From the NCBI RefSeq assembly GCF_007859945.1, contig NZ_SJPQ01000001.1, positions 1,116,001 through 1,180,000 on the forward strand: a stretch of 64,000 bases of DNA. The letters are read 5' to 3'. The notes below the pieces were generated by a model. It did no database searches. It had not been told where the DNA came from and worked only from the letters and a program-made list of their open reading frames with translations. Within the stretch, counting starts at the first letter, position 1. Each line of letters opens with the position of its first letter. Positions 1-64,000 of this stretch are shown in pieces. The translations under genes and the position numbers were made by a program. Origin of the DNA: Pseudobythopirellula maris. GTDB lineage: Bacteria > Planctomycetota > Planctomycetia > Pirellulales > Lacipirellulaceae.

Positions 1-675
1 CAGGCTCAGCTCCTCGACCAGCGTGAGCATCTTCTCACGCCGACGCAGGTAGCGGCCGCGCGCCGCGTCCTTCGCCTCGGCCGTGGCGCCGTGGTGCGAC
101 ATCAACGCGAAGTCGCTGCGCTGCTGCGTCATCAGGCCGCGGAGCGTGGCCAGGTTCGTCGGCATGCGGGCCGACACCTGCTCCTTGGTCAGCCCCTCGG
201 TGAGCGACACCTTGATCGTGCGGTCGAACGGCAGCTCGCCGGCGTGGACCTGCTCGAGCACCTTCACGGTGGCCTCGAGGGCGTAGAACGAGCGGAGCAA
301 ATTGCGGCGGAACCGCTTGCGGGTGAGCTCGATCTTCTTGGCCAGGGCGATCTCTTCCTCACGCGTCAGCAGCGGGATCTCCGCCATCTGCGAGAGGTAC
401 ATCCGGATCGGGTCGCTCGAGCCGCTCGCGATCGGATCGTTGAGCAGGTGGCCGCGGTCGCCGCCATCGGCGGTCTGCGAGGCCTCGCCCGAGGCCTGCC
501 GCGGGGCGTTCACGAGCTCCACGCCCATCCGCTCGACGGCGCCCAGGAGCGCTTCGATCTTCTCGGTGCCGTGGGTCTCGTCGGGCAGGTAGGCGTAAAC
601 CTGATCGTAGGTGAGGTAGCCCTGCTTCTTGGCGAGGGCGCAGATCGTCGAAAGATTGCTATCGAGTAGGGTCAC
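1..675 (-). CDS. rpoD: RNA polymerase primary sigma factor, N-terminal part (cut by window edge)
   Basis: Reading frame on the minus strand runs from a GTG at 675 off the left edge, giving the first 225 residues. The N-terminus resembles sigma-70 region 1.1 (KKQGYLTYDQVYAYLPDE), and region 1.2 is clear at about residues 78-105 (DPIRMYLSQMAEIPLLTREE). I chose the GTG because AGGAG lies seven bases upstream; an in-frame ATG at 699 has no such site. It lies downstream of dnaG on the same strand with a gap of about 140 bases, the dnaG-rpoD order found in many bacteria. The primary sigma factor directs housekeeping transcription. Regions 2-4 are outside the window, so an alternative group 2 sigma factor cannot be excluded, but region 1.1 plus the dnaG linkage favour RpoD. 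Confidence 0.93.
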   Translation of the reverse strand, partial: MTLLDSNLSTICALAKKQGYLTYDQVYAYLPDETHGTEKIEALLGAVERMGVELVNAPRQASGEASQTADGGDRGHLLNDPIASGSSDPIRMYLSQMAEIPLLTREEEIALAKKIELTRKRFRRNLLRSFYALEATVKVLEQVHAGELPFDRTIKVSLTEGLTKEQVSARMPTNLATLRGLMTQQRSDFALMSHHGATAEAKDAARGRYLRRREKMLTLVEELSL

Positions 676-817
676 GGTTCGACTCCTCGCGTGCTTCATG
701 CACGCTGCTGAGGTGGCGATGGGTGAGTCGCTTGGCGACGCCCCGCGTGTAAGGCGGGCGCGGGACGAAGCGCGAGCGGGTGCGACTCGCCGGTCAGGCT
801 TCCTGTCCGTCCGTGGA

Positions 818-2713
818 CTAGGATCCGGCCTGCCGGTTCTTGCGGGTAGCGAACAAGTTTTGGAGGGTTTCGGCTTCTTGCGTCGGGTCGAGGTCTCCTC
901 TTTTCAAGGCGTTGATGCCGGCCTGGGTGTCGGCGTCGTCGCGGCGACGCTGGCGGCCGATCAGCAAGTCGTGAACGCGGCGGGCCCGGTCGCTCTCGGC
1001 GCGGTCCTGGGCCGATTCGTCGAGCTCGACGAGCAGGCTCTTGAGCCGCTCGTCTTCGCTGGCGAGCATCAGGCGGCTGACCACGGCGCCCTCTTGGCGG
1101 TCCGGGTCGAGCGCGCGAGACGCGAAGTCAAACACCCGCCGGCCTAGCTCCGAGCGGAAGTCGGCCGGCTCGAGCCCGGCCACGAGTTCGTTCGCCGTCG
1201 AGTGGTCGAGCAGCATGAGCTCGAGCGCCTCGCGGTCCCACACCGGGAGCGAAGACGCCTTGAGCCGCGGCGCGGTCTCCTCTAAAGACGGTTCTTCGCG
1301 ACGCACCGTCGCGGGGCGGCCCTCGCCGCGACGCAGTTCGGCGAGCCGGCGGCGGATCGCTTCTTCGGCCAAGCCGAAGCGGCGCGACAAGCGGGCGACC
1401 AGGCCCTGCTCACGCAGCATGACCGCCGAAGTCGCTTCGCCTAGCCCGACGCGCGTTTTGGCGAGCGTGGCGAGCACTTGCTCAACCGCCCGCGTGGCGT
1501 CGTGCGTGTTGTCCGCGGTAAGGACCATTCCTTCGGTCGCCGTGCGCAGTTTGTGTTCCATCGCGTCGGGGGCGGCGGCAAGCAACGCTCGGAATGCGTC
1601 GGCGCCGCGGCCCTCGGTCTGCCCTTCCATGGGCGTACCAATAAAATCACACGGATCGATGTTATCGGGCAAGGTCAGAATACGCAGATCGACCTGATTC
1701 GCCACAAATAATTCGAGGATGTCGTTCGCACGCTTGCGTCCCGCCTCGTCGCCATCGAGCACGAGCGCAATGCTATCGGTGAAGCGGCGGATCAGTCGCA
1801 GGTGACGCTCGCCCAGGGCCGTGCCGCACACCGCCACCACGTTCTCCACGCCGTGCTGGTGGGCCATGATCACGTCCGTGTAGCCCTCCATCACCACGAT
1901 CTGCTCGAGCTTCTGCACCGAGTCCCGGGCCAGGTCCAGGGCGTAGAGCTGATCGCTCTTGGAGTACGTGGGCCCCTCGGGCGAGTTGACGTACTTGGCC
2001 GGCGTGTAGCCGCCCGCCGCCTCGCGGGCTGCTAGCTCCGGCAGCACCCGCCCGCCGAACGCGATCGGCCGCGACCTGAGGTCGCGGATCGGGAACATCA
2101 CCCGGCCGCGGAACCGGTCGACGTAGCCCTGGCCGCTCTTGCGCGGCAGGATCAGCCCGACACGCTCCAGCACGGCCGAAGAGTGGGGTGTGGAGGCGGC
2201 GCCCTTGGCGAGCCAGTCCCAGCCGTCGGGCGAGTAGCCGATGTGAAACCGCGTGATGCTCTCCTGCGACACGCCGCGCTCGGCGAGATAACGCCGCGCC
2301 GGTTCGGCGGCGGGGTCGCTCACCAAGCAGCGGTGGAACCGCTCCTCGGCCCAGGCCAAAGCGGCGAGCAAGGCGCGTTTGTCGCCCGGGCCGCCGGCCG
2401 GGCCGCTCGGGGCGGAAGCGGCGAGCGTGATGCCCGCCCGGTCGGCGAGCGCCTCGAGCGCTTCGCGGAACTCGAGCCCCTCGATCCGCATCAGGAAGCT
2501 GAACACGTCGCCGCCGATGTCGCAGACCCAGCACTTGAACGACTGCCGGTCGGGATTCACCTGCATGCTCGGCCGCGTGTCGTCATGCCACGGGCAGAGG
2601 CCCACGTAGCCGCGTCCCTGGCGGCGCAGCTGCATGTAGCCCCCCACCAGGTCGACGATGTCGGTCGCTTGGCGTACTTGCTCCTTGGCGTCTTGTGCGG
2701 CGTGCAGGTCCAC
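818..2713 (-). CDS. dnaG: DNA primase
   Basis: Makes RNA primers at the replication fork. The CHC2 zinc-binding module is visible near the N-terminus (LCPWHDDTRPS, then FKCWVCDIGGD), followed by the primase catalytic core and the TOPRIM domain (VVMEGYTDVIMAHQHG and LVLDGDEAGRKRA, with the acidic metal-binding residues). A helical C-terminal region that would bind the replicative helicase completes it. The frame is open upstream to an ATG at 2869, but family members begin just before the AKEQVRQATDIVDLVGGY segment, so I place the start at the GTG at 2713, giving 631 residues. The start is uncertain because no strong ribosome binding site precedes either codon. rpoD follows on the same strand. 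Confidence 0.95.
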   Translation of the reverse strand: MDLHAAQDAKEQVRQATDIVDLVGGYMQLRRQGRGYVGLCPWHDDTRPSMQVNPDRQSFKCWVCDIGGDVFSFLMRIEGLEFREALEALADRAGITLAASAPSGPAGGPGDKRALLAALAWAEERFHRCLVSDPAAEPARRYLAERGVSQESITRFHIGYSPDGWDWLAKGAASTPHSSAVLERVGLILPRKSGQGYVDRFRGRVMFPIRDLRSRPIAFGGRVLPELAAREAAGGYTPAKYVNSPEGPTYSKSDQLYALDLARDSVQKLEQIVVMEGYTDVIMAHQHGVENVVAVCGTALGERHLRLIRRFTDSIALVLDGDEAGRKRANDILELFVANQVDLRILTLPDNIDPCDFIGTPMEGQTEGRGADAFRALLAAAPDAMEHKLRTATEGMVLTADNTHDATRAVEQVLATLAKTRVGLGEATSAVMLREQGLVARLSRRFGLAEEAIRRRLAELRRGEGRPATVRREEPSLEETAPRLKASSLPVWDREALELMLLDHSTANELVAGLEPADFRSELGRRVFDFASRALDPDRQEGAVVSRLMLASEDERLKSLLVELDESAQDRAESDRARRVHDLLIGRQRRRDDADTQAGINALKRGDLDPTQEAETLQNLFATRKNRQAGS

Positions 2714-2940
2714 GGCGTTTCTCTGGGAAGAATCCCCTGGAGGAAGGGCGTTGTGCGGGCTCGTGGGCTGATTGTGTCCCGTCCTGGGAGGCTCAATGAC
2801 CAAGCCCCCATGACCTATTGAGGCGGGAACCCCAACCTCGTGGCCTTGGTAGAACGATTGCGGACCCAACCGACCCAGTTCGTGCAGTAGACGCCAAGGC
2901 GACGGGGCGAGACAGTCCCGGGCTCACAGAACCTCGGCGT

Positions 2941-4227
2941 TTACCGCCCCGAGGCGCTCGACCTGCCGACCTCGACCTCGAGCATCTGCTCAACGACCTC
3001 GCCGGCGACCATCCTTTTGATGCTCACCTCGGCGGTCGAGCCGATGTCGCTGGCGGCGATCTCGCGGCTCAGCAGCGTGGGATCGGTCGCCGCGTGGTCG
3101 TTCCACGACAAAATGACGTCGCCCTGCCTCAGGCCGCCGAGCTGCGCGGGGCTGGGCCGCATGACTTGCGCAACCCACACCCCCTCGCCAAAGTCGAGTC
3201 CGAACGCGCGTCGGGCAACTTCGGGTAAGGCCTGCGGCTCGATGCCGAGGTAGCCGCGTTCGATGTGCCCGTTGTCGCGGAGCTTCAGGTAGATGTCCTT
3301 GGCGAACTCGCTCGGGATGGCGAAGCTCACGCCGCGGTACGAATCGCCGAGGATCGCGGTGTTGATGCCCACCACGCGGCCCTGCACGTCGACGAGCGGC
3401 CCGCCGCTGTTGCCGGGATTGATCGCCACGTCGGTCTGCAAGAACTCCTGGTACAACGCCCGCGTGACGCCGCTGCCGCTGCGGCGGCTTTTCGCGCTGA
3501 CGATGCCGAACGTCATGCTGCTCGACAGGCCGAACGGACTGCCAAGCGCCCAGACGAGATCGCCCACTTCTAGGCGTTCGCTGTCGCCCCACTCGGCGGC
3601 GATGAGCCCGTTGGCGTCGACCTTCAGCACGGCGAGGTCCATCGCCGGGTCGGAGCCGACCACCGTGGCGTCGCGGGTGCTGCCGTCCTGCATCTCGACG
3701 ATCAGCGACGGCGCGTCGCCGATCACGTGATGGTTGGTGACGATGTACCCCTTGGCGTCGACCACCACGCCCGACCCCTGGCCCATCTGCCCGCGGGCGC
3801 CGGGGCGGTGGATGCTCACCACGCTCGGCCCGGCGCGCATGGCGACCATCCGCGACGCCATGCTGAACTCCACCATGCGGGGGGCTATCTCGCCCATGTG
3901 CTCGCTGGCGAATTCGTAGTCGGCGCGAAGCTGACCGCGGCGGCTTTGGTAGCCGAGCCGCTCGTACAGAAACGGCGCGAGCGCCACACAACTGATCACG
4001 CACAGCGCGATTGTCAGCCGGCGGATGCGGTTGGCGAACGCGTACGGGTCGGGGTCTTTGATCACCAGGTTCGGTTTGGCGTACGGCGAGTCGCTCGCCG
4101 GGCCAACCGGGGCCGCCGTTTCGAGGCTGGTGGGCGTTGCCGGCGGGCTCACCATCGAGTCGTCGTGCGACGCGTCGCCCTTGAACGCAGGGTCGTGCGG
4201 GGTGTGGTCGTGCGAGCTGGGTTCCAT
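2941..4227 (-). CDS. Membrane-anchored HtrA/DegP-like serine protease with one PDZ domain
   Basis: A 428-residue trypsin-like protease. From the ATG at 4227: a polar, Pro/Ser/His-rich N-terminal stretch of about 65 residues, one membrane helix at about 71-88, then the protease domain. The triad is His167 (TNHHVIG), Asp197 (AMDLAVLK) and Ser274 (NPGNSGGPL). A single PDZ domain follows at about 322-420. The longer open frame to 4389 is low-complexity and lacks a plausible start signal. The layout, cytoplasmic tail plus one helix plus external protease and PDZ, is like DegS or HtrA-type envelope quality-control proteases; the actual substrate is unknown. It lies upstream of dnaG on the same strand, with about 230 bases between them. 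Confidence 0.9.
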   Translation of the reverse strand: MEPSSHDHTPHDPAFKGDASHDDSMVSPPATPTSLETAAPVGPASDSPYAKPNLVIKDPDPYAFANRIRRLTIALCVISCVALAPFLYERLGYQSRRGQLRADYEFASEHMGEIAPRMVEFSMASRMVAMRAGPSVVSIHRPGARGQMGQGSGVVVDAKGYIVTNHHVIGDAPSLIVEMQDGSTRDATVVGSDPAMDLAVLKVDANGLIAAEWGDSERLEVGDLVWALGSPFGLSSSMTFGIVSAKSRRSGSGVTRALYQEFLQTDVAINPGNSGGPLVDVQGRVVGINTAILGDSYRGVSFAIPSEFAKDIYLKLRDNGHIERGYLGIEPQALPEVARRAFGLDFGEGVWVAQVMRPSPAQLGGLRQGDVILSWNDHAATDPTLLSREIAASDIGSTAEVSIKRMVAGEVVEQMLEVEVGRSSASGR

Positions 4228-4449
4228 GCCTTCGGCGCCGGGATTTCTTCGGGGCGGGTCTCTAGTCTTGGGGGCGTATCTCGACTCTTCGCAGCTGGTC
4301 AGCAGGCGGGGCGACGCCCGAGCGACGCCGCACGGTCGGCTTACGCCCTTACGCGGCGGCCGGGCGTGGCGTTCACCACCCCGGCCCACAAGAACCGATT
4401 ATAGCCGATCCAAGCTTGGGGGCCATTTCCCGCAGGCTGCCGCCCCACG

Positions 4450-4477
4450 CGCCGGGCGCCGGGCGCCGGGCGCCGGG
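4450..4477. repeat. Heptanucleotide tandem repeat, four CGCCGGG units
   Basis: Four perfect, uninterrupted copies of CGCCGGG occupy the divergent intergenic region between the HtrA-like protease and the zinc-ribbon membrane protein. A seven-base unit can change copy number by slippage, which here would alter promoter spacing rather than a reading frame. Confidence 0.9.
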
Positions 4478-4643
4478 TCGGGTCGTAGCGGCGCCGGCCG
4501 CGAATCTTCACTCCCCGTGCGCCCGGAGCACCCCCTCCGCCGGGCCGCTAGCGGGTTTGTGAACTAAGGTTTGGAAACGCGCTTTGACTCCGGCGCCCGC
4601 CCGATCGCCCTAATCCGCCCAACCCGAACGCCACGGTCCCGCG

Positions 4644-5762
4644 ATGCCTGCCCCCACGCTCGAAGAGCCTTCGACCCCACGCGAAGTCCCGTTGGCCGAA
4701 GTGGCCGAGGTCTCGCTCAACTGCGAAAAATGCGGCGTCGGGTTCCCCAACGCCCAATGCTCGATCTGCCCGAGCTGCGGGTGGTACTCGGTGCTCGGCA
4801 TGCACGTTGAGGTCGAGACCGCGCCAACCGATGACGACGGCGCCCCGGTCGCCGTGCAGCAAACCACGTCGCACCTGGAGGTCTGGATGAACCTCATCCC
4901 GTTGTGGGGATGGGCGCTCATCGCGACCACGATCGCGGTGATCGGCACGAGCATCGGCGTGCGTTATTACACCACGGTCATGAGCCCCGACGAGTCGCTA
5001 CGCACGTTGTGGGCCGTGAGCCAGCTGATCGGCTGCCTCGTGCTGGCGTTCAGCTGCCACATCGGCTGCTTCATCCTCTCGTCGATCACCGATTCCGAGA
5101 GCGGGCTGCTCGACGTGGTTATCAAGCCGCTGCGTCACTGGAGCAAGTCCGCGCAGCTGTTGCCCAAGCGGCTGATCTTGTTCAACGGCCTGAACCTCGC
5201 CCTCACGGGCGTCATCGGCGCCACGCTGATCATTGGCGGCATCCCTTACGAGCGGCTGCTCGACTGGAACATCGAGGCCCCGACCAAATCGAACCTGCTC
5301 GGCGCGATCGCCGAGAAAGCGCAAGAGCTGCCCGACAGCAAGAAGGGCTTCGAAGAGTCCATGGAAGACTTCGCCAGCAAGGCCGGCGCCGGCGAACTCG
5401 GCGGCGACGCCGAAGGCAAGCCGGTCCCCGCCAAGCCGCGCGTCAAGGCGGACTGCTTGATCATCGGCTACCGACTCGACCCGCAGGGCGGCTTGCGCAA
5501 TGTGCTGTTGGCGAGCGAGGTGAAGGGCAAGCTCCAGTACGTCGGGCAGGTCGTCCCCAAGCTCAACGGCGAAGAAACCGCCAGCCTGCTCGAGGGCTTC
5601 GCTTCGGCGAAGGCGTTCCAACCGTTCGTCAGCACCGCGGCCGAGGCCGAGTGGCTCAAGCCGCGGTTCCTCTGCCGGGTGAGCTTCACCGAAGCGAACG
5701 ACAACGGCGTTTTCGTTGACCTGCGATGGGAGCAGTCGCTCAGCCAGATCAGCCTCCCGTAG
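4644..5762 (+). CDS. Zinc-ribbon membrane protein of unknown function
   Basis: 372 residues. I do not recognise a characterised family. The N-terminus carries a cysteine cluster that looks like a zinc ribbon (C27-x2-C30 and C42-x2-C45, with an extra C39). Three hydrophobic segments follow: about residues 90-112, 123-150 and 174-197. The C-terminal half (about 200-372) is soluble and polar, with an acidic linker around 225-260. The protein is therefore probably an inner-membrane protein with a cytoplasmic metal-binding head and a folded C-terminal domain. A strong rho-independent terminator follows it directly (5788-5832), so it is likely a single-gene transcript. It diverges from the HtrA-like gene. 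Confidence 0.75.
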   Translation: MPAPTLEEPSTPREVPLAEVAEVSLNCEKCGVGFPNAQCSICPSCGWYSVLGMHVEVETAPTDDDGAPVAVQQTTSHLEVWMNLIPLWGWALIATTIAVIGTSIGVRYYTTVMSPDESLRTLWAVSQLIGCLVLAFSCHIGCFILSSITDSESGLLDVVIKPLRHWSKSAQLLPKRLILFNGLNLALTGVIGATLIIGGIPYERLLDWNIEAPTKSNLLGAIAEKAQELPDSKKGFEESMEDFASKAGAGELGGDAEGKPVPAKPRVKADCLIIGYRLDPQGGLRNVLLASEVKGKLQYVGQVVPKLNGEETASLLEGFASAKAFQPFVSTAAEAEWLKPRFLCRVSFTEANDNGVFVDLRWEQSLSQISLP

Positions 5763-5787
5763 CCAGAGCCGCCCGCAACAACCCGCA

Positions 5788-5832
5788 TGGTTCGGCCGCC
5801 GGAGTATCCCGGCGGCCGGGCCATTTTTTTTG
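5788..5832 (+). terminator. Rho-independent terminator after the zinc-ribbon protein
   Basis: A 15-base-pair stem (TGGTTCGGCCGCCGG pairing with CCGGCGGCCGGGCCA, two pairs as G-U in RNA) with a short loop is followed by nine Ts, 25 bases after the stop codon. Confidence 0.9.
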
Positions 5833-5901
5833 CGCCCCGCGTGGGCGGCGGCCGCAGGCGGCGCGCTGGCGGTGAGCGCTCTCTCAGGCTAAGTTGCGGC
5901 G

Positions 5902-6669
5902 ATGCCTCCCGAAGCACCGCCCCCCGACGCCGAGCCGCCCTACGGGCCCCCCCGCACCGGGCGGCTCGAGCCTTCGCGTTACTTCCCGGCGGCCGAGGGC
6001 GCCGACGACGACGGCTTTATCGGCCTAGGCGGCGAGCTCTCGCCCGAGTGGCTGCTCGACGCCTACCGCCACGGCATCTTCCCCTGGCCGCACGACGATG
6101 ACGACGCCACGCCGTGGTGGAGCCCCAACCCGCGGGCCGTCTTCGAGCCGGGCCAGATGCACGTCTCGCGGCGGCTGGCGCGAACGATCCGCAGCGGCAA
6201 GTTCACCGTCACCTCCGACCGGGCGTTCGCACGCGTTATGCAGGGCTGCGCCAACGGCAAGGGCCGCGAGGGGGGCACCTGGATCACGCCCGCGATGCGC
6301 GAGGCGTACACCCATATGCACGAGCTCGGCTGGGGACACAGCGTCGAGGCGTGGCTCGGGGCCCCCGAGGACGACCAACTCGTGGGGGGCGTTTACGGCC
6401 TGGCGATCGGCGGGCTGTTCGCCGCCGAGAGCATGTTCCACCGCGAACGCGACGCCTCGAAAGTCGCCCTCGCCGCCCTGGTGCGCCACACGGCCGAGCG
6501 CGGCTACCGGCTGCTCGACATCCAGCAGTGGACCCCGCACACCGGCAGCCTGGGCGCCCGTGAGATCTCACGCGACGAGTACCTGGGGCGCCTCGCCACG
6601 TGCATCGACCTGCCGGTCACCTTTGGGGCGATCGAGTTCACCACAGAGAGCACAGAGGACACGGAGTAA
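5902..6669 (+). CDS. aat: Leucyl/phenylalanyl-tRNA--protein transferase
   Basis: Transfers Leu or Phe from tRNA to proteins with N-terminal Lys or Arg, marking them for ClpAP (N-end rule). 255 residues. Diagnostic motifs are present in order: GIFPWPHD, WWSPNPRAVF, the MQGCA segment, GTWITPAMREAY, GGVYGLAIGGLFAAESMFH and LLDIQQWTPH. The normal protein ends near the IDLPVTFG segment; the last ten or so residues (FTTESTEDTE) are encoded by the arm of an intergenic hairpin repeat, which also supplies the TAA stop. The added tail is probably neutral. There is no strong ribosome binding site before the ATG. Confidence 0.95.
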   Translation: MPPEAPPPDAEPPYGPPRTGRLEPSRYFPAAEGADDDGFIGLGGELSPEWLLDAYRHGIFPWPHDDDDATPWWSPNPRAVFEPGQMHVSRRLARTIRSGKFTVTSDRAFARVMQGCANGKGREGGTWITPAMREAYTHMHELGWGHSVEAWLGAPEDDQLVGGVYGLAIGGLFAAESMFHRERDASKVALAALVRHTAERGYRLLDIQQWTPHTGSLGAREISRDEYLGRLATCIDLPVTFGAIEFTTESTEDTE

Positions 6670-6834
6670 GAACGAAAAATGGGACGCGGATGAACGCGGA
6701 TCAAGTGGATAGACGCGGATACAAAATTACCTTCATCCGCGTCTATCTTTTCAATCCGCGTTCATCCGCGTCCCATTCTTAGTCTTAATTCCCTTTCTTC
6801 TTCCTCCGCGCCCTCTGCGCCTCTGTGGTTCAAT
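6637..6834. repeat. Long nested inverted repeat between aat and the cystathionine synthase-like gene
   Basis: Three nested pairs of arms. Outer: the CACAGAG-type words at 6637-6666 against the complementary words at 6804-6833, imperfect. Middle: perfect 24-base arms at 6678-6701 and 6754-6777, built on repeated ACGCGGATGA. Inner: perfect 12-base arms at 6709-6720 and 6735-6746. The stop codons of both flanking convergent genes lie inside the outer arms. On RNA it would form one long hairpin and could end transcription from both sides. Confidence 0.9.
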
Positions 6835-7981
6835 CGAAAGCCTGATCGAGGTCGGCCTTGAGGTCCTCGAACGCCTCGAGGCCGACCGACAGCCGGATGA
6901 GGCCGTCGGTCACGCCGTGCTTCGCGCGGTCCTCGGCGTCGTAGCTGGCGTGCGACATGCTCGCCGGTTGCTCGATGAGCGACTCCACGGCGCCAAGACT
7001 CACCGCCAGCTGGAACAGCTCGGTCGCCTCGCAGAACCGCTTGGTCTCGGCGAAGTCGCCGTCGAGTTCGAACGTGATCATCGCGCCGAAGCCCCCCTGC
7101 ATCTGCCGCTTGGCGATCGCGTGGCCGGGGTGCGTGGGCAGGCCGGCGTAAAGCACCCGCTTCACCTTGGCGTGGCCGTCGAGCCACTCGGCCAAGCGTT
7201 GGGCGGTGCGCGACTGTTCTTTGACGCGCAGCTCCATCGTCTTGATCCCGCGCGAAGTGAGAAAGCACTCCAACGGGCCCATGATCGCGCCGGTGGCGTT
7301 TTGGACGAAGTACAACTCGTCGAAGAGCGACTTATCGCCCACCGCCAACAGGCCCCCCATCAGGTCGCTGTGGCCGCCGTAGTACTTCGTGGCCGAGTGC
7401 ATGACAATGTCGGCGCCCAGCTCCAGCGGCCGGCAGAGCACCGGCGTGGCGAACGTGTTGTCGCACCCCATCAGGGCGCCGTGCTCGTGCGCCATCTCCG
7501 CCGCCGCGGCGTAGTCGGTGATCGACATCCGCGGGTTGCCGGGCGACTCGACCCAAACGAGCTTCGTGTTCGGCCGAAATCCCCTCTCGAACTCATCCAG
7601 GTCGGTCGCGTCGGCGAGCGTGACCTCGACCCCCGCGCGGTTCATGATCTTGTGCAGCAGCCGGTAAGCCCCGCCGTAGATATCACTGCCGGCCAGCACG
7701 TGGTCGCCCGAGCGCAGCATCGCCGTCACGCAGTGGATGGCCGCCATGCCGCTGGCGAACGCCAACGCGCCGCCGCCGGTCGCCGAGGCGCCCTCCAGGT
7801 CGGCGACCGTCTGCTCGAGGTTCTTGCGGGTCGGGTTGCCGCTCCGAGAATAATCGAACTCGCCCCACTCGCCGGCGCCCGGCTGGACGAACGTGCTCGC
7901 CAGGTGGATCGGCGGCACGACGGCCCCGGTTTGCGGGTCGCGGTCTTGGCCAACGTGGATGGCGCGGGTGCGGAATTGCAT
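6830..7981 (-). CDS. Cystathionine gamma-synthase/gamma-lyase-like PLP enzyme
   Basis: 383 residues, the full length of the Cys/Met-metabolism PLP-dependent family. The PLP lysine lies in VMHSATKYYGGHSD; other family motifs are FDYSRSGNPTR, ALAFASGMAAI, LVWVESPGNP and the C-terminal LIRLSVGLE. These enzymes catalyse gamma-replacement or elimination: cystathionine synthesis from O-acyl-homoserine plus cysteine, cystathionine cleavage, or direct sulfhydrylation. The sequence alone does not separate these. No linked methionine genes are visible. The stop codon TGA falls in the outer arm of the hairpin repeat that also ends aat. Confidence 0.9.
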   Translation of the reverse strand: MQFRTRAIHVGQDRDPQTGAVVPPIHLASTFVQPGAGEWGEFDYSRSGNPTRKNLEQTVADLEGASATGGGALAFASGMAAIHCVTAMLRSGDHVLAGSDIYGGAYRLLHKIMNRAGVEVTLADATDLDEFERGFRPNTKLVWVESPGNPRMSITDYAAAAEMAHEHGALMGCDNTFATPVLCRPLELGADIVMHSATKYYGGHSDLMGGLLAVGDKSLFDELYFVQNATGAIMGPLECFLTSRGIKTMELRVKEQSRTAQRLAEWLDGHAKVKRVLYAGLPTHPGHAIAKRQMQGGFGAMITFELDGDFAETKRFCEATELFQLAVSLGAVESLIEQPASMSHASYDAEDRAKHGVTDGLIRLSVGLEAFEDLKADLDQAFD

Positions 7982-8284
7982 AGAGAATCAGCCGGGAGTG
8001 TGGTCGGTATTACGGAGGGGGCGTCTGTGCAACGGGCCATCGGCATCCGGCGCGTGAACCGTGCGGTCGCTCTGCTATGATTACGCCTCACGGGCCGCAA
8101 GGCTACGGCCCCGACAACCAGGGCCGCAAACGAGACCGTGAGAGCGTAAGCAAAGCTTGTGGGAGGCGTCTCCGACGCCGATAGAGGTATGCCTACGATC
8201 GCCGGTCTGCAACACGCCATCGGCGTCGGAGACGCCTCCCACATTCATCTGCCAACAGCTAACAGCCCCACCGCACGGAACCTC
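7982..8284. other. Intergenic region holding a REP-like palindrome
   Basis: About 300 bases between the divergent PLP enzyme and beta-propeller genes. The main content is the perfect palindrome at 8158-8243. I see no further gene and no convincing promoter box. Confidence 0.7.
8158..8243. repeat. REP-like palindrome with perfect 25-base arms
   Basis: Arm 8158-8182 (TGTGGGAGGCGTCTCCGACG plus five bases) is the exact reverse complement of 8219-8243; the spacer is 36 bases. Each arm itself contains the shorter palindromic word GGCGTCTCCGACGCC. It lies just upstream of the beta-propeller start, and open reading frames that start inside it are artefacts. Confidence 0.92.
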
Positions 8285-9556
8285 ATGGCGCGCAACCTTT
8301 TCTTTGGGCTACTGACCCTCTCGCTACTCACCCTGCTCGCCCCTATCGCCGCGGGCAATGAACCGTGGAACCGGTTCCGCGGGCCCGAAGGCGAGGGCGT
8401 CGCCGAGGACGCCGACCCGCCCGTCGCGTTCGGGCCCGAAGAGAACCTCAAATGGAAAACGCCGGTCCACGGCCGCGCGTGGTCGTCGCCCGTCGTGCTG
8501 GGCGATCGGGTTTATCTCACCACCGCCACCGAGGACGGCAAGCAACTCTCGGCGCTCTGTCTCGATCTGGAGACCGGCAAGATCGTTTGGGACCGGGTGG
8601 TGTTCGAAGTCGCCGAGCCGCGGTTCTGTCACCCGACCAACACTTACGCCTCTTGCACGCCGTTCATTGAGCCCGACCGGCTCTACGTCCACTACGGCAG
8701 CTACGGCACGGCCTGTCTCGACGCCGCCACGGGCAAGACGCTCTGGGAGCGGCGCGACTTTGTGAGCGACGACTTCCGCGGCCCCGGCTCGTCGCCGATC
8801 GTTCACGGCGAAGAGCTGATCGTCCAGTTCGACGGCGTCGACTTCCAGTTCCTGGTTGGTCTCGACAAGGCGACCGGCAAGACCCGTTGGCGCCGCGACC
8901 GCGACATCGATTACCAAACCGACAGCGGCGACTGGAAGAAGGCGTACGGCACGCCGCGCGTGATCCGCGTCGATGGCGAGGAGCAGCTCGTGAGCCCCGC
9001 GGCGGCCGAAACCCTCGCCTACCGCCTGCCGGCCGAGGGTGGCGAGCTCCAACCACTCTGGCGTTTCCGCCACGGCGGCATGAACGCCGCCACGCCGCCG
9101 CTGTTCGACGGCGACCGCATTTACGTCACCACCGGCGGCGGCAGCCCCCTGGCGCTCGCGGCGGTCAGGCCCGACGGCCACTGCGAAGTGACCGAGTCGC
9201 ACGTCGCCTGGAGCACCGGCCGCAACGCCCCGCAGCGTTCGGGCCCGATCTTGGTCGATGGCCTGCTCTTCACAACCGACGACCGCGGCGTGGCCACCTG
9301 CCGCGAAGCGGCCACGGGCAAAGAGCTATGGAAAAAACGCCTCGGTGGCGAGTTCTGGTCGTCCCCCGTCGCGGCCTCGGGGCGCATCTACGCCTTCAAC
9401 AAAGAGGGCGAGGGTTTCGTGTTCGCCGCCGACGGCGAGAAGTACCGCGAGCTGGCCCACGTCGACCTGCAAGACGAGGTGAACGCTTCCCCGGCGATCG
9501 TGGGCGACGCGCTGATCGTACGGACGCTCGGAGCGGTGTGGCGGTTTGAGGAGTGA
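8285..9556 (+). CDS. Secreted PQQ-type beta-propeller repeat protein
   Basis: 423 residues with an N-terminal signal peptide (ARNLFFGLLTLSLLTLLAP, cleavage near AAGNEP). The mature protein begins with the WNRFRGPEGEGV segment often seen in planctomycete outer-layer beta-propellers, followed by repeats of the PQQ/quinoprotein type (LDLETGKIVWDRV, LDAATGKTLWERR, LDKATGKTRWRRD, REAATGKELWKKR). It lacks the catalytic residues of a known dehydrogenase, so it is probably a binding or scaffold protein rather than a quinoprotein enzyme. The start at 8285 places the signal peptide first and leaves the upstream palindrome outside the gene. Confidence 0.9.
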   Translation: MARNLFFGLLTLSLLTLLAPIAAGNEPWNRFRGPEGEGVAEDADPPVAFGPEENLKWKTPVHGRAWSSPVVLGDRVYLTTATEDGKQLSALCLDLETGKIVWDRVVFEVAEPRFCHPTNTYASCTPFIEPDRLYVHYGSYGTACLDAATGKTLWERRDFVSDDFRGPGSSPIVHGEELIVQFDGVDFQFLVGLDKATGKTRWRRDRDIDYQTDSGDWKKAYGTPRVIRVDGEEQLVSPAAAETLAYRLPAEGGELQPLWRFRHGGMNAATPPLFDGDRIYVTTGGGSPLALAAVRPDGHCEVTESHVAWSTGRNAPQRSGPILVDGLLFTTDDRGVATCREAATGKELWKKRLGGEFWSSPVAASGRIYAFNKEGEGFVFAADGEKYRELAHVDLQDEVNASPAIVGDALIVRTLGAVWRFEE

Positions 9557-9761
9557 TTCAGAAGGGATTGAACCACGAAGGAACAAAGGAATAGCTTGGT
9601 AGGACAGGCGTCATGGATGCACTCTCTCTTTGCGCGCCTCCTGAACTAAATTAACGATAGCCGCCATTGAGTTACCAGGGCATGTATTGACCGGTGCAGA
9701 TGGGATTGCTCAGTTGCCCTAACGTGTCATGAAATAACCGTATAGCTGAGGTAGATAAGAC

Positions 9762-10397
9762 ATGACAGATGCCACTGGTCTGGAGGCTATTGAGCCGAAT
9801 GTGGATCCAGAGGTTCTTAAGGCGAAAACAGCTGAGTATGTATCGCTGCGCACCTCGATCGACATGCGAATCCGGCAGCGCGCCCAAATTGTCGCCGCAT
9901 CCATCGCCGTTTTCGGCGCTATGATAGTGCTTTCGGAGTATGATTCGCTCGCCGCTCAGATAGTTCTGATTATTTATCCCGTCGTCGCATGGTTGTTTGC
10001 GATGCGCTGGGAGCATCTAGACTCGCGTATAATACTCATCAGTAAATATATCTACGAGTATATTGAATCAGAGGTTGGGAGTAGGACGCTGGGGTGGTAC
10101 TCGTATTTTCTTCGTCAGAATACCCCGGCGCGTATTCTTCCGACGGTTGTTAGTGTCTATTGCCTTATGATCGTGCAGGGGGCAATCGCGTACCTTATTG
10201 CGTGCATTGAATTGGCTGAATCCCATATATTCCCCAGTGGAGATGGCGAGTTTATTTCCAGGAATCCAGCGGTCGCCTGTGGGATATTCGGGTTTTTCAC
10301 TGCCCTCAACATCGTCGCGTTTTGGAAGATTGGCCATCTGCTGTCGGAATCGATCAAACGGCACGAAAGTCGTGGAGAAATTGGTGGCATTCGGTGA
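9762..10397 (+). CDS. Four-helix membrane protein of unknown function, base composition unlike neighbours
   Basis: 211 residues with no family I can name. Predicted membrane segments are at about 43-58, 65-80, 129-150 and 168-190, with a polar N-terminal 40 residues and a charged C-terminus. The central stretch (SKYIYEYIESEV, then LGWYSYFLRQ) resembles uncharacterised small membrane proteins found across bacteria. The coding sequence is much richer in A and T than anything on either side, including codons such as ATA and TTA that neighbours avoid, which suggests recent acquisition. A GAGG ten bases before the ATG supports this start. Small hairpin repeats follow it. Confidence 0.75.
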   Translation: MTDATGLEAIEPNVDPEVLKAKTAEYVSLRTSIDMRIRQRAQIVAASIAVFGAMIVLSEYDSLAAQIVLIIYPVVAWLFAMRWEHLDSRIILISKYIYEYIESEVGSRTLGWYSYFLRQNTPARILPTVVSVYCLMIVQGAIAYLIACIELAESHIFPSGDGEFISRNPAVACGIFGFFTALNIVAFWKIGHLLSESIKRHESRGEIGGIR

Positions 10398-10402
10398 GGA
10401 AT

Positions 10403-10421
10403 CCCAGGGCGTTGCCCTGGG
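10403..10421. repeat. Short perfect palindrome, 8-base arms
   Basis: CCCAGGGC, GTT, GCCCTGGG immediately after the A/T-rich membrane protein gene. It has no T-tract, so it is more like a REP unit than a terminator. Confidence 0.8.
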
Positions 10422-10536
10422 CTGGCGTAGGACGGCCGGGCGCCATGACCACGCTTGTTGTGGCCAAGCGAACCGCCTCACAATGGATCTTGCTGTGTTG
10501 TGGCGAGTCGAATAGCGGGCAGCAAGCACCTTACCA

Positions 10537-10588
10537 AACTGCGCTGCTCAACTGCGCTGCTCAATTGGGCTGCTCAGCTGGGCCTCAG
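10537..10588. repeat. 13-base tandem repeat
   Basis: Two identical copies of AACTGCGCTGCTC at 10537-10562 are followed by a diverged third (10563-10575) and a weak fourth (10576-10588), just beyond the stop of the small minus-strand gene. Confidence 0.85.
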
Positions 10589-10592
10589 CGCC

Positions 10593-10928
10593 TCAGCCCG
10601 CCGTCTGCTCGCGGCGCCAGTCGGCGTAGGGCGTGTTTTCCACTTTGCGCCGGTTGAGGTCAGGCTGCCCGTCCTCCCACCACACCGGCCCCCGCTCGCC
10701 TAACCGCACCTTGGCCGAGTCAACGCGCTGACGGGCGATCCGCATCGCTTCGGGGTCGTCCGCCGCGGCCTTCACCGCTCGCCTCGCGGACATCAGCTCA
10801 CGCACCAACGATTCACGCTCGTCGGCCGGGATGGCGGGGTTCGTGGCGCGCCACAACCGGCCGTCGACCACGATGTACCGGCCGTCGGGAGTCAGCAGCG
10901 CCTTACGTTTTGCACGGGAAGCGGCCAT
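10593..10928 (-). CDS. Small conserved protein, PDGRYIVVDGRLWRATNP family, unknown function
   Basis: 111 residues from the ATG at 10928. The N-terminal motif (LLTPDGRYIVVDGRLWRATN) followed by a charged helical region is a family seen widely in proteobacteria and planctomycetes and often mislabelled as biopolymer transporter Tol; nothing here supports a transport role. The start codon overlaps the stop codon of the upstream DUF2945 gene (TGATG), so the two are translationally coupled and probably act together. A further in-frame ATG at 10952 would lie inside that upstream gene. Function unknown. Confidence 0.8.
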   Translation of the reverse strand: MAASRAKRKALLTPDGRYIVVDGRLWRATNPAIPADERESLVRELMSARRAVKAAADDPEAMRIARQRVDSAKVRLGERGPVWWEDGQPDLNRRKVENTPYADWRREQTAG

Positions 10929-11146
10929 CACGCAGACTCCAACTCGCTCCACAGCTTCAGCACCTTGCCGCCATCCTCGGTCTCGACGTAGTAGGCGGGG
11001 TTGTCCTGAGAGCCATCGCGCGTCACCTCGTTGCCCTCGATCTTCCTGGTCACCCTCTTGGTGAACCGGCTCTTAACCCGCCCCTGGCCATAGCCCTCGC
11101 CCCACTTCCATTTCACCCGCTGACCTTCTTCAAAAACGCTTGCCAT
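10928..11146 (-). CDS. DUF2945/hypervirulence-associated TUDOR-like small protein
   Basis: 72 residues. Starts with FEEGQRVKWKWGEGYGQGRV and continues through FTKRVTRKIEGNEVTRDGSQ to a short acidic end, matching the DUF2945 small beta-barrel family, related to TUDOR folds. Family members are often beside small stress or DNA-binding proteins, and no biochemical role is established. Here the gene is immediately upstream of, and overlaps by TGATG, the 111-residue conserved protein. The pair forms a two-gene unit on the minus strand. Confidence 0.85.
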   Translation of the reverse strand: MASVFEEGQRVKWKWGEGYGQGRVKSRFTKRVTRKIEGNEVTRDGSQDNPAYYVETEDGGKVLKLWSELESA

Positions 11147-11618
11147 GAGCCGACGATCCGTGAGGGGTTGCGTACGACCGCGCGCACATCACGCGGTTTC
11201 TGACGAAGTCAGTAGCAATCTCTGTGCCTCCCTGCCCCGCCCCGAAGAAGCACTCGGGCGTCGAAGTGAACGCCGCACCCCCGACCCGAGGGCTGCAGAC
11301 TGGGCTCTCATACGCTCGGCCCTTCGGGCCTCATGCATGGGGTGGCTGGCCAGACGCTAGGCTACGGTCGCTGCGCGTTGTCCGCCGTAAACGGATGGTT
11401 CGTACTCCCGAGCCCAGCGCAAATGCGCACCTGTCGCCCGCGGTTTTACGCAAGCCCAGGGCTCCAGATGGGGGTGTGCGTATAGCGCAAGAGGTTTCTG
11501 CGCCAAAGCGATATTCTTTTCTCGGGGTTCCGTTTACGGTGAGTAGACGTGTTGCTGCGTTCTTCCTAGATGCGCTTCTCCGCACCAACGTGAAACACCA
11601 CTCCAGGAGTCAGTTCCC
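11147..11618. other. Intergenic region, about 470 bases, no gene seen
   Basis: Separates the DUF2945 gene from the PEP-CTERM gene, which diverge. It contains short palindromic words (for example GGCCCTTCGGGCC near 11319) but no long hairpin, no RNA gene that I recognise and no clear -35/-10 pair. AGGAG at 11606-11610 is the ribosome binding site of the PEP-CTERM gene. Confidence 0.6.
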
Positions 11619-12392
11619 ATGAAGTCGATCGCTACTGCAGCTTTACTGTGCCTCGTGGCGCCCACCTGGGCCGTCGCGGCGCCGATCCTCGCCGAAGACT
11701 TTGAGTCTTACACCGACACCGCCGATCTGGGCGGCACGTGGACCCTGGGCGACGGCACGCTCGACGCCGGCCTCGGCAACCCCGGCCAGTCGCTCTCGCA
11801 CCCCGGCACGGGCGCCTCGTTCTCCGCCGCTAATATCAACGAATTCAGCTTCCCCGGCGTCTACCCCGGCACTGGCGAGACTCTGATCTTCCAGGCTGAC
11901 ATCTACGACGACGCCAACTCGAACAACGAGCGGAACTCGGCCGGGCTTCGCGCCGCCGCGGGCGCCAACATCATCGAGATGGGCCACTACAACAGCCCGT
12001 CGCACTACGCCATCCGGACCGTCCTGTTCGGCGCCGGCAGTGCCGGCGCGTGGGTCGCCTTCCCGAACCTGGTCGACGACCTTGGCGCCCCGATTGCCGA
12101 CGAGACGCCGGTCGAGGGTTGGCACACCTACAGGGCCGAGATCACCGACTCGCAGGTGACGTTCACGCTCGACCTGAACGGTGACGGCAACATCAACAGC
12201 ACGTTGGTGGCCAGCATCACGCAGAACGCGGCCTTCGAGTTCGACGTCGTCCGCCTGGGCGGCCCCTCGGCTCTTGGCTCGGCCAACGGCGGCGTCCACT
12301 TCGACAACGTCTACCTCGAACTCGTGCCCGAGCCGGCTTCGGCGCTCCTCGCCGTGCTGGGTCTGGTTGGTTTCGCGGCTCGCCGTCGCTAA
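11619..12392 (+). CDS. PEP-CTERM sorted secreted protein
   Basis: 257 residues. A signal peptide (KSIATAALLCLVAPTWAVAA) precedes a mature part starting LAEDFESYTDTADLGGTW, a beta-sandwich-like extracellular region of the kind common in PEP-CTERM proteins. The end carries the complete sorting signal: Pro-Glu-Pro (VPEPASALL), a hydrophobic helix and a terminal Arg cluster (FAARRR). An exosortase would cut at the PEP motif and release the protein to the cell surface; no exosortase is in the window. AGGAG nine bases before the ATG supports the start, and a strong terminator follows. Confidence 0.92.
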   Translation: MKSIATAALLCLVAPTWAVAAPILAEDFESYTDTADLGGTWTLGDGTLDAGLGNPGQSLSHPGTGASFSAANINEFSFPGVYPGTGETLIFQADIYDDANSNNERNSAGLRAAAGANIIEMGHYNSPSHYAIRTVLFGAGSAGAWVAFPNLVDDLGAPIADETPVEGWHTYRAEITDSQVTFTLDLNGDGNINSTLVASITQNAAFEFDVVRLGGPSALGSANGGVHFDNVYLELVPEPASALLAVLGLVGFAARRR

Positions 12393-12913
12393 ACCTCCGC
12401 CAACACGATCGCATCGCAAAAGGCCCCCGGTCAGTCGACCGGGGGCCTTTTTTTGTGGGGCGCTCGAGTGGCCCCAGGGTGTCATCGCACGGCCCTGTGA
12501 GCCCTGTGAGCCCCGATGGCCCTGCCCTCTTCTTGCGCGTCTTGGCGGCTTTGCGTGAGGCGACTCAAACGCGCGGCCAAGAATTTCTTTGCGCGACTTA
12601 CGACGATTCGCCGCCGCCGAAAGAACGTCGCAAGTCGTACGGGGCGCCCGACCTACAACAAAATCGCGAGTGGCCAAGAATCGCTGCTGCGCGCTCGGCC
12701 CAAAAGCGATTGTCGAAATTAGGTGAAACGGCCGTTACAAAGATAATTGGGCGCCGCAGGGTGTCGCGATCGCCAAGCCGGCTGCGTTCTCACGGAAGAG
12801 GCCGTCATTCCAAGCCGCCAGGCTGCGTTTTTCGGGCGCTGCAGTCGGCCGTTTGCGCGCAAGACTTTTTAAACGACTTCTGCGAAACGCTTCTCAAACG
12901 ATTATTGGGCCAC
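12393..12913. other. Intergenic region between convergent PEP-CTERM gene and trpS
   Basis: About 520 bases. Besides the terminator it holds an imperfect inverted repeat at 12594-12637 (CGACTTACGACG against CGTCGCAAGTCG, one mismatch) and a stretch of short direct words. No coding frame looks real; the long plus-strand frame here is the shadow of trpS. Confidence 0.6.
12419..12455 (+). terminator. Rho-independent terminator after the PEP-CTERM gene
   Basis: AAAGGCCCCCGGTC, loop, GACCGGGGGCCTTT followed by a run of seven Ts. The A-tract on the left means it can work in both directions. Confidence 0.95.
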
Positions 12914-13885
12914 CTACCAGCTCTTCACGCCACACGCTTCCTGAGCCCGCCCGAGCACCTCGCCCGCCTTCGCACGGGCCTTGGCGGCGCCGGCGGCGAG
13001 CACTTCGCGCACGGCGTCTGGCTTGGCGGCCCACTCGGCGCGGCGCTCGCGGGCCGGGCCCCAGTAACGCTCGGCGGCGTTCGCCAGCGCCTTCTTGGCG
13101 TCGCCGTAACCGAAGCCGCCCTTGCGGTACGTGGCGGCCATCTCGCTGATCTCCTCTTCGCTGCCCACGAGCTTCAGCAGGTCGAACAGCACGTCGCCGT
13201 CCGGCTCCTTAGGGTCCTCCATCGGCCGGCTGTCGGTCTGGATCCGCATGATCTGCTTGCGCTGCTTCTTCTCCTCTTCGAACACGGCGAGCGTGTTTCC
13301 GTAGCTCTTGCTCATCTTCTCGCCGTCGGTTCCGGGCACCCGGGCCGACTGGTCGAGCACCTTGCCCTTGGGCAGCGTGAAGACCTCGCCGTAGTGGTGG
13401 TTGAACGACTGGGCGATGTCGCGGCAGACCTCGATGTGCTGCAGCTGGTCCTCGCCCACCGGGACCACCGTGGCGTCGTACGCCAAGATGTCGGCCGCCT
13501 GGAGCACGGGGTAGGTGAACAAGCCGGCGTCGGCCTTGATGCCCTTGGCCATCTTGTCCTTGTAGCTGACGCAACGTTCCAAGAGGCCCATCGGCGTGCC
13601 CGTCAGCAGCAGCCAGCAGAGCTCGCTGACCTCGGGAACGTCCGACTGGACGAACAGCACCGCCTTGTCGGGATCGAGACCGAGGGCCAGCAGGTCGATG
13701 GCGCCGTTCAGGGTGTACTGCCTGAGCAGCTCCTGGTCACGCACGGTGGTGAGCGCATGGAGGTTGGCGATGAAGTAGTACGACTGGGCCTCGGTGTCCT
13801 GCAGCTCGATGTACTGCTGGATGGCGCCGAAGTAGTTGCCCCAGTGGAACGGGCCGGTGGGCTGGATGCCGGAGAGTGCGGGCAT
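12914..13885 (-). CDS. trpS: Tryptophanyl-tRNA synthetase
   Basis: Charges tRNA-Trp. 323 residues, the normal bacterial length. The class I signature is present: the HIGH-type motif as FHWGN near residue 13 after LSGIQPTG, and KMSKS at about residue 189-193 in [11 protein letters not shown]. Trp-binding segments such as [12 protein letters not shown] and [12 protein letters not shown] are intact. It is on the same strand as pyrD, which ends 73 bases upstream of its start, so the two may be cotranscribed, although the hairpin at the end of pyrD may limit read-through. Confidence 0.96.
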
Positions 13886-13957
13886 TTTGGGAGAGGTTGG
13901 AGGTGAGAGGTCGGAGGTCAGGGGGGAGGAAGAGGAATCAAGCCGCCTCGGCGGCGC

Positions 13958-14989
13958 TTATCCCCCTCCCCTGGAAGGGGAGGGGGATATCGCCTGCGGC
14001 TCGCTGGCGCTCGTCGTCAGGCCCGTCGTGAGGCTTGCTACCACTTCGGCCACACTTGCCGCGCCGAGGCTCGCGATCGCCGCCGGCAAGGCGTCGAGCA
14101 CTTCCATGCTGGCCGTCGGGCGGTAGAAGTTCACCGTGCCGAGCTGCACAGCGCTGGCGCCGGCGACGAGGAACTCCATCGTGTCGTCCAACGTGGCGAC
14201 GCCCCCCACGCCGACGATCGGCGTGCGGACCGCCTGGGCCGCCTGCCAGACGCAGCGCAGCGCGATCGGCTTGATGGCCGGGCCGCTGAGGCCGCCGACC
14301 ACGTTGCCAAGGAGCGGCCGCCGGCGGCGCCAGTCGACCGCCATGCCGAGGCAGGTGTTGATCAGCGCGATCGCGTCGGCGCCCCCCGCCTCGGCCGCCT
14401 TGGCCATCGTGGCGACGCTGGTCACGTTGGGCGTGAGCTTCGCCACGATCGGCAACTCGGTCGCCAAGCGGCAGTCGCGAACCAGTTCCTCGCAGCGGGC
14501 CGGGTCGACGCCGAAGTCGACGCCGTGAGACACGTTCGGGCAGGAGATGTTGAGCTCGATCGCGTCGGCGGCCGGCCCCGCGGCTGACGCCTCGCCGACG
14601 CGGCGGCACATCGCGACGAACTCGTCGTGCGTGCGGCCGGCGACGCTCACCACCACCGGCGCCCCGAGCGAAGCGAGGTAGGGCAGGTGATGGGCCAGGA
14701 ACGCCTCGAGGCCGTCGTTGTCGAGGCCGATCGAGTTGAGCATGCCGGCCGCCGTTTCGACCGTGCGCCACGGGGCGTTGCCCTGGCGAGGCTCCTGGGT
14801 GATCGTCTTCGGCACGACACCACCCAGACGGGTGAGATCGACGAACGCCGCCATCTCACGGGCATAGCCAAACGTGCCCGAGGCCACAAGAACCGGGTTG
14901 GGAAGCGTCAGCCGGCCGAGCTCGACCTTCAGGTCGACCGACGCGGGATCGACATGCTTTGTGGGAGCGGGAGGAGCGGGAAGCGACAT
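13958..14989 (-). CDS. pyrD: Dihydroorotate dehydrogenase, class 1
   Basis: Oxidises dihydroorotate to orotate in pyrimidine synthesis, using FMN. 343 residues. Class 1 features are visible: VELGRLTLPNPVLVASGTFG at the start, the active-site Cys in ELNISCPNVSHG, the FMN-binding segments INTCLGMAVDW, VGVGGVATLDD and GASAVQLGTVNFY. It is most like the NAD-linked 1B type, but no pyrK-like electron-transfer subunit is adjacent. The last residues (about ISPSPSRGGG) and the TAA stop are encoded by a palindromic repeat at 13959-13989, so the native C-terminus was probably shorter. Confidence 0.93.
   Translation of the reverse strand: MSLPAPPAPTKHVDPASVDLKVELGRLTLPNPVLVASGTFGYAREMAAFVDLTRLGGVVPKTITQEPRQGNAPWRTVETAAGMLNSIGLDNDGLEAFLAHHLPYLASLGAPVVVSVAGRTHDEFVAMCRRVGEASAAGPAADAIELNISCPNVSHGVDFGVDPARCEELVRDCRLATELPIVAKLTPNVTSVATMAKAAEAGGADAIALINTCLGMAVDWRRRRPLLGNVVGGLSGPAIKPIALRCVWQAAQAVRTPIVGVGGVATLDDTMEFLVAGASAVQLGTVNFYRPTASMEVLDALPAAIASLGAASVAEVVASLTTGLTTSASEPQAISPSPSRGGG
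13959..13989. repeat. Palindrome with 14-base arms that ends pyrD
   Basis: TATCCCCCTCCCCT and its exact reverse complement are separated by three bases. The pyrD stop codon (13958-13960) sits at one edge. This C-rich hairpin is of a type dispersed in many bacterial genomes. Confidence 0.9.
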
Positions 14990-15146
14990 GCGGGGCGGCG
15001 AGAGGGCAGGACGTGCTTCAGAGCGGGACTGGCGACAGAGCTAGGCTGGCTTCCAAGCAGAGCGGGCGGGCGTGGTCGCGATCCTACCGGTCGTGCCGCC
15101 GGGCAACAACGGGCGCAGGGCCGCACAAACGCCGAGCCGTAAGCGC

Positions 15147-15183
15147 AGCACGGCGGCCAGCCCTGGGGGCTGGCCGCCGTGCT
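15147..15183. repeat. Perfect 17-base-pair hairpin with a 3-base loop
   Basis: AGCACGGCGGCCAGCCC, TGG, then the exact reverse complement. It is downstream of the small lipoprotein gene (minus strand). No T-tract follows on the minus strand, so it may be a REP-like RNA end-stabiliser or a Rho-independent terminator of weak type. Confidence 0.9.
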
Positions 15184-15223
15184 CGTGAATTCCACCCTCC
15201 GACAAGCCGGGGGCCGGGCGTGC

Positions 15224-15442
15224 TTAGAGCACGAGGCCGCTGGTGCGGTAGGGCTTCATATGGCTTGGCTGGTCGAGGAACCAGATCCGTTCCCACTCGT
15301 CGAGGAACGACCGGAGGTCCTCCGACGTGTAGATCAGTTGCTGGGCCCGGCGGGCGGGGTCGGCCGAGTAAATCGGCACAAGACAGCCGGTGCTGCTGGT
15401 CAGCATGGCGGCCGCTACGAAGCCCATGATCCATTTACGCAT
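15224..15442 (-). CDS. Small lipoprotein, unknown function
   Basis: 72 residues. The N-terminus is a lipoprotein signal peptide (RKWIMGFVAAAMLTSSTGC) with the lipobox cysteine at position 20. The mature part of about 50 residues starts with LVPIYSADPARRAQQLIYTS and continues through EDLRSFLDEWERIWFLDQPS. Similar short lipoproteins occur in planctomycetes, often alone. AAGGAGGAG nine bases before the ATG at 15442 supports this start over the longer frame. Likely anchored in a membrane facing the periplasm; role unknown. Confidence 0.85.
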   Translation of the reverse strand: MRKWIMGFVAAAMLTSSTGCLVPIYSADPARRAQQLIYTSEDLRSFLDEWERIWFLDQPSHMKPYRTSGLVL

Positions 15443-15728
15443 CGATCTGCACTCCTCCTTGAGCACACGCGTGTCGCTGGCCGCCCGCAGTGGTGGGGCG
15501 GTAAACGCGTTTCGTCGGTCGGGTTGTCTCACTCAGCACTGGCCCGAAACGGTTTCGAGCCAACGGGTTGGGGTTAGAACGACTCCAACATCTAGCATCC
15601 TGCCAGGGCCTGCGTCGGCGGGTGAGCCGGCGGGGCCTTATAGGTAAATGAGCGGCGGGCGTCGAGACGTGTCTCGAGGCGGCGTTGAGCGAGATGGGCG
15701 GCGGCCAAGATCGGCCGAAGGGCCGCCT

Positions 15729-16181
15729 CTATTGGCCGGGGGGCCGTTGGTAGTCGACCGAGCTGTGGTCGTAACCACTTACCGCTGCGTTGTTTGGTGC
15801 GTTGGGGGCGCTCGGGGGAGCGCCGTTCGCTAGCGGATTGGTCGGAGTGCTGGCGGCGTTTGCCGCGGCTTCGCGGGCGGCCGCTTCTTCGGCGGCTTGC
15901 CGCTCGAGCTCGCGGACACGCTCCTCCATCTCCTTGCCCGGCTTGAAAGTGACGACAAACTTCTCCGGCACGGAGACTTTTTCGCCGGTGCGTGGGTTGC
16001 GAGCCTTGCGAGCGGCACGCTTCTTGACCTCAAAGACGCCAAAGTTACGCAGTTCGATCCTGCGTTCCTCGACCAGCGTCTCGACGATGGCGTCGAACGT
16101 CTTTTGGACGATCTCCTTCGTCTTGAGCTGCGTCAGCCCGATCTCTTCCGAGATGGTTTTGACGATCTCTTTCTTGGTCAC
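15729..16181 (-). CDS. HU/IHF-family DNA-binding protein with a C-terminal tail
   Basis: Nucleoid protein of 150 residues. Residues 1-90 are a full HU/IHF domain ([40 protein letters not shown] with the RNPRTGE DNA-contact arm, [11 protein letters not shown]). The other 60 residues are a low-complexity Ala, Pro and Asn-rich tail ending YQRPPGQ, longer than usual HU proteins. Whether it forms homodimers with HU- or IHF-like DNA preference cannot be read from the sequence. It has its own promoter at 16320-16348 and a long leader of about 130 bases. Confidence 0.93.
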
Positions 16182-16667
16182 GACAAGGTCCTCTGGGAGG
16201 AAACGCCATGCGGCCGGTGGATGGCTGCGAGGCTTCGCGACGCTTGGCGTCGCACGAATCCGGGAGGCGAGGCAAAACGGCCCCTTGAGACGCCCAAACG
16301 AGCGTCAGCAATTAACCCAAGTGTAAATATAGCAACGACTAGAGTCAAGCTGAGCCTACCTCGCGCGGCCCCCGCGGGTCGGATGAAATAGACGATTCAG
16401 CCAACGACTCTCGTCGTGAGAATTGATCTAACCCCAAGTTGTCAAAGATCTTAGCAGAATTCACCCTCGTCCCAGCAGCCCAAAAGTCGCGTCATTCGAC
16501 GCAAATCCTTTTACTGCAATGGCTTGGGTCTCGATCGCCGCGACAAGCCCTGTCGCCCGACCGATCCGCTACTACCGTTATCGTCGGCTCGACCGGCAAA
16601 CTTTACCCAGCCTGCAGAAACGGCAAAAAGGATTCGCGATCGCTCAAAAGAGCGCCAGCAGGTTGCC
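16182..16667. other. Intergenic region upstream of HU
   Basis: About 490 bases between the HU start and the end of the YkgJ-like gene (same strand). Its right part is less GC-rich than its neighbours. It holds the HU promoter. I see no further gene or RNA. Confidence 0.6.
16320..16348 (-). promoter_or_regulatory. Sigma-70-type promoter for the HU gene
   Basis: On the minus strand TTGACT (16343-16348), 17-base spacer, TACACT (16320-16325), about 140 bases before the HU start. Spacing is optimal. Confidence 0.65.
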
Positions 16668-17105
16668 TCAGACGCGGACAACCGCCCGCTGGGCTTCGAT
16701 CGCGTCGAGCTGGTAGAGCTTGCCCTTGCCGCTGCCTGGGCATGCTTCGCAGGTCTCGGCCCAGGTCTCGGGCGATTTGAGATTCGAATCCCAGAACGGC
16801 CAGGTACGGCATTGCCGGGGGCGCGCCTGGTAGACGGTGCAGCCACGGCTTTTGGGGTCGAAGAAGACGCAGTCGCCGTTGTCGTATTCGATCAGGCTTT
16901 TGCGGACGCCCACCTCACGGACGTAGCGCGACTCGAACTCCGCGACCTCGAGGCCCGTCTCGGCGGCCATCGCCTCGATGTCGGCCTTGTTCAGCCACAC
17001 GTAGCCGGGGGCGCCGGTGCAACAATCGCCACAGCCGCTGCACTTGAAACGCAAACCCTCGTGGTACCAAGGTTGGGAGCTGGCTTTGGCCTTGGGGCTG
17101 GGCAT
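16668..17105 (-). CDS. YkgJ-family cysteine cluster protein
   Basis: 145 residues with the cysteine pattern of the CxxCxxCC family (PF03692): FKCSGCGDCCTG near residue 21-32, then CVFFDPKSRGCTVYQARPRQ and a late ETCEACPGSG. The cysteines are thought to bind zinc or an Fe-S cluster; no enzymatic role is established. It follows the cysteine-desulfurase-like gene by 33 bases on the same strand, so they are probably cotranscribed. A metal-cluster protein next to a sulfur-mobilising enzyme is suggestive but not proof of a shared role. Confidence 0.88.
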   Translation of the reverse strand: MPSPKAKASSQPWYHEGLRFKCSGCGDCCTGAPGYVWLNKADIEAMAAETGLEVAEFESRYVREVGVRKSLIEYDNGDCVFFDPKSRGCTVYQARPRQCRTWPFWDSNLKSPETWAETCEACPGSGKGKLYQLDAIEAQRAVVRV

Positions 17106-17138
17106 CGAGATTCGGGTCCGGTTAGGCGAGTCGTTGGT

Positions 17139-18308
17139 TCAAGACGCGGCGGCCGCCATGAGGCCGGCGAGCGCCGCGAGGGTCGTGTCGAGTTGGGCGT
17201 CCGTGGTCCAGGGCCCGGGGCTGAGGCGGAGCGTCCCCCCTTGGGACGCCGTTCCCAGGGCCTCGTGCAAGCGTGGAGCGCAGTGCAGACCGGCCCGGCA
17301 CTCAACGCCGGCGGCGACTTCGAGCGTCATCGCCAGCTCCTGGGGATCGTAGCCCGAGGCGACGAGGCTCACAACGCCCACACGCTGCGGGGCGCCGGCG
17401 CCGAGGAGCCGCACGCCTTCGGTTGCTTGCAGCCCGGCGAGCAGCCGCCGGTGGGCGGCTTCGCTCTGGCTGCGGAGCCGCGGGCCCTCGGCACCGAGCA
17501 GCTCGGCCACGCCGGCCGCCAGACCGGCGACGCCCGGCATGTTGAGGCAGCCCGCCTCGAAGCGTTCGGGGAGCGTGTCGGGCTGGCGGGGCGACTCGCT
17601 GTGGGCGCCGGTGCCGCCGTGGCGGAGGGGCGTTACATGCGCCGCCAAACCGTCGGCCAGCCACAGCAGCCCGGTGCCGAGCGGCCCCATGAGCCCCTTG
17701 TGCCCCGGCGCCGCCAGCAGGTCGGCCCCCAGTTCGCCCACGTCCAGCGGGAGCCAGCCGAGCGTTTGGGCGGCGTCCACCAGCACCAGCGCGCCCCGCT
17801 CGTGCGCCAGCCGGGCGATCTCGGCGACCGGCTGCACGGCGCCGGTGACGTTCGATGCGTGGGTGACGGCGACCAATCGGGTCGGCTCGGCGAGCGCCTT
17901 GCGGAAATCGTCCGGATCGACCACGCCCTGGGCGTCGCAGCCGAGGGTCTCGATCCGCACGCCGCGTGACTCGGCCAAAGCGTGCAGCGGCCGCAGCACG
18001 GAGTTGTGCTCGCACACGGTGGTGACCACCCGGTCGCCAGCTTGAAGCAGTCCGAAGAGGGCGAGGTTGAGCGCGTCGGTGCCGCTAGCGGTGAAGACCA
18101 CCGAACGCGGGTCCTTCGCCCCGATAAGCCGCGCCACGCCATCGCGGGCCGCCGTCGCCACCCGCGCCGCTTCGACCGCTGCGCCGTGCGACCCCCGCCC
18201 GGCGGGCACGCCGATCTCACGCTGGTAACGGTCGACGGCGTCGTAAACGGCCGGCGGTTTGGGCCAGCTCGTGGCGGCGTTGTCGAGGTAGATGCGAGCA
18301 GGAGACAT
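17139..18308 (-). CDS. Class V aminotransferase, cysteine-desulfurase-like
   Basis: 389 residues. PLP-binding features are visible: IYLDNAATSWPKP, His101 in VCEHNSVLRPLH, Asp178 in VLVDAAQTLGW, Lys204 in APGHKGLMGP. C-terminal cysteines lie in GVECRAGLHCAP, where desulfurases carry the persulfide-forming cysteine; in this subgroup the identity of the reactive Cys is not certain. It lies 128 bases downstream of moaA and 33 bases upstream of the YkgJ-like gene. A role supplying sulfur to MoaD is plausible from position but unproven; Fe-S or tRNA sulfuration are alternatives. Confidence 0.88.
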   Translation of the reverse strand: MSPARIYLDNAATSWPKPPAVYDAVDRYQREIGVPAGRGSHGAAVEAARVATAARDGVARLIGAKDPRSVVFTASGTDALNLALFGLLQAGDRVVTTVCEHNSVLRPLHALAESRGVRIETLGCDAQGVVDPDDFRKALAEPTRLVAVTHASNVTGAVQPVAEIARLAHERGALVLVDAAQTLGWLPLDVGELGADLLAAPGHKGLMGPLGTGLLWLADGLAAHVTPLRHGGTGAHSESPRQPDTLPERFEAGCLNMPGVAGLAAGVAELLGAEGPRLRSQSEAAHRRLLAGLQATEGVRLLGAGAPQRVGVVSLVASGYDPQELAMTLEVAAGVECRAGLHCAPRLHEALGTASQGGTLRLSPGPWTTDAQLDTTLAALAGLMAAAAS

Positions 18309-18362
18309 TCAGAGTGCTACAAAGCTTGTTTGATGGCGAGTCGTGACTTGAATCGATCAGCA

Positions 18363-18427
18363 TGACGAAGCACGAATGACGAACCTGCCGGCTGAGCTTT
18401 TGTCATTCGTCATTCGAGCTACGTCAT
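18363..18427. repeat. Imperfect hairpin made of ATTCGTCATTCG-type words
   Basis: Left arm TGACGAAGCACGAATGACGA and right arm TGTCATTCGTCATTCGAGCT share long complementary stretches, with short word repeats on both sides. It fills the gap between moaA and the class V enzyme. Confidence 0.8.
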
Positions 18428-18436
18428 TCCCTCTTC

Positions 18437-19456
18437 CTATCCGCCGATCTGATACATCGCCCGCTCGGGCCGCACGAACTCGGCGTCGTCGATGCCGTGG
18501 CCGCGTTTCTTCGCGGCGACGCAGTCACTCAGCAGCTGGCGCAGGGCGTTGTCGTCGGCGCCGCTGCGCAGCAACTCGCGGGCGTCCCACTCCTCGGTGG
18601 AGAAGAGGCAGTTGCGCACCTGGCCCTCGGCCGTCAACCGCAGCCGGTCGCAGGCGTCGCAGAACGGTTCGCTCACGGGGTTGATAAACCCAACCACGGC
18701 GCCGGGGCCCTCGACATCGGTCCAGCGGTAGTCGGTCGCGGGTTGGCTTGGCGTGGGGCGCGCGGAGGGCTCGAGCGGGCCGAACTCCGCGGCGAGCAGC
18801 TCACGCAGCTCGGCGCCCGAGAGGACTTGGTCGGCCTGCCAACCGCCGTCGGCGTCGAGCGGCATGTACTCGATGAAACGGAGCTCGTAGCCGCCCGCGC
18901 GGGCGAAACGGGCGAGGTGGGGGGCCTCGGCCTCGGTGAAGCCGCGCATCGCGATCGCGTTGAGGCGGATCCGCGTAAAGCCGGCGCGGCCCGCCGCCTC
19001 GAGTCCGGCCAGCACGCGGCCGAGCCCGTCGCGGCGCGAGATCTCGCGGAACGGCTCGTCGCGCACCGTGTCGAGGCTCACGTTGAGTCGGTCGAGGCCC
19101 GCGCGACGGAGCGGCTCGGCCTGCTCGGCCAAGAGCAACGCGTTGGTCGTCAGGGCGATCTCGTCGACGCCGTCGATCGTACGCAGCATCGTCACCAGTC
19201 GCGGCAGCTCGCTTCGCACTAAGGGCTCGCCGCCGGTGAGCCGAAGCTTTCGCACGCCCATCGTGGCCGCCACGGCGACCAGCCGGGTGATCTCCTCAAA
19301 GGTGAGCACCTCGGCGCGCGGCAGGAACTTGAGCGGGCCGTCCGGCATGCAGTACTGACAACGCAGGTTGCAGCGGTCGGTGACGCTCAAACGCATGCTC
19401 GTGTGCGTGCGGCCGAAGCGGTCGACGAGCGGCGCGTTCGTCTCGGAGCGGCTCAT
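18437..19456 (-). CDS. moaA: GTP 3',8-cyclase (molybdenum cofactor synthesis)
   Basis: Radical-SAM enzyme for the first step of molybdopterin synthesis. 339 residues. N-terminal cluster Cys29-x3-Cys33-x2-Cys36 (SVTDRCNLRCQYCMPDG), the SAM-binding segment KLRLTGGEPLVR, and the C-terminal 4Fe-4S ligands Cys266, Cys269 and Cys283 (EPFCDACDRLRLTAEGQ, then VRNC). It ends with the Gly-Gly tail typical of active MoaA. The start is ATG at 19456, overlapping the moaE stop (ATGA), which implies coupling. A longer open frame to 19675 would run through moaE and is not real. Confidence 0.96.
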   Translation of the reverse strand: MSRSETNAPLVDRFGRTHTSMRLSVTDRCNLRCQYCMPDGPLKFLPRAEVLTFEEITRLVAVAATMGVRKLRLTGGEPLVRSELPRLVTMLRTIDGVDEIALTTNALLLAEQAEPLRRAGLDRLNVSLDTVRDEPFREISRRDGLGRVLAGLEAAGRAGFTRIRLNAIAMRGFTEAEAPHLARFARAGGYELRFIEYMPLDADGGWQADQVLSGAELRELLAAEFGPLEPSARPTPSQPATDYRWTDVEGPGAVVGFINPVSEPFCDACDRLRLTAEGQVRNCLFSTEEWDARELLRSGADDNALRQLLSDCVAAKKRGHGIDDAEFVRPERAMYQIGG

Positions 19457-19893
19457 GGCTCCCCCCCTGACGCGGCGGCCGAAGGGTCGGGGTGCAACCA
19501 CTCTGTCGCGCCGTCGGCGTAGGTCTCGCGTTTCCAGATCGGCGCCTGCTCCTTGAGCGTGTCGATCAACCAGCGAGCGGCCTCGAACGCCTCGCTGCGG
19601 TGGGGCGAGGCGGCGACGACCGCCACGCTCGCCTCGGCGAGCGGCACACGGCCGAGGCGGTGGATCACCTCGCAAGCGGCGAGGCCCCAGCGCTCGGTCG
19701 CCTCGGCCTCAAGACGCCCCAATTCGGCGAGAGCCATCTCGGCGTACGCCTCGTAATCGAGCTGCTGCGTCTGGCGATCGCCTGTGAACTCACGCGTGAC
19801 GCCGACGAACAGCACCACCGCGCCGGCCGTTGCGCTTTGGGCGCGGGCGAGCATTGCGGTGGTGTCGATCGGGGTGTGGGTTAGCTCGGGCAT
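19453..19893 (-). CDS. moaE: Molybdopterin synthase catalytic subunit
   Basis: 146 residues from the ATG at 19893. MoaE converts cyclic pyranopterin to molybdopterin using sulfur carried by MoaD. Family features: AVVLFVGVTREFTGDRQ with the active-site Arg region, LDYEAYAEMALAEL, VIHRLGRVPLAEASVAVV, SPHRSEAFEAARWLIDTLKE and APIWKRETY (with the conserved Lys). The longer frame to 19968 is translated from an intergenic repeat and is rejected. The stop codon overlaps the moaA start by ATGA; moaD lies upstream beyond a 112-base hairpin. Confidence 0.95.
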   Translation of the reverse strand: MPELTHTPIDTTAMLARAQSATAGAVVLFVGVTREFTGDRQTQQLDYEAYAEMALAELGRLEAEATERWGLAACEVIHRLGRVPLAEASVAVVAASPHRSEAFEAARWLIDTLKEQAPIWKRETYADGATEWLHPDPSAAASGGEP

Positions 19894-19904
19894 GACGCGG
19901 GAGT

Positions 19905-19997
19905 GATTGCAAATTGCAAATTGATTAGTGCAAATTGAAAATTGTCGGGGGGCCCTCTCAATTTGCAATCACCAATTTGCAGTTTGCAATTCCCCCC
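19905..19997. repeat. Imperfect hairpin of AATTTGCAATTTGCA-type words inside the moa operon
   Basis: Left side has repeated GCAAATTG words, right side their complements (CAATTTGCAATCACC, CAATTTGCAGTTTGC). It is A/T-rich in a GC-rich genome and takes up almost the whole space between moaD and moaE. Confidence 0.85.
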
Positions 19998-20005
19998 GCC
20001 GCATT

Positions 20006-20251
20006 CTACCCGCCGCTCACCGGCGGGATCAGGGCGAACTCGGCGTCGGGCGGGGCGGGATCGCTGTCGGTGGCGTAGGCGGCGCCGACCGAGATGCGAG
20101 AACGCTCGGCCAGCGACGCGAGCTGCGGCGTTTGATCGGCGATCGCCCGCCGCACGTCGCCCACAACGGCGTTGTCGGCGAGTTCGACGTCGATCGAGTC
20201 GGCGCCCGCCGCCTCACGGGCGCCGGCGAAGAGCAGCACGCGAATCTTCAT
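20006..20251 (-). CDS. moaD: Molybdopterin synthase sulfur-carrier subunit
   Basis: 81 residues, ubiquitin-like fold. Starts KIRVLLFAGAREAAGADSID, contains the VGDVRRAIADQ helix, and ends in the essential Gly-Gly (ALIPPVSGG) that is thiocarboxylated. From the ATG at 20251; a longer frame to 20299 would overlap the end of the upstream oxidoreductase and adds nothing conserved. It precedes moaE and moaA on the same strand. Confidence 0.95.
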   Translation of the reverse strand: MKIRVLLFAGAREAAGADSIDVELADNAVVGDVRRAIADQTPQLASLAERSRISVGAAYATDSDPAPPDAEFALIPPVSGG

Positions 20252-20295
20252 GGCGTGGGTTCCTGAGGCGGGGGCCTCCGTTGCGTGGGACTCCC

Positions 20296-23200
20296 TCAAG
20301 GGGCCTCGGCAGCGGCGGGCTCTCTCGTGTCGGAGTCCGTCGACGCGAGCACTTGCAGTTCGGCCGCCAGCTTAGGCATCAGCCCGTAGCTGAGCGCCAG
20401 CAGCTTGATCGGATGGAGTGTCGGCATCGACGAGCCTTGCTGCATCTGCGTCTTGCACGCGCCGCACTCGGTGGCGCCGACCTGGAACGCGCCCGAGCGG
20501 AGCGTCGAGAGCAACGGCAGGCCGGCCCGCAGGCTGCGGCGGTAATTCTTTCGCTGCAAGCCGTATGCCCCCGCCATGCCGCTGCAGCCCTTCTCGAGCC
20601 GCGTGACACGCAGGTCGGGGATCAGCCGCATGAGGTTCTCGGCCGGGGCCCCGATCTCGAGCGCCTTGAGGTGGCACGGCACGTGGTAGCCGACGGTCAT
20701 CGGCAGCGGCTTGAAGTCGAGCTTCAGCCCGCCGCGTTGGTGCAACCGCCAGAGGAAGTGGCACGCCTCGAACGTGTTCTCGGCCACGAGGGCCGCGTCT
20801 TCGTCGTCGGCCAGCAGTTGCGGGTACTCGTGCGTCAGGGCGAGCACGGCGGCCGGCTCGGTCGCCACGACGGTGTAGCCCTGGCGGATCGCCTCGGCCA
20901 GCAGAGAGATGTTGCGTTCGGCCACCCGGCGGGCGCTGTCGAGCGCGCCGTGGGCGATGAGCGCCATGCCGCTCTGCGACTGCTCGCTGGGGACGTAGAA
21001 GTCGGCGTCGTGGCGCCCGAGCACGAGCTCGAACGCGCGGGCGAGCTGGCGGTCCCAGTGGTTGGCGTAGGTGTCGACAAAGTAGAGCAGCTTGAGCGGC
21101 TTGTCCTTGGCGCTCGCCCGGTGGAGCCGTCGCGACGCCGCCTCGCGCAGGTAAGGCCGGCGGTTCATCTTGGGGAGCTTGCGGCCCTGGGCCAGGCCGG
21201 TCGTCTTCTCCAGCAGCCAGCGGACGCGCGGGTCGCCGAGCGCGGCGTTCGCCAGCCAAGGCGTGCGCGACAGGAACGCAGTGACCAAGTCGAGCCGCGT
21301 CGACCACCACTCGTCGAACCGCTGGCCGTTGGTCTTGATGAACTCGGCCTTGGCCTCGACCATCAGCCGCGGGATGTTGACCTGCGCCGGACACTCGACG
21401 CGGCACATGTGGCAATGGACGCAGAGGTCGGCGACGCTCTTGGTCTCGTCCTTGAACATCTCCTCGGGGGGCAGCGCGCCGGTGAGCACAGCCCGCATGA
21501 GGTTCGCCTTGGCGCGGGGCGACGCCTCCTCGCGCGGCGTGTAGCGGAAGATGGGGCACATGCGAGTGTCTTCATCCGTCGTGCGACAGGCGCCGCAGCC
21601 GTTGCAGTTGCGGGCGGCGTAGGCGGCTTCCTCGACGCCCCAGGCGAGCTGCAAGTCGACCGGGTCGCTCTTGGCGGCGGAGGGCTTGAGCGCCCCCTTG
21701 GGGGGGCCCTGCCCTTCGCCCTGGTCGCCGCCGTAGACGGGCGAGACCAGCCGCAGGTTGTGCGTCATGCGGGCGCCCGGTTGCGGCACGATCTTGCCCG
21801 GGTTCAGCAGCCCCAACGGGTCCCACAGCCGCTTGACCTCGCGAAAGACGTTCACGAGCGGCCCGTGCTGGCGCGAGCTGAACGGCGTGCGGCTGAGGCC
21901 GTCGCCGTGCTCGCCGCTCACCGTGCCGCCCAGCAGCCAGACCTTGTCGTACAGGTCGCTGGCCAGCGTCTCGAGCTTGCGGTGGTCGACCGGGTTCGAG
22001 AGGTCCAAAAGCGGCCGGATGTGCAGCTGCCCGTGGCCGGCGTGGCCGAAGAGCGAGGCGGTGACCTGCCGCCGCTTGAGCGCCTCTTGCATATGGCGGA
22101 AGAAAAGCGGCAGCGCGGCGGGGGGCACCGCGATGTCCTCAACACCCGAGACCGCCCGGCGGTTGCCCTTCAAGCGGTGCAGCGTGGGCGTGAATCGTCC
22201 GGCCAGCCGCTTGAAGAGCCGCTGCTCCTCTTGGCTCTCGGCGAGGAAGGCGCCGGCCGCGAGCCGCTCGACGTCGCTCACGCGGGCGATCATCTCGGCC
22301 AGTCGGTCGCGCACCTCCCGCTCGCTGTCGCCCTGGGCCTCGACGAGCAGCACCGCCTCGGCGGCGCCGGGCAGCATGACCTCGTAGCGTGGGTCGGTGT
22401 CGCGCGCCAGGCCCAAGTGGCGGCGGTCCATCAGGTCGCACGCGCTGGGCCCCAGCGCGGCGATCTCGAGCGACGCGCGGGCCGCCTTGTCGAGGCTGTC
22501 GAACAACAGCAGCGCCGTGTGCTTGTAGGCGGGCAACGGCAGCGTGGCGAGCGTCAGCTCGGTGATCAGGGCCAGCGTCCCCTCGCTGCCGACGACCAAC
22601 TGGGCGAGGTCGATCGGGTCGGTCGCCATCGCCCTCTCCAAGGCGTAGCCGCTGCCGTTCACGGGGCACTTGGGGGCGTGCTCCTCGATCACCGGCCTGC
22701 GCTCGCGGAGCAAATCGCCCAACAGGGTCTCGATCGCCAGCGGCTCGTCGGTCGGCTCGCTCGCTCCGCCGGCCGGTGGGGAACCGAGCGTCCTCTGCTG
22801 CCCGTCGGAGAGCACCACGCGCATCGAACGCACGTGGTCGCGGACCGAGCCGTAGATGAGCCGGTGGCTGCCGCTCGCGTCGACCGCCGCCATGCCGCCG
22901 AGTGTCGTGACGTTCGACATCGCCGGGTCGGGCCCGAACACCCGCCCCGTGGCCGCCAGCCGTTTGTTCAGGTCGTCGAGCACCACGCCCGCCTGCACGG
23001 TCGCCTCGCCGTCGCCCAACGAAACCACGCGGTGCATGTAGCGCGAGAAATCGATCACAACGCCAGACCCGACCGCCCCCCCCGCTAGGCCCGTGCCCGA
23101 GCCGCGGGCGTGGACCGGCAGCTTGTTCTGGGTGCAGTAGCGCAGCACCGCTGACACGTCGGCCGTGCCGCGCGGCAGCACTACCGCCGTGGGGCGGATC

Positions 23201-23313
23201 TCGTAGAGACTCGCGTCGCAGGCGTAGAGCTGCAGGAACAGGTCGTCGCAACGCACCTCACCGGCGATCAAGCCGCGGAGGTCTTCCTCGATGCGCTGGC
23301 GTTCAGAATCCAT
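20296..23313 (-). CDS. Large FAD-linked oxidase/4Fe-4S/cysteine-rich-domain oxidoreductase
   Basis: 1005 residues, a fusion of the three parts usually carried by glycolate oxidase or D-lactate dehydrogenase subunits. N-terminal PCMH-type FAD-binding domain (VVLPRGTADVSAVLRYCTQN, HARGSGTGLAGGAVGSG), FAD-linked oxidase C-terminal domain to about 540, two 4Fe-4S motifs (CNGCGACR near 567, CVHCHMCRVECP near 630), and a CCG-type domain with VPCHLKALEIG near 877 and ECGACKTQMQQ near 949. The enzyme probably oxidises a 2-hydroxyacid and passes electrons to quinone; the substrate is not readable. ATG at 23313 is preferred over the longer low-complexity frame. moaD follows 44 bases downstream. Confidence 0.93.
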   Translation of the reverse strand: MDSERQRIEEDLRGLIAGEVRCDDLFLQLYACDASLYEIRPTAVVLPRGTADVSAVLRYCTQNKLPVHARGSGTGLAGGAVGSGVVIDFSRYMHRVVSLGDGEATVQAGVVLDDLNKRLAATGRVFGPDPAMSNVTTLGGMAAVDASGSHRLIYGSVRDHVRSMRVVLSDGQQRTLGSPPAGGASEPTDEPLAIETLLGDLLRERRPVIEEHAPKCPVNGSGYALERAMATDPIDLAQLVVGSEGTLALITELTLATLPLPAYKHTALLLFDSLDKAARASLEIAALGPSACDLMDRRHLGLARDTDPRYEVMLPGAAEAVLLVEAQGDSEREVRDRLAEMIARVSDVERLAAGAFLAESQEEQRLFKRLAGRFTPTLHRLKGNRRAVSGVEDIAVPPAALPLFFRHMQEALKRRQVTASLFGHAGHGQLHIRPLLDLSNPVDHRKLETLASDLYDKVWLLGGTVSGEHGDGLSRTPFSSRQHGPLVNVFREVKRLWDPLGLLNPGKIVPQPGARMTHNLRLVSPVYGGDQGEGQGPPKGALKPSAAKSDPVDLQLAWGVEEAAYAARNCNGCGACRTTDEDTRMCPIFRYTPREEASPRAKANLMRAVLTGALPPEEMFKDETKSVADLCVHCHMCRVECPAQVNIPRLMVEAKAEFIKTNGQRFDEWWSTRLDLVTAFLSRTPWLANAALGDPRVRWLLEKTTGLAQGRKLPKMNRRPYLREAASRRLHRASAKDKPLKLLYFVDTYANHWDRQLARAFELVLGRHDADFYVPSEQSQSGMALIAHGALDSARRVAERNISLLAEAIRQGYTVVATEPAAVLALTHEYPQLLADDEDAALVAENTFEACHFLWRLHQRGGLKLDFKPLPMTVGYHVPCHLKALEIGAPAENLMRLIPDLRVTRLEKGCSGMAGAYGLQRKNYRRSLRAGLPLLSTLRSGAFQVGATECGACKTQMQQGSSMPTLHPIKLLALSYGLMPKLAAELQVLASTDSDTREPAAAEAP

Positions 23314-23456
23314 GCCGAGGCGGGACGGAGAGCGGGGGCCTTGCGGCCGGCGCCGCGTGATGCCCCTATCGTACACCCCAACGGCCCCGCAACGTAGCCG
23401 CGTCTCGCAAGTCGTCGCGTTCGAGCGGACGAATGCAGCGACCAGTAGACGACGCT

Positions 23457-24170
23457 TCAGTTCTTGCTGAAGCGGGGCGGGTAAGGAGACGAGCCAGCGG
23501 CGAGCGGAGATTCGGCCGCTGCGGGGCCGGTCTCGATCAACGAGAGCAGCCGCTCGGTGCGTTGCAGCACGTCGGCCTCGCCGAGCAGCCGCTGACGCTC
23601 CGAGCGAGCGATCGGCAAGGTGTAAGCCGCCAAGTCGCATAACACGCCGAGCGGCAACGCTTCGTCCAACGCGGTTTGGAGCATCTCGGGCGGCTCGCCG
23701 TGCGGCAAGTTTTGCTTGAGCGCCCAGGTCACCCGGTCTCGCAAGGCTTTGCAATCGCACGACGCGAGCGTTGGCTCGAGATCGTCAATCAGCTCGACCC
23801 GCGCCCGACGGAACGAACGGGGCGGGTCGATCTCGGCGCCAAACCGAACGCGCCGCAGCCCCAAGAGCAGCAGGTTGTAGCGGCCGTCTTCAAAGCGGTG
23901 GTGGGTGACGATCCTGCCCAGGCAGCCGAACGTTTCGACCGGCGGGCGGCTCTCGTAGTCGTGCTCCCAACCGGGGCTGAGCGTCGCCATGGCGATCAGC
24001 CCGTCGCCCGCCACGGCCTCTTCGGCCATCTCGCGGTAGCGGCTCTCGAACACGTGCAGCGGCTGCACGATGTGGGGGAACAGCACCAGGTCCGGCAACG
24101 GGAAGACCCGCGCGACGCCCGAAAACCGCGACGAGTCAAAGGGTAGCGATTCTTCGCCGAAAAGAGACAC
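23457..24170 (-). CDS. LON substrate-binding domain protein
   Basis: About 237 residues from a GTG at 24170; the frame is open to 24398 but the upstream part is not conserved-looking. The LON N-terminal domain (PF02190) covers most of the protein: VFPLPDLVLFPHIVQPLHVF, FESRYREMAEEAVAGDG, then GCLGRIVTHHRFEDGRYNLL and the LRRVRF segment. There is no ATPase or peptidase domain, so this is a stand-alone LON-like protein of the kind common in many bacteria, function unproved. Start choice is uncertain. It lies downstream of the RNase D gene on the same strand, 247 bases apart. Confidence 0.85.
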   Translation of the reverse strand: MSLFGEESLPFDSSRFSGVARVFPLPDLVLFPHIVQPLHVFESRYREMAEEAVAGDGLIAMATLSPGWEHDYESRPPVETFGCLGRIVTHHRFEDGRYNLLLLGLRRVRFGAEIDPPRSFRRARVELIDDLEPTLASCDCKALRDRVTWALKQNLPHGEPPEMLQTALDEALPLGVLCDLAAYTLPIARSERQRLLGEADVLQRTERLLSLIETGPAAAESPLAAGSSPYPPRFSKN

Positions 24171-24417
24171 GGCCGAGCCAAGGAAGAGGGAACGAAGCAG
24201 AGAGATCGGGGCAATGGGCCTCGACTTACACTCTAGTCCGGCGCGACTCGGGAGGCAAAACCGGGCAGCGGAGCCAAAAGGGCCTCCCTGGGCCCCGGGG
24301 AACCGCGTTTCGGCCCCCACCTCAAGCCCCAGGGACCCGCTGCGGCAAGAATCGACGCCGATGGGCATTTCACGAGGCGAGCACTGTTCGACCCGCACTC
24401 AGGCTATTCGACACGGT

Positions 24418-25599
24418 CTATTCGACACTGTCGAATTCGAGCGGCTCTTCGCTCTTGGGGTTGCCGATGCGGATCGATTTCTTACCCGCCAGCAGGTCGT
24501 TGATCAGATTGCCCACCAGCTCCGCGCGCCAGCCGGAGGCGAGCGATGGGGGGTCATCGTGCTTGCTGCTGTAGCCGAGGCGGTCGCTGATCAGCGTGCG
24601 CAGGTCGGTCGCGGTGCAGGCGAGGCTCGCCGCCACGTCGGCGCGCCGACAGAGGCTCGTGATCGCAGGAGCCAGGAACTGGCCCAGCAGGTTGAGTTGC
24701 GGCGGGGGCGGCTTACGACGCGGGCCGGTGATGCCGTCCAGGTCGGCGTCGAGCCCCAATTGGACGGCGTGGGCGATGTCTTCGGTCGACCGCTTCAGCT
24801 GCCCGTGCTGCATGCCGCGGATCGCCCGCAGCTTCTCGACACGCGAGTCTTTTTTCTTCGCGAGCTCGACAATTAGGTCGTCGCGCAACACGCGTTTGGG
24901 GGGCAGGTCGCGGCGCTCGGCCTCTTGCTGGCGCCAGCGCCACACCTCGCGGACGATCGCCAAGCTGCGCGGCGGCAGGTTGCCCACGCCGGACACCTTG
25001 CGCCAACGCTCCCGCGTGCGGGCCTCGGTCACCTCGTGGACGAAGGACTCGGTCTCTTCGGCCAGCCACTCGGCGCGGCCCCGTTTCTCGAGCCGGCCCA
25101 TGATCTTGTCGTGCAACGGGAACAGGTGCCGCACGTCTTCCAGGGCGTAGTTGATCTGATCATTGGAGAGCGGCCGTCGGCGCCAGTCGGTCCGCTGCTC
25201 GCCCTTCTGGACGCGGATCTTCAGGTGCTTGGTCACCACCGAGGCGTACGCCGCCGGGTACTCCGTGCCGCAGAACGCCGCGGCGATCTGGGTGTCGAAC
25301 AGATTGACAGGCGGCTTGTCGACCGCCTGCAGGCAGAAGTTGATCTCCTCGCGCGCCGCGTGGGCGATCGTCACGTGCGAGCCCTCGCTCAGCACCCGCC
25401 AAAAGGGCGTGAGGTCCGGCACGTCGAGCGGGTCGATGACCGCCATCCCCTCCTTCGAGACCACCTGCACCAGGCAGAGCTGCGGCCGGAAGGTGTCTTC
25501 GGAAACGAACTCCGTGTCGAAGCCGATCCGGTCGCAGTCTTTGAGCCGCTCGCAGTAGTCGGCGAGTTCAGCGGGGGTGTGGATCGACAGGTGCGACAC
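24418..25599 (-). CDS. rnd: Ribonuclease D
   Basis: 393 residues. DEDD exonuclease domain: Asp28 and Glu30 in RIGFDTEFVSED, the second acidic motif in TIAHAAREEINF, and the YALEDVRHL motif that holds the last catalytic Asp. The HRDC helicase-RNaseD domain is seen around 205-290 (LPPRSLAIVREVWRWRQQEA) with a second HRDC-like region near the C-terminus. It trims the 3' ends of tRNA precursors and other small RNAs. The gene is separate from the antiporter upstream by about 95 bases. Confidence 0.94.
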   Translation of the reverse strand: MSHLSIHTPAELADYCERLKDCDRIGFDTEFVSEDTFRPQLCLVQVVSKEGMAVIDPLDVPDLTPFWRVLSEGSHVTIAHAAREEINFCLQAVDKPPVNLFDTQIAAAFCGTEYPAAYASVVTKHLKIRVQKGEQRTDWRRRPLSNDQINYALEDVRHLFPLHDKIMGRLEKRGRAEWLAEETESFVHEVTEARTRERWRKVSGVGNLPPRSLAIVREVWRWRQQEAERRDLPPKRVLRDDLIVELAKKKDSRVEKLRAIRGMQHGQLKRSTEDIAHAVQLGLDADLDGITGPRRKPPPPQLNLLGQFLAPAITSLCRRADVAASLACTATDLRTLISDRLGYSSKHDDPPSLASGWRAELVGNLINDLLAGKKSIRIGNPKSEEPLEFDSVE

Positions 25600-25693
25600 G
25601 GGGGGCGTGCTCGGGGCTCGATTCTCGGGGAAAGCCCGAGTTTAGAGCGCACGGCCGCCCCCCGACAGGGCGGTCTCACTCACAGCCTCCCGC

Positions 25694-27385
25694 TCAGCCG
25701 ACCATCCGCCAGCCCACCAGGGCGAGCACCGGCAGCAGGAAACAGCAGCTGTAGAGCATGTACCCGAAGAAGCTGGGCATCTTGACGCCCGACTTCTCGG
25801 CGATCGCCTTGACCATAAAGTTCGGCCCGTTGCCGATGTAGGTCATGGCGCCCATGAACACGGCGCCCAGCGCGATGCCGACCAGCCGCGACTCGCTCAC
25901 CCCGGCGACGACCGCGTCGCCCGGCACCTGGGAGAGCGTTTTGGCCGTCTCGAAGAACACGACGTAGGTCGGGGCGTTGTCGAGCACGCTCGAGAGGCCG
26001 CCCGTGATCCAGTAGAAGGCCAGCGGCCCGTCGATGCCGAGCTTCGGCCCCTGCTCGTTGAGGATCTGCAGGGCGGGCTGCATGCAGATGAAGATGCCGA
26101 CGAACAGCGCCGCCACCTCGAGGATCGCGTGGTAGTTGAAGCCGTTGGCCTCGCGGACCGCCTTGCTGCCGAGCCACAACGACGCCCCGACCAGCCCGAT
26201 CTGCACGATCTCACGCAAGTACATCCAGGGGTGCCAGTCGGTGCCGGGCAACGCCTTCGAGGGGTCGAGGAACGCCACCGCGGCCACCACGCCCAGCAGC
26301 AGCGGCAGGTTCACGAGCACGCCGCTGTACTTCAAGTGGCGGATGTGGTGGATGTCGCGTGTGATGTCCGCCTCGGTCTCACGGCGGTAGTAGAACAGCT
26401 CGTCCACCAAGAGGTAGAGCACCAGCAAGATGCCGTTGCACATCAACCACGGCTGCCACAGCTGCAACGTCCAGAAGAAGTCGACGCCGCGCAGGTAGCC
26501 AAGGAACAACGGCGGGTCGCCGATCGGCAACAGGCAACCGCCGCAGTTGCAAACGATAAAGATGAAGAACACGACCGTGTGGACGACGTGCTTGCGTTCT
26601 TGGTTGGTCTCCAGCAGCGGACGGATCAGCAGCATCGCGGCGCCGGTGGTCCCGATAAAGCTGGCCAAGATGCCGCCGGCCGCCATAAAGATGGCGTTCG
26701 TCATCGGGTTGGCCTGCAGGTCGCCCTCGATGCGGATGCCGCCCGAGATCGTGTAGAGGCTGAACAGCAGGACGATAAAGGGGACGTACTCGGCGAACAA
26801 CGCGTTGGCGACCATCGCGCCGACCGTGTCGAGGTTCAGCCCCGATTCGCTCGCCTCGACCACGTGGTGGGCGGGCCAGTGGCCCTCGACCGGCGCCTCG
26901 TGCATCACGCCGTAGTAGGCCAACGTGAGGATCGCCAAGGCCGACGCCACGGCGAAGCGGCTGGCGTTCGACTCCCACCAATGCTCGGTGGCGGGAATGA
27001 GCGGCAAGATCGCGATCGCGCCCAACATCAACGCGAAGGGGGCGACCATCCAAATCGGCGGGGCGTTCGAGGGATGATCGGCCACCGTTTGCTCAGGGTC
27101 GGCCAGTGGCGGCTCGGCATGCTCATCTTCAGCGTGCTCTCCCTCGGCATGCTCTCCCTCAGCGTGCTCTCCTTCAGCATGTTCGCCCTCAGCGTGTTCG
27201 CCATCCGCGTGCTCAGAATGCTCGTCGTGATGGGCGGCGTGGCCGGCGACCACCGCTTCGGTCCCCTGTTGCGGCAAGCCCATTGCAAGGCTTACGGCGT
27301 AAAGCACCAGCACAACCAAGATCGCTGCGAGCACCGGGCCGCTGCTTGTCGCCGGATGGTGTTCGACGTTCGTTGAATCAGTCAT
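25694..27385 (-). CDS. NhaD-like sodium:proton antiporter with a His/Glu-rich repeat loop
   Basis: 563 residues with about 13 hydrophobic segments, similar to the NhaD/ArsB ion-transporter superfamily annotated as Na+/H+ antiporters in planctomycetes. From ATG at 27385: a first membrane helix at about 17-38, then a loop with tandem HAEGE units at residues 59-91, then the membrane domain from about 110. Transport motifs such as [18 protein letters not shown] (as [16 protein letters not shown]) and [14 protein letters not shown] are conserved in this family. The repeat loop should lie outside the cytoplasm and could bind divalent metal or sense pH. Substrate (Na+ or another cation) is inferred. 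Confidence 0.88.
27113..27211. repeat. 15-base tandem repeat encoding HAEGE units
   Basis: About six copies of a 15-base unit encode HADGE, four HAEGE and HAEDE in the antiporter. The copies are nearly identical in DNA, which suggests slippage or recent expansion. Confidence 0.9.
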
Positions 27386-27661
27386 TCTCGTTAACCGCCT
27401 GAGGTATTTGCACTTCGCGGCGCCCCACTCATTGGAGCGCTCGCAGAAGAATAAGCCCGACGTTGCTGGGCGTCTACGTGGCCTTGGCGTCGGCAGCGAG
27501 GCGAGCAACCAGGCTCAGCCCGAGCGACGCGCGACCACCAAGATTAGGCCGCACTATCGGCCAGTGACGTTGGGCGACCTAGGTGAGATACTTTCAGCCG
27601 CCACGGTTATCCACCGCGGCGCGTTACAACCCGTTCATCCGGGAAATCCGCAGGCCCCTTC

Positions 27662-28486
27662 ATGCCGCAATACGCCCACCGATCGCCGGCGCCCCTCAAC
27701 GGGCCAGAGACCGACTCTCTTCACGAGCGAAGCCCTCGCGCGGGGTTGTTGGTGAGCGTACGCAGCCGCCAAGAAGCGCTCGACGCGATCCGCGGCGGCG
27801 CCGACTGGGTCGACGCCAAAGAGCCTACGGCCGGCGCACTTGGCGCCGTCGCCGACGACGAACTGCGCCGCATCGTCCAAGCGGTCGGCGAAGAGCGGCC
27901 CCTCTCCGCCGCCGCCGGCGAAGCGGTCGACCACGCCACGCCCGGCCGGGTGCGAACCGCGCTGGGCCTTGGTGTGCGGGCGGCGAAGATCGGCACGGCC
28001 GCAGCGGCGTGCGACCCCGCGGCGATTGAAAGAATCGGCGAGTTGTTCGCCAGCGACTCGATCCGTCGGCGCCTCGCGATGGCGGCCTACGCCGACTGGC
28101 GCGACTGCGACGGCCTGCCGCCCGAGGAAGTGCTCCGCCTCACGGCCGATTGGGGCGGCGCGTGGATGCTCGTCGACACCCACGCCAAGCAAAGCGGCGA
28201 CTTGTTCTCCCACCTTGAGCCCAAGCGGATTGCCCTGCTCGCTCGGACCGCGCGCGAGCAGGGCGTCGCGTTGCTGCTCGCCGGCTCGCTCGACGAAAGC
28301 GGCGTCGCCCGGGCCGTGGGGCTAGGGGCGGCCTTGGTGGGAGTGCGGGGCGCCGCTTGCGACGGCGACCGCGAGGCGACGCTCTCGGCCGCGCTGGTCT
28401 CTCGACTCTCCCTGATCGTCAAACCCGAAGGCTCACCCAACCAAGCCGAGCATCCGGAAAGCCTTGCGGCGTCCGAAAAAACTTGA
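27662..28486 (+). CDS. mfnB: (5-formylfuran-3-yl)methyl phosphate synthase-like protein
   Basis: 274 residues. Matches the MfnB (DUF556) family, which condenses two glyceraldehyde 3-phosphates to the furan precursor of methanofuran. Core motifs: LLVSVRSRQEALDAIRGGAD followed by WVDAKEPTAGALGAV (Lys53 equivalent to the active-site lysine of archaeal MfnB) and MLVDTHAKQSGDLFSHL (Lys176 equivalent to the second). A 26-residue N-terminal extension suggests the true start may be a later GTG or TTG. Planctomycetes use tetrahydromethanopterin and methanofuran for C1 oxidation, so the gene makes biological sense. The rest of the pathway is not in the window. Confidence 0.85.
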   Translation: MPQYAHRSPAPLNGPETDSLHERSPRAGLLVSVRSRQEALDAIRGGADWVDAKEPTAGALGAVADDELRRIVQAVGEERPLSAAAGEAVDHATPGRVRTALGLGVRAAKIGTAAAACDPAAIERIGELFASDSIRRRLAMAAYADWRDCDGLPPEEVLRLTADWGGAWMLVDTHAKQSGDLFSHLEPKRIALLARTAREQGVALLLAGSLDESGVARAVGLGAALVGVRGAACDGDREATLSAALVSRLSLIVKPEGSPNQAEHPESLAASEKT

Positions 28487-28510
28487 CAGCTAGCACCAAT
28501 TCTCGATACT
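28483..28510 (+). promoter_or_regulatory. Sigma-70-type promoter upstream of a small protein gene
   Basis: TTGACA at 28483-28488, 16-base spacer, GATACT at 28505-28510. It overlaps the mfnB stop codon and lies about 210 bases before the small protein start. Confidence 0.7.
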
Positions 28511-28640
28511 CGGCTCTGGCGCATTCCAAGGAGGTGGTTTCCACGGTATTGCTGTGGCCCCGTCCCGCCCGCCAAGACGACCCCTTGAGGAGACCGCCGC
28601 GTCGAGGCTCAGTGCGTAGAGGCCCGTGGGCCCAAGCGTC

Positions 28641-28665
28641 GGGTGTCGCCGTTTCGGCGACGCCC
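28641..28665 (+). other. Leader hairpin before the 75-residue protein gene
   Basis: GGGTGTCGCCG, TTT, CGGCGACGCCC forms an 11-pair stem (one G-U pair) in the untranslated leader, about 55 bases before the start codon. No T-tract follows. Confidence 0.6.
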
Positions 28666-28720
28666 AAGCCCGCCGTCGGCAATCCTTCCGCCAGGCGGCC
28701 CCAGCCAGGAGCGAAGCACG

Positions 28721-28948
28721 ATGAACAAGAGCGTGATTGACGCCGTCCGCGAGGGCATTTGGGACTTCGAGCCTCAGCCGGACGACAAGGAGTTCGACTC
28801 GACCGACGCCTTCCCCGGCTCGGGAGAGAAGGTCAGCGTGCTCGCCCAGCGGGCCAGCAACGGGCTCCCGCTGTGGCACAACGGCGACCGCCTCGACTAC
28901 GAGAACACCGGCCTCGACTCGCTCGACGGCGCCGATAGCCGGGCGTGA
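28721..28948 (+). CDS. Small acidic planctomycete protein, unknown function
   Basis: 75 residues. Starts NKSVIDAVREGIWDFEPQPD, continues DSTDAFPGSGEKVSVLAQRA and ends with the LWHNGDR segment and an acidic tail. Short proteins of this pattern occur as single copies in planctomycetes, but I know of no function. AGGAG lies nine bases before the ATG at 28721, and a good promoter with a structured leader of about 200 bases precedes it, both arguing that the gene is real and well expressed. The ATG at 28643 in the same frame is inside the leader hairpin and is rejected. Confidence 0.85.
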   Translation: MNKSVIDAVREGIWDFEPQPDDKEFDSTDAFPGSGEKVSVLAQRASNGLPLWHNGDRLDYENTGLDSLDGADSRA

Positions 28949-29078
28949 CGCGTCCCTCCCTGCCCCGCTCCCCGTGTGAGTTATGATTGGCTAGGCCCGG
29001 TCTCCCGGGTCCGCCCAATCCGGCCGACCGTTTCGGTCCGCCCCCCAGCCGCCCGCCCTTTCTTCTCAGGCGTTTACC

Positions 29079-29387
29079 TTGCCCAAGATCGATCTGGATA
29101 TCCCCCACCCGCTCAGCGCCGAAGGCGCCAAAGAACGGCTGATGGGGTTCTCGCAGCAGCTTACCGAGAAGCACGGCGGCCAAATCACCGATGTCGAGCA
29201 GACGTGGCGCGACAACGAGCTCGATTTCGGCTTCAAGGTGATGGGCATGTACCGCGTGGCGGGCACACTCACCGTGGAAGAGAACAAACTCCACGTCAAA
29301 GGCGATCTGCCGATCACCGCCGCCATGTTCAAGGGCGCGATCGAAAGCGCGATCCGAGATCAGCTCGGATCGCTGATGAGCGCCTAG
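29079..29387 (+). CDS. Polyhydroxyalkanoic acid system family protein
   Basis: 102 residues from a TTG start at 29079. Sequence KIDLDIPHPLSAEGAKERLM, continuing DNELDFGFKVMGMYRVAGTL and LHVKGDLPITAAMFKGAIES, fits the small PHA_gran_rgn family (PF09650), which is named for association with polyhydroxyalkanoate granules but also occurs in organisms without them. Role here unknown; no PHA synthase is in the window. No ATG is available in frame before the conserved core, so TTG is the most likely start. Confidence 0.85.
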   Translation: MPKIDLDIPHPLSAEGAKERLMGFSQQLTEKHGGQITDVEQTWRDNELDFGFKVMGMYRVAGTLTVEENKLHVKGDLPITAAMFKGAIESAIRDQLGSLMSA

Positions 29388-29735
29388 CTGATCAGCGGTT
29401 GGCGAAGGAGCGTTTGGCTACTTTTTGAGCGCCGGCTACCCGGCGGCAGCCGAAGACTCGCTCGTTCTTCTGACCCGAGCGTTGCTCTGACGCTCGTAGC
29501 CGATCGGCTACGGCCTCTTGGAACGTCTGTAGGGGTTAGCGCACTTCGCTGCCCCCGCCACGGCGCCGGCAGGCTTGTTTGACAGCCGCCCCTCGTGGCC
29601 TAGGTTTCTGCGTCCGCGTCCCCCCGTGCGATTCGCGTCCCGCTGGCTGCCAAAGCCCAGTGGGAAAGCGCCCCCCTCCGCCGGCACGCCCCCACACCAC
29701 TTGGGCGGTCCCCCTCTTTAAGAAACGAAGCATCG
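29388..29735. other. Intergenic region between PHA-family and receiver genes
   Basis: About 350 bases. It contains a perfect 18-base palindrome CGTAGCCGATCGGCTACG at 29495-29512 and the imperfect GCCGGCTACCCGGCGGC. No gene or clear promoter boxes are seen. Confidence 0.6.
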
Positions 29736-30098
29736 ATGAGCTCCAGGGTCCTTGTTGTCGACGACTCGAGCACGATGCGTAAGATCATCGTCCGCTCTTT
29801 GAACGATGTCGGCGTGCCGGGCGCCATCGAGGCGATCGACGGCGAAGAGGCGATCGGCATCTTCAAGCCGGGCGAGTTCGACCTCGTGCTCACCGACTGG
29901 AACATGCCGCGCAAGAATGGCCTGGAGTTGATCCAGGAGGTTCGCGAGCAAGACCCCAACGTGACGATCATCATGGTCACGACCGCGGCCGAAAAGTCGC
30001 GTATGCTCGAGGCGATCCAGGCAGGTGTGTCCGATTACCTGGTCAAGCCGTTCACCGCCGACTCGCTCCGCGAGAAGCTCGACAAGCACGGCTGCTGA
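29736..30098 (+). CDS. Stand-alone CheY-like response regulator receiver
   Basis: 120 residues, a single receiver domain with no output domain. Phosphorylation chemistry is intact: acidic pocket Asp9 and Asp10 (RVLVVDDSS), phospho-acceptor Asp54 (LVLTDWNMPRKNG), Thr82/83 (IIMVTTAAEKS) and Lys104 (DYLVKPF). It has the length and signature of CheY-type proteins, which bind a partner when phosphorylated, but no chemotaxis or kinase gene lies nearby. It ends 32 bases before a clear terminator and appears to be a single-gene transcript. Confidence 0.94.
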   Translation: MSSRVLVVDDSSTMRKIIVRSLNDVGVPGAIEAIDGEEAIGIFKPGEFDLVLTDWNMPRKNGLELIQEVREQDPNVTIIMVTTAAEKSRMLEAIQAGVSDYLVKPFTADSLREKLDKHGC

Positions 30099-30129
30099 GC
30101 GCCGCACGAAGCGGAAACGAATCACCCAC

Positions 30130-30160
30130 AAGACGCTCCCAACGGGAGCGTCTTTTTTTA
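30130..30160 (+). terminator. Rho-independent terminator after the receiver gene
   Basis: AAGACGCTCCC, AAC, GGGAGCGTCTT followed by Ts. The stem is perfect (11 pairs). Confidence 0.95.
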
Positions 30161-30205
30161 TGAGAACGCGTAGCCGCCGGTCTCGCGCCGATCGGCCGCA
30201 AACGC

Positions 30206-30916
30206 TCAGCGTGGGACGATCGCCACCGTCCTGCCCCGCTGCTCGGGCCGCCAATCGAGGCCAAAGCCGTAGAGCAGCACGGTCATCCGCTCGCCGAGCG
30301 GCATCTCCGGCGTCGCGCCCGCGGGCCACAGGTCGTGGGGGACGGCGTCGGCGTCATCGAGCCGCCACCCCGCCTGCGCGACGGTCCGCTCGACGAGCGC
30401 GCGGGGCGTAGCGAGTCGCTCCCAGTCGATGGCCCGCTTTGCGCGCCACGCTCTGCGAGACCGGCCGTTGAGCTTGGCGACGCGTCGCCGCGCGTCGCGG
30501 AGCGCCACAGGCAACCCCTGGCGCGTTCCGGGCGGTCCGACGTAAATCAAATCGCCCGCGGCTGCCCACTCGGCGCCCGCTTGCTCGGCGAGGAGGTCGA
30601 GCACCTGCCCGAAGGAAGTCTCTCCTACGGATAAACGGATGCGCGTGGTCGGATCAATGCGGCGGTCGACGAACAGCTCCGCGTCGACCGCACGAGCGAG
30701 TTGCGCGAGCGTCTTCCGCAACTCGGCCTCGCCCGCCGAATTGAGTTGCAGCGGCGTTGCGAGTTTTGCCCGCAACGCGTCGCTGGCCTCGCGCCGCGGG
30801 CTGACGTCGGCTGCCGGTTCGCCGGGATCACCCGCCGCCACCGCCGCCATCGACAGCAGCGCGACGGCGCCGAGCAAGGCGCGTCGCGGCGGGCGGGCAT
30901 AATCGGTCGCGCGCAT
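30206..30916 (-). CDS. Exported protein with secretin/STN-like N-terminal segment, unknown function
   Basis: 236 residues with a signal peptide (ALLGAVALLSMAAVAAG). Residues about 55-125 (LQLNSAGEAELRKTLAQLAR, then TSFGQVLDLLAEQAGAEWAA) look like the short STN/secretin-N fold seen in planctomycete periplasmic proteins. A second similar segment appears near residues 170-230 (LVERTVAQAGWRL, MTVLLYGFGLDWR). No pore-forming secretin domain is present, so it is not a secretin itself. Function unknown; the neighbour upstream diverges. Confidence 0.75.
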   Translation of the reverse strand: MRATDYARPPRRALLGAVALLSMAAVAAGDPGEPAADVSPRREASDALRAKLATPLQLNSAGEAELRKTLAQLARAVDAELFVDRRIDPTTRIRLSVGETSFGQVLDLLAEQAGAEWAAAGDLIYVGPPGTRQGLPVALRDARRRVAKLNGRSRRAWRAKRAIDWERLATPRALVERTVAQAGWRLDDADAVPHDLWPAGATPEMPLGERMTVLLYGFGLDWRPEQRGRTVAIVPR

Positions 30917-31099
30917 ACGTCAAGCAGAATTCGTCGGGAAATAAAGGGGTTTGGCGCGATCGTCCCGCTCGCTTTTTCGTTGTGCGGTTCGCAGGTCTGA
31001 TTACACTCGGGTTAGAGAGTCGACGCCAGAGCGCCCTTGAGTGCGGCGCCGCGTCAGGCCCTCAAACGCCGCTGTTGGATCACCCCCCGAGCCGCAACT

Positions 31100-31762
31100 A
31101 TGGAAGACCCGACCACTCGCCTCCCGGCCATCGTGCGCTGCTACGAGCGCTACTTGGACGACCAGGATTCGGCCGAGTACATCAAGCAGGTCGCGCAGCG
31201 TTACACCTGCACGACGCTCGAGCGGCTGGCGTGTGTTGGCGACCGCACGGCCCGCCGCGCGGCGGTGCTGGCGATCGGCTACATGGGCGACTACTCGTCG
31301 AACACGGTGGTCGGCCGGGCGCTGACCGACCGCGACCGCGGCGTGCGTGCGATCGCTGAGAACAGCATCATCGAGCTGTGGCGGCGTGTGGGAAGCCGTG
31401 AGCAGCGGCTCACCCTTCGCAACGTGGTGCGGATGAACCACACGAAGCGACACGAAGACGCGGTTCGGCTCGCCACGGAGCTGATCCACGAATCGCCCTG
31501 GATCGCCGAGGCGTGGTGCCAGCGCGGCACGGCGTACTACCACCAGGGCCAATACGAGGCGGCGATCCGCGACTGCCATCAGGCGCTCGAGATCAACGCT
31601 TACCACTTCACGGCGGCGGCGGGCATGGGCCAGTGCTACCTGTTGCAAGACAACCCCGTCGCCGCCCTTGAATCGTTCCGCCGCGCGCTGCGGCTCAACC
31701 CGGGCCTCGAAGAGGTTCGCGCTCAGGTCATCCAGCTGCAACGCAGCATCAAGGACGAGTGA
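31100..31762 (+). CDS. HEAT-like and TPR repeat protein
   Basis: 220 residues from ATG at 31100. The first half contains alpha-helical HEAT-type repeats (TARRAAVLAIGYMGDYSSNT, RDRGVRAIAENSIIELWRRV), the second half TPR motifs (SPWIAEAWCQRGTAYYHQGQ, YEAAIRDCHQALEINAYHFT, DNPVAALESFRRALRLNPGL). Such repeats mediate protein-protein contact. There is no signal peptide, so it is likely cytoplasmic. Partner unknown. It converges on the thioredoxin-YHS gene with only 22 bases between stops. Confidence 0.85.
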   Translation: MEDPTTRLPAIVRCYERYLDDQDSAEYIKQVAQRYTCTTLERLACVGDRTARRAAVLAIGYMGDYSSNTVVGRALTDRDRGVRAIAENSIIELWRRVGSREQRLTLRNVVRMNHTKRHEDAVRLATELIHESPWIAEAWCQRGTAYYHQGQYEAAIRDCHQALEINAYHFTAAAGMGQCYLLQDNPVAALESFRRALRLNPGLEEVRAQVIQLQRSIKDE

Positions 31763-31784
31763 GCGATACGCCACGCCTCACCGC

Positions 31785-32996
31785 TCAGCGGACCAGGCGT
31801 CCGCCGCCGGCGGGGTTCATCGCCGCCCGCACGCCGTTGGCGTAGCGGTCGGCGTCTGCCCAGAACCTGCTCAGCGTCTCTTCGCTGGAGAACAGGTAGA
31901 AGTTGCCGCCGTACTCCAACGCGAACGCCCGCTTGCCCGGCACGCTGCGTTGCTGCTCCAGCGCCACCACCGGGTCGACGCCCGAGAGCACCGGGCTGTA
32001 GGCGTCCGGATCGCGGAGGAACTCGTCGCGTTGCTCTTGGCCGGTGAACAAGTAGGTGCTGCCGCGGTGCACGGCGCCCCACTGCGGGTCGCCTTTCACC
32101 CAACGCCACTGCTGCTTCATCGTCACCGGGCAGTAGCCATCGAAACCGAATTGAGGTTCGACACTCGGCGTCGTTTTTTGGGCGGCGACTTGCTGCACGG
32201 CGGGCGGCTGCACGGCGGGTGCTTGCGCCTGCGTGGCCGCCTGGAAGTATGGATTGCTCGCGGGGGGCGCCGCCGCAACGGGCGGGGCGACTGGCGCAGC
32301 GCTCGCCGCAGCGGGCGCGGCGGGACGCGAGGCGTAGGGCGACGAAGTCTCTGCCGCCACGCCGGCGTAGCGGCTTCCGCCGCCGGGATTCGCCGTCGGT
32401 TGGTTTGTGTAGGCGGCCGCGGCGGGCGACCCGGTCGCCCTGGCGATTGCGCCGGCGGTGGTTTGCATGTCGCTGTTGCTGAGGCTGAGGTTGGCGTAAG
32501 CCGAGTTGGCGACCGCCGGGGCCAACTGAGAAGCCTGCGGCGCTGCGGCCGCGGCTTGGTCGAAGGCGCCGCCCGGTCGGCTGCTGTGGGCGGCGGCGAG
32601 TTGCGTCATCTTGCCGATGTAATCCATCGGCGTCGCGGGGCTGATGAGCCGCTCGACCACTTGGCCATCGGCCGTAGCGACGATGTCGGTCGGCACGCGT
32701 GTGACGCCCATCTTCAGGGCGATCTCGGCCGACTCGTTGGCGTTGAGCTTCACCGGCACGTAGCGCGACTCGATCGCGGCGCCCACGTTGGGCTGGTTGA
32801 ACACCATCGCGTCGAGCCGCTTGCACGGGCCGCAGCTTTCGGTCCAGAAGTGCATGAGCACCAAGCGGCCGCTGCTGCGAGCCTCTTGCTGAGCGGCGGC
32901 AAGGTCGGATCGCCATGCCACACCCTGTTGGGCGGAGGCGGTCGCCGTCAGCGCCAAAACCAACATGGCGGCGGATACGTATAAGCGAGAGGGCAT
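31785..32996 (-). CDS. Exported thioredoxin-like protein with a C-terminal YHS-type domain
   Basis: 403 residues: signal peptide (SRLYVSAAMLVLALTATASA), a thioredoxin-fold domain at about 25-135 with the CGPC redox pair (FWTESCGPCKRLDAMVF, Cys55 and Cys58) and cis-Pro region TRVPTDIVA, a long Ala/Pro/Gln-rich linker of about 140 residues, and a C-terminal part (from about 285) with YHS-like features (FDGYCPVTMKQQWRWVKGDP, FTGQEQRDEFLRDPDAYSPV). YHS domains are associated with metal binding. A redox partner joined to a metal-binding domain suggests handling of copper or another metal at the cell surface, but that is inference. Confidence 0.85.
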   Translation of the reverse strand: MPSRLYVSAAMLVLALTATASAQQGVAWRSDLAAAQQEARSSGRLVLMHFWTESCGPCKRLDAMVFNQPNVGAAIESRYVPVKLNANESAEIALKMGVTRVPTDIVATADGQVVERLISPATPMDYIGKMTQLAAAHSSRPGGAFDQAAAAAPQASQLAPAVANSAYANLSLSNSDMQTTAGAIARATGSPAAAAYTNQPTANPGGGSRYAGVAAETSSPYASRPAAPAAASAAPVAPPVAAAPPASNPYFQAATQAQAPAVQPPAVQQVAAQKTTPSVEPQFGFDGYCPVTMKQQWRWVKGDPQWGAVHRGSTYLFTGQEQRDEFLRDPDAYSPVLSGVDPVVALEQQRSVPGKRAFALEYGGNFYLFSSEETLSRFWADADRYANGVRAAMNPAGGGRLVR

Positions 32997-33203
32997 CGAA
33001 AACGTCCTTGTGTTCGACCGGGGCGCGGTGTCACGCAATATCTAGCTGCGTTGCTCATCGTCATCTCCGTGGTGTTCACTTTGGGGAGATTTTGACGATT
33101 ATCCACATCGCTGCGGCGCCGGCGCCGTGGCGATAGGGCCGACACTTAGCCGCTTTTTACCGGTGTCCCACGGTCGGGGGGGCCGGATTTGCACAAACTT
33201 GGC

Positions 33204-33232
33204 TTGACTTCGCCCTTTTCGTGGGGAATACT
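33204..33232 (+). promoter_or_regulatory. Sigma-70-type promoter facing rho
   Basis: TTGACT (33204-33209), 17-base spacer, AATACT (33227-33232). Confidence 0.65.
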
Positions 33233-34401
33233 CCTTTGCGTGCGGTGGGCAGCAGTGGCTCGCCCTTCGCCACACCCGTCAGTGCTGAAATGCGTAGCCG
33301 CGGGGGGGCCCTCGGAAGAGGGGCTTTCTTAAGCTCGATTCGGCCAGACGTTCTGAAGTTTTCGACCAGCGAGTATCGACCGCTGGCGTTTTCTCTAGCC
33401 GGCCTTGGCCATGCCTTGGCGATAGAGATTCGTGGTCGATCGGGCGAAAATCCCCCCCAAGATTGCCAGGGGAACTCGCGAACTGGACTGTAATACAGGT
33501 CAGAAACGGGCTAACCATCCGTTTGGACCACCCGGGGCCCCTACGTCGGGCCCCGTCGCCCCGCCGGCCGCATGAAGCGTTCGCCGTGCCGTTTGTTGGC
33601 TGCCGCTATCGGCGCTTTGCGAACCGGCGTCCTGCTTTACAGGGTCTAGGGGGGTGTTCGTTTGAAGTTAGGCATCAGGCCCTAGCGCTGATGCCATGGA
33701 GTCCCCCCTGCCCGGCCAAGATCCGTGCAAACACGACTCACAGAGTGATGCGCCGAGGGGCGCAGGCGTGTGGCCAATGGCCTGATGACGCATCAACGCA
33801 CGCTCGTTGACTGCCCGCAGGTTTGCCGCAAGAGGAGAATTGACTCCCACGTGAGCCAATCCACCAGAAAGCCAATCCACCAGAAAGCAGAGTGGGCCCA
33901 TTAAGCCGAGCGGATGCTGATCCCACCCGTGCAGCGCTTTGAGGCAAGTCAAGCACTAGCGAGCGACGCCCGCTGCGAATTGACCACACGATGGGATCCT
34001 GCGGCGCCAGACGGTGAAGCCAAACAGCGAAGCCATGGCGGCTCGCTGCGACACGGATGACATTTTTTCACGACGGACCAGGAAGGCCAGTCTCAACGCG
34101 ATCGAGCGATCAGACGGCGATTGGCCCCAGCGCCTGCACCCAGCCAAAGTTCACCCCCCACAAGGTGGCGAGCCCCCCACGAAGCGCACGCCTGACCACG
34201 ACGCCAGCTTCGCAACACATTCTTGACGGGTTTTCTTTTGAAGGCCGCTCTTCTGCGGACCTTACCCCCACACCTCGATACCGACTGGCCTGAACCCACA
34301 GGCTCATTCCCAGCAACAGCCCTATCCACAAGTCGGCCCCCTTCGCACGGCGGCCCACTCCCTCCGGACGCCACACACCGCGTCCCAACACGAATTCAGC
34401 A

Positions 34402-34418
34402 GGGGAGCCTTACTCCCC
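34402..34418 (+). promoter_or_regulatory. Hairpin that would sequester the rho ribosome binding site
   Basis: GGGGAG, loop CCTTA, CTCCCC; the purine-rich arm is the only Shine-Dalgarno-like sequence before the rho ATG at 34427. Confidence 0.5.
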
Positions 34419-34426
34419 GATCAAGC

Positions 34427-35755
34427 ATGGCTAAGAAAAATCGCTCTGGCGGACGTTACCGCGGCGGCAACAAGAACAACAACCAAGGCAACCGCAACAA
34501 CGGCCAACAACGCGGCGGCCGCCGGCGTGGTGGTGGCGGAGGCGGCGGTGGCGGTGGTGGTGGCGCCAACAACGGCGGCTACAACGGCCAAGACAATCCC
34601 CAAAATTACATGGGGGACGACGGCAAGCCGTTGCCGCTCACGCCCGGCTCCGGCGTGCTCGAGATGCACCCCAACGGCTACGGCTTTCTCCGCGACCCGG
34701 CCACCAACTTCACCCGCGAGCGGACCGATCCCTTCGTGCCCGGCACGATGATCGAGAAGTACGGCCTCCGCGAAGGTCTGCTGCTCTCCGGCATGGTGCA
34801 GCACCAGCGCCGCGGCCAGGGGCCGCGGTTGCGTGAGCTGCTCGACGTCGAAGGCGCGGCGCCCGACGACTACACCAACGTCAAGAAGTTCGAAGACCTC
34901 ACGCCCATCACCCCCGAAGAGTGGATCCGGCTCGAGACCGAAGCCGAGCCGATCAGCACGCGTGTGGTCGACCTCCTGGCGCCTCTCGGCAAGGGCCAGC
35001 GGGCGCTCGTGGTCGCCCCGCCCCGCACCGGCAAGACCGTGCTGATGCAACAGATCAGCCACGCCGTCTCGACCAACCACCCCGACATCGCGGTCATCGT
35101 GCTGCTCATCGACGAGCGGCCTGAAGAGGTGACCGACATGAAGCGCAACGTCGCCGGCGAGGTGTTCGCCTCGAGCCTCGACTGCGACGTCGAGTCGCAC
35201 GTGCGTCTCTCGCAACTCACGATCGAGCGTTGCCGCCGGCTCGCCGAGATGGGCAAGGATGTGTTCCTCTTGATGGACTCGATCACGCGTCTCGCCCGGG
35301 CCTTCAACAAGTGGGTCGGCAACACCGGCCGCACGATGAGCGGCGGCGTCGACATCAAGGCGATGGACATCCCCAAGAAGCTGTTCGCCACGGCCCGCGC
35401 CTTCGAAGAGGGCGGCTCGCTGACCATCGTAGGCACCGCGTTGATCGACACCGGCAGCCGCATGGACGAGCTGATCTTCCAAGAGTTCAAGGGCACCGGC
35501 AACATGGAGCTCGTCTTAGACCGCAAGCTCTCCGACCGCCGCATCTGGCCGGCCATCGACATCGGCCAGTCCGGCACGCGTCGCGAGGAGAAACTGCTGC
35601 CGGCCGAGACCCTGCACGCCGCCACGATGCTCCGCCGCACTCTCAGCAGCATGCACCACGTCGACGCCATGGAGCAGCTCACCTCGAAGCTCGGCAAGTA
35701 CAAGTCGAACAACGAGTTTATCAACCTGATCCAAGGCGCCCGGGCGATGGACTGA
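34427..35755 (+). CDS. rho: Transcription termination factor Rho
   Basis: 442 residues. The first 70 residues are a Lys/Arg/Asn/Gly-rich unordered extension with a run of 12 glycines. Then come the RNA-binding cold-shock-like domain (GVLEMHPNGYGFLRDPATNF) and the ATPase core: Walker A at VVAPPRTGKTVL, Walker B in VFLLMDSITRLARAF, the Q-loop/R-loop region (GNTGRTMSGGVDIKAMDIPK) and the arginine-finger region RKLSDRRIWPAIDI. Rho is a ring helicase that ends transcription. The N-terminal extension is like those of Rho proteins in other GC-rich bacteria and Bacteroidota; the start is fixed by MAKKNRSGG, with the frame upstream unsupported. Confidence 0.97.
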   Translation: MAKKNRSGGRYRGGNKNNNQGNRNNGQQRGGRRRGGGGGGGGGGGGANNGGYNGQDNPQNYMGDDGKPLPLTPGSGVLEMHPNGYGFLRDPATNFTRERTDPFVPGTMIEKYGLREGLLLSGMVQHQRRGQGPRLRELLDVEGAAPDDYTNVKKFEDLTPITPEEWIRLETEAEPISTRVVDLLAPLGKGQRALVVAPPRTGKTVLMQQISHAVSTNHPDIAVIVLLIDERPEEVTDMKRNVAGEVFASSLDCDVESHVRLSQLTIERCRRLAEMGKDVFLLMDSITRLARAFNKWVGNTGRTMSGGVDIKAMDIPKKLFATARAFEEGGSLTIVGTALIDTGSRMDELIFQEFKGTGNMELVLDRKLSDRRIWPAIDIGQSGTRREEKLLPAETLHAATMLRRTLSSMHHVDAMEQLTSKLGKYKSNNEFINLIQGARAMD

Positions 35756-35927
35756 GGCGGATTGAAACTTTGGCGGTCCGCGGCCATGATTTGAGCCGCG
35801 TTCTCGTTCGGCCCCTCGGCTTGCCCCAAGCCGAGGATCGCCAGGCCACCGAGAAAACGCCGCGAGCAACAGCTCGCACAACGCGTGGCGCCATACCGCC
35901 TAAGGCGGACACCAGCCACGCAAAAAC

Positions 35928-36010
35928 GGAGGGTAGGCGAATTGGCTAGCGGCCTGATTGGAATTCAGGTGCCGGGAAACCGGTTGCGGGTTCGAGTCCC
36001 GTGCCCTCCG
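35928..36010 (+). tRNA. tRNA-Ser (anticodon GGA)
   Basis: Folds into a full cloverleaf: seven-pair acceptor stem GGAGGGT/GCCCTCC, D arm, anticodon stem CCTGA/TCAGG with loop TTGGAAT (anticodon GGA), a long variable arm (about 15 bases, as expected for serine), and T arm GCGGG-TTCGAGT-CCCGT. The discriminator base is G, as in tRNA-Ser. The CCA end is not encoded. A T-rich stretch follows. Confidence 0.95.
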
Positions 36011-36525
36011 CTTTTTTCCTGGGGCTTCATCTTTTCTTCACGCGGCCCTGATCTAAAACAGGCGCCTCTCATCAGGCAAGCCTCCCAGCCCCCTTACTTG
36101 CGATAGCAATAGCTGCCGTGCAACCGCGACGAAGTGCGGAAGCACAACGGCTTCGTTGGCGGTTACCGGGTTACGCGGATCTCTTCGAGCGTGCGGCGCA
36201 GGAGACCCCGGCCACTTCTCATCCACGCTGACAGCCGACTGCGACATCGCTTCTGATGCAGTAGATGCTGATGTGTGACTGCAAACACTTTCGCGTGTTG
36301 CGTCTGGGAACTAAGAACTGACATTGATGCATGGCTGCAAAAGACATCGACCAGAAGCGTTCGCCATCAGTGCGAGACCTGGAAGGTGCGGCGCCACTAG
36401 CGTTAGCTCGCGCAGTTTTTGTAAACGACGATAAGATCGGTGATACGCACTTCTGATAAGACTGCCGCCAAACATTCTTTCGTGTGTACCCAGAGTACCG
36501 TTTTTATACTGTCTCATTACAAGTG

Positions 36526-36553
36526 TTGACCACTTGCGCTGTTGCCTTATATT
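36526..36553 (+). promoter_or_regulatory. Sigma-70-type promoter for the giant beta-helix gene
   Basis: TTGACC (36526-36531), 16-base spacer, TATATT (36548-36553). It leaves a leader of about 160 bases before the ATG at 36721, with GAGGGAG ten bases before that ATG. Confidence 0.7.
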
Positions 36554-36720
36554 CGGGTCGTTCGGGCACAACATCGCTCCACTTGTCTGCGCACCTCTTG
36601 TCTCGCCTGCAACATTCTAGCCAGAGCCAGTTTCGCTGCGTTATGGATGTTTCGTTCCTGGGGGGTTCCCCCTAGAGACACGTCCCTTAGCCACATACTC
36701 CATGAGGGAGATAGATTGCT

Positions 36721-39700
36721 ATGCGCCGACTGCCAGCTTCTTGGAGCACCACGCTCACCCAACTCGGATTCAAACGCGCCAAGCCAAGCGGCTCGAATCG
36801 CGGCCGCCAACCACGACGCCGCAACTTAAAGATGGAGTCGCTTGAAGACCGCCGCGTGCTGGCGGCGGTCAGCGTGAGCACAACACTGGATATCCTCGAC
36901 AACGACAGCGACACCAGTTCGATCGCCGCACTGATCTCCACTCCGGGCTCTGACGGCGAGATCTCGTTGCGCGAGGCAATCCTAGCGGCCAACAACACAA
37001 CGAACGTCAGTGGAAACGACGTCATCGATTTCGACCTGGGCGCCGGGCCGCATGTGCTGAACCTTACCGATGGCGAAATCGATATCACCGACGGGCTCGA
37101 CATTGAAGGGCTGGGGCGGGATCAGCTATCAATCGTCGCCGATAGCAACTCTCGCATCTTCGAGATCAACAATCTCGCCTCCGGTGTGAGCCACTCTTTC
37201 GTGATCGACGGGATCGAGTTCACAGGTGGCGACCGCAGCTCGGGCGGAGCGATCTCGACCAACGAAACGCGTGACATCGACCTGACGATCTCCGACAGCC
37301 GATTCGTAGACAACGAGTCTTCCAGCGGCGGGGCGATCTACCATCGCGCGCGGGGCAGCCTGCAAGTGCTTGACACGGAATTCTCTGGCAACTCGGCAAG
37401 CGGCGCTGGCGGGGCAATCTATGTCGACAACGCGTCAGGCGGGGTTGTCGACGTATCGATCGAAGGCAGCAGCTTCACTGACAACAGCGCCAACAGCAGT
37501 GGTGGCGCCATTTATTACACGGGCGATTCGTCGATCGAAGTCGAGAACAGCTCTTTTGGGAACAGCCACTCGAACAGCGACGGGGGGGCGATCTACGCCA
37601 GCTTCAGTGGATCGGCTGTAGCCCCCACGGTCAGCATCATCGATTCATCAATCTCGCACGGCAGCGCCGACCAGGGCGGCGGACTATATGTCAGCCACAG
37701 CAGCACATCGGGCGCTGGCGGCGGTGAGACGCTCATCGAGAATTCAAGCATCACCCACAACACCGCGGACGAAGACGGCGGTGGTATCTATGGCTACACC
37801 CGCACGGATGACCACGTCTGGAAAATCATTGGTAGCACGATTTCCAGCAACACGGCTGGCGTTTCTTCTGGTGACGGCGGTGGCGTCGCGCTCGACATTT
37901 CTTTTAACAGCGTCTACACCCCCGTTGCGTACGGGAACTCGCTGATCATCGATGACTCAGAGATCGCTTTCAACACCGCCCAAGGCTCGGGCGGTGGCGT
38001 TTCGGTTTCTACCGGCTACGGACACGCTACGCCGCTTCAGATCAGCGACACGTTCATTACTGGCAACCAGGCAGGCGAGAACGACGCTTTCGATGGCAAA
38101 GGCAAAGGGGGTGGACTAAGTCTGGTTGCCTTTGAAGGTGAGCATGTCATAGAGAACAGCAAGATCTCAGGAAATACGGCAGCGCGGTCCATCGACTGGT
38201 ACAACATTGACGGTCATGGCGGCGGGGTCTTCGCCCAACTCAACGGCAGCGACTATTACGCGGCATCTCCTATCCGCAGCATGCCGGTTGAGCTATCGAT
38301 CACCGGATCCGATCTATCCGAGAATACATCCGAACACGACGGCGGCGGGCTATACGTATCGACATACAGAAGCATATTCGAGGCGAATGAGCTCATCGAC
38401 GCCGAAATATCGGTCGCCGACTCGACATTCTTCAACAATACCTCACAACGTGGCGGTGGCATTGCTACATGGCTAGGACATGGCACTACGTTCGACATCG
38501 TCGACAGTCGCACGTCAGGCAATAATGCGTACTCGGAAGAAGGTTTTGCGACTTCCGTCCACAAAGGCATCGGCGGCGGTGTATACGCCTACTTCTACAG
38601 CGACTCCAGCGGTCTCGACAAACCGAACCTGACCATCGCGGGTTCAACGCTGGATGACAACTCCGCCGATTACCAGGGTGGCGGCATCTTCGCCTGCAGT
38701 AAGTACAACGGCGAACTGGTCGTTATCAACTCGACGGTTTCTGGGAACCAAACACTATCCGAGACGAGCGGAGAATCTCAAGGAGGCGGCGTCTGGATCG
38801 GCACTTTTGCCGGAGCCTCCGAAAAGATCGACGCTTACTTTACTAACACGACTATCACGCAGAACACCAGCGTCGAAGGCGCTGGTATCTTCACGACCGA
38901 TGTCGATGGAGCCACAACCCAGGTCAACAACTCGATCGTCTCGGATAACAACGATTACAGCGTATCGCCCGCGCCGAACAACATCGCCGGACGCATCGAC
39001 TCCGCCGACAGCAGCCACAACCTGGTGGGCGACAGCCCCGACCTGCTGAACATCAGCGGCAGCTCGATCAGCGAGACTACCCTGCCGAACGTAGTGGCGT
39101 CAGACACGCCGTTTCTCGGTGAGCTTCGCGACAACGGCGGCCCCACCCCAACCCACGCCTTGCTCGTCGATAGCGCGGCGATCGACAGCGGCTCGGACGC
39201 CCTGGCCATCAACCCGGTCACGAGCGTCTCGCTGAACGTCGATCAACGCGGCGTCTCAAGGCCTTACGACATTGCCGGAGTCGGCAACGACGGGACCAAC
39301 ACGGTGGACCGCGGCGCCCTTGAGACGCATTCGACGGGGATCATTGTCGATACGGACGAGGGCGTCGACGACAACGACACGTCGGCAGGCGATCTCAGCC
39401 TCCGTGAAGCGATCGAGATCGCCTACAACGAGCCTGGTCATCAGACCATTTACTTCGACCCAACGTTCTTCTCCTCCACCAAGACGATCACGCTAGCCTC
39501 GCAACTGTTGATCGATAGCGATCTGACGATCGAAGGCTTGGGCGAAGACCTGATCGTCATCGATGCGAACGGCGCCTCACGCGTCATCGAAGTCGCGTCG
39601 GGCGTCGCCGCGACGATCGGCGGAGTCACGATCACCGGCGGCGACACGACTAACGGCGGCGGCGTTTACAACGGCGGCGACCTGACGCTCGACCACGTGG

Positions 39701-41952
39701 TCATCGAGGACAACACGTCGAGCGTGTTTGGCGGCGGCGTCCATAGCGGGTCAACCGCGACTTCACTGACAATCCGTGACAGCGTCGTCGATAACAACAC
39801 CGCCGTCATTGGCGGCGGGGCCTCGGCTCAAGCGGGAACACTACTCATCGAACGCAGTTCCTTATCCAGCAACCAGGCGGTCGTGGCCGGTGGCGTAGCC
39901 CCTTACGATGCGGTCACCTCGTTTGTGGTCGACTCGAGCACAATCGCCTACAACGAAGCTAGCAACTGGGGCGGCGGCATCCTCGCCCTGCAAATCGATT
40001 CCGCCGAGGTCATCAACTCGACGATCTCGCACAACGAATCGCTCAACGGTCCTGGCGGCGGCATTTACATCCAAGAGGTCGTCGATCCGGTTGAGGTCAC
40101 AAACTCCACGATCGCCTACAACGAGAGCACCCAACTCGGCGCCGGCATCTATCTGAAGTATGTCTATGGGGCCGCGAGCTCGTTGCTTCTCAACAACTCG
40201 ATTGTTGCGGAGAACAAGATCGGGAGCATCGCGGACGACATCCGTGGAATCATTGACGTCACCAGTTCGAGCAACCTGATCGGATGGCTCAACACGGCGG
40301 AACGGACCTTCATCGACCACGGAGAGAACAGCAATCTGATCGGCACCGCGTCGAGCGGCGGCGTGCTCGACCCGCACTTGGCGCCGTTGGGCGATTACGG
40401 CGGCGGGACGCTCGCCCACGCCCTTCTTGCCGACAGCGACGCGATCGACAACGCGAACAGCTCGCTCTCCCCCGATGTGGACCAACGCGGCTTCGCCCGC
40501 TCCGTCGACGGCGACGGCGTTGGCGGCGCTCAAGACGACATCGGCGCCTACGAGCTGCAGCTCGCGAGCGTCGTCAACACCCCTAAGGACAGGGACATCG
40601 AATCGGGCGAGTTGAGCTTGCGTCAAGCCTTGCACGAGGCGGCGATTCGCGACGGCGCCGAGACCATCGATTTCGACTTCCACTTGCTCTGCGTCTCCGA
40701 CACGATCACGCTCGAGGACCAAACAGGCGACGGCGTTGCGGATCAGTTGGTGGTCGACAGCGACGTGACGATCAACGGCCTCGGATCGGAGTTGCTCACC
40801 GTGAGCGGTGACAATGAGACCCGGGTGTTCCACGTCACGGCGGGAACCACAGCCACGATCGAGGGTCTCGCCATCACCGAGGGCTCCGCCGCCGACGGCG
40901 CCGGCGTCTACAGCCAGGGCGACCTCACGCTCGACGGCGTCGAGATCCACAACAACGAAGCCGTCAGCTACGGCGGCGGAGTATACAGCTACGGCCAACA
41001 CGTCAACCTCACGATCCTCAATAGCAACATCCACGACAACGACGCGACGAGCACGACAGCGGGCGTGGGTGGGGGCGTGGGTGGGGGCGTTGCGGTCCAA
41101 GGCGGCTACGCCGTGATCGAGCGGTCCTCGATCAACGACAACACCGCCGGCTATTATGGGGGAGGTTTCGCCACTGATGACGAGTACCCGCTGTTAACGC
41201 TGGACATCGTTGACAGCACCATCGCCTTGAACACGGCGGCCAACGTCGGTGGCGTAGCGCTGATCCGTGTGGACGACACGGTGATCACCAACTCGACGAT
41301 CTCGACCAACACCGGCACCAGTGGGTTCGGCGGCCTCTTTTTCTCGAACGCCGATGACGTTCTGATTACCAACGCGACGATCGCGAACAACTTCTCCGAT
41401 ATCTACAGCGGCGTTTACATCGTTTACGGTTCGGACGTGACGCTCAACAACACGATCGTCGCAGGGAACCATGGCACGTCGACCGATTCCGATATCGTGG
41501 GGTCGGTCAACACGAGCGACAGCTACAATAACCTGATCGGCCACGCCGCCACGAATGGCGGCCTGACGGATAACAACCAGGGCAACATCGTCGGAGTCGG
41601 CGGCTCCGGCACGCTCGACGCGAAACTCGCCGCCCTCGACTTCTACGGTGGGCCCACGATGACCCACGCGTTGCTATCGGGCAGCGATGCGATCGACAAC
41701 GGCGACGACAGCCTCGCCCCGTTGACCGACCAGCGCGGGTACGCCCGGCCGGTGGACGGCAACAACGATAGCGTCGCTCAATCCGACATCGGGGCTGTAG
41801 AGCGAGAAGAAGATTCTCTTCTCGCCATGGCGATGGCTTACCGCGGTGGCGAGGAAGAGGAAGACGATGAGTACGAAGAGAGCGAGTATTCGCTCGGCGA
41901 AGAATATTACGAGGCCCTCGATGAGGCTCTGGCCGAATCGGTGGGCGTTTGA
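36721..41952 (+). CDS. Giant repeat-rich surface protein (LEDRRVLA N-terminus, right-handed beta-helix, choice-of-anchor-Q-like units)
   Basis: 1743 residues. The N-terminus lacks an ordinary signal peptide; instead a basic region leads to KMESLEDRRVLAAVSV, the planctomycete extracellular N-terminal motif (Planc_extracel). Three large units follow, each starting with a CSLREA-like motif (GEISLREAILAANN near 80, GDLSLREAIEIAYN near 889, GELSLRQALHEAAI near 1297) and ending with DQRG..RPVD..DIGA-type segments (near 840, 1255 and 1670). Between are many GG-(A/V)-(I/V)-Y repeats of the Pmp/beta-helix type. The C-terminus is an acidic tail of about 45 residues. It is presumably secreted and may act in adhesion; no catalytic motif is visible. 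Confidence 0.88.
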   Translation: MRRLPASWSTTLTQLGFKRAKPSGSNRGRQPRRRNLKMESLEDRRVLAAVSVSTTLDILDNDSDTSSIAALISTPGSDGEISLREAILAANNTTNVSGNDVIDFDLGAGPHVLNLTDGEIDITDGLDIEGLGRDQLSIVADSNSRIFEINNLASGVSHSFVIDGIEFTGGDRSSGGAISTNETRDIDLTISDSRFVDNESSSGGAIYHRARGSLQVLDTEFSGNSASGAGGAIYVDNASGGVVDVSIEGSSFTDNSANSSGGAIYYTGDSSIEVENSSFGNSHSNSDGGAIYASFSGSAVAPTVSIIDSSISHGSADQGGGLYVSHSSTSGAGGGETLIENSSITHNTADEDGGGIYGYTRTDDHVWKIIGSTISSNTAGVSSGDGGGVALDISFNSVYTPVAYGNSLIIDDSEIAFNTAQGSGGGVSVSTGYGHATPLQISDTFITGNQAGENDAFDGKGKGGGLSLVAFEGEHVIENSKISGNTAARSIDWYNIDGHGGGVFAQLNGSDYYAASPIRSMPVELSITGSDLSENTSEHDGGGLYVSTYRSIFEANELIDAEISVADSTFFNNTSQRGGGIATWLGHGTTFDIVDSRTSGNNAYSEEGFATSVHKGIGGGVYAYFYSDSSGLDKPNLTIAGSTLDDNSADYQGGGIFACSKYNGELVVINSTVSGNQTLSETSGESQGGGVWIGTFAGASEKIDAYFTNTTITQNTSVEGAGIFTTDVDGATTQVNNSIVSDNNDYSVSPAPNNIAGRIDSADSSHNLVGDSPDLLNISGSSISETTLPNVVASDTPFLGELRDNGGPTPTHALLVDSAAIDSGSDALAINPVTSVSLNVDQRGVSRPYDIAGVGNDGTNTVDRGALETHSTGIIVDTDEGVDDNDTSAGDLSLREAIEIAYNEPGHQTIYFDPTFFSSTKTITLASQLLIDSDLTIEGLGEDLIVIDANGASRVIEVASGVAATIGGVTITGGDTTNGGGVYNGGDLTLDHVVIEDNTSSVFGGGVHSGSTATSLTIRDSVVDNNTAVIGGGASAQAGTLLIERSSLSSNQAVVAGGVAPYDAVTSFVVDSSTIAYNEASNWGGGILALQIDSAEVINSTISHNESLNGPGGGIYIQEVVDPVEVTNSTIAYNESTQLGAGIYLKYVYGAASSLLLNNSIVAENKIGSIADDIRGIIDVTSSSNLIGWLNTAERTFIDHGENSNLIGTASSGGVLDPHLAPLGDYGGGTLAHALLADSDAIDNANSSLSPDVDQRGFARSVDGDGVGGAQDDIGAYELQLASVVNTPKDRDIESGELSLRQALHEAAIRDGAETIDFDFHLLCVSDTITLEDQTGDGVADQLVVDSDVTINGLGSELLTVSGDNETRVFHVTAGTTATIEGLAITEGSAADGAGVYSQGDLTLDGVEIHNNEAVSYGGGVYSYGQHVNLTILNSNIHDNDATSTTAGVGGGVGGGVAVQGGYAVIERSSINDNTAGYYGGGFATDDEYPLLTLDIVDSTIALNTAANVGGVALIRVDDTVITNSTISTNTGTSGFGGLFFSNADDVLITNATIANNFSDIYSGVYIVYGSDVTLNNTIVAGNHGTSTDSDIVGSVNTSDSYNNLIGHAATNGGLTDNNQGNIVGVGGSGTLDAKLAALDFYGGPTMTHALLSGSDAIDNGDDSLAPLTDQRGYARPVDGNNDSVAQSDIGAVEREEDSLLAMAMAYRGGEEEEDDEYEESEYSLGEEYYEALDEALAESVGV

Positions 41953-42017
41953 CACTATCGATTGATACCGCCGCGGCCCGCATCGTGGGGACGCGGCGAT
42001 TATTCCTTCAAGACCAC

Positions 42018-42048
42018 AGCAGAGGGCGCGGCCAACGCGTCCTCTGCT
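42018..42048. terminator. Bidirectional hairpin between the beta-helix gene and the glycoamylase-like gene
   Basis: AGCAGAGGGCGCG, loop GCCAA, CGCGTCCTCTGCT; 13 pairs with one G-U. It lies between convergent genes (stops at 41952 and 42085), with CTTCTT following rather than a full T-tract. Confidence 0.7.
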
Positions 42049-42084
42049 CTTCTTGCGCGATTGTGCAAGCAAACTTTGATTCGC

Positions 42085-43536
42085 TCAGTCCGCCGCGCGT
42101 TCTTGCCACGCCAAGCGGGCGACGCCCATGCGCGCCACCGGGTGCTCGTGGAACAGACGCCAGAGGAGTCCCGTGCGGGCGTTCTCGATCATCAGCAGCA
42201 TCGGGCCGACATCGATGCCGATGTACGACTCGGGGGCGTGCAACTGGTCGAGGTTGAAGCTGTCGAGGAAGCCGTAGCCGCCGCGTTCGGGGGTGCGCCA
42301 CACGAGCGGCTCGCCGCGGCCGTCACGCAGCTTCTTCATCGCCCGCAGGGCGGCCAGGGACTCGTCGGGCAAGAACGGCAACGCCGAGGCGGCCACGTAA
42401 GGCGCCACCGTGCCGCCGCGCCAGATATCGAGGCCGCTGTGATTGGGCGTCAGGTCTTGCACCAAATAGCTTTTGGCGCCGGGCGTGTTCAAGCCGAGGC
42501 ATGGCCCCAAACCCCACAGGTCCGGCCCGAGCGATTTGTACTCCCCCGCCTTCTCGACACAACGCCGTCGGTGCGTGAGGAACGCCCGTCGGGTGTTCTC
42601 GAACCAGTCGACCCGCGGGTTCTCTACGCCGAACAGCGAGGGGTCGTCGGGTTCGAAGCGGCGGTAGTCGATCCAGCAGTGCTGGAAGAAGTAAGTGAAC
42701 ATCGTGCCGTTCCAGGAGACGACATAAGGCTCGTCGGTCTCGTGGCGTGCGACCTTGCGTTCCAGCTGGTAATAAGTCTCAGGCGGCAAGGCGTAGTCGG
42801 CGTTGGGCGCGGCGACGGCCAGAAAGTAGATGAGCTGCTCCTCGGCGCTGGCGATGTGCCAACTCCATGGGCTCATGCCCCCTGCCCCGGCGACCCCCTC
42901 CGGCGAATCGGCCCGCCAGCCGAGCGACAACCGGCCCTGGGGCCCGGTGGCGTAGGCGGACCAATTGGTCTCCTCGACGAGGCGGTCGACGAGCCGCTTG
43001 GTCTCGCCGCCAAAGTAGCTGGCGGCGGCCATGGCGCCGGCTTGCAGCAAGGCGTGGTCGACCGTGCTGGCGAAAACCTGCGGCGCGCTCGGTCGCAGGC
43101 CGCCGGTGTGTTGGTCAACGAAGTGTAGGTAGAGCCCGTGCCTCTTGTTGTCGTCGCGATCGACGATCGCGCTAAGCACCGACTCGGCGCGTTGCTGGGC
43201 CTCGTCGCGTGTGACCCAGCCGCGCTCCACGCCGATCGGCAACGCCGAGAGTTGGAAGCCGACCGCGGCGACGCTGGAGATGTTGGTGTCGAGCCGGTCG
43301 CGGACCAAGCCGGCGGGCGCGCCGACTTCGTTCCACAGATAAAGAAAGCAGCCACGCTGCGTCTCGTCGAGCAATCGTCGGTCGCGATCGCTGAGGCTTT
43401 TTTCGTCGAAGTGCTGCGGCCCGCCAGCGGCCAGTACGTCTTGCGCCACAGCCGCCTCCACGCCGCCCAGCGATGCCGTCCAGGCCAAGCATGCCCAGCA
43501 CGCCAGAAGTGTTCGGGTTGACCAAGAAAATTTCAT
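42085..43536 (-). CDS. Exported glycoamylase-like (GH144-type) protein
   Basis: 483 residues with an N-terminal signal peptide (STRTLLACWACLAWTASLGG). The rest fits the glycoamylase-like family PF10091, an (alpha/alpha)6-barrel: LLDETQRGCFLYLWNEVGAP, TNISSVAAVGFQLSALPIGV, ALLQAGAMAAASYFGG, SLGWRADSPEG, SWNGTMFTYFFQHCW and GFLDSFNL...YIGIDVGPMLL. Some members are endo-beta-1,2-glucanases (GH144), but the family is broader and the substrate cannot be read. It sits at the 3' side of the beta-helix gene without obvious functional linkage. Confidence 0.88.
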   Translation of the reverse strand: MKFSWSTRTLLACWACLAWTASLGGVEAAVAQDVLAAGGPQHFDEKSLSDRDRRLLDETQRGCFLYLWNEVGAPAGLVRDRLDTNISSVAAVGFQLSALPIGVERGWVTRDEAQQRAESVLSAIVDRDDNKRHGLYLHFVDQHTGGLRPSAPQVFASTVDHALLQAGAMAAASYFGGETKRLVDRLVEETNWSAYATGPQGRLSLGWRADSPEGVAGAGGMSPWSWHIASAEEQLIYFLAVAAPNADYALPPETYYQLERKVARHETDEPYVVSWNGTMFTYFFQHCWIDYRRFEPDDPSLFGVENPRVDWFENTRRAFLTHRRRCVEKAGEYKSLGPDLWGLGPCLGLNTPGAKSYLVQDLTPNHSGLDIWRGGTVAPYVAASALPFLPDESLAALRAMKKLRDGRGEPLVWRTPERGGYGFLDSFNLDQLHAPESYIGIDVGPMLLMIENARTGLLWRLFHEHPVARMGVARLAWQERAAD

Positions 43537-43772
43537 GCCGTGAGGAGGCTAGCTCGCGGCGAGTTGGGTGTCAAATACGCTAGCTACCCTAATGCGTAGC
43601 GCACCGAGAATCGCCCTGTGAGAGACCGCAGGAAGGCATAAAACTGCATGCCAACCGACCAACCGCCGGCCCGTTGGTCGTCGCCAGACCATGGGGATCG
43701 CGGTAAGATGGGATTCCCCGTTTGCGGCCGCGTAGCCGCCCCCGCCCGCCTCGCAACCCATTCCCGCTAGTT

Positions 43773-44372
43773 ATGCTCCCGCTCCCTCCCGAGACCGAAG
43801 CGATCCTGTTCGACGTCGACGGGACGCTGATCGATTCGATGCCGCTGCACATCGTCGCCTGGAACCAGGCCCTCGAGCCGCACGGCGTGCAGACGCCTGA
43901 CGGGTTTATTGACGAACACGCCGGCCGACCGACCGACGTGATCGTCGGCATCCTCAACCAGATGTTCGGCACGACGATCGACCCTGCACCGTTCACCGTG
44001 GAGAAGGAGCGGCTCTTCATCGAACTGCTCCCCGAAGCCAAGCCGATCGACCAAGTGGTTGCGACCGCACGAGAGCACGAGGGCAAGATCGCGATGGGCG
44101 TGGTCTCGGGCGGCGTGCGTGAGATCGTCGATGCGAATCTCAAAGCGATCGGCCTGGAGGGATTCTTCCCCGTCATCGTCACGGCCAGCGACGACGTGGC
44201 GCCCAAGCCCTCGCCCGACATCTTCCTCGAGGCGGCCCGCCGACTCGGGGTCGCCCCGGAACGCTGCCACGTGTTCGAAGACGCCGACATGGGCTTGGAG
44301 GCCGCCCACGCGGCGGGCATGACCGCCACCGACGTTCGCGAGGTGCTCGCCGCAGCCCGCTCGGCGGGCTAA
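43773..44372 (+). CDS. HAD-superfamily phosphatase, beta-phosphoglucomutase-like
   Basis: 199 residues from the ATG at 43773. HAD motif I AILFDVDGTLID (Asp14 nucleophile, Asp16 acid), motif II GVVSGG (Ser112), motif III Lys145 in APKPSPDIF, motif IV VFEDADMGLEAA (Glu169, Asp170). The small helical cap fits the beta-PGM/phosphatase subfamily. It could be a sugar-phosphate phosphatase or mutase; no linked sugar genes. Three in-frame ATG candidates exist; the later one is chosen because the upstream residues are unlike the family. Confidence 0.9.
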   Translation: MLPLPPETEAILFDVDGTLIDSMPLHIVAWNQALEPHGVQTPDGFIDEHAGRPTDVIVGILNQMFGTTIDPAPFTVEKERLFIELLPEAKPIDQVVATAREHEGKIAMGVVSGGVREIVDANLKAIGLEGFFPVIVTASDDVAPKPSPDIFLEAARRLGVAPERCHVFEDADMGLEAAHAAGMTATDVREVLAAARSAG

Positions 44373-44920
44373 CCCCATCGATGAGCTGCTCTTTTCCGCC
44401 AGAGTCGACTTTTCGGAGTGCGGGCAATTTGCTGGCGAGACTTTGCTCATGGGTTACTGGTGAGTTTTTCAAGTTCACTGTATTGAAGCAGCGGCTCGCC
44501 TACGATGGCTTAGAGCGGTTTTCGAATTGGTGTGGACGAGCGGGGAAGCGATTGGTGGCGTGGCGAGGAAGCCGAAGCAGGCAATGCGGTGCATTGTCGA
44601 TGCAGGCTGACGAAGCCATGACGCCGATCGCGAGCCGAGCGTCTACACCTATGAGCAAACCGCTCTAGCCGTGTGCTGCTTCCATGGTGAGGGAATATCG
44701 CCATACTGGCGTGAGGTAGCTTTGTGTAGCTGAGCGCCGAGAAAGTTGGCGATTCAGTCCATTGGCGAATTGCGGAGCAGACCTAAAGTTGCTTCGTTGC
44801 CGCCGCACTGGAGAGCAAAGCCCCCGCAGGTGCGACCACATTGGCACGCTTTTTGTAGAAGTGAGTCCGTCTACAAGAACACCTGGCCGCTCCTCTCACC
44901 TCGCTCACGGATTTCCACAC
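44373..44920. other. Intergenic region with MITE copy 1
   Basis: About 550 bases between the HAD gene and egtD. The central 157 bases are the MITE-like element; the flanks carry no gene I can support. Confidence 0.7.
44511..44667 (+). mobile_element. MITE-like element, copy 1
   Basis: 157 bases bounded by perfect 11-base inverted ends TAGAGCGGTTT and AAACCGCTCTA. A second copy at 53290-53445 in reverse orientation differs at only about four positions. If the outermost TA on each side is the target duplication, this fits elements moved by IS630/Tc1-mariner-type transposases. It encodes no transposase. A short internal hairpin (AATGC, ACC, GCATT) is present. Confidence 0.85.
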
Positions 44921-45895
44921 ATGGCCGAAGCCTCCAGCGGTGCTGCACAGATTGGCTTCTCTCCCGCCGCCGGGGTGTTCTACGAAGAGGTTGAACAGGG
45001 GCTGCGGTCGTCGCCGCGCACACTGCCTTGCAAGTATTTTTACGACGCCCAAGGCTCGCAGCTATTCGATGCAATCTGCGAGCTGCCCGAGTATTACGTC
45101 ACTCGCACCGAGTTGGAGATCATGCGGCGTCACGCCGGCGAGATGGCCGAGCGGATCGGGCCGGGCGTGATGCTCATCGAGTACGGCAGCGGCAGCAGCG
45201 TGAAAACCCGTTTGTTGCTCAGCCAGCTCGATCGCCCTGCTGCCTACGTGCCCGTCGACATTTCAGGCGATCACCTGCTTTCGACGTCCGAGCGGCTGCG
45301 CGTAAGTTACCCACAAATCGAGATATTGCCGGTCTGCGCCGACTTCACGGAGTCGTTCGCCCTGCCCCGGCCCTCGACGCGGCCGACGCACAATGCGGTT
45401 TACTTTCCGGGTTCCACAATCGGCAACTTCCATCCGGCGGCGGCCAGCCGGATGCTCCGCACGATCGTCGAACTTTGCGGCTGTGGGGGCGGATTGCTCA
45501 TCGGCGTCGACTTGCAGAAAGACCCCGCGGTTTTGATGCGGGCGTACGACGACTCGCAAGGAGTGACCGCCGCCTTCAATCAGAACCTGCTCCGCCGGAT
45601 CAACCGTGAGCTCGACGCGAACTTCGAGCTCGACGCTTTCGAGCACCAATCTTACTACGACACCGAATCGCACCGCATCGAGATGCGGCTGGTGAGCCGC
45701 TGCGACCAGGCCGTGACGATCGGCGGCGAGGAGTTCGGCTTCGACCGCGGCGAGTCGATCCGCACCGAGTGCTCTTACAAGCACACCGTGGAGGGCTTCG
45801 CCCAACTCGCCAGCGAAGCAGGGCTCGCGCTCCGCGAGAGCTGGACCGACGACGACGAGCGTTTCGCCGTGTTGCACTTGGTTGTCGCCGATTGA
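44921..45895 (+). CDS. egtD: L-histidine N-alpha-methyltransferase (ergothioneine synthesis)
   Basis: 324 residues. Trimethylates histidine to hercynine using SAM. Family features: SPRTLPCKYFYDAQGSQLFD, ICELPEYYVTRTELEI, the SAM-binding segment LIEYGSGSSVKTRLLL, YVPVDISGDHLL, YFPGSTIGNFHP and SYKHTVEGFAQLA. From the ATG at 44921; the longer frame upstream has no support. egtB follows 61 bases downstream on the same strand, forming a two-gene operon. Confidence 0.94.
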   Translation: MAEASSGAAQIGFSPAAGVFYEEVEQGLRSSPRTLPCKYFYDAQGSQLFDAICELPEYYVTRTELEIMRRHAGEMAERIGPGVMLIEYGSGSSVKTRLLLSQLDRPAAYVPVDISGDHLLSTSERLRVSYPQIEILPVCADFTESFALPRPSTRPTHNAVYFPGSTIGNFHPAAASRMLRTIVELCGCGGGLLIGVDLQKDPAVLMRAYDDSQGVTAAFNQNLLRRINRELDANFELDAFEHQSYYDTESHRIEMRLVSRCDQAVTIGGEEFGFDRGESIRTECSYKHTVEGFAQLASEAGLALRESWTDDDERFAVLHLVVAD

Positions 45896-45956
45896 TCTGT
45901 CGCCGAAGCGGTACGCCCCGACCTTTCCCTACGCCACGAACCTTGTGAGGCTTGTG

Positions 45957-47264
45957 ATGTCGGTTCTTCAGACCAGCGCCCCCGCCCAGTTGACGCTCGC
46001 CGAACGCTACCGCGCGGTCCGTGGCTTCAGCGAACAGCTTGCGGCCCCGTTGTCGGCGGAAGATTGCGCGATGCAATCGGCGCCCGACGCGAGCCCCACC
46101 AAGTGGCACTTGGCACACACGACATGGTTCTTCGAAACGTTCGTCCTCGGCGAGCGGCAGGGCTACGAGCCCTTTTGTCCCGCGTACCGCTACCTCTATA
46201 ACTCGTACTACAACGCGGTCGGCAATCAGTTCCCGCGTCCGCAGCGTGGGCTGCTGTCGAGGCCGTCGCTCGCCGAGGTCGAGGCGTACCGCTCGCACGT
46301 CGACGCCGAGATGAACGAGCTCTTCGACTCGGGCGCCTTCGGCTGCGACGAAGAGGCGCAGGCCGCCCGCGTGATCGAGATCGGCTTGCAGCACGAGCAG
46401 CAGCACCAGGAGCTGATCCTCACTGACATCCAGCACGCTCTGTCGATCAACCCGCTTCAACCAGTTTATCGGGAGGGCGATTTCCTCGCGTCTGGACCGG
46501 CGCCGGCGCCGCGGTGGGTTGCTTTTGACGAGGGTGTGCGAACGATCGGGCACGTCCCCGCCGCCGAGGGCGCCGGCTTTGCCTTCGACAACGAGTCGCC
46601 GCGCCACCGGGTCTTCTTGGAGCCGTTCGAGCTGTGCGACCGGCTCGTGACTTGCGGCGAGTACCTCGAGTTTATCGAGGACGGCGGCTACCGGCGGCCC
46701 GAGCTCTGGCTGTCGCTCGGCTGGGCCGCCGTGCAAGAACACGCCTGGCGGGCGCCGGCCTACTGGCGCCGAAGCGACGAAGAGTGGCGTCGTTTCACGC
46801 TCGCCGGAGAGCGCCGGCTGGACCCGCACCAACCGGTCGCCTGCCTCAGCTACTTCGAGGCGGACGCCTACGCCCGCTGGGCCGGCGCCCGGCTACCGAC
46901 CGAGGCCGAATGGGAGGTCGCCGCTAGCGCACAGACGACGGGCGCGCCCACGGGTCGGTTTGTCGACGGCGCCTGGCAGGCCGGCGAGGCGATTTGCCCA
47001 CGCCGCCAAGACGGCGTCACGACCCCGCTGCGTGAGTGCTTCGGCGAGGTGTGGCAATGGACCTCAAGCTCGTACTCGCCCTATCCCGGCTACACGGCTC
47101 CCGACGGCGCCCTGGGCGAGTACAACGGCAAGTTCATGTGCAACCAGTACGTGCTGCGCGGCGCCTCGTGCGCCACATCGTCGTCGCACGCGCGGCTCAG
47201 CTACCGCAACTTCTTCGCCCCCGAGGCACGCTGGCAGTTCAGCGGCTTGCGCCTCGCCAGGTAG
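45957..47264 (+). CDS. egtB: Hercynine oxygenase / ergothioneine biosynthesis protein EgtB
   Basis: 435 residues. Non-heme iron enzyme that joins a thiol to hercynine with oxygen. The N-terminal DinB-like domain carries iron-ligand His in WHLAHTTWFFE (His51) and in LQHEQQHQE (His146, His150); the C-terminal FGE-sulfatase domain includes RLPTEAEWEVAAS and GEVWQWTSSSYSPYPGY and ends NFFAPEARWQFSGLRLAR. Whether it uses cysteine or gamma-glutamyl-cysteine is not evident; no egtA or egtC is nearby, which favours cysteine. Its 3' end overlaps that of the convergent phytase-like gene by 26 bases. Confidence 0.93.
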   Translation: MSVLQTSAPAQLTLAERYRAVRGFSEQLAAPLSAEDCAMQSAPDASPTKWHLAHTTWFFETFVLGERQGYEPFCPAYRYLYNSYYNAVGNQFPRPQRGLLSRPSLAEVEAYRSHVDAEMNELFDSGAFGCDEEAQAARVIEIGLQHEQQHQELILTDIQHALSINPLQPVYREGDFLASGPAPAPRWVAFDEGVRTIGHVPAAEGAGFAFDNESPRHRVFLEPFELCDRLVTCGEYLEFIEDGGYRRPELWLSLGWAAVQEHAWRAPAYWRRSDEEWRRFTLAGERRLDPHQPVACLSYFEADAYARWAGARLPTEAEWEVAASAQTTGAPTGRFVDGAWQAGEAICPRRQDGVTTPLRECFGEVWQWTSSSYSPYPGYTAPDGALGEYNGKFMCNQYVLRGASCATSSSHARLSYRNFFAPEARWQFSGLRLAR

Positions 47265-48552
47265 TCGCGACCGAGATCGCGGCGAGCAGCACTACAACTA
47301 CGCCCGCGGGTTCGGGGACCGTCGTCGCGGCCGGCGGTGCGTAGTTGTCTCGCCAGACAGTGAAATCGGCGGCGTCGACCACGCCGTTCGCGTTGCCGTC
47401 GGCCCCCGCGCCGCCATGCTCGTTGCCGGCGGGCATGGTGAGCCCGAAGCTGCCCCGCCAGGCGGCCAAGTCGGCGAGGTCGACCTCGCCGTCGCCGTCG
47501 TAGTCGCCCGGCAGGCTGGGCTTGGGCGGCGCGAGTTCGAAGGCGATGACCGTGTTGTCGCTCACGGGGTCATCCCCCCCCGAATCATCGACGACACCCA
47601 TGACCAACCAAGAGCCGTTTGCAAGTCGCGGGCCGAGCGTGATCCCTTCCAAATTCTGCCCCACCGACGACCCCGCCGGCTTGCTGTAGAGGCTGGTCTT
47701 GCCGACCGGCGTGTAAATCTCGCCAGTGAGGCCGGAATCGTAGACCGCGTCCGAGATGTCGGTCGCCCCCTCGAAGTCGACGAGGAACATGCCGCTGACA
47801 TAGACGGGCGAAGCCAAACCGGCGAACGAGCGTTCTAGCGTCAGCAGCGAGCCGTCTGGCAAAGCCATCAAGTCCGACAGCCCCCGCCGCGGGGTGGCGC
47901 CGAAGCCGATCGCGTGGATCGGTTCGACCTGGTAGGCGTACTGCTCGGCGGCCGCCCAGTCGACGCCGCCGCCGGCGAATCGCTGCAAGCGGACCGTTGT
48001 GCCGGCCGAGCCGCTCGCCAGCGGCCCGTCGATCGTCAGCGCTTCCTCGTTGCCGGTCCACAGCGTGTGACCGTCGCGCGACAAGGCGAGCGACTCCAGC
48101 CCTTTGTTCGAACGCCGGTGCGAATAAACCGCCGGCATGTCGACCACGCCGGCCGCGGCGCCGCTCGATAGGTCGTAAGCCCGCACGCCGGGCGTGGTCT
48201 CTTCGCTGAAGAGCGCCAGGCCATCGCCGAGGGCGGCGACGCCCTCGAAGTCGAGTGAATTGGCCAGCGTGACGCTCGAGACCGCGGTGGCCGCGTTGAT
48301 CGTCCCGCCGGCCGTCGCCGAGACATCGAAATTGACCACGCGGCCCCCGGAGTCTTGCACCGCCGCGAACCGCAGCAGATTCCCCTCCACGCCGAGATAC
48401 GTCACGCCGCTCATCTCGGCGACGTTGGGCACGAGGTTCGTGTCCAACACGACCGCCCCGCGATCGACGATCGACCAAGTGGTAGCGTGCGCTGGCGTGG
48501 CCGCCAGGAGCAAGACGCCTACAGCGACAGCGGTGCGAATCGATCGGATCAT
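47239..48552 (-). CDS. Phytase-like esterase-fold protein with dockerin and PEP-CTERM signal
   Basis: 437 residues from ATG at 48552. Signal peptide (IRTAVAVGVLLLAATPAHA), then a beta-propeller-like region of the phytase-like family PF13449 (EMSGVTYLGVEGNLLRFAAV, FEGVAALGDGLALFSEE, SLYSKPAGSSVGQNLEGITL), a type I dockerin-like pair of calcium motifs (GDYDGDGEVDLADLAAWRGS and ADGNANGVVDAADFTVWRDN) and a PEP-CTERM end (VPEPAGVVVVLLAAISVATT, WRGASR). Dockerins normally bind cohesins, but planctomycete dockerins are often without one. Substrate unknown. It overlaps the end of egtB. Confidence 0.88.
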   Translation of the reverse strand: MIRSIRTAVAVGVLLLAATPAHATTWSIVDRGAVVLDTNLVPNVAEMSGVTYLGVEGNLLRFAAVQDSGGRVVNFDVSATAGGTINAATAVSSVTLANSLDFEGVAALGDGLALFSEETTPGVRAYDLSSGAAAGVVDMPAVYSHRRSNKGLESLALSRDGHTLWTGNEEALTIDGPLASGSAGTTVRLQRFAGGGVDWAAAEQYAYQVEPIHAIGFGATPRRGLSDLMALPDGSLLTLERSFAGLASPVYVSGMFLVDFEGATDISDAVYDSGLTGEIYTPVGKTSLYSKPAGSSVGQNLEGITLGPRLANGSWLVMGVVDDSGGDDPVSDNTVIAFELAPPKPSLPGDYDGDGEVDLADLAAWRGSFGLTMPAGNEHGGAGADGNANGVVDAADFTVWRDNYAPPAATTVPEPAGVVVVLLAAISVATTWRGASR

Positions 48553-48801
48553 AAAGCCGTTGCTAGCTAACGTGGTCCGCGGAGAGATGAGCCCAAGTGA
48601 CGCAGTCGGCCATTGTAGTCCGAAACCCGCAAGCACGCCCGCCAACCGCTGGTCCCGACGGCGAAACGGCGTTTCCGCTGCTCCGCCAGGCGCTCACCAA
48701 TTATCCCGAGATGGCTAGAATGGCTAGTCCTGCGAAGCGGCTACTAGCAATCGGCTGCCCCGCCGCTTGGAGCTGTGGACGGTGTGGCAAGGAGAGACTC
48801 T

Positions 48802-49251
48802 ATGGATTCACGACGACACGGAGGTCAGCCGCTGGGCTACCCGCCCACCGCACCGCTCGAGGAGCCGCAGGGGCCTCGCTACCGCCCGGGGACGCCGCTG
48901 TTTGACCTGTGGGTGTGGTCCTGTCGCCTGCGGCGGTGGTCCAACCGCAGCCACTGGAAGGCGACCGAGTACGACGGCTCGACGCTAGACCCCGACGACC
49001 GCGCCGCCGCCGCGTTGGACGCGCTCGCCAACGATTGGCCGGGGTTGGTGGAAGAGGTCCGCCTGCGCCACCGCAACTCATCGTCGCACTGGCGACGGGC
49101 TCTCGAGACCCCCGACGAGCAGCATCAGGCTTCGTACCTCGACGCCGTGGAGCTGATGTGGCGCCGCATCCGCGTGGTCTGCGACCTCATCGCCGAACAA
49201 CAGGATCACGCCCCCCGAGAAACGCCCCAGGGATCGCCGCGGCCAAAGTGA
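48802..49251 (+). CDS. Helical protein of unknown function
   Basis: 149 residues. AAGGAG lies seven bases before the ATG at 48802, supporting this start. The sequence has a conserved-looking aromatic patch (PLFDLWVWSCRLRRWSNRSH), a charged helix (DPDDRAAAALDALANDWPGL) and another (YLDAVELMWRRIRVVCDLIA). No membrane segment or known motif. I recognise no family. It is followed by tRNA-Val on the opposite strand. Confidence 0.7.
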   Translation: MDSRRHGGQPLGYPPTAPLEEPQGPRYRPGTPLFDLWVWSCRLRRWSNRSHWKATEYDGSTLDPDDRAAAALDALANDWPGLVEEVRLRHRNSSSHWRRALETPDEQHQASYLDAVELMWRRIRVVCDLIAEQQDHAPRETPQGSPRPK

Positions 49252-49303
49252 GACTCGTCCGGCACGGCGTGCGGGCTTATAGACAGCCTGCGAGAAAGAA
49301 AAT

Positions 49304-49380
<77 letters not shown>

Positions 49381-49557
49381 CTGTCCTATGGGGACGGCCG
49401 TTGGGCCGCCTGTCGTGTTGAGAGTAATTGGCGGTGAAAGCGGCTGTCAATCGGGCGGCCCAGATTCGTCGCGGCGCCCGTGGCGGTTCGGGGCGATCAG
49501 CGGCATACTGTCGGCCAGCGCCGCCCAGGCCCCCACCCCCCGACCGAGCCGAGAAGC

Positions 49558-50547
49558 ATGATGCCCACCGACCCTTCCGCTAAGAATGAAGCGATCGAAA
49601 TCCGCGACCCCGCCTCGGGCGCCACGGCCCGCGTGTTGCCCTGCCTCGGCTTCAACTGCTTCAGCTGGCGGGCGCCGGTGGGCGACACCCAGCCGCGCGA
49701 GCTGCTGTGGGCCGAGCCCGGGTTCGAGTCGGGCGACAAACGGCACTCGCGGAGCGGCATCCCCTTGCTGTTCCCCTTCCCCGGCCGCATCGGGGGCGCC
49801 CGCTTCGAGTTCGAGGGCCAAACCTACGAGCTCGAGCCGGGCGACCCGCACGGCAACGCGATCCATGGTTTCGCGGCCAACCGGCCGTGGCGGGTGATCG
49901 ATCAACAGGGCGACTGCGTCACGGCCGAATTCCGCCACTCACAAGACGCCGCCGACGCGGTGGGCCAGTGGCCGAGCGACTACTTGCTGACGGCCAGTTA
50001 TCAAGTCGCCGGGGGCCGCCTGAGGTTCACCCTGCGGGCGGAGAATGTCGGCGACGGGCCGCTGCCGTTCGGCTTTGGCACGCACGCGTACTTCCGCCTG
50101 CCGCTGGCCGAGGTGGCCGATCCGGAGGCGACGGTCGTGCGAGCGCCGGTCGGCGAGCAGTGGACGCTAAGCGAGATGCTGCCCACCGGCGAGACGGTCT
50201 CGGGCAAAGACTCGCTGCTGGTCGAGGGCGCCCCGCTCGCAGGGCGTGGGTTCGACACGGTGTTCACGCTCTCGTCGCAAATGGCGGCCGGCCAGCCGAC
50301 AGGGCCGCTGGTCACTTCGCTCGTCGACTCGGGGAGCGGCCGCGAGGTGCGGCAGACGTTCGACGAGTCGATGACCTGCTGCGTGGTTTACACGCCCGAC
50401 CACCGTGAGGCGATCTGCCTCGAGCCCTACACCTGCGTGCCCGATCCCTTCGCACTTGAGTCCCGCGGCGTGGCGGCCGGTCTGCGGGTCCTTGCGCCGG
50501 GCGAGGTCTATGAGACCGAGATCACCCTCGAGGCGGTGGTGGCGTGA
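49558..50547 (+). CDS. Aldose 1-epimerase family protein
   Basis: 329 residues. Galactose-mutarotase fold: GIPLLFPFPGRIGGARFEF, DPHGNAIHGFAANRPW (with the catalytic-type His), GFGTHAYFRLPLAE (second His), and the late Glu in EAICLEPYTCVPDPF. It interconverts anomers of aldoses or recognises sugar phosphates. Two adjacent ATGs (49558 and 49561) are possible starts; the longer frame to 49480 is unsupported. It overlaps the convergent membrane hydrolase-like gene by 26 bases. Confidence 0.88.
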   Translation: MMPTDPSAKNEAIEIRDPASGATARVLPCLGFNCFSWRAPVGDTQPRELLWAEPGFESGDKRHSRSGIPLLFPFPGRIGGARFEFEGQTYELEPGDPHGNAIHGFAANRPWRVIDQQGDCVTAEFRHSQDAADAVGQWPSDYLLTASYQVAGGRLRFTLRAENVGDGPLPFGFGTHAYFRLPLAEVADPEATVVRAPVGEQWTLSEMLPTGETVSGKDSLLVEGAPLAGRGFDTVFTLSSQMAAGQPTGPLVTSLVDSGSGREVRQTFDESMTCCVVYTPDHREAICLEPYTCVPDPFALESRGVAAGLRVLAPGEVYETEITLEAVVA

Positions 50548-51052
50548 CGGCTAATCGCCGCCGGGTCGCAATCCACACCACCGCGAGCAACACGCCATAA
50601 GCGGCCAGCTCGACGGCGAACACGCGCAAATTGAATAGGCTCAGCAATGGGCTCAGCTGCATGTGAGAGAAGCAGGGAATCGGCATCGCCAGCCTGCCGT
50701 CGCCCAGCGGCCAGAACATCGCCAGGCCTTTGCCGTGGCTGTAGAACGTGTCGAGCAGCAAGTGGCTGAGCCACGCCGCGGCGGCGCCCGCGTAGACCGT
50801 GGCGCAAAGGCGGCTGCGGCGGTCGACTTGCCGCACCGCCACAACGCCCGCCGCGATCGCCAGCAGGGTGACCAGCAGGCTGTGGCTTACTTGGTAGCGC
50901 TCGTGGCCCCAGCCCGGCAGCGGGGCGTCGGGGGCGTTGGCCAGCAAGACGAAGACGAAAAGTGAGATCGCCCGCACACGTGGCGCCCATTCGTGCGGAG
51001 TGGCGAGTCTGCCGATCGCCAGCCCGGTCAAGGTGTGTCCCACAGGGCTCAT
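50522..51052 (-). CDS. DUF457/YdjM-like membrane metal-dependent hydrolase
   Basis: 176 residues from the ATG at 51052. Typical features: SPVGHTLTGLAIGRLA with an early His, then HERYQVSHSLLVTLLA, the helix containing WLSHLLLDTFYSHGKG, and further hydrophobic segments near the end. His-rich membrane proteins of this family are named metal-dependent hydrolases or LexA-regulated inner-membrane proteins but lack a confirmed reaction. It overlaps the aldose epimerase by 26 bases and diverges from the Anbu gene. Confidence 0.87.
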   Translation of the reverse strand: MSPVGHTLTGLAIGRLATPHEWAPRVRAISLFVFVLLANAPDAPLPGWGHERYQVSHSLLVTLLAIAAGVVAVRQVDRRSRLCATVYAGAAAAWLSHLLLDTFYSHGKGLAMFWPLGDGRLAMPIPCFSHMQLSPLLSLFNLRVFAVELAAYGVLLAVVWIATRRRLAVTPPPPRG

Positions 51053-51356
51053 GCCGGCCTCAGAGATTGCCAAAGGTTGTATCACTAGCGGTGAGATGCC
51101 CCGGCTCGCGGCTGAGTTCCACACGATCAATCAGGCCTGGCGCCGCTCATCGGGTAGTCGGCGTGGGGCGTAGTGGACTCGTTTTGAGGCCCCAACGGAC
51201 TGGCACGCCGCTTGCTACTGACGATTCTCTCGAGCCGATTCGTCGTGCCTCCGACTACCAACGACCACATGAAGCGGCTCTATTGACGCCCATCACGAGT
51301 CCGAATAGCCCTCGCAATCCCGTCGCCTTTCAATTTCAAGCCGATATAACTAGCCC
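51053..51356. other. Divergent region before the Anbu gene
   Basis: About 300 bases. TATAACT near 51345 and TTGACG near 51283 are promoter-like words but do not pair at good spacing. No gene seen. Confidence 0.5.
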
Positions 51357-52193
51357 ATGACGTTTTGTGTAGGAATCGAGGTCCGTGAGGGGATTGTCGC
51401 CCTGGCCGACACCCGCATCGTGCGCGGCAGTGAGCACGTGAACAAGCAGAAGATCGGTACGCTGCAACACGGCGACCGTTCGGTTTTCACCATGACCAGC
51501 GGGCTCCGCTCGGTCCGTGACAAAACGCACTGCTATCTCGAGGAAGTGTTGCGCTGTGGCGATCGCAGCGAGATGCGGCGGCTGTACGAGTTCGCCAACC
51601 TGTTCGGCGAACAGCTCCGCCGGGTGAAGGCGGAGGACGGCCCGTCGCTCTCCTCGACCGGTCACTCCTTCAATCTGCACGCCATCCTTGGAGGCAGGCT
51701 GGCCGACGACGAGCGGCCTCGGCTGCACTACGTTTACCCCGAGGGCAACTGGGTCACCACGGCCGAGGACTCGCCCTACTTCATGATCGGACGGACGTAC
51801 TACGGCAGGCCGATCCTCGACCGTTTGCTCGACTACGAAACGCCGCTCCGCTCGGCGGTGGCCCTGGCCGTGATGGCGTTCGACGCCACACGGTCGAGTG
51901 TGACCGACGTCGGCTTCCCGATCGACGTGGCCGTGCTGGCCGCCAACCAGCACCACCCGACGATCGTGCGTTACTCCGAATCCGATTTGGCCGAGACCAC
52001 CCAGTGGTGGGCGCAACGGCTCAAGCAGTCGCTCGCCGAGTTGCCGGTCGGCTGGGCCGATCCTTTGCTGAGCAGCCAGATCATACAAGACAATCAGAAC
52101 GTGCAGACCAACCAGAGCGGACCCAATGGCCCGAACATCGCTGGCCCGAACGCCGTCGGCCCGAACGCCGGTGGTCAGCCCGTCGTCAATTAG
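51357..52193 (+). CDS. Anbu/bacterial proteasome-like peptidase
   Basis: 278 residues. N-terminal nucleophile hydrolase of the 20S-proteasome superfamily, Anbu type. After removal of the first Met, Thr2 would be the N-terminal nucleophile (TFCVGIEVREGIVALADTRI). Other conserved parts are VFTMTSGLRSVRD, AILGGRLADDERPRLHYVYP and YFMIGRTYYGRPILDRLLDY. The last 37 or so residues (after LLSSQIIQDNQN) form an Asn, Gly and Pro-rich low-complexity tail that ordinary Anbu proteins lack. A transglutaminase-family gene follows, as in known Anbu clusters. Substrate unknown. Confidence 0.9.
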   Translation: MTFCVGIEVREGIVALADTRIVRGSEHVNKQKIGTLQHGDRSVFTMTSGLRSVRDKTHCYLEEVLRCGDRSEMRRLYEFANLFGEQLRRVKAEDGPSLSSTGHSFNLHAILGGRLADDERPRLHYVYPEGNWVTTAEDSPYFMIGRTYYGRPILDRLLDYETPLRSAVALAVMAFDATRSSVTDVGFPIDVAVLAANQHHPTIVRYSESDLAETTQWWAQRLKQSLAELPVGWADPLLSSQIIQDNQNVQTNQSGPNGPNIAGPNAVGPNAGGQPVVN

Positions 52194-52346
52194 CCAGTCG
52201 CCAATCAGAACCAGAACATCCAACCGAGCTGAGCTTTACCATAGGCAAAGAGAGAACGGTCTTTAGGCGGAACCCGAATCTCACACGCCGCGTACCAACC
52301 ACCTTTATCACGAGCGTCAAACCGCTCCCGCCACAAGTCGAGTCCC

Positions 52347-53186
52347 ATGAGCAAAATCCAAGTCCGCACCACGCTGATTTACGAAGTCCGTCAGCCGACA
52401 AACTTCCTGTTCAACATCGGCGTCGAGCAGTCGGACTACCAACGCTGCCTCGAGGAGCATTTCACCAGCAACCCCGAGGTACCGATCGAGGCGTGCAACG
52501 TGGGGGCCGAGGGCAACCGGCTCCACCGGGCGTTTGTTCAGCCGTGCGAATTGCGTATCGACTACTCGGCGCTCGTTGAGCTCACCCCCGAGGTCGACAC
52601 CAGCTGCGAGGTCGGCGAGACCGACATCTCGCAGCTCCCCCCGCAGGTGCTGCCGTACCTCAACCCGAGCCGCTACTGCGAGAGCGACCTGCTCGCGCGG
52701 TTCGCTTTCGAGGAATTCGGCCAGTTGCCGCGCGGCTACCAACGGGTCCAGGCGATCGCCGATTGGGTGAACGACCACCTCGACTACGAGCCCGGCACGA
52801 CGAGCGGCACGACCACCGCCGCCGACGTGCTGCTGCAACGCGCCGGCGTCTGCCGCGACTACGCCCACTTGGCGGTGGCGCTCTGCCGCGGCATCGGGGT
52901 GCCGGCTCGGTACTTGGCGGCGTACGCGGTCGACTTGCAGCCGCCCGATTTTCACGGCGTGTTCGAGGCGTTTCTCGACGGCCACTGGTACCTGTTCGAC
53001 GCCACACGCTTGGCGCCCGTGCAAGGCTTTGTGCGCATCGGCACCGGCCGCGACGCGGCCGACGTGGCCTTCGCCACCCTCAACGGCGTGGCGATCCTGC
53101 AAGAAAAGACGGTGACAACCGTCTGGGCAGACGACGCGCCGCACCAAGACCCGCCGCCGGCCGACGAGGCCATCGCGACCGCTTGA
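52347..53186 (+). CDS. Transglutaminase-like protease-fold protein linked to Anbu
   Basis: 279 residues. The transglutaminase-core triad is visible: Cys169 in RAGVCRDYAHLAVALCR, His203 in PPDFHGVFEAFLDG and Asp218 in HWYLFDATRLAP. N-terminal part (SKIQVRTTLIYEVRQPTNFL) is a beta-sandwich as in bacterial transglutaminase-like proteins. Genes of this family cluster with Anbu in many bacteria, where the complex is thought to cleave or modify proteins. ATP-grasp and alpha-E proteins found in larger versions of the cluster are absent here. Confidence 0.9.
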   Translation: MSKIQVRTTLIYEVRQPTNFLFNIGVEQSDYQRCLEEHFTSNPEVPIEACNVGAEGNRLHRAFVQPCELRIDYSALVELTPEVDTSCEVGETDISQLPPQVLPYLNPSRYCESDLLARFAFEEFGQLPRGYQRVQAIADWVNDHLDYEPGTTSGTTTAADVLLQRAGVCRDYAHLAVALCRGIGVPARYLAAYAVDLQPPDFHGVFEAFLDGHWYLFDATRLAPVQGFVRIGTGRDAADVAFATLNGVAILQEKTVTTVWADDAPHQDPPPADEAIATA

Positions 53187-53289
53187 GGCCAGGCCGTTAG
53201 ATCGCACTACCGCTAGCCGTAGCGTTGTTTTCGCCTTATCGACGTCGAATCACACCGCCACACACGCTACGCATCCGTGCGATCCGCAC

Positions 53290-53445
53290 TAGAGCGGTTT
53301 GCTCATAGGTGTAGGCGCTCGGCTCGCGATCGGCGTCATGGCTTCGTCAGCCTGCATCGACAATGCACCGCATTGCCTGCTTCGGCTTCCTCGCCACGAC
53401 CCCAATCGCTTCCCCGCTCGTCCACACCAATTCGAAACCGCTCTA
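53290..53445 (-). mobile_element. MITE-like element, copy 2
   Basis: 156 bases, reverse orientation relative to copy 1, with perfect inverted ends. Its right end forms the TAG stop codon of the GH16 gene. Confidence 0.85.
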
Positions 53446-54339
53446 GCGGTCGACGGCTGGGAGCTGCTGGTACACGCGGACGTAGTCGATCGAGTACCTC
53501 GAGGGGAACCGCGAGCCGCTCGGATCGCCGCCGTTGGTCCCGCCCACCGCGAGGTTGAGGATCAGGTAGTGCGGCTGGCTGAATGGGTTCTGACCCGATT
53601 CGCCCCCGCCGTCGGCGTCGCTCACACGGATCTCGTTCAGCAGTCGGTCGTCGACCGAGAGCCGGATGCTCTCGGCGTCCCAGTCCATGCGCCACACGTG
53701 GAAACGATCGGCCCATCCGGCGCCTAGCTCCTCGATCGGCAGACGCGATTCGTCCCACACCACACGCGGCCGCTCGCCACGCCAGGCGGCGTTTGCGAGT
53801 ATCTCGCCCCGGTAGTACTCCATCAGGTCGATCTCACCACAGGCGGGCCAATGGCCGCTCTCGCCGAGCGTCCAGATCGCCGGCCACATGCCGGGTTGGG
53901 CGTCGATCTTCGCCTTCACCTCAAGCCTGCCGTAACGCCAGGCGTGCTTGCCGCGTGTCGTCAGAGACGCGGAGCTGTATTCGGCGTGGGAGCGGCGGGC
54001 CGCCCACCGCCGCTGACGCGACGAGGCCTCGGGGTCGTGCCCCGGATTGGGCACGCGCTCGCGGCGCGCCTCGATCACGAGCACGCCGTCTTCGCATCGG
54101 GCGTTGTCGGGCTGGTACCACTGCAGCTCGCGATTCCGGACAAAGCCGCGCTCGCAGCCCCAATGTTGCGGGTCGGGCGAGCCATCCGTGTCGAACTCGT
54201 CCGACCAAAGGAGCCGCAGGTTCTCGTCTTGCTGGGGGGCTGTCGCCCAGGCCGCACTCGCTGACGCTAGCAAGGCCGCTGTGGCGAGAGCCCCCAACAG
54301 CGCAATGACGCGGCTGGCCGGTAGTCGATTGCGATTCAT
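53443..54339 (-). CDS. Exported family GH16 glycoside hydrolase
   Basis: 298 residues. Signal peptide (VIALLGALATAALLASASAA). The GH16 catalytic motif is intact as GEIDLMEYY (Glu169 nucleophile, Asp171, Glu174 acid/base). Adjacent features are FARRERVP..., YGRLEVKAKIDAQPGMWPAI and the C-terminal LILNLAVGGTNGGDPSGSRF. GH16 enzymes cut beta-1,3/1,4-glucans or algal galactans; the pairing with a GH2 beta-galactosidase directly upstream hints at a galactan but does not prove it. The last codon is followed by TAG, created by the end of the inserted MITE. It begins 6 bases after the GH2 stop. Confidence 0.93.
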   Translation of the reverse strand: MNRNRLPASRVIALLGALATAALLASASAAWATAPQQDENLRLLWSDEFDTDGSPDPQHWGCERGFVRNRELQWYQPDNARCEDGVLVIEARRERVPNPGHDPEASSRQRRWAARRSHAEYSSASLTTRGKHAWRYGRLEVKAKIDAQPGMWPAIWTLGESGHWPACGEIDLMEYYRGEILANAAWRGERPRVVWDESRLPIEELGAGWADRFHVWRMDWDAESIRLSVDDRLLNEIRVSDADGGGESGQNPFSQPHYLILNLAVGGTNGGDPSGSRFPSRYSIDYVRVYQQLPAVDR

Positions 54340-54345
54340 CGGGGC

Positions 54346-57300
54346 CTACTCGGTGGGGACGATGCGGAAGCGGTACTCGTAAGCCTGTCGGGCGGGCAGG
54401 CGGTAAGGCCGCAGAGGCCGCGCGCCCCACGAGTCCTCGCCCGCAACGCCTTGCTGCTTGTGATCAACGTGCACCGTGATGAAGTCACGCTCGACGAGAT
54501 CGACGCCGCGGTGCTCGCCTTCGAGGTCGTCGAGGGCCAACGGGTAGGCGGCGACGCCGAGCGGCTGGCCGTCGGTCGATTCGAACCGCGCGCCGCCACC
54601 CTCGCCCGTGAACGACGCCCACCGCACGCCGGTGCGGTTGCTGTTCTCCTGCGTCTCGCTGTAGCGGGTCCACAGGTCGTCGACACGGCCCGAGTGCACG
54701 CCGAGCCAAGCGCCGCTGTTGCGGTCGAGATAATTCTCGTGCGGGCCGCGTCCGTACCAGGTCCACTCGCCGAGCGACTTGTCGAGCTGCAGCTGCACGC
54801 CAACCCGCGGCAGATGGGCCAGCCGCTCACCACGGGGCGAAACGCGCACGGCGACCTCGACGGCGCCGTCGCCATGAACCGTGTAAACGAGGCGGGCGGT
54901 CGTGTCGCCCGCGGGCACGCGGAGCTTGTACTGCAGTCGCGCCACGCCGTTCTCGACGCTCACCGATTCGGATTCGACCTCGGCGTGGTCGCCCGCCGTG
55001 CGCCAAACGCCTTGCCGACCCGGCATGCGGTTTCCGCGGTCGTTGTCGGTCGGGGCCCGCCAGAAGCAGAGCCGCAGCGGCCCCTCGAGCAACTCCTTGC
55101 CGGCGAGGCGGTACGACGTCATCTGACCACTCGCCGGAGCGAACGTAACCGCGAACCCGTCGCCCCGAGCGGTAACGCCGTCTCGCTCGTCGAGTTCGAC
55201 CGCGCCCTCTGCCGCGTAGGAATCCATTCGCCGCTCGCCCCAAGGGAGCATCACCTGCTCGCGGGCGACCACGCGATCGGCGGCGCCCCAGGAGCGCTCG
55301 GCCCCTTGCAGGAACTCGATGGTTAAGACGTGCTCCTTGTCGGCATTGGGCGAAACTCCGGTGGCGATGGTCAGCTCGGCCGACCCCTGCGGCTCGAGCG
55401 CGGGGAGGGCGTCCTCGCCGCTGGCGACCGTCTCACCGTCGGCCGTGACGACCCAGCGGTAGGGGGTCCCCTCGGCGTTGGTAAAGAACTGCTCGTTGGT
55501 CACCCGCACCCGCACCGACGAGGCGGCGGCCACGTCGACCGGCTCAACAAGGAAGTGCCGGTACTGATGGAACACCTCCCAGGCGTGGGGATTGGGCGTA
55601 AGGTCGGCGCCCACGACGCCGTTCATGCAGAAGTTGTTGCTGTTGGGCTTGTCGCCAAAGTCGCCGCCGTAGGCGAAGTAGGGGATCGGCTCGCCGCCCC
55701 CCTCGGGCGTCTTGTGCCGCAGCAGGCCTTGGTCGCGCCAGTCCCAGACAAAGCCCCCTTGGTAGAGCGGCAGGCGGCGGACCAAGTCCCAGTACTCTTT
55801 GAGCCCGCCGCACGAGTTGCCCATCGCGTGGCTGTACTCGCATTGGATGAGCGGCCGCCGCTGCTCGGGCGCCTTCTGCATCTCGGCGTCGATGTAGCCC
55901 TGGACCCGGCCAACCTTGAAGTACATGGGCGCAAAGATATCGACCGCCGTTTGCGGGCGGTGCTCCGACACGTGGGCGTTCTCGTACTGCACGGGGCGCG
56001 ACGGGTCGCGGTCGTGCAGCCATTCGAGGATCTTGGCGAACACCGGGCCGTCGCCCGCCTCGTTGCCCATCGACCAAATCACCGCGCAGGCGTGGTTCTT
56101 GTGCAGCTCAACGTTGTTGCGCACCCGGTCGAGGTGCGCCTCGTACCAGCTCATGTCTTTGGGCAACGGGTTGCGGCTGCGGCCGTAGCCGTGCGTCTCG
56201 ATGTTCGCCTCGCTCACGACGTAAAAACCGTACTCGTCGCACAGCTCGAGGAACCGCGGGTCGTTCGGGTAGTGGCTCGTGCGGATCGCGTTCACGTTGA
56301 GCCGCTTCATTTGGTCGAGGCCCTCACGCATCGCCTCTTCGGAGACGTAGTGGCCCGTCACGTGATGGTGGTCGTGGCGATTGACGCCCTTGATGAGCAC
56401 CGGCTCGCCGTTGACCAGCAACTGTCCCTCCTTGATCTCGCTGGTGCGGAACCCGACCTTGCGTGAGTAGACGGCGGTCGTTTCGCCCTCGCTGTTCTTC
56501 AGTTCAAGCACCAGGTCGTATAGTCGGGGCTTCTCGGCCGACCACGGCTCGATGTCGAGTGAATCGGCCGAAGCGGTCGCAACGTCTTCGCCGCCGGCGG
56601 CCGCCTCGCCCATCAGGCCGAGCCGGGCGAGCTCTTGGTCGCCGTCCAGCAGCCGCGCCTCGACGCTGTAGCCGCTGGCCGTGTCGCTGTGGTTCTTGGT
56701 CCAGGTTTGGACCGACAGGACGCCCTTCTCGTAGGCGTCGTCGAGCGAGGCGCTGAGCTCGAAGTCACGCAGGTCGAGCGTCGCCGAGCTCCACAGGTAA
56801 ACGTCGCGGAAGATCCCGCTGAGACGCCAGAAGTCCTGGCACTCCAGATAGCTGCCGTCGCTGAAGCGGTAGACCTCCACGGCGAGCAGGTTCTCGCCCT
56901 CCTGCAGGTACGGCGTCAGATCGAACTCGGCCGGCGTTCGGCTGTCTTGCGAGTAACCGACCTTCTGGCCGTTGCACCACAAATAGAACGCCGAGTCGAC
57001 GCCATTAAAGACGACCCTTGTGCGTCGCCCCGCCCAGTCGTTGGGCAGAGTGAACGTCTTGCGGTAACTGGAGACCGGGTTGCGGTCTTCGTAGGAGGTC
57101 CAATCCCTGCGGGGCTCGCCCATAACGCGCGGGGCGTCGCGTTTGAACGGGTACTCCGAGTTCGCGTAGATCGGCACGCCGTGGCCCTCGAGTTCAACGT
57201 TCGACGGCACGGGGATCTCGCCCCAGGCCGAATCGTCGAAGTCGGCCGTGTAGAAATCGGCGGGCCTCTCCTCGGGCCGACGCGACCAATGGAACTTCCA

Positions 57301-57528
57301 CTCGCCGTTGAGCAGCCGGCAATAGGGGCTCGCCATCCGCGGCTCAGACCGAGCCGACTCGGCGTCGGGCCATGGCATCTTGGTGGCGTGCGGCTCCTCT
57401 TTGTTCACACGAAAGACCGATTGGTCTTCCCATTCCACCGCAGTAGCGAAGCTCGCGGCCAGCAAGCAACCGCCGAGCGCAAGGAGAGTATGGCCGAGCG
57501 GCGTGATCATCGGTGAGGTCATAATCAT
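54346..57528 (-). CDS. Exported GH2 beta-galactosidase-like enzyme
   Basis: 1060 residues with a signal peptide (LLALGGCLLAASFATAVE). GH2 domains are complete: sugar-binding domain, immunoglobulin-like domains, TIM-barrel with acid/base Glu490 (AVIWSMGNEAGDG) and nucleophile Glu564 (IQCEYSHAMGN), and C-terminal beta-sandwich domains. Long LacZ-type layout. Likely cuts beta-galactosides from larger polysaccharide or oligosaccharide. It lies between the DUF1559 gene and GH16 on the same strand with short spacing. Confidence 0.94.
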   Translation of the reverse strand: MIMTSPMITPLGHTLLALGGCLLAASFATAVEWEDQSVFRVNKEEPHATKMPWPDAESARSEPRMASPYCRLLNGEWKFHWSRRPEERPADFYTADFDDSAWGEIPVPSNVELEGHGVPIYANSEYPFKRDAPRVMGEPRRDWTSYEDRNPVSSYRKTFTLPNDWAGRRTRVVFNGVDSAFYLWCNGQKVGYSQDSRTPAEFDLTPYLQEGENLLAVEVYRFSDGSYLECQDFWRLSGIFRDVYLWSSATLDLRDFELSASLDDAYEKGVLSVQTWTKNHSDTASGYSVEARLLDGDQELARLGLMGEAAAGGEDVATASADSLDIEPWSAEKPRLYDLVLELKNSEGETTAVYSRKVGFRTSEIKEGQLLVNGEPVLIKGVNRHDHHHVTGHYVSEEAMREGLDQMKRLNVNAIRTSHYPNDPRFLELCDEYGFYVVSEANIETHGYGRSRNPLPKDMSWYEAHLDRVRNNVELHKNHACAVIWSMGNEAGDGPVFAKILEWLHDRDPSRPVQYENAHVSEHRPQTAVDIFAPMYFKVGRVQGYIDAEMQKAPEQRRPLIQCEYSHAMGNSCGGLKEYWDLVRRLPLYQGGFVWDWRDQGLLRHKTPEGGGEPIPYFAYGGDFGDKPNSNNFCMNGVVGADLTPNPHAWEVFHQYRHFLVEPVDVAAASSVRVRVTNEQFFTNAEGTPYRWVVTADGETVASGEDALPALEPQGSAELTIATGVSPNADKEHVLTIEFLQGAERSWGAADRVVAREQVMLPWGERRMDSYAAEGAVELDERDGVTARGDGFAVTFAPASGQMTSYRLAGKELLEGPLRLCFWRAPTDNDRGNRMPGRQGVWRTAGDHAEVESESVSVENGVARLQYKLRVPAGDTTARLVYTVHGDGAVEVAVRVSPRGERLAHLPRVGVQLQLDKSLGEWTWYGRGPHENYLDRNSGAWLGVHSGRVDDLWTRYSETQENSNRTGVRWASFTGEGGGARFESTDGQPLGVAAYPLALDDLEGEHRGVDLVERDFITVHVDHKQQGVAGEDSWGARPLRPYRLPARQAYEYRFRIVPTE

Positions 57529-57652
57529 GGGGGGTAGTGAGGTTCGCTTTCGGCTCCGAAAGCCCAGTTAATTAGCAAGGATTCGCTTGGAGGCGCATCC
57601 CCTGCAGGAAGGTTGTTCTTAAGAGGCTGGCGCTGAGGGGTGGAGCCCCCGC

Positions 57653-58750
57653 TCATCGGGAGAGGGTCGTGGCGCCATCTTGCCGGTTGCCGCGATCGCG
57701 GTGGACTCGCCAATCGATCTCGTAGCTGACCTCGCGGACGCTCCCATCGCAGTAGGCCACGTTCCAGCCTTGCTGGTGGGCGGAGCCAAACCTGCCCCAG
57801 TGCTCGGCCCGATCGGTAGCGTTGTCGGGCACGGGAGCGAGCTCAACAATCTGGCCCCCTTCGAGGCGGCCCGTTTTACGGTAATTGTCGTTGTTGAAAC
57901 CGGTGCACCAGGTCTCGTTGTCGCCGTAGTCGTAGCCGTTCATGTAATCGGTTTGAGGGATGTGTCGCTCGCCTATCAGGTACGTGTTCGACAGGCCATC
58001 GGTGATCCGCCGCATGGGAACCACGCTGCGCTCGAAGGAGACGCCCGACATCGCGATGCCGTCCGGCAAGTTGCGGTTGGCGAGGTCTTGCTCGCCGCCC
58101 CAGTAGTGGCTGGCCGTCCATCGATCGGCCTCTTGGTAGCTCGAAGGCCCGCGGCCGAAATCGCGGTTGGGCCACTCGTTGTAAACGTGGCCGGAGTTGA
58201 TGGCGTAGTCGCTGCGTCCCGCCACGACCGGGGTGACCGAGTTGAAAAACCCCCAGTCGCCCCCCTCGTTGGCGTTCAGCGGATAGGCGATGTTTGGCCG
58301 GCGCGATGGGCAGTTGATGACCGACAAAGGCGTGCTCACGATCTTGGCCGCCCCGCCCCGCTGCTTGCGAGTCAGCTTGTAGGGGTCGCCGTCGCTCGCT
58401 TGGTCGTAGATGGCGTACTCCTCGAAGTACGGAAGCAGATTGAAGATCCATCCGCCTGGCTGGTCCTTGCTGAAGCCGCGGTCGGCGTCGCCGATCCAGT
58501 ACCACCCCCATCCGCCGCTGGGGAAATGGCCGTGCACATCGTGATGGCCCACACAAGCCAGCGAGAGCTGTTTGAGGTTGTTCTTGCACTCGAGTCGACG
58601 GGCGCTCTCGCGCGCCGCCTGGACGGCGGGCGACACGACCGAGACAAGCATCCCGACGATTGCGATAGTCACCATCAGCTCGACCAGGGTGAACCCGGGA
58701 GCTTGGCGCGGGGCGCGTTGGTTTCGCCATGTCGTGGGATGCATGACCAC
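57653..58750 (-). CDS. DUF1559 pseudopilin-like protein, copy 1
   Basis: 365 residues. Type IV pilin-like N-terminus (PGFTLVELMVTIAIVGMLVS with the cleavage site before Phe), followed by the planctomycete DUF1559 core: PFSGGWGWYWIGDADRGFSK-like turn, NCPSRRPNIAYPLNANEGGD, ITDGLSNTYLIGERHI, NETWCTGFNNDN and HWGRFGSAHQQGWNVAYCDG. This is a surface-located, filament-related fold. DUF1559 proteins occur in very many copies in planctomycetes and lack a proven function. Its position between FecR/LamG and the GH2/GH16 enzymes suggests a role in surface capture or in holding these enzymes, unproven. Confidence 0.93.
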   Translation of the reverse strand: MVMHPTTWRNQRAPRQAPGFTLVELMVTIAIVGMLVSVVSPAVQAARESARRLECKNNLKQLSLACVGHHDVHGHFPSGGWGWYWIGDADRGFSKDQPGGWIFNLLPYFEEYAIYDQASDGDPYKLTRKQRGGAAKIVSTPLSVINCPSRRPNIAYPLNANEGGDWGFFNSVTPVVAGRSDYAINSGHVYNEWPNRDFGRGPSSYQEADRWTASHYWGGEQDLANRNLPDGIAMSGVSFERSVVPMRRITDGLSNTYLIGERHIPQTDYMNGYDYGDNETWCTGFNNDNYRKTGRLEGGQIVELAPVPDNATDRAEHWGRFGSAHQQGWNVAYCDGSVREVSYEIDWRVHRDRGNRQDGATTLSR

Positions 58751-58869
58751 GGCGGTGTTCGAGATGAGTAAAAAAGAGAAGAATCGTCGCCGCGGCGACG
58801 AGACGCATTATAGCAGCACTCCGCGAGCGGTTTGCAAGTCGGCGTGATAGTGTCCTTAGGCAAGTAGTT

Positions 58870-60600
58870 TCAGGGCGCCGCCGTCTCGGCGTAACGCTGC
58901 TGGAAATAGTGGTTCAGCTCGTCCATCTCCGCGGGTTCGAGCCGCGTATTGTAGACGAGTACCTCGTACAGATTGCCGAAGAAGCCTGCTTCGATGTGCG
59001 GGTGCGGGTGACTGCCAAGGTACCGGCGGCCGGTGCTGATCAGGGCGATCGGCGCCGACGCCGTTCCCTGACTCTCGCCATTGGCCCACAGCTCGGCGTG
59101 ATCGTCGGTGGAGTCGTAGGCGTAAGCCGCCACCGCCACGCCCGCGTGTTCGACCGGAGCCGAGCGGATCACGCCGACGTTCGAAGCGCTCCCCTGGCCG
59201 GGCCAAACCCAGCCCCTCACGGAGCGGTCCGCAAACAGCGCCAGCTCCATCGAGGGCGCCCCGGGGTACTTCAGCAAGATCCCGCCGTGGTAGTCGTTAG
59301 CGAAGCTCGTGGGGCCCGGCGAGTACGCCACGACCACGGTCTGCCGCGCGCCGGTCTCCATCGGCGTGGTCGCCATGTAGGTCGACCAGCCGTCGAACCG
59401 CAACGCGCGGCGGCCCCGCTCGTCGATCACCAGCCGCGGGCAACGCCGTTCGTCGAACTGCCAGGCGTCATCGGAGAAATCGTTGTCGCCCACCTGCAGG
59501 TCGCGCCACGTGGCGACCGCGTCGCCTTCCTTCGCTTCGGTGAGCGTGTCCGAGGCGAGCCAAAGCTCCAGCTTGCGGTGCACCGGTAGCGGCGGGAGCT
59601 CCGCGCTCGACAGCACCCGATCGAAGCTGCGCACGAAGTCGTTGTTGCGGGCGGCGAACCTCACCGGCACGTCGCTCTCCGAGTCGAACCGCATCGCCTC
59701 GTCGCGTTTGGCGTGGATCAGCTCGGTCGAGGCGTCCGCCTGGCGTGAGCGGGCGACCACGTCGCCATCGAACACGTGGACCTCCGAATCGCCCGAGTCT
59801 TCGACCGACACGCCGAACTGGGTGCCGATGTCGACCACCTCGGACGTGGGAGTCAGGATCGTGTAGCCGCGTGCGGAGCGCGGCACCGCGGCCGCGATCT
59901 TGCCGCGTGATAGCGTGGTCTCGATCGAAGAGCTCGCCTCGAAGCTGGCAGGTCCCTCGACCGTCACTTTGGCCCCGGTCGTCAGCAGCAACTCGAGCAC
60001 GCCACTGGCCAGTTGGACCGTGTCGCCCTTGCTGATCGCGTCGCCAAACGCCAGTTCGCTTTCGTCCGATTCCCACACGGCGTCGCGAACGCCGGTCACG
60101 CGGGCGACCAACTGCGAGTCTTCCGTGGCGGACCAGCTGCGCTCGTCGCTCTCGTCGGCCACGGCGCCGGCCGGATCGTCTTGCTCCGGATCAACGATGG
60201 CCAGAGAGTGGAGGCGCTTGATCTTCGAGAGCGTTACCAAGTTCTGAGTCAGGAGAGCCGCCATCAGCACCGCGGCGATGGCGGTCATCAACAAGCCATG
60301 GGTGTCGATAAACCGCAGCAGGCCACCCCGAGCGGGGCGAGCCGGCTCGGCGGCGGGCGGCGGCGTCAGCAAGTGGGTGAGCTCCAAGGCGCGTCGCTCG
60401 CTACGCGTCTCCTCGGCGAGCAGCGACTCGTCGACAAGAAAGCGGCTTGCCCGCGCACGGATCTCCGGATTGTGGCGCAACACCGAGTCGAGCCACTCCT
60501 TTTGCTCGGCGGTCACCGAGCCGTCGATCGACCGGAGGAGCACTTCCTCCAGATCGTCTTCGGCGGGGGCGTCTGCCTGTGGGTGGGTTTCTTGGTTCAT
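58870..60600 (-). CDS. FecR-type regulator fused to a LamG-like domain
   Basis: 576 residues from ATG at 60600. N-terminal cytoplasmic stretch with Arg/Glu-rich helices (ERRALELTHLLTPP), a single membrane helix (LMTAIAAVLMAALLTQNLVT near 100-120), a FecR-like domain at about 155-295 (VTVEGPASFEASSSIETTLS, GTQFGVSVEDSGDSEVHVFDG) and a C-terminal LamG/concanavalin-like domain from about 345. FecR proteins pass extracellular signals to a sigma factor; LamG binds glycans. Here the ECF sigma gene is immediately upstream on the same strand, so this could be the glycan sensor for that sigma factor. Confidence 0.9.
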   Translation of the reverse strand: MNQETHPQADAPAEDDLEEVLLRSIDGSVTAEQKEWLDSVLRHNPEIRARASRFLVDESLLAEETRSERRALELTHLLTPPPAAEPARPARGGLLRFIDTHGLLMTAIAAVLMAALLTQNLVTLSKIKRLHSLAIVDPEQDDPAGAVADESDERSWSATEDSQLVARVTGVRDAVWESDESELAFGDAISKGDTVQLASGVLELLLTTGAKVTVEGPASFEASSSIETTLSRGKIAAAVPRSARGYTILTPTSEVVDIGTQFGVSVEDSGDSEVHVFDGDVVARSRQADASTELIHAKRDEAMRFDSESDVPVRFAARNNDFVRSFDRVLSSAELPPLPVHRKLELWLASDTLTEAKEGDAVATWRDLQVGDNDFSDDAWQFDERRCPRLVIDERGRRALRFDGWSTYMATTPMETGARQTVVVAYSPGPTSFANDYHGGILLKYPGAPSMELALFADRSVRGWVWPGQGSASNVGVIRSAPVEHAGVAVAAYAYDSTDDHAELWANGESQGTASAPIALISTGRRYLGSHPHPHIEAGFFGNLYEVLVYNTRLEPAEMDELNHYFQQRYAETAAP

Positions 60601-60741
60601 GGTCGGGGGCTCTGTTCCGGGGCCCAAGACTTAAGGTTTCTCAGCGATGGCATCGGCTCGGACGATCCGTTCCGACTCCGCGGTGAGGCGCGAGCCAATC
60701 GCGACACGCCTCCAGCACGACCGGCCCTTTCATTTTTGCGA

Positions 60742-61320
60742 TCAGGCCTTTAACTGACGCTCGACACAATTCTCTAGCGCACGGCGGACCCGTAGGAAAG
60801 CGCATTTTATGGCGTTCTCCGTCCGGCCCAGGTTCTCCGCGATCTGCAAAAGCGTGCCGCCCTCTTCGTAACGCATCTGGATCATTTGGCGACTCTTCTT
60901 GGGCAGTGTTTTTAGGCACGTCCGCAAAGCGTCTTGCCGTTCGCCCGGGTCGGCGACCTCGTCTTGAGCGGACTGCATCAACAGGCTGGCGACCTCGCTC
61001 GAAAATACCAGCTTGTCGCGACTACGGTCTCGATAAAACGAAAGGATCTCGTATTTGGCGATCGTCACGGCCCACGGCATGAACTCGGCGTCGGGCCGGA
61101 AGCTCGCCGCGTTCTTCCACAGCACCAAGTTGGTCCGCTGCATCACGTCGGCGGCGTCGTTGTGGTTGCCGAGCGCCGCGAATATGTAGGCCCGCAAGCC
61201 CGACTGGTTGCGGGTCAGCAAGTCAATAAAACGGTCGAGCTCCGACATGCCCGGCAAGCCGGCGCCCGACGATTCGTCGGGGCCGTCGCCACCGGGGTTG
61301 TTGCTGGGGGGATCGTGCAT
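60742..61320 (-). CDS. ECF-type sigma-70 factor
   Basis: 192 residues from ATG at 61320; the frame stays open to 61569 and an alternative ATG is at 61476, so the start is uncertain. Sigma region 2 is AALGNHNDAADVMQRTNLVL with EFMPWAVTIAKYEILSFYRD, region 4 is KKSRQMIQMRYEEGGTLLQI followed by AENLGRTENAIKCAFLRVRR. This matches the ECF subfamily abundant in planctomycetes. It likely drives the linked genes and is likely controlled by the FecR/LamG protein that follows. The region upstream is a divergent promoter with a palindrome. Confidence 0.92.
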   Translation of the reverse strand: MHDPPSNNPGGDGPDESSGAGLPGMSELDRFIDLLTRNQSGLRAYIFAALGNHNDAADVMQRTNLVLWKNAASFRPDAEFMPWAVTIAKYEILSFYRDRSRDKLVFSSEVASLLMQSAQDEVADPGERQDALRTCLKTLPKKSRQMIQMRYEEGGTLLQIAENLGRTENAIKCAFLRVRRALENCVERQLKA

Positions 61321-61864
61321 GCCGGCCGATGTAACTCTGCGGGGCGGGCCCGGATTGGACGAGGCCTGACCGCTACTGGATTCGTTGAAGGGCCGAACGC
61401 CGCGCGTCGCGTCGTCTGCGATTCCGGCGCGAGCGGCGTTCGGCCTCTTGCTCTTAGTGTCCGAGAGGGGCTGCATGGTGTCGCGCTTTGTTGGATTATT
61501 GGCGTTCCCGGTGGGAGCGCGCGGGTGTCCCGAGTGTGACCTAGAAAAGAGGCGAAAGAAGAGCGGCACTCTTTTTAGCGCTTTTTGACGGAATCCTCAA
61601 CACGCTCGCCGCCCGGCCGGACACCCCTAGCGAAGGCCTTGCTGACGCCGATCCGTCAGATTTGGCTAGCGGCGGAAAATAGCATACCGCTATCGCCCGC
61701 CGCGTCGTTGGGTCGCACACGCATGTCGGCGACCCTCTTTTCACTGAACTACCACTACCCACGGAGCAGGCGGCGTGGCCGAGAGGCCATCCCCCGTGCA
61801 CCCGCTGGGCTTAGCCTCTTCTCAAGCCAAACTCTTCTCCATCCAAGAAGGTCAAGGAGTCTCG
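61321..61864. other. Divergent promoter region of the sigma/pseudopilin locus
   Basis: About 540 bases between the sigma gene and the second DUF1559 gene. A palindrome at 61667-61692 (TAGCGG, 14 bases, CCGCTA) is the only structured element I found. No gene is supported here, although the sigma frame extends into it. Confidence 0.6.
61667..61692. promoter_or_regulatory. Palindrome, possible operator
   Basis: TAGCGG, CGGAAAATAGCATA, CCGCTA in the divergent region between sigma factor and DUF1559 genes. Confidence 0.4.
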
Positions 61865-62971
61865 ATGAGACCTAAGCATGACCCCCGCACGCCGTCGCCC
61901 GAGCCCCGGCGAATCAATTGCGGCTTCACGCTGGTTGAATTGCTCGTCGTGATCGCGATCATCGGCATTTTAGTGGCGTTGCTGCTGCCCGCAGTGCAGG
62001 CCGCCCGTGAAGCGGCGCGTCGCAACCAGTGCAAGAGCCAGCTGAAGCAACTAGCATTGGGGTCGCTCAACCATCACGACGTGCAGGGCTTTTTCCAGTC
62101 GGGCGGCTGGGGCTGGGGCTACGTGGGCGACCCCGACTTCGGATTCGGCGAAGATCAGCCCGGCGGCTGGGTCTTCAGCACGCTTCCTTTCGTTGAGGAG
62201 CAGCAACTCTACGACCTCAGCGGCAACGGCGCAATCCACGACGCCACGGGGAGACGGCCCGACCGTACGCAGCTCGAATTCGCCACCGAAGTGGTTCAGT
62301 CGATCGTGTCGATCACGAATTGCCCCACCCGACGCCAGCCGATTCTCTACCCTCGCAACGACGGCGCCGGCACGCTCCGCAACGCGAGAACGCCGCTCGA
62401 TACCTCGCGGATGGACTACGCCATGAACTCGGGGCACGCTTACAACGAGTTCCCCGATGGGTCCGCTTTCCAAGCGGGGCCGGCAACCTACGCAAGCGCT
62501 GATATCAATACCTACAATGCCCAGGTAGACCAGGAGCTTAAGCGAGAAGGGCCCAACGGCAGCCCGCTCTATTCGGGCATCTCCTTCGGACGCAGCGAAA
62601 TAAGCCTGCGAAAAATCACCGACGGGACCTCGCACACCTATCTGATCGGCGAGAAGGCCCTGCCCGTGGCCAACTACTCCAACGGCGCCGACCGGGGCGA
62701 CAACGAGACCTGGTGCACAGGCTTTAACAACGACAACTTCCGCAAGACGGGCCGCCTGGTTGGGGGAGAGATCGTCGAGGCGACACCGGTTTCCGACACC
62801 AACACAGCCGCCGAAAACCACGGCCGTTTCGGCTCCGCCCACCCGGGAGTCTGGCTCGCAGCCCTCTGCGATGGCAGCGTCCACGCCGTGAGCTTCGACA
62901 TCGACTGGCAAATCCACCGCGACCTAGGAAACCGCACCGATGGCAACGTCGCCTCGATCGATCAGCTCTAA
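61865..62971 (+). CDS. DUF1559 pseudopilin-like protein, copy 2
   Basis: 368 residues. N-terminal pilin signal CGFTLVELLVVIAIIGILVA, then the DUF1559 core in the same order as copy 1: FQSGGWGWGYVGDPDFGFGE, INCPTRR-like segment TNCPTRRQPILYPRNDGAGT, ITDGTSHTYLIGEKAL, NETWCTGFNNDNFRKTGRLV and HGRFGSAHPGVWLAALCDGS. The two proteins share all these blocks, so they are paralogues. AAGGAG lies five bases before the ATG at 61865. Transcribed away from the sigma factor. Confidence 0.93.
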   Translation: MRPKHDPRTPSPEPRRINCGFTLVELLVVIAIIGILVALLLPAVQAAREAARRNQCKSQLKQLALGSLNHHDVQGFFQSGGWGWGYVGDPDFGFGEDQPGGWVFSTLPFVEEQQLYDLSGNGAIHDATGRRPDRTQLEFATEVVQSIVSITNCPTRRQPILYPRNDGAGTLRNARTPLDTSRMDYAMNSGHAYNEFPDGSAFQAGPATYASADINTYNAQVDQELKREGPNGSPLYSGISFGRSEISLRKITDGTSHTYLIGEKALPVANYSNGADRGDNETWCTGFNNDNFRKTGRLVGGEIVEATPVSDTNTAAENHGRFGSAHPGVWLAALCDGSVHAVSFDIDWQIHRDLGNRTDGNVASIDQL

Positions 62972-63260
62972 GAAATCCCGAGCGTCCTGCTTTTTTTATG
63001 ACACCCCCACGGCCTCACCGGACAATACTGCCGGAGAAGCACCGCCGATAGGTTCCGCAATGCTGGCGTATGAATCACGCCCCATCACGACGCCCCGGCC
63101 GCTACCCAGAACTCCTCTCAAGCACTTTTCCAAGTCATCCAGCGCCCAACGCATCCGTTTTTTTGATGCGGAGCGGACGCCGCAGCTTCGCCCAGCGGTT
63201 CCGCTGAGCACCAGATCGACTGACACACCTTGTCTGAACACATCTCGCTCGGAGCTTTCC

Positions 63261-64000
63261 ATGCCTAAACCCCAGGCTTTCAGCGCAAGTCGCCTCCGGC
63301 TTCTGATCACCACGACCGCACTGCTCGTCGCCACAAACGCCCAAGCCTTCGACGTGTTCTGGACCGGCGGCGTCGGCTCCTGGACCTCCGGGGGCAATTG
63401 GGACGCCCAGGCCGAACCCGACTCCTTCTTCGAAGACGTGCCGATCATCAACAACGGCGGCACGGCGACGCTCAGCACCTCGGCGATCGGCGCCGCCGGA
63501 TTGGTGCTCGGCCAATCGGCGGGCGACTCGGGCACGGTGATCATCCAGCCGGGCGGCGACCTGGAATTGATCGACACGCCGGGAGCGGCGTCGCTCGTCC
63601 CGCCGGACGGCATCGCCAACATCGGCCTCGCCGGCCAAGCCTTGCTCGAGGTTCACGGCGGCGGGTCGTTCAGCTCCACCTCGATCGACATCAACGCCTT
63701 GGGCGCTCTGCGCGTGGGGACCGCCGGGGCGGGCGGCGCCACGGTCGCCTCGACAGGCTCGCTGTTCAACGACGGCGTCCTCGAGGTTCGCGGCGCGGGC
63801 CACGCCTTCACGGTCGCCACCAACGCCTCGCTCGAGGGCAACAGCGTCTTCGTACCGCACCTCACTTCAAGCGTGCACTCCGCCATCGGCGTGACGGGCA
63901 ACGCCGCTCTGGGTGGCGTGCTGCGGCCCATGGCGACCGGCGTTGTCCCGGCGGTTGGCGACAGCTGGGACCTGATCGACGCGGAGACGATTTCGGGCGG
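63261..64000 (+). CDS. Exported repeat protein, cut by the right edge
   Basis: The frame runs from ATG at 63261 to the window end (246 residues seen). A signal peptide (RLRLLITTTALLVATNAQA) is followed by beta-rich repeats of autotransporter/adhesin character (VFWTGGVGSWTSGGNWD, GTVIIQPGGDLELIDTPG, ASLEGNSVFVPHL). The end is missing, so a PEP-CTERM sorting signal, common in such planctomycete proteins, cannot be checked. It follows the second DUF1559 gene by about 290 bases on the same strand, and may belong to the same locus. GGAG lies before the ATG. Confidence 0.8.
   Translation, partial: MPKPQAFSASRLRLLITTTALLVATNAQAFDVFWTGGVGSWTSGGNWDAQAEPDSFFEDVPIINNGGTATLSTSAIGAAGLVLGQSAGDSGTVIIQPGGDLELIDTPGAASLVPPDGIANIGLAGQALLEVHGGGSFSSTSIDINALGALRVGTAGAGGATVASTGSLFNDGVLEVRGAGHAFTVATNASLEGNSVFVPHLTSSVHSAIGVTGNAALGGVLRPMATGVVPAVGDSWDLIDAETISG

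Follow-up and report, generated by a model that had tools for sequence, protein, structure and literature searches.

Bacterial MITEs are usually local, with their ends kept and the middle free to vary. ERIC elements occur in tens to hundreds of copies and are common to related genera, between which their sequence is conserved, and the insertion sequence IS711 is of the IS427 type. Correia elements of Neisseria and other bacterial MITEs are non-autonomous, insert at TA-type sites, measure about 100-200 bp and form hairpins (PMC10969869, PMC4853749). The ERIC elements of the Enterobacteriaceae and Vibrionaceae are imperfect palindromes that are intergenic and multicopy (PMC10969869). IS711 has been shown experimentally to be mobile; its target is YTAR, within which the TA is duplicated (PMC2266754).

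We identified a MITE of Pseudobythopirellula maris from two copies within the 64-kb stretch of DNA analysed here, hereafter called the window (Table 1). When copy 1 was aligned with the reverse complement of copy 2, we counted 153 identities, three substitutions and a single one-base deletion. The original prediction of two near-identical, TA-bounded copies in opposite orientation, with four differing positions over 157 bases, was therefore borne out, as were its identical 11-base inverted ends, provided that the TA is included: these ends consist of the flanking TA and a 9-bp perfect terminal repeat inside it. Both copies start with TAGAGCGGTTT and end with AAACCGCTCTA, and the terminal repeat GAGCGGTTT occurs six times within the window against 0.57 expected occurrences. 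The MITE has no coding content and as a whole forms a single long imperfect hairpin, a feature not noted in the original prediction, with a minimum free energy of -93.1 kcal/mol when folded as RNA (z -10.8) and of -43.5 when folded as DNA (z -7.0). Its apical core has the form CGAAGCAGGC-N13-GTCGATGCAGG, in which the direct repeat CGAWGCAGG lies on either side of an apical stem-loop.

Table 1. Features of the two window copies (window positions) and the DDE_Tnp_1 transposase matches in the genome of P. maris (G000).
Feature	Position	Strand	Remarks
MITE copy 1	44511..44667	+	153-bp element 44513-44665 between TA 44511-44512 and TA 44666-44667
YTAR context, copy 1			T-TA...TA-G
Left terminal inverted repeat, copy 1	44513..44521	+	GAGCGGTTT
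Right terminal inverted repeat, copy 1	44657..44665	-	GAGCGGTTT
Apical core, copy 1	44573..44606 (G000:C1:1160573-1160606)	+	core-pattern match
MITE copy 2	53290..53445	-	156 bp, both TA counted; orientation opposite to copy 1
Apical core, copy 2	53351..53384	-	read from sequence; covariance-model match spans 53290-53445
TAG stop of GH16-like gene (53443-54339, -)	53443..53445	-	duplicated TA plus first base of the element
DDE_Tnp_1 match 1			two stops within
DDE_Tnp_1 match 2			near contig end
DDE_Tnp_1 match 3			853-bp element, ends TTAGAGGTTGTCCAATAA
DDE_Tnp_1 match 4 (L188)	1346-1904, G000:C1 near 994876		558-bp remnant, ends TTAGAGCGTATCTCAAAAC and CTAGAGCGTATCTCATAAC

The genome of P. 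maris (5.07 Mb in six contigs, 96.5% complete) carries at least 77 copies of the MITE, a high copy number that fits the MITE family of the original prediction. The apical core pattern occurs 77 times and a reversed control pattern not at all, while BLAST returned 137 candidates, including at least 40 copies at 98-100% identity; both ends are perfect in 37 copies among the matches listed. Two copies per 64 kb is close to the average of this genome, and the further copies rule out a chance pairing of the two in the window.

Based on the 37 copies with perfect ends, the target of insertion is YTAR, since a pyrimidine precedes the left TA in 36 of them and a purine follows the right TA in 36. To look for empty sites, we turned to family members in another Pirellulales genome (G119) and set a 12.5-kb stretch containing two of them against seven congeners. 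Both copies are absent from G105, G054 and G083. At the first site the filled sequence reads GATCTAG/AGCGG...CGCTCTA/GCTGGATCGG, with a right flank starting GCTGG, and the empty one reads GATCTAGGCCGATCGG in G105 and GATCTAGGTTGATCGAT in G054 (also given as GATCTAGGCCG and GATCTAGGTTG). The second site, filled as CCTTA...CTA/GCC, is empty in G105 as CCTTAG/ACGC. There is one TA at the empty sites and there are two at the filled sites, and thus the element is a real MITE whose TA is duplicated on insertion, as seen in the G119 family members. The predicted insertion into TA was in this way supported, and the predicted recent movement agrees both with the near identity of the copies and with the sites left empty in the congeners of G119.

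A member in G054 (L058) has both ends and the core, with about 15 bases of one arm missing. One copy in P. maris (L018, 1501-1657) is centred exactly in a perfect palindrome, GCCACGAAAAGGCAC-TA...TA-GTGCCTTTTCGTGGC, which implies that a pre-existing hairpin was its target; this copy was excluded as proof of TA duplication because palindromic flanks fit duplication or none alike.

These empty sites bear on the idea that the element is an intergenic palindrome of the ERIC or REP kind, spread without a DDE transposase, for example by single-strand HUH transposases. REP and IS200 elements are not known to have inverted ends with target duplication. The clean empty sites, the duplicated TA and the IS5-like termini described below all indicate DDE transposition, and we therefore regard this idea as very unlikely, even though a long imperfect palindrome that is intergenic and multicopy does resemble ERIC (PMC10969869).

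The original prediction attributed the MITE to IS630/Tc1-mariner transposition, according to which a DDE_3-type transposase would cut the TAGAGCGGTTT ends and duplicate the TA. The duplication is real, and the length and hairpin shape recall Correia-type elements. However, when the genome of P. maris was searched for the transposase domains PF13358, PF13586 and PF01609, there was no match to DDE_3 (PF13358, IS630) in this 96.5% complete assembly, and in its strict YTAR context and its YTAGAGC ends the MITE agrees with local IS5-family elements. TA duplication alone is no pointer to IS630, since IS711 also duplicates TA within YTAR. The IS630 origin was accordingly not upheld and now appears very improbable; the prediction that the window itself holds no transposase was correct.

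Four DDE_Tnp_1 matches were found in the same genome (Table 1), and none of the matches to the three domains is an intact IS with matching ends. Match 4 is an IS5-family fragment that scores 85.7 bits with NF033580, under the cut-off of 110, which three other IS5-type transposases tested did pass. Its ends are the closest to those of the MITE among the DDE_Tnp_1 matches in this genome. Nearly all of 11 IS5-type elements from P. maris and related genomes have YTA-type ends, starting with YTAGAGC, YTAGGC or similar. The MITE ends resemble such IS5 ends above shuffled controls in most members tested; the resemblance is strongest in members L106 and L206 (p<0.0005) and clear also in L123 and L195, and in the P. 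maris MITE it is found at the left end (p=0.018) but is weak and not significant at the right (p=0.28). The end TAGGCTCTGCCTGAAAA of L106, from a planctomycete MAG, closely matches TAGGCTCTGTCTGAGAA of a Botrimarina IS5 element. The YTAR target, the TA duplication and the end similarity to local IS5-type elements together led us to place the ends within the IS5 family: judged from sequence, the MITE is probably IS5-type by target and duplication and, less firmly, by its ends.

The family extends well beyond this genome. Within the order, 16 of 297 genomes contained the core pattern and the control had no matches; the arm sequence differs between the carriers. Across 84,980 species genomes the scan returned 89 stretches, of which most came from planctomycetes and some were chance matches, and viral contigs had no family match. 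Among 392 sampled Planctomycetota genomes, a covariance model detected members in 56, which represent 43 of 267 genera; this is a lower bound because few candidates were scored per genome. The model also matched 45-71 times in Phycisphaerae MAGs, three times in one Omnitrophica MAG and seven times in one Verrucomicrobia MAG; in the latter two bins, MAG contamination may be the source of the members. Pattern matches in Acinetobacter, Leucobacter, Janibacter, Aquabacterium, a betaproteobacterium, SAR324 and one Verrucomicrobiaceae MAG were judged to be chance and discarded, since the model found nothing in these seven genomes. Cultured carriers include Botrimarina colliarenosi and Aeoliella straminimaris. 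In the open-access literature searched, we found no description of this family.

Other repeats were seen in the window. A second long hairpin at 6640-6830, with GGGACGCGGATGAACGCGGAT / ATCCGCGTTCATCCGCGTCCC nested in ACCACAGAG / CTCTGTGGT, has 67-nt arms that are 79% complementary and lies near the 3' ends of two predicted genes; it did not match the covariance model of the MITE family. Tandem 15-nt units of the CTCGGCATGCTCTCC type at 27113-27202 are likely in a coding region. A 129-nt inverted repeat (57823-57951 and 62670-62798; 75% alike, 4.7 kb apart) possibly represents two paralogous genes in opposite orientation.

The near-identical copies of P. maris vary too little for covariation to be read. 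We aligned 23 representatives of the family without regard to structure. Of 41 consensus pairs, 30 had changed on both sides, and 92.4% of cells were paired. The covariation score on this structure-free alignment was 0.476; slid structures reached no more than 0.123, and shuffles 0.148. In this first set 21 pattern bases are invariant by construction. In 24 members, mostly found by the model only, conservation stands out at the ends (TAGAGC) and in the loops CGAGCGAG, CAAGG.G, CGA.G.AGG, CGA.G.AG, ACG.AG and CGCAGCC, a conservation that the covariance model itself favours in the members it finds. Arms and ends vary by genome, and the full-length hairpin and its purine-rich internal loops are kept. 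Part of the arm complementarity could come from template-switch correction between the arms.

To place the copies relative to genes, we used the window to train a simple codon-usage gene caller. Its predicted genes contain none of the 37 P. maris copies: 16 are between convergent genes, 17 between tandem and four between divergent genes. Random insertion would have placed about 14 of the 37 inside genes, given that the 150 YTAR sites of the window divide into 55 within genes, 87 intergenic and eight at stops. Selection against gene damage would explain this absence. Seven of the 37 copies coincide exactly with a stop codon, window copy 2 being among them and another lying where two convergent genes share their end; against about three expected among non-coding sites, this excess is suggestive only. 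Since TAG is the start of the element, a TAG or TAA codon hit at its TA is restored as a stop. The TAG of window copy 2 does terminate the GH16-like gene, and the first site in G119 falls on the codon that ends a conserved reading frame (...GTA TCG ATC TAG), where the first base of the element rebuilds TAG. The surviving copies avoid coding sequence and the TAG start restores stops, and so movement should cost the host little; a stop-restoring end offers a simple route to harmless insertion at gene ends.

The hairpin could be under selection as a mobile structured RNA, transcribed and serving, for instance, in RNase processing, protein binding or protection of mRNA 3' ends. This reading concerns the interior and is compatible with IS5-type movement. 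The very strong covariation and conserved internal loops speak for it, as do the many purine-purine mismatches on one strand (in a whole-arm count that includes the conserved loops) and the excess of gene 3' ends over 5' ends beside the copies (16 convergent against 4 divergent). In the helices of structured RNAs, G-U is accepted more readily than A-C. In a symmetric test, for which pairs outside the core were picked by Watson-Crick frequency only, the G.T to A.C mismatches numbered 12:11 at 80% pairing and 20:21 at 70%, the ratio expected under random change, in a comparison that had no positive control. An apparent G-U excess of 82:25 from a model-fitted alignment was dropped, since that alignment leans to the model and the symmetric test shows none. 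Against an RNA role also stand the even orientation of copies in tandem gene pairs (8 versus 9), the lack of any promoter or terminator match in the MITE and the lack of an Rfam family at gathering score. MicroRNA precursor models of Rfam gave matches below gathering that reflect the long hairpin only and were set aside. The equal mismatch counts and even orientation favour a hairpin at the DNA level, whether cruciform or single-stranded, or else paired binding sites, over RNA, and we consider the RNA reading unlikely.

As a whole, the element is best explained, with good though not full confidence, as a non-autonomous IS5-type MITE that is probably moved in trans and whose conserved hairpin interior may act as a cis-element. 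An IS5-family transposase of the NF033580 type, with IS711-like TA duplication at YTAR, would bind the TAGAGC... ends in trans and move the MITE. Less firmly, the interior may be a DNA-level element, a cruciform or single-stranded hairpin, to which a factor of transposition or of the host binds, and it might be kept because copies without it fail to multiply. The interior is not filler, given that the same imperfect hairpin with purine-rich loops recurs despite different arms and IS5-like ends. More tentatively, and less likely than not, the family might be a phylum-wide mobile class defined by structure, in which a hairpin module with purine loops around CGANGNAGG repeats retains its architecture throughout the Planctomycetota and in the single Omnitrophica and Verrucomicrobia MAGs, is joined to the ends of whichever IS5-type transposon is resident, and is itself both recognised in folded DNA and needed for spread. 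A middle that is conserved as structure across a phylum while arms and ends change suggests an undescribed general requirement in MITE propagation. With hundreds of copies, clean empty sites and cultured carriers, the family is a well-replicated data set.

In conclusion, the comparison with known systems is closest for IS711 (IS6501) of Brucella, an IS5-family element that shares the YTAR target and TA duplication with the MITE (PMC2266754). As with IS711, IS5-family (NF033580) transposases belong to similar-ended elements of related planctomycetes; however, IS711 encodes its transposase, whereas the MITE is non-coding and consists of a single hairpin conserved over its full length. Non-autonomy, TA-type insertion, size and a hairpin are shared with Correia elements and other bacterial MITEs, but Correia elements carry promoters, whereas the planctomycete MITE has no promoter match and its ends are IS5-like. 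ERIC elements, compared here by description only, are likewise short imperfect palindromes, intergenic and present in many copies, in a different phylum. In ERIC it is the sequence that is conserved, whereas in the planctomycete family it is the structure, with arms that change from genus to genus.

Follow-up and report, generated by a model that had tools for sequence, protein, structure and literature searches.

A conserved ECF sigma/FecR locus with paired pseudopilin-like proteins in Pseudobythopirellula maris: a possible self-switching surface module

Described systems that resemble the locus

Bacteroidota polysaccharide utilisation loci are built around a SusC/SusD pair and some are under ECF/anti-sigma control. 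The locus analysed here occupies positions 53443–64000 of a 64,000-nucleotide stretch of Pseudobythopirellula maris DNA (the window). It shares with those loci a sigma and FecR-type pair beside glycoside hydrolases, with sulfatases in the paralogous loci, but it carries pseudopilins and PEP-CTERM proteins in place of SusC/SusD, no match to which was found among the 14 proteins scanned at the locus. The iron-uptake system FecI/FecR/FecA is similar in another respect, as an ECF sigma gene is followed by the gene of a single-pass FecR-type regulator. Here, however, the regulator bears a LamG-like domain of its own, and the genes around it encode surface proteins and carbohydrate enzymes instead of iron uptake. 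The genome's two TonB barrels are both encoded beyond the window, and the STN domain gives no match over the cut-off in the whole genome (two fall below it), in agreement with a preliminary description of this DNA that had noted the absence of a transporter.

The sigma–FecR order also occurs in planctomycetes outside the host's family. There, PSD1/PSCyt and DUF1501 genes come after FecR in four of the six loci scanned (L207, L208, L219 and L221), and DUF1559 is rarer, being present at 6 of 20 FecR loci, a set in which three stretches fall short of 12 kb and the gene calls of L218 contain no FecR match. In Rhodopirellula, a PSD1/PSC protein has already been connected with an ECF factor (PMC2754498). 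With PEP-CTERM/exosortase sorting the locus has in common a C-terminal PEP signal, found by regular expression at all eight core loci, and the genome has exosortase matches at three places. The neighbour of these proteins here is an ECF/FecR pair, in contrast to the floc-forming bacterium of PMC9850573, where a PEP-CTERM gene depends on RpoN. No description of a planctomycete FecR/LamG-sigma system was found in the literature searched, a search beyond whose reach many subscription papers lie.

Gene layout and a core conserved in the family

The preliminary description had placed five genes on the minus strand, encoding a sigma factor, a FecR/LamG protein, a DUF1559 protein, a GH2 and a GH16 enzyme; their positions and the intergenic gaps of 141, 119, 124 and 6 bases were verified. 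The ECF sigma factor (60742–61320, minus strand) matches TIGR02989, a Rhodopirellula/Verrucomicrobium family, with 148.7 bits against a curated cut-off of 124.55. Its reading frame is open to 61569, and a promoter-like element at 61454–61491 overlaps the ATG at 61476. This long start is therefore doubtful and the protein probably begins at 61320 (MHDPPSNN) or later; gene calls were made with simple scripts, and starts and small genes are uncertain. Directly downstream lies the regulator gene (58870–60600, minus strand), whose product has an N-terminus that is helical in a low-confidence AlphaFold model, one membrane segment as read from the sequence, and a FecR domain (27.2 bits; Pfam cut-off 24). 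The Laminin_G_3 score of the regulator itself, 21.5 bits, is under the cut-off of 27.6, and a match at E≤0.01 was obtained for 34 of 39 homologues (39 of the 41 BLAST-matched proteins, two at 41 bits being left out), so that the LamG assignment rests on the family. As the AlphaFold models are poor (mean pLDDT 38.9 for the full regulator and 41.9 for the C-terminal part), the fold rests on weak sequence matches. A fold search with a low-confidence model returned a pentraxin, CBM40 and a beta-glucanase at the top, none at E≤0.001. The FecR-type regulator would bind and control its sigma factor, and the LamG-like domain may bind a glycan.

DUF1559a (57653–58750, minus strand, with an ATG at 58744) directly follows FecR in all eight orthologous loci. 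It has a prepilin N-terminus and an H-X9-DG C-terminus, and is 53% identical to DUF1559b (61865–62971, plus strand), which diverges from the sigma gene; both proteins combine an SBP_bac_10 domain with a prepilin N-terminus, and the pair might form a surface filament or fibre. The gap between FecR and DUF1559a contains a terminator- or attenuator-like hairpin with a T-rich tail (58784–58801, minus strand); such sites number 12 against 8.4 expected, and conservation was judged by reading the eight gaps. A TATAAT hexamer precedes DUF1559a in the window and was not found in the other core loci, except as TATAGT in L069. With this hairpin, and with no sigma-type element found before DUF1559a or GH2, the single minus-strand operon considered in the preliminary description is not demonstrated.

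On the divergent side, the first part of a secreted PEP-CTERM protein (TIGR02595, 18.7 bits; cut-off 16) is encoded at 63261–64000 on the plus strand, the gene running past the window to L062:13174. The places given earlier to the second DUF1559 and to this protein stand, and its label of repeat protein is corrected; a dockerin-like stretch can be recognised by eye. The PEP-CTERM gene heads a divergent series that continues past the window with genes for PEP-CTERM proteins, a secreted sugar dehydrogenase and a GH128-like enzyme. The core, consisting of sigma–FecR/LamG–DUF1559a together with divergent genes for homologous PEP-CTERM and DUF1559b proteins, is found in eight genomes from six genera of the host's family, among them the cultivated Botrimarina colliarenosi (locus L102/L063), at about 34–70% protein identity to the window's counterparts. 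Six of the eight core stretches encode a GSDH-type secreted sugar dehydrogenase, three with an NPCBM module; the dehydrogenases of L062 and L063 are only about 25% alike to those of L064 and L066. In L067–L069 the divergent order is changed, the PEP-CTERM gene coming first, which counts against the model proposed below.

The two enzymes have a different distribution. The GH2 protein (54346–57528, minus strand), a LacZ-type beta-galactosidase, scores 1028.1 bits for Bga2A against an equivalog cut-off of 999. The GH16 protein (53443–54339, minus strand) has a signal-peptide-like N-terminus and an EIDLME motif. Among solved structures its top match belongs to a study of mucin O-glycanases and ranks before laminarinases; this also counts against the proposed model and leaves beta-glucan as one candidate substrate. 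Both genes are lineage-specific neighbours, absent from the fetched stretches of all seven other orthologous loci (for L063 and L069 these reach only to the contig end), and the closest homologues of both enzymes are situated away from core loci. Of the 28 GH2 matches listed, a set that includes the host's genome, four are found no more than about 8 kb from a paralogous sigma/FecR locus. A conserved five-gene operon that includes GH2 and GH16 is rejected, and the pair may be a chance neighbourhood. The preliminary description had tied its system to a neighbourhood conserved beyond close relatives: the core is conserved at the level of the family, while the full set with GH2 and GH16 is not. 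For the glycan link of the core subfamily this leaves the sugar dehydrogenase, the LamG-like domain and the paralogous modules as the basis.

A promoter-like element and enrichment around sigma/FecR pairs

A bipartite element with the consensus CGACACC-N14-GGACA lies upstream of the sigma gene in all eight core loci (in the window at the minus-strand site given above), three of the eight sites being exact. It is directional and non-palindromic, and in the aligned sites its two halves lie 14 bases apart. The Gibbs motif score was 224 against 165–173 in four shuffles (six random starts versus three), and on leaving out one locus at a time the sigma site was the best in eight of eight regions, although the same sites had defined the model. 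The divergent side, on which the model was never trained, gave a combined p of 1.8e-8 against a general, mostly coding background and 7.1e-7 against an intergenic background of 233 pieces (76,705 bases, both strands) whose size limits the smallest p values. In the window, one element precedes DUF1559b (61590–61627, plus strand; p 0.007 general, 0.004 intergenic) and another, GACACC-N14-GGACA, precedes the PEP-CTERM gene (62991–63028, plus strand; p 0.0006 and 0.002). A clear divergent-side site is missing in three of the eight loci, L064 and L067 having none and L069 a borderline one. With such elements before the sigma gene and on most divergent sides, the earlier proposal of a sensor that switches on its own operon becomes plausible, and the TIGR02989 sigma factor is the predicted regulator of these elements. 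A 16-wide motif run scored 128 against 106–109 in shuffles and recovered these sites in just a subset of the loci.

The exact pattern occurs four times in the genome, twice at the locus, against three occurrences of the reversed pattern, so no dispersed regulon is visible. A dispersed regulon of exact sites was likewise rejected across five genomes, with 24 matches listed, five of them at the core locus, and 13 for the reversed control. The paralogous sigma genes showed no sharp shared element; their alignments were A/T-rich, with motif scores of 199 against 148–158 and 224 against 180–187 in shuffles (eight starts versus three).

DUF1559 is present at 36 of 40 sigma/FecR loci versus 2 of 20 control regions, as detected with a profile built from module loci; the 36 FecR matches fetched were taken from among the upper rows of the match list, and the counted loci come from related genomes and hence are non-independent. 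Among the families listed, sulfatases account for 33 of 164 module proteins versus 2 of 110 controls, PEP-CTERM for 26 versus 3 and dockerin for 27 versus 3. The module proteins comprise 78 from the downstream side (L062, DUF1559 proteins and those below 130 residues left out) and, under the same filters, 86 of 96 listed for the first four genes on the divergent side of each locus. As controls, 110 proteins out of 277 random ones were used; their mean length is lower (42,095 residues in 110, versus 43,512 in the 78 downstream proteins). The Pfam counts cover 25 of 65, 25 of 27 and 25 of 206 families, a limit at which an isolated GH match among the controls would go unseen. The DUF1559 association is thus real within the host's family, and carbohydrate enzymes are enriched around sigma/FecR pairs.

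A model of the module, its rivals and its implications

What might such a locus do? We propose, giving the idea close to even chances, a self-switching surface module that joins an ECF/FecR switch with a lectin-like domain to paired pseudopilins, PEP-CTERM proteins and exchangeable carbohydrate enzymes. The membrane FecR-type regulator would hold the ECF sigma factor, with the LamG-like domain as its outer end. The ligand, probably a poly- or oligosaccharide that has made its way into the periplasm, would meet this domain, and the contact would free or activate the sigma factor. Sigma would then transcribe its own operon (sigma, FecR/LamG and DUF1559a), with GH2 and GH16 perhaps reached by read-through in this genome, and would fire the divergent genes for DUF1559b, the PEP-CTERM proteins, the secreted sugar dehydrogenase and the GH128-like enzyme. 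Both pseudopilins and the PEP-CTERM proteins would provide a surface that captures or holds glycan, and the enzymes attached to the module would vary from genome to genome. In favour of such a module, pili-like fibres bind gold-dextran and dextran reaches the periplasm in two planctomycetes (PMC5394234).

The same genes could instead serve attachment or a biofilm matrix, the sigma/FecR pair answering an envelope or surface cue and controlling the PEP-CTERM proteins and pseudopilins, with GH2 and GH16 as unrelated neighbours. We regard this as a real possibility, though short of probable. The core consists mostly of surface proteins, the two enzymes are missing at the other core loci, a hairpin stands upstream of DUF1559a, and PEP-CTERM systems have been linked to exopolysaccharide and floc formation (PMC1569441 and PMC9850573). 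Passages of PMC2754498 term DUF1559 a solute-binding family and record 9 of 74 Rhodopirellula DUF1559 genes as up in cold and salt shock; these point to other DUF1559 roles and count against the glycan-responsive module. A matrix function accords less well with a secreted sugar dehydrogenase in most core stretches, partly with NPCBM, or with sulfatases and glycoside hydrolases well above control in paralogous modules.

Another regulator's operator, or the promoter of a different sigma factor, could also account for the bipartite element, with the TIGR02989 protein acting elsewhere. This would be in keeping with a link between element and sigma that is predicted from sequence, with the lack of a sharp common element at paralogous sigma genes and with divergent-side sites missing at two of the eight loci, but it is improbable given a directional, evenly spaced element before every core sigma gene and the small number of exact matches, half of them at the locus. 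Fortuitous clustering of common planctomycete genes has to be considered too, in a genome where DUF1559 is matched 59 times (58 of them above the cut-off, a density of about 0.23 per 20 kb) and sigma-like proteins 24 times (five above it), PEP-CTERM genes being common in planctomycetes as well. Against this stand the recurrence of one gene set in eight genomes at the divergence given above and the DUF1559 excess over control regions; chance is a most improbable account of the whole and is refuted for the core.

What would the self-switching module imply? A further step, which we think rather unlikely, is that the host's family has its own pilus-based version of a polysaccharide utilisation locus that dispenses with SusC/SusD, in which an inner-membrane FecR carrying a lectin-like domain senses periplasmic glycan without a TonB transducer and switches on a pseudopilin fibre and exosortase-anchored sugar-handling proteins, served by interchangeable enzymes. 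If so, the DUF1559 pair would be the missing ‘fishing rod’ fibre. Two open questions would be addressed, namely how planctomycetes capture and take up whole polysaccharides and what role the very large DUF1559 family plays. Pilin-based uptake is treated as a hypothesis in the relevant part of a 2025 review (PMC12078418); a 2024 survey describes planctomycete CAZyme clusters as functionally uncharacterised so far as its authors know (PMC11131199); and a 2023 screen mentions 68 DUF1559 paralogues of unknown function in a single species (PMC10632474). Because the cluster is conserved and combines a sigma factor of its own with predicted promoter elements and two paired pseudopilins, cultivated strains would allow both questions to be tested directly.

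A divergent surface module under a proposed ECF/FecR switch

In the best-supported account that we infer for this locus, a self-activating ECF/FecR switch governs two divergent gene groups. The sigma/FecR pair would activate its own gene group, with the lectin-like domain built into the regulator serving as sensor; the two groups would yield paired pseudopilins and PEP-CTERM surface proteins, with enzyme cargo varying from genome to genome. Related loci have a gene set and an upstream element in common, and their neighbourhoods are enriched in particular families. Sigma dependence, the ligand and a fibre are the parts that we infer. The assembly is a new form within ECF/FecR control and needs no separate category.

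The preliminary description proposed an ECF sigma/FecR-LamG polysaccharide system with five minus-strand genes as a possible operon, and in the window (G000:C1:1116001-1180000, in a genome of 5.07 Mb and 6 contigs) all the genes it listed and the intergenic gaps between them were recovered. Pfam and NCBIfam assign GH16, GH2 (Bga2A equivalog), a TIGR02989 sigma factor, two DUF1559 proteins (a and b, 53% identical), each with a prepilin N-terminus, and a FecR protein bearing a weak Laminin_G_3 match; the secreted divergent protein is a PEP-CTERM protein. Past the window the divergent group continues with a protein that scores close to the PEP-CTERM cut-off, a GSDH-type sugar dehydrogenase that matches dockerin and has a PEP-like C-terminus, a further PEP-CTERM protein and a Glyco_hydro_cc enzyme (17742-20000, + strand, of the extended locus L062), cut by the fetched stretch, which we take by its name to be GH128. 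In its C-terminal part this enzyme is similar to the PEP-CTERM proteins encoded in its own gene group. The gap between FecR and DUF1559a contains a possible attenuator, a hairpin of 7 pairs with a T-rich run after it (58784-58801, - strand). Convergent with the GH16 gene, the + strand at 51357-53186 encodes a proteasome-family protein, possibly Anbu-like, and then a transglutaminase-family protein.

Conservation and enrichment

A search for FecR homologues covered 97 genomes from the family and order and gave a match in 62. Stretches of 12.7 to 20 kb were fetched for 36 matches in the upper part of the resulting list and for the four remaining own-genome TIGR02989 loci, giving 40 loci, the window's own included. 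Conservation of the neighbourhood held for its core but not for its glycosidases. Sigma, FecR/LamG and DUF1559a share one strand in 8 genomes of 6 genera, with a homologue of the PEP-CTERM protein and a second DUF1559 diverging on the other; GH2 and GH16 occur at none of the 7 other core loci within the fetched stretches (those of L063 and L069 end with their contigs), and their best homologues in relatives lie away from core loci. The second DUF1559 gene precedes the PEP-CTERM gene in L062-L066; L067-L069 instead begin with the PEP-CTERM gene and have DUF1559 in second or fourth place. DUF1559a is 59-70% identical to its seven counterparts, and DUF1559b 60-62% in four loci and 48-58% in L067-L069. 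Among named relatives that have this locus, Botrimarina colliarenosi (L102) is the closest, its regulator being 60% identical. A secreted GSDH-type dehydrogenase is present in 6 of the 8 core stretches (not found in those of L067 and L069), in L064 beyond a gap of >350 bases. The L062 copy is 73% like that of L063, but both are only ~25% like the L064 and L066 copies, so that what the loci have in common is the enzyme kind, not one orthologue; three of the six (L064, L065, L066) carry an NPCBM carbohydrate-binding module. The copies of L064, L065, L066 and L068 sit at stretch ends, the last being cut off.

DUF1559 is found at 36 of 40 sigma/FecR loci vs 2 of 20 control regions in genomes of this family (Fisher p 1.2e-9); the own-genome average is ~0.23 per 20 kb (59 matches). 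Pfam counts on three protein sets (78 from downstream of FecR, 86 from the divergent side, 110 random controls) gave, respectively, 23, 10 and 2 sulfatases (p 1.7e-6), 5, 21 and 3 PEP-CTERM proteins (p 4.6e-4) and 11, 16 and 3 Dockerin_1 matches (p 2.6e-4). Glycosidase matches near the loci comprise GH2 (4), GH53 (4 + 3) and GH97, GH35 and GH43 (2 each); no GH family is among the 25 of 206 families listed for the control proteins. Of 28 GH2 matches listed, four lie within ~8 kb of paralogous sigma/FecR loci (G000:C1:222467, in the own genome, and G005:C9:21892, G021:C31:26425 and G024:C1:475823). All five own-genome sigma factors above the TIGR02989 cut-off have a FecR-like protein next, the one at the fifth (L085) being recognised only through a 41-bit BLAST match. 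One of two further own-genome loci (L082, L083) has GH97 and an alpha-amylase-like protein, the other two GH2 enzymes, one of them downstream and one on the opposite strand.

A bipartite upstream element

In the 300 bases that precede each of the 8 sigma genes, Gibbs sampling (6 random starts, 3 for shuffled sets) yielded a bipartite element, CGACACC-N14-GGACA, scoring 224 vs 165-173 in four shuffled sets and exact at 3 of 8 sites. Its overlap with the ATG at 61476 in the own genome is an argument that sigma starts later. With a matrix trained on the sigma side only and the scored locus left out, the sigma-side site was top-scoring in 8/8 regions. On the divergent side, never in training, a site reached p<0.01 in 5/8 regions against general background (combined p 1.8e-8) and p<0.02 in 5/8, three of them <0.01, against intergenic background (combined 7.1e-7); L069 was borderline (0.054 and 0.063), and the divergent sides of L064 and L067 gave no site. 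The predicted element before the own PEP-CTERM gene (62991-63028; p 0.0006 general, 0.002 intergenic) scores 17.7, close to the top score of 17.9 in 20 control regions on both strands. A weak element precedes the next divergent gene (p 0.012, general), and the matrix finds none before DUF1559a or GH2 of this locus. Exact GACACC-N14-GGACA has 4 genome matches, 2 in the own locus (reversed pattern, 3), so the regulon, if real, looks local.

Sensor, substrate and reach of the module

What might such a switch sense? The regulator has a helical N-terminus (low-confidence model), one membrane segment read from sequence, FecR and a C-terminal domain; its predicted structures are poor. Laminin_G_3 and FecR each match 34/39 homologues. 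Against solved chains, the 39-protein profile gave weak matches, the best to an S-layer-domain protein (E 4e-4), then PilC minor pilin (E 0.003), with sialidases and pentraxin lower (E above 0.3). Fec systems have an STN transducer; no STN domain reaches cut-off in this genome, and the counterpart thus appears to be missing. In the usual FecR topology the C-terminal domain faces the periplasm. If this holds here, the glycan would be sensed after outer-membrane passage, which would fit the periplasmic dextran that PMC5394234 describes in Planctopirus and Gemmata. Among solved GH16 enzymes, the best match to the window's GH16 stems from work on gut mucin O-glycanases, followed by non-specific beta-glucanases and laminarinases; its pairing with the GH128-like enzyme would fit beta-1,3-glucan as a candidate substrate.

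The main rival reads the locus as a module for attachment or matrix, or as a surface that responds to stress, with the glycosidases incidental; PMC2754498 reports that in Rhodopirellula DUF1559 genes responded to cold shock and to salt shock. Among 20 FecR loci sampled at greater distance within the order, class and phylum, DUF1559 was found at 6, and PSD1/PSCyt and DUF1501 proteins follow FecR in 4 of 6 neighbour-scanned loci (L207, L208, L219, L221), so the pseudopilin link is typical of the family, not of the phylum. One of the outside genomes has three FecR-like matches inside 6 kb (L206:7970-13805).
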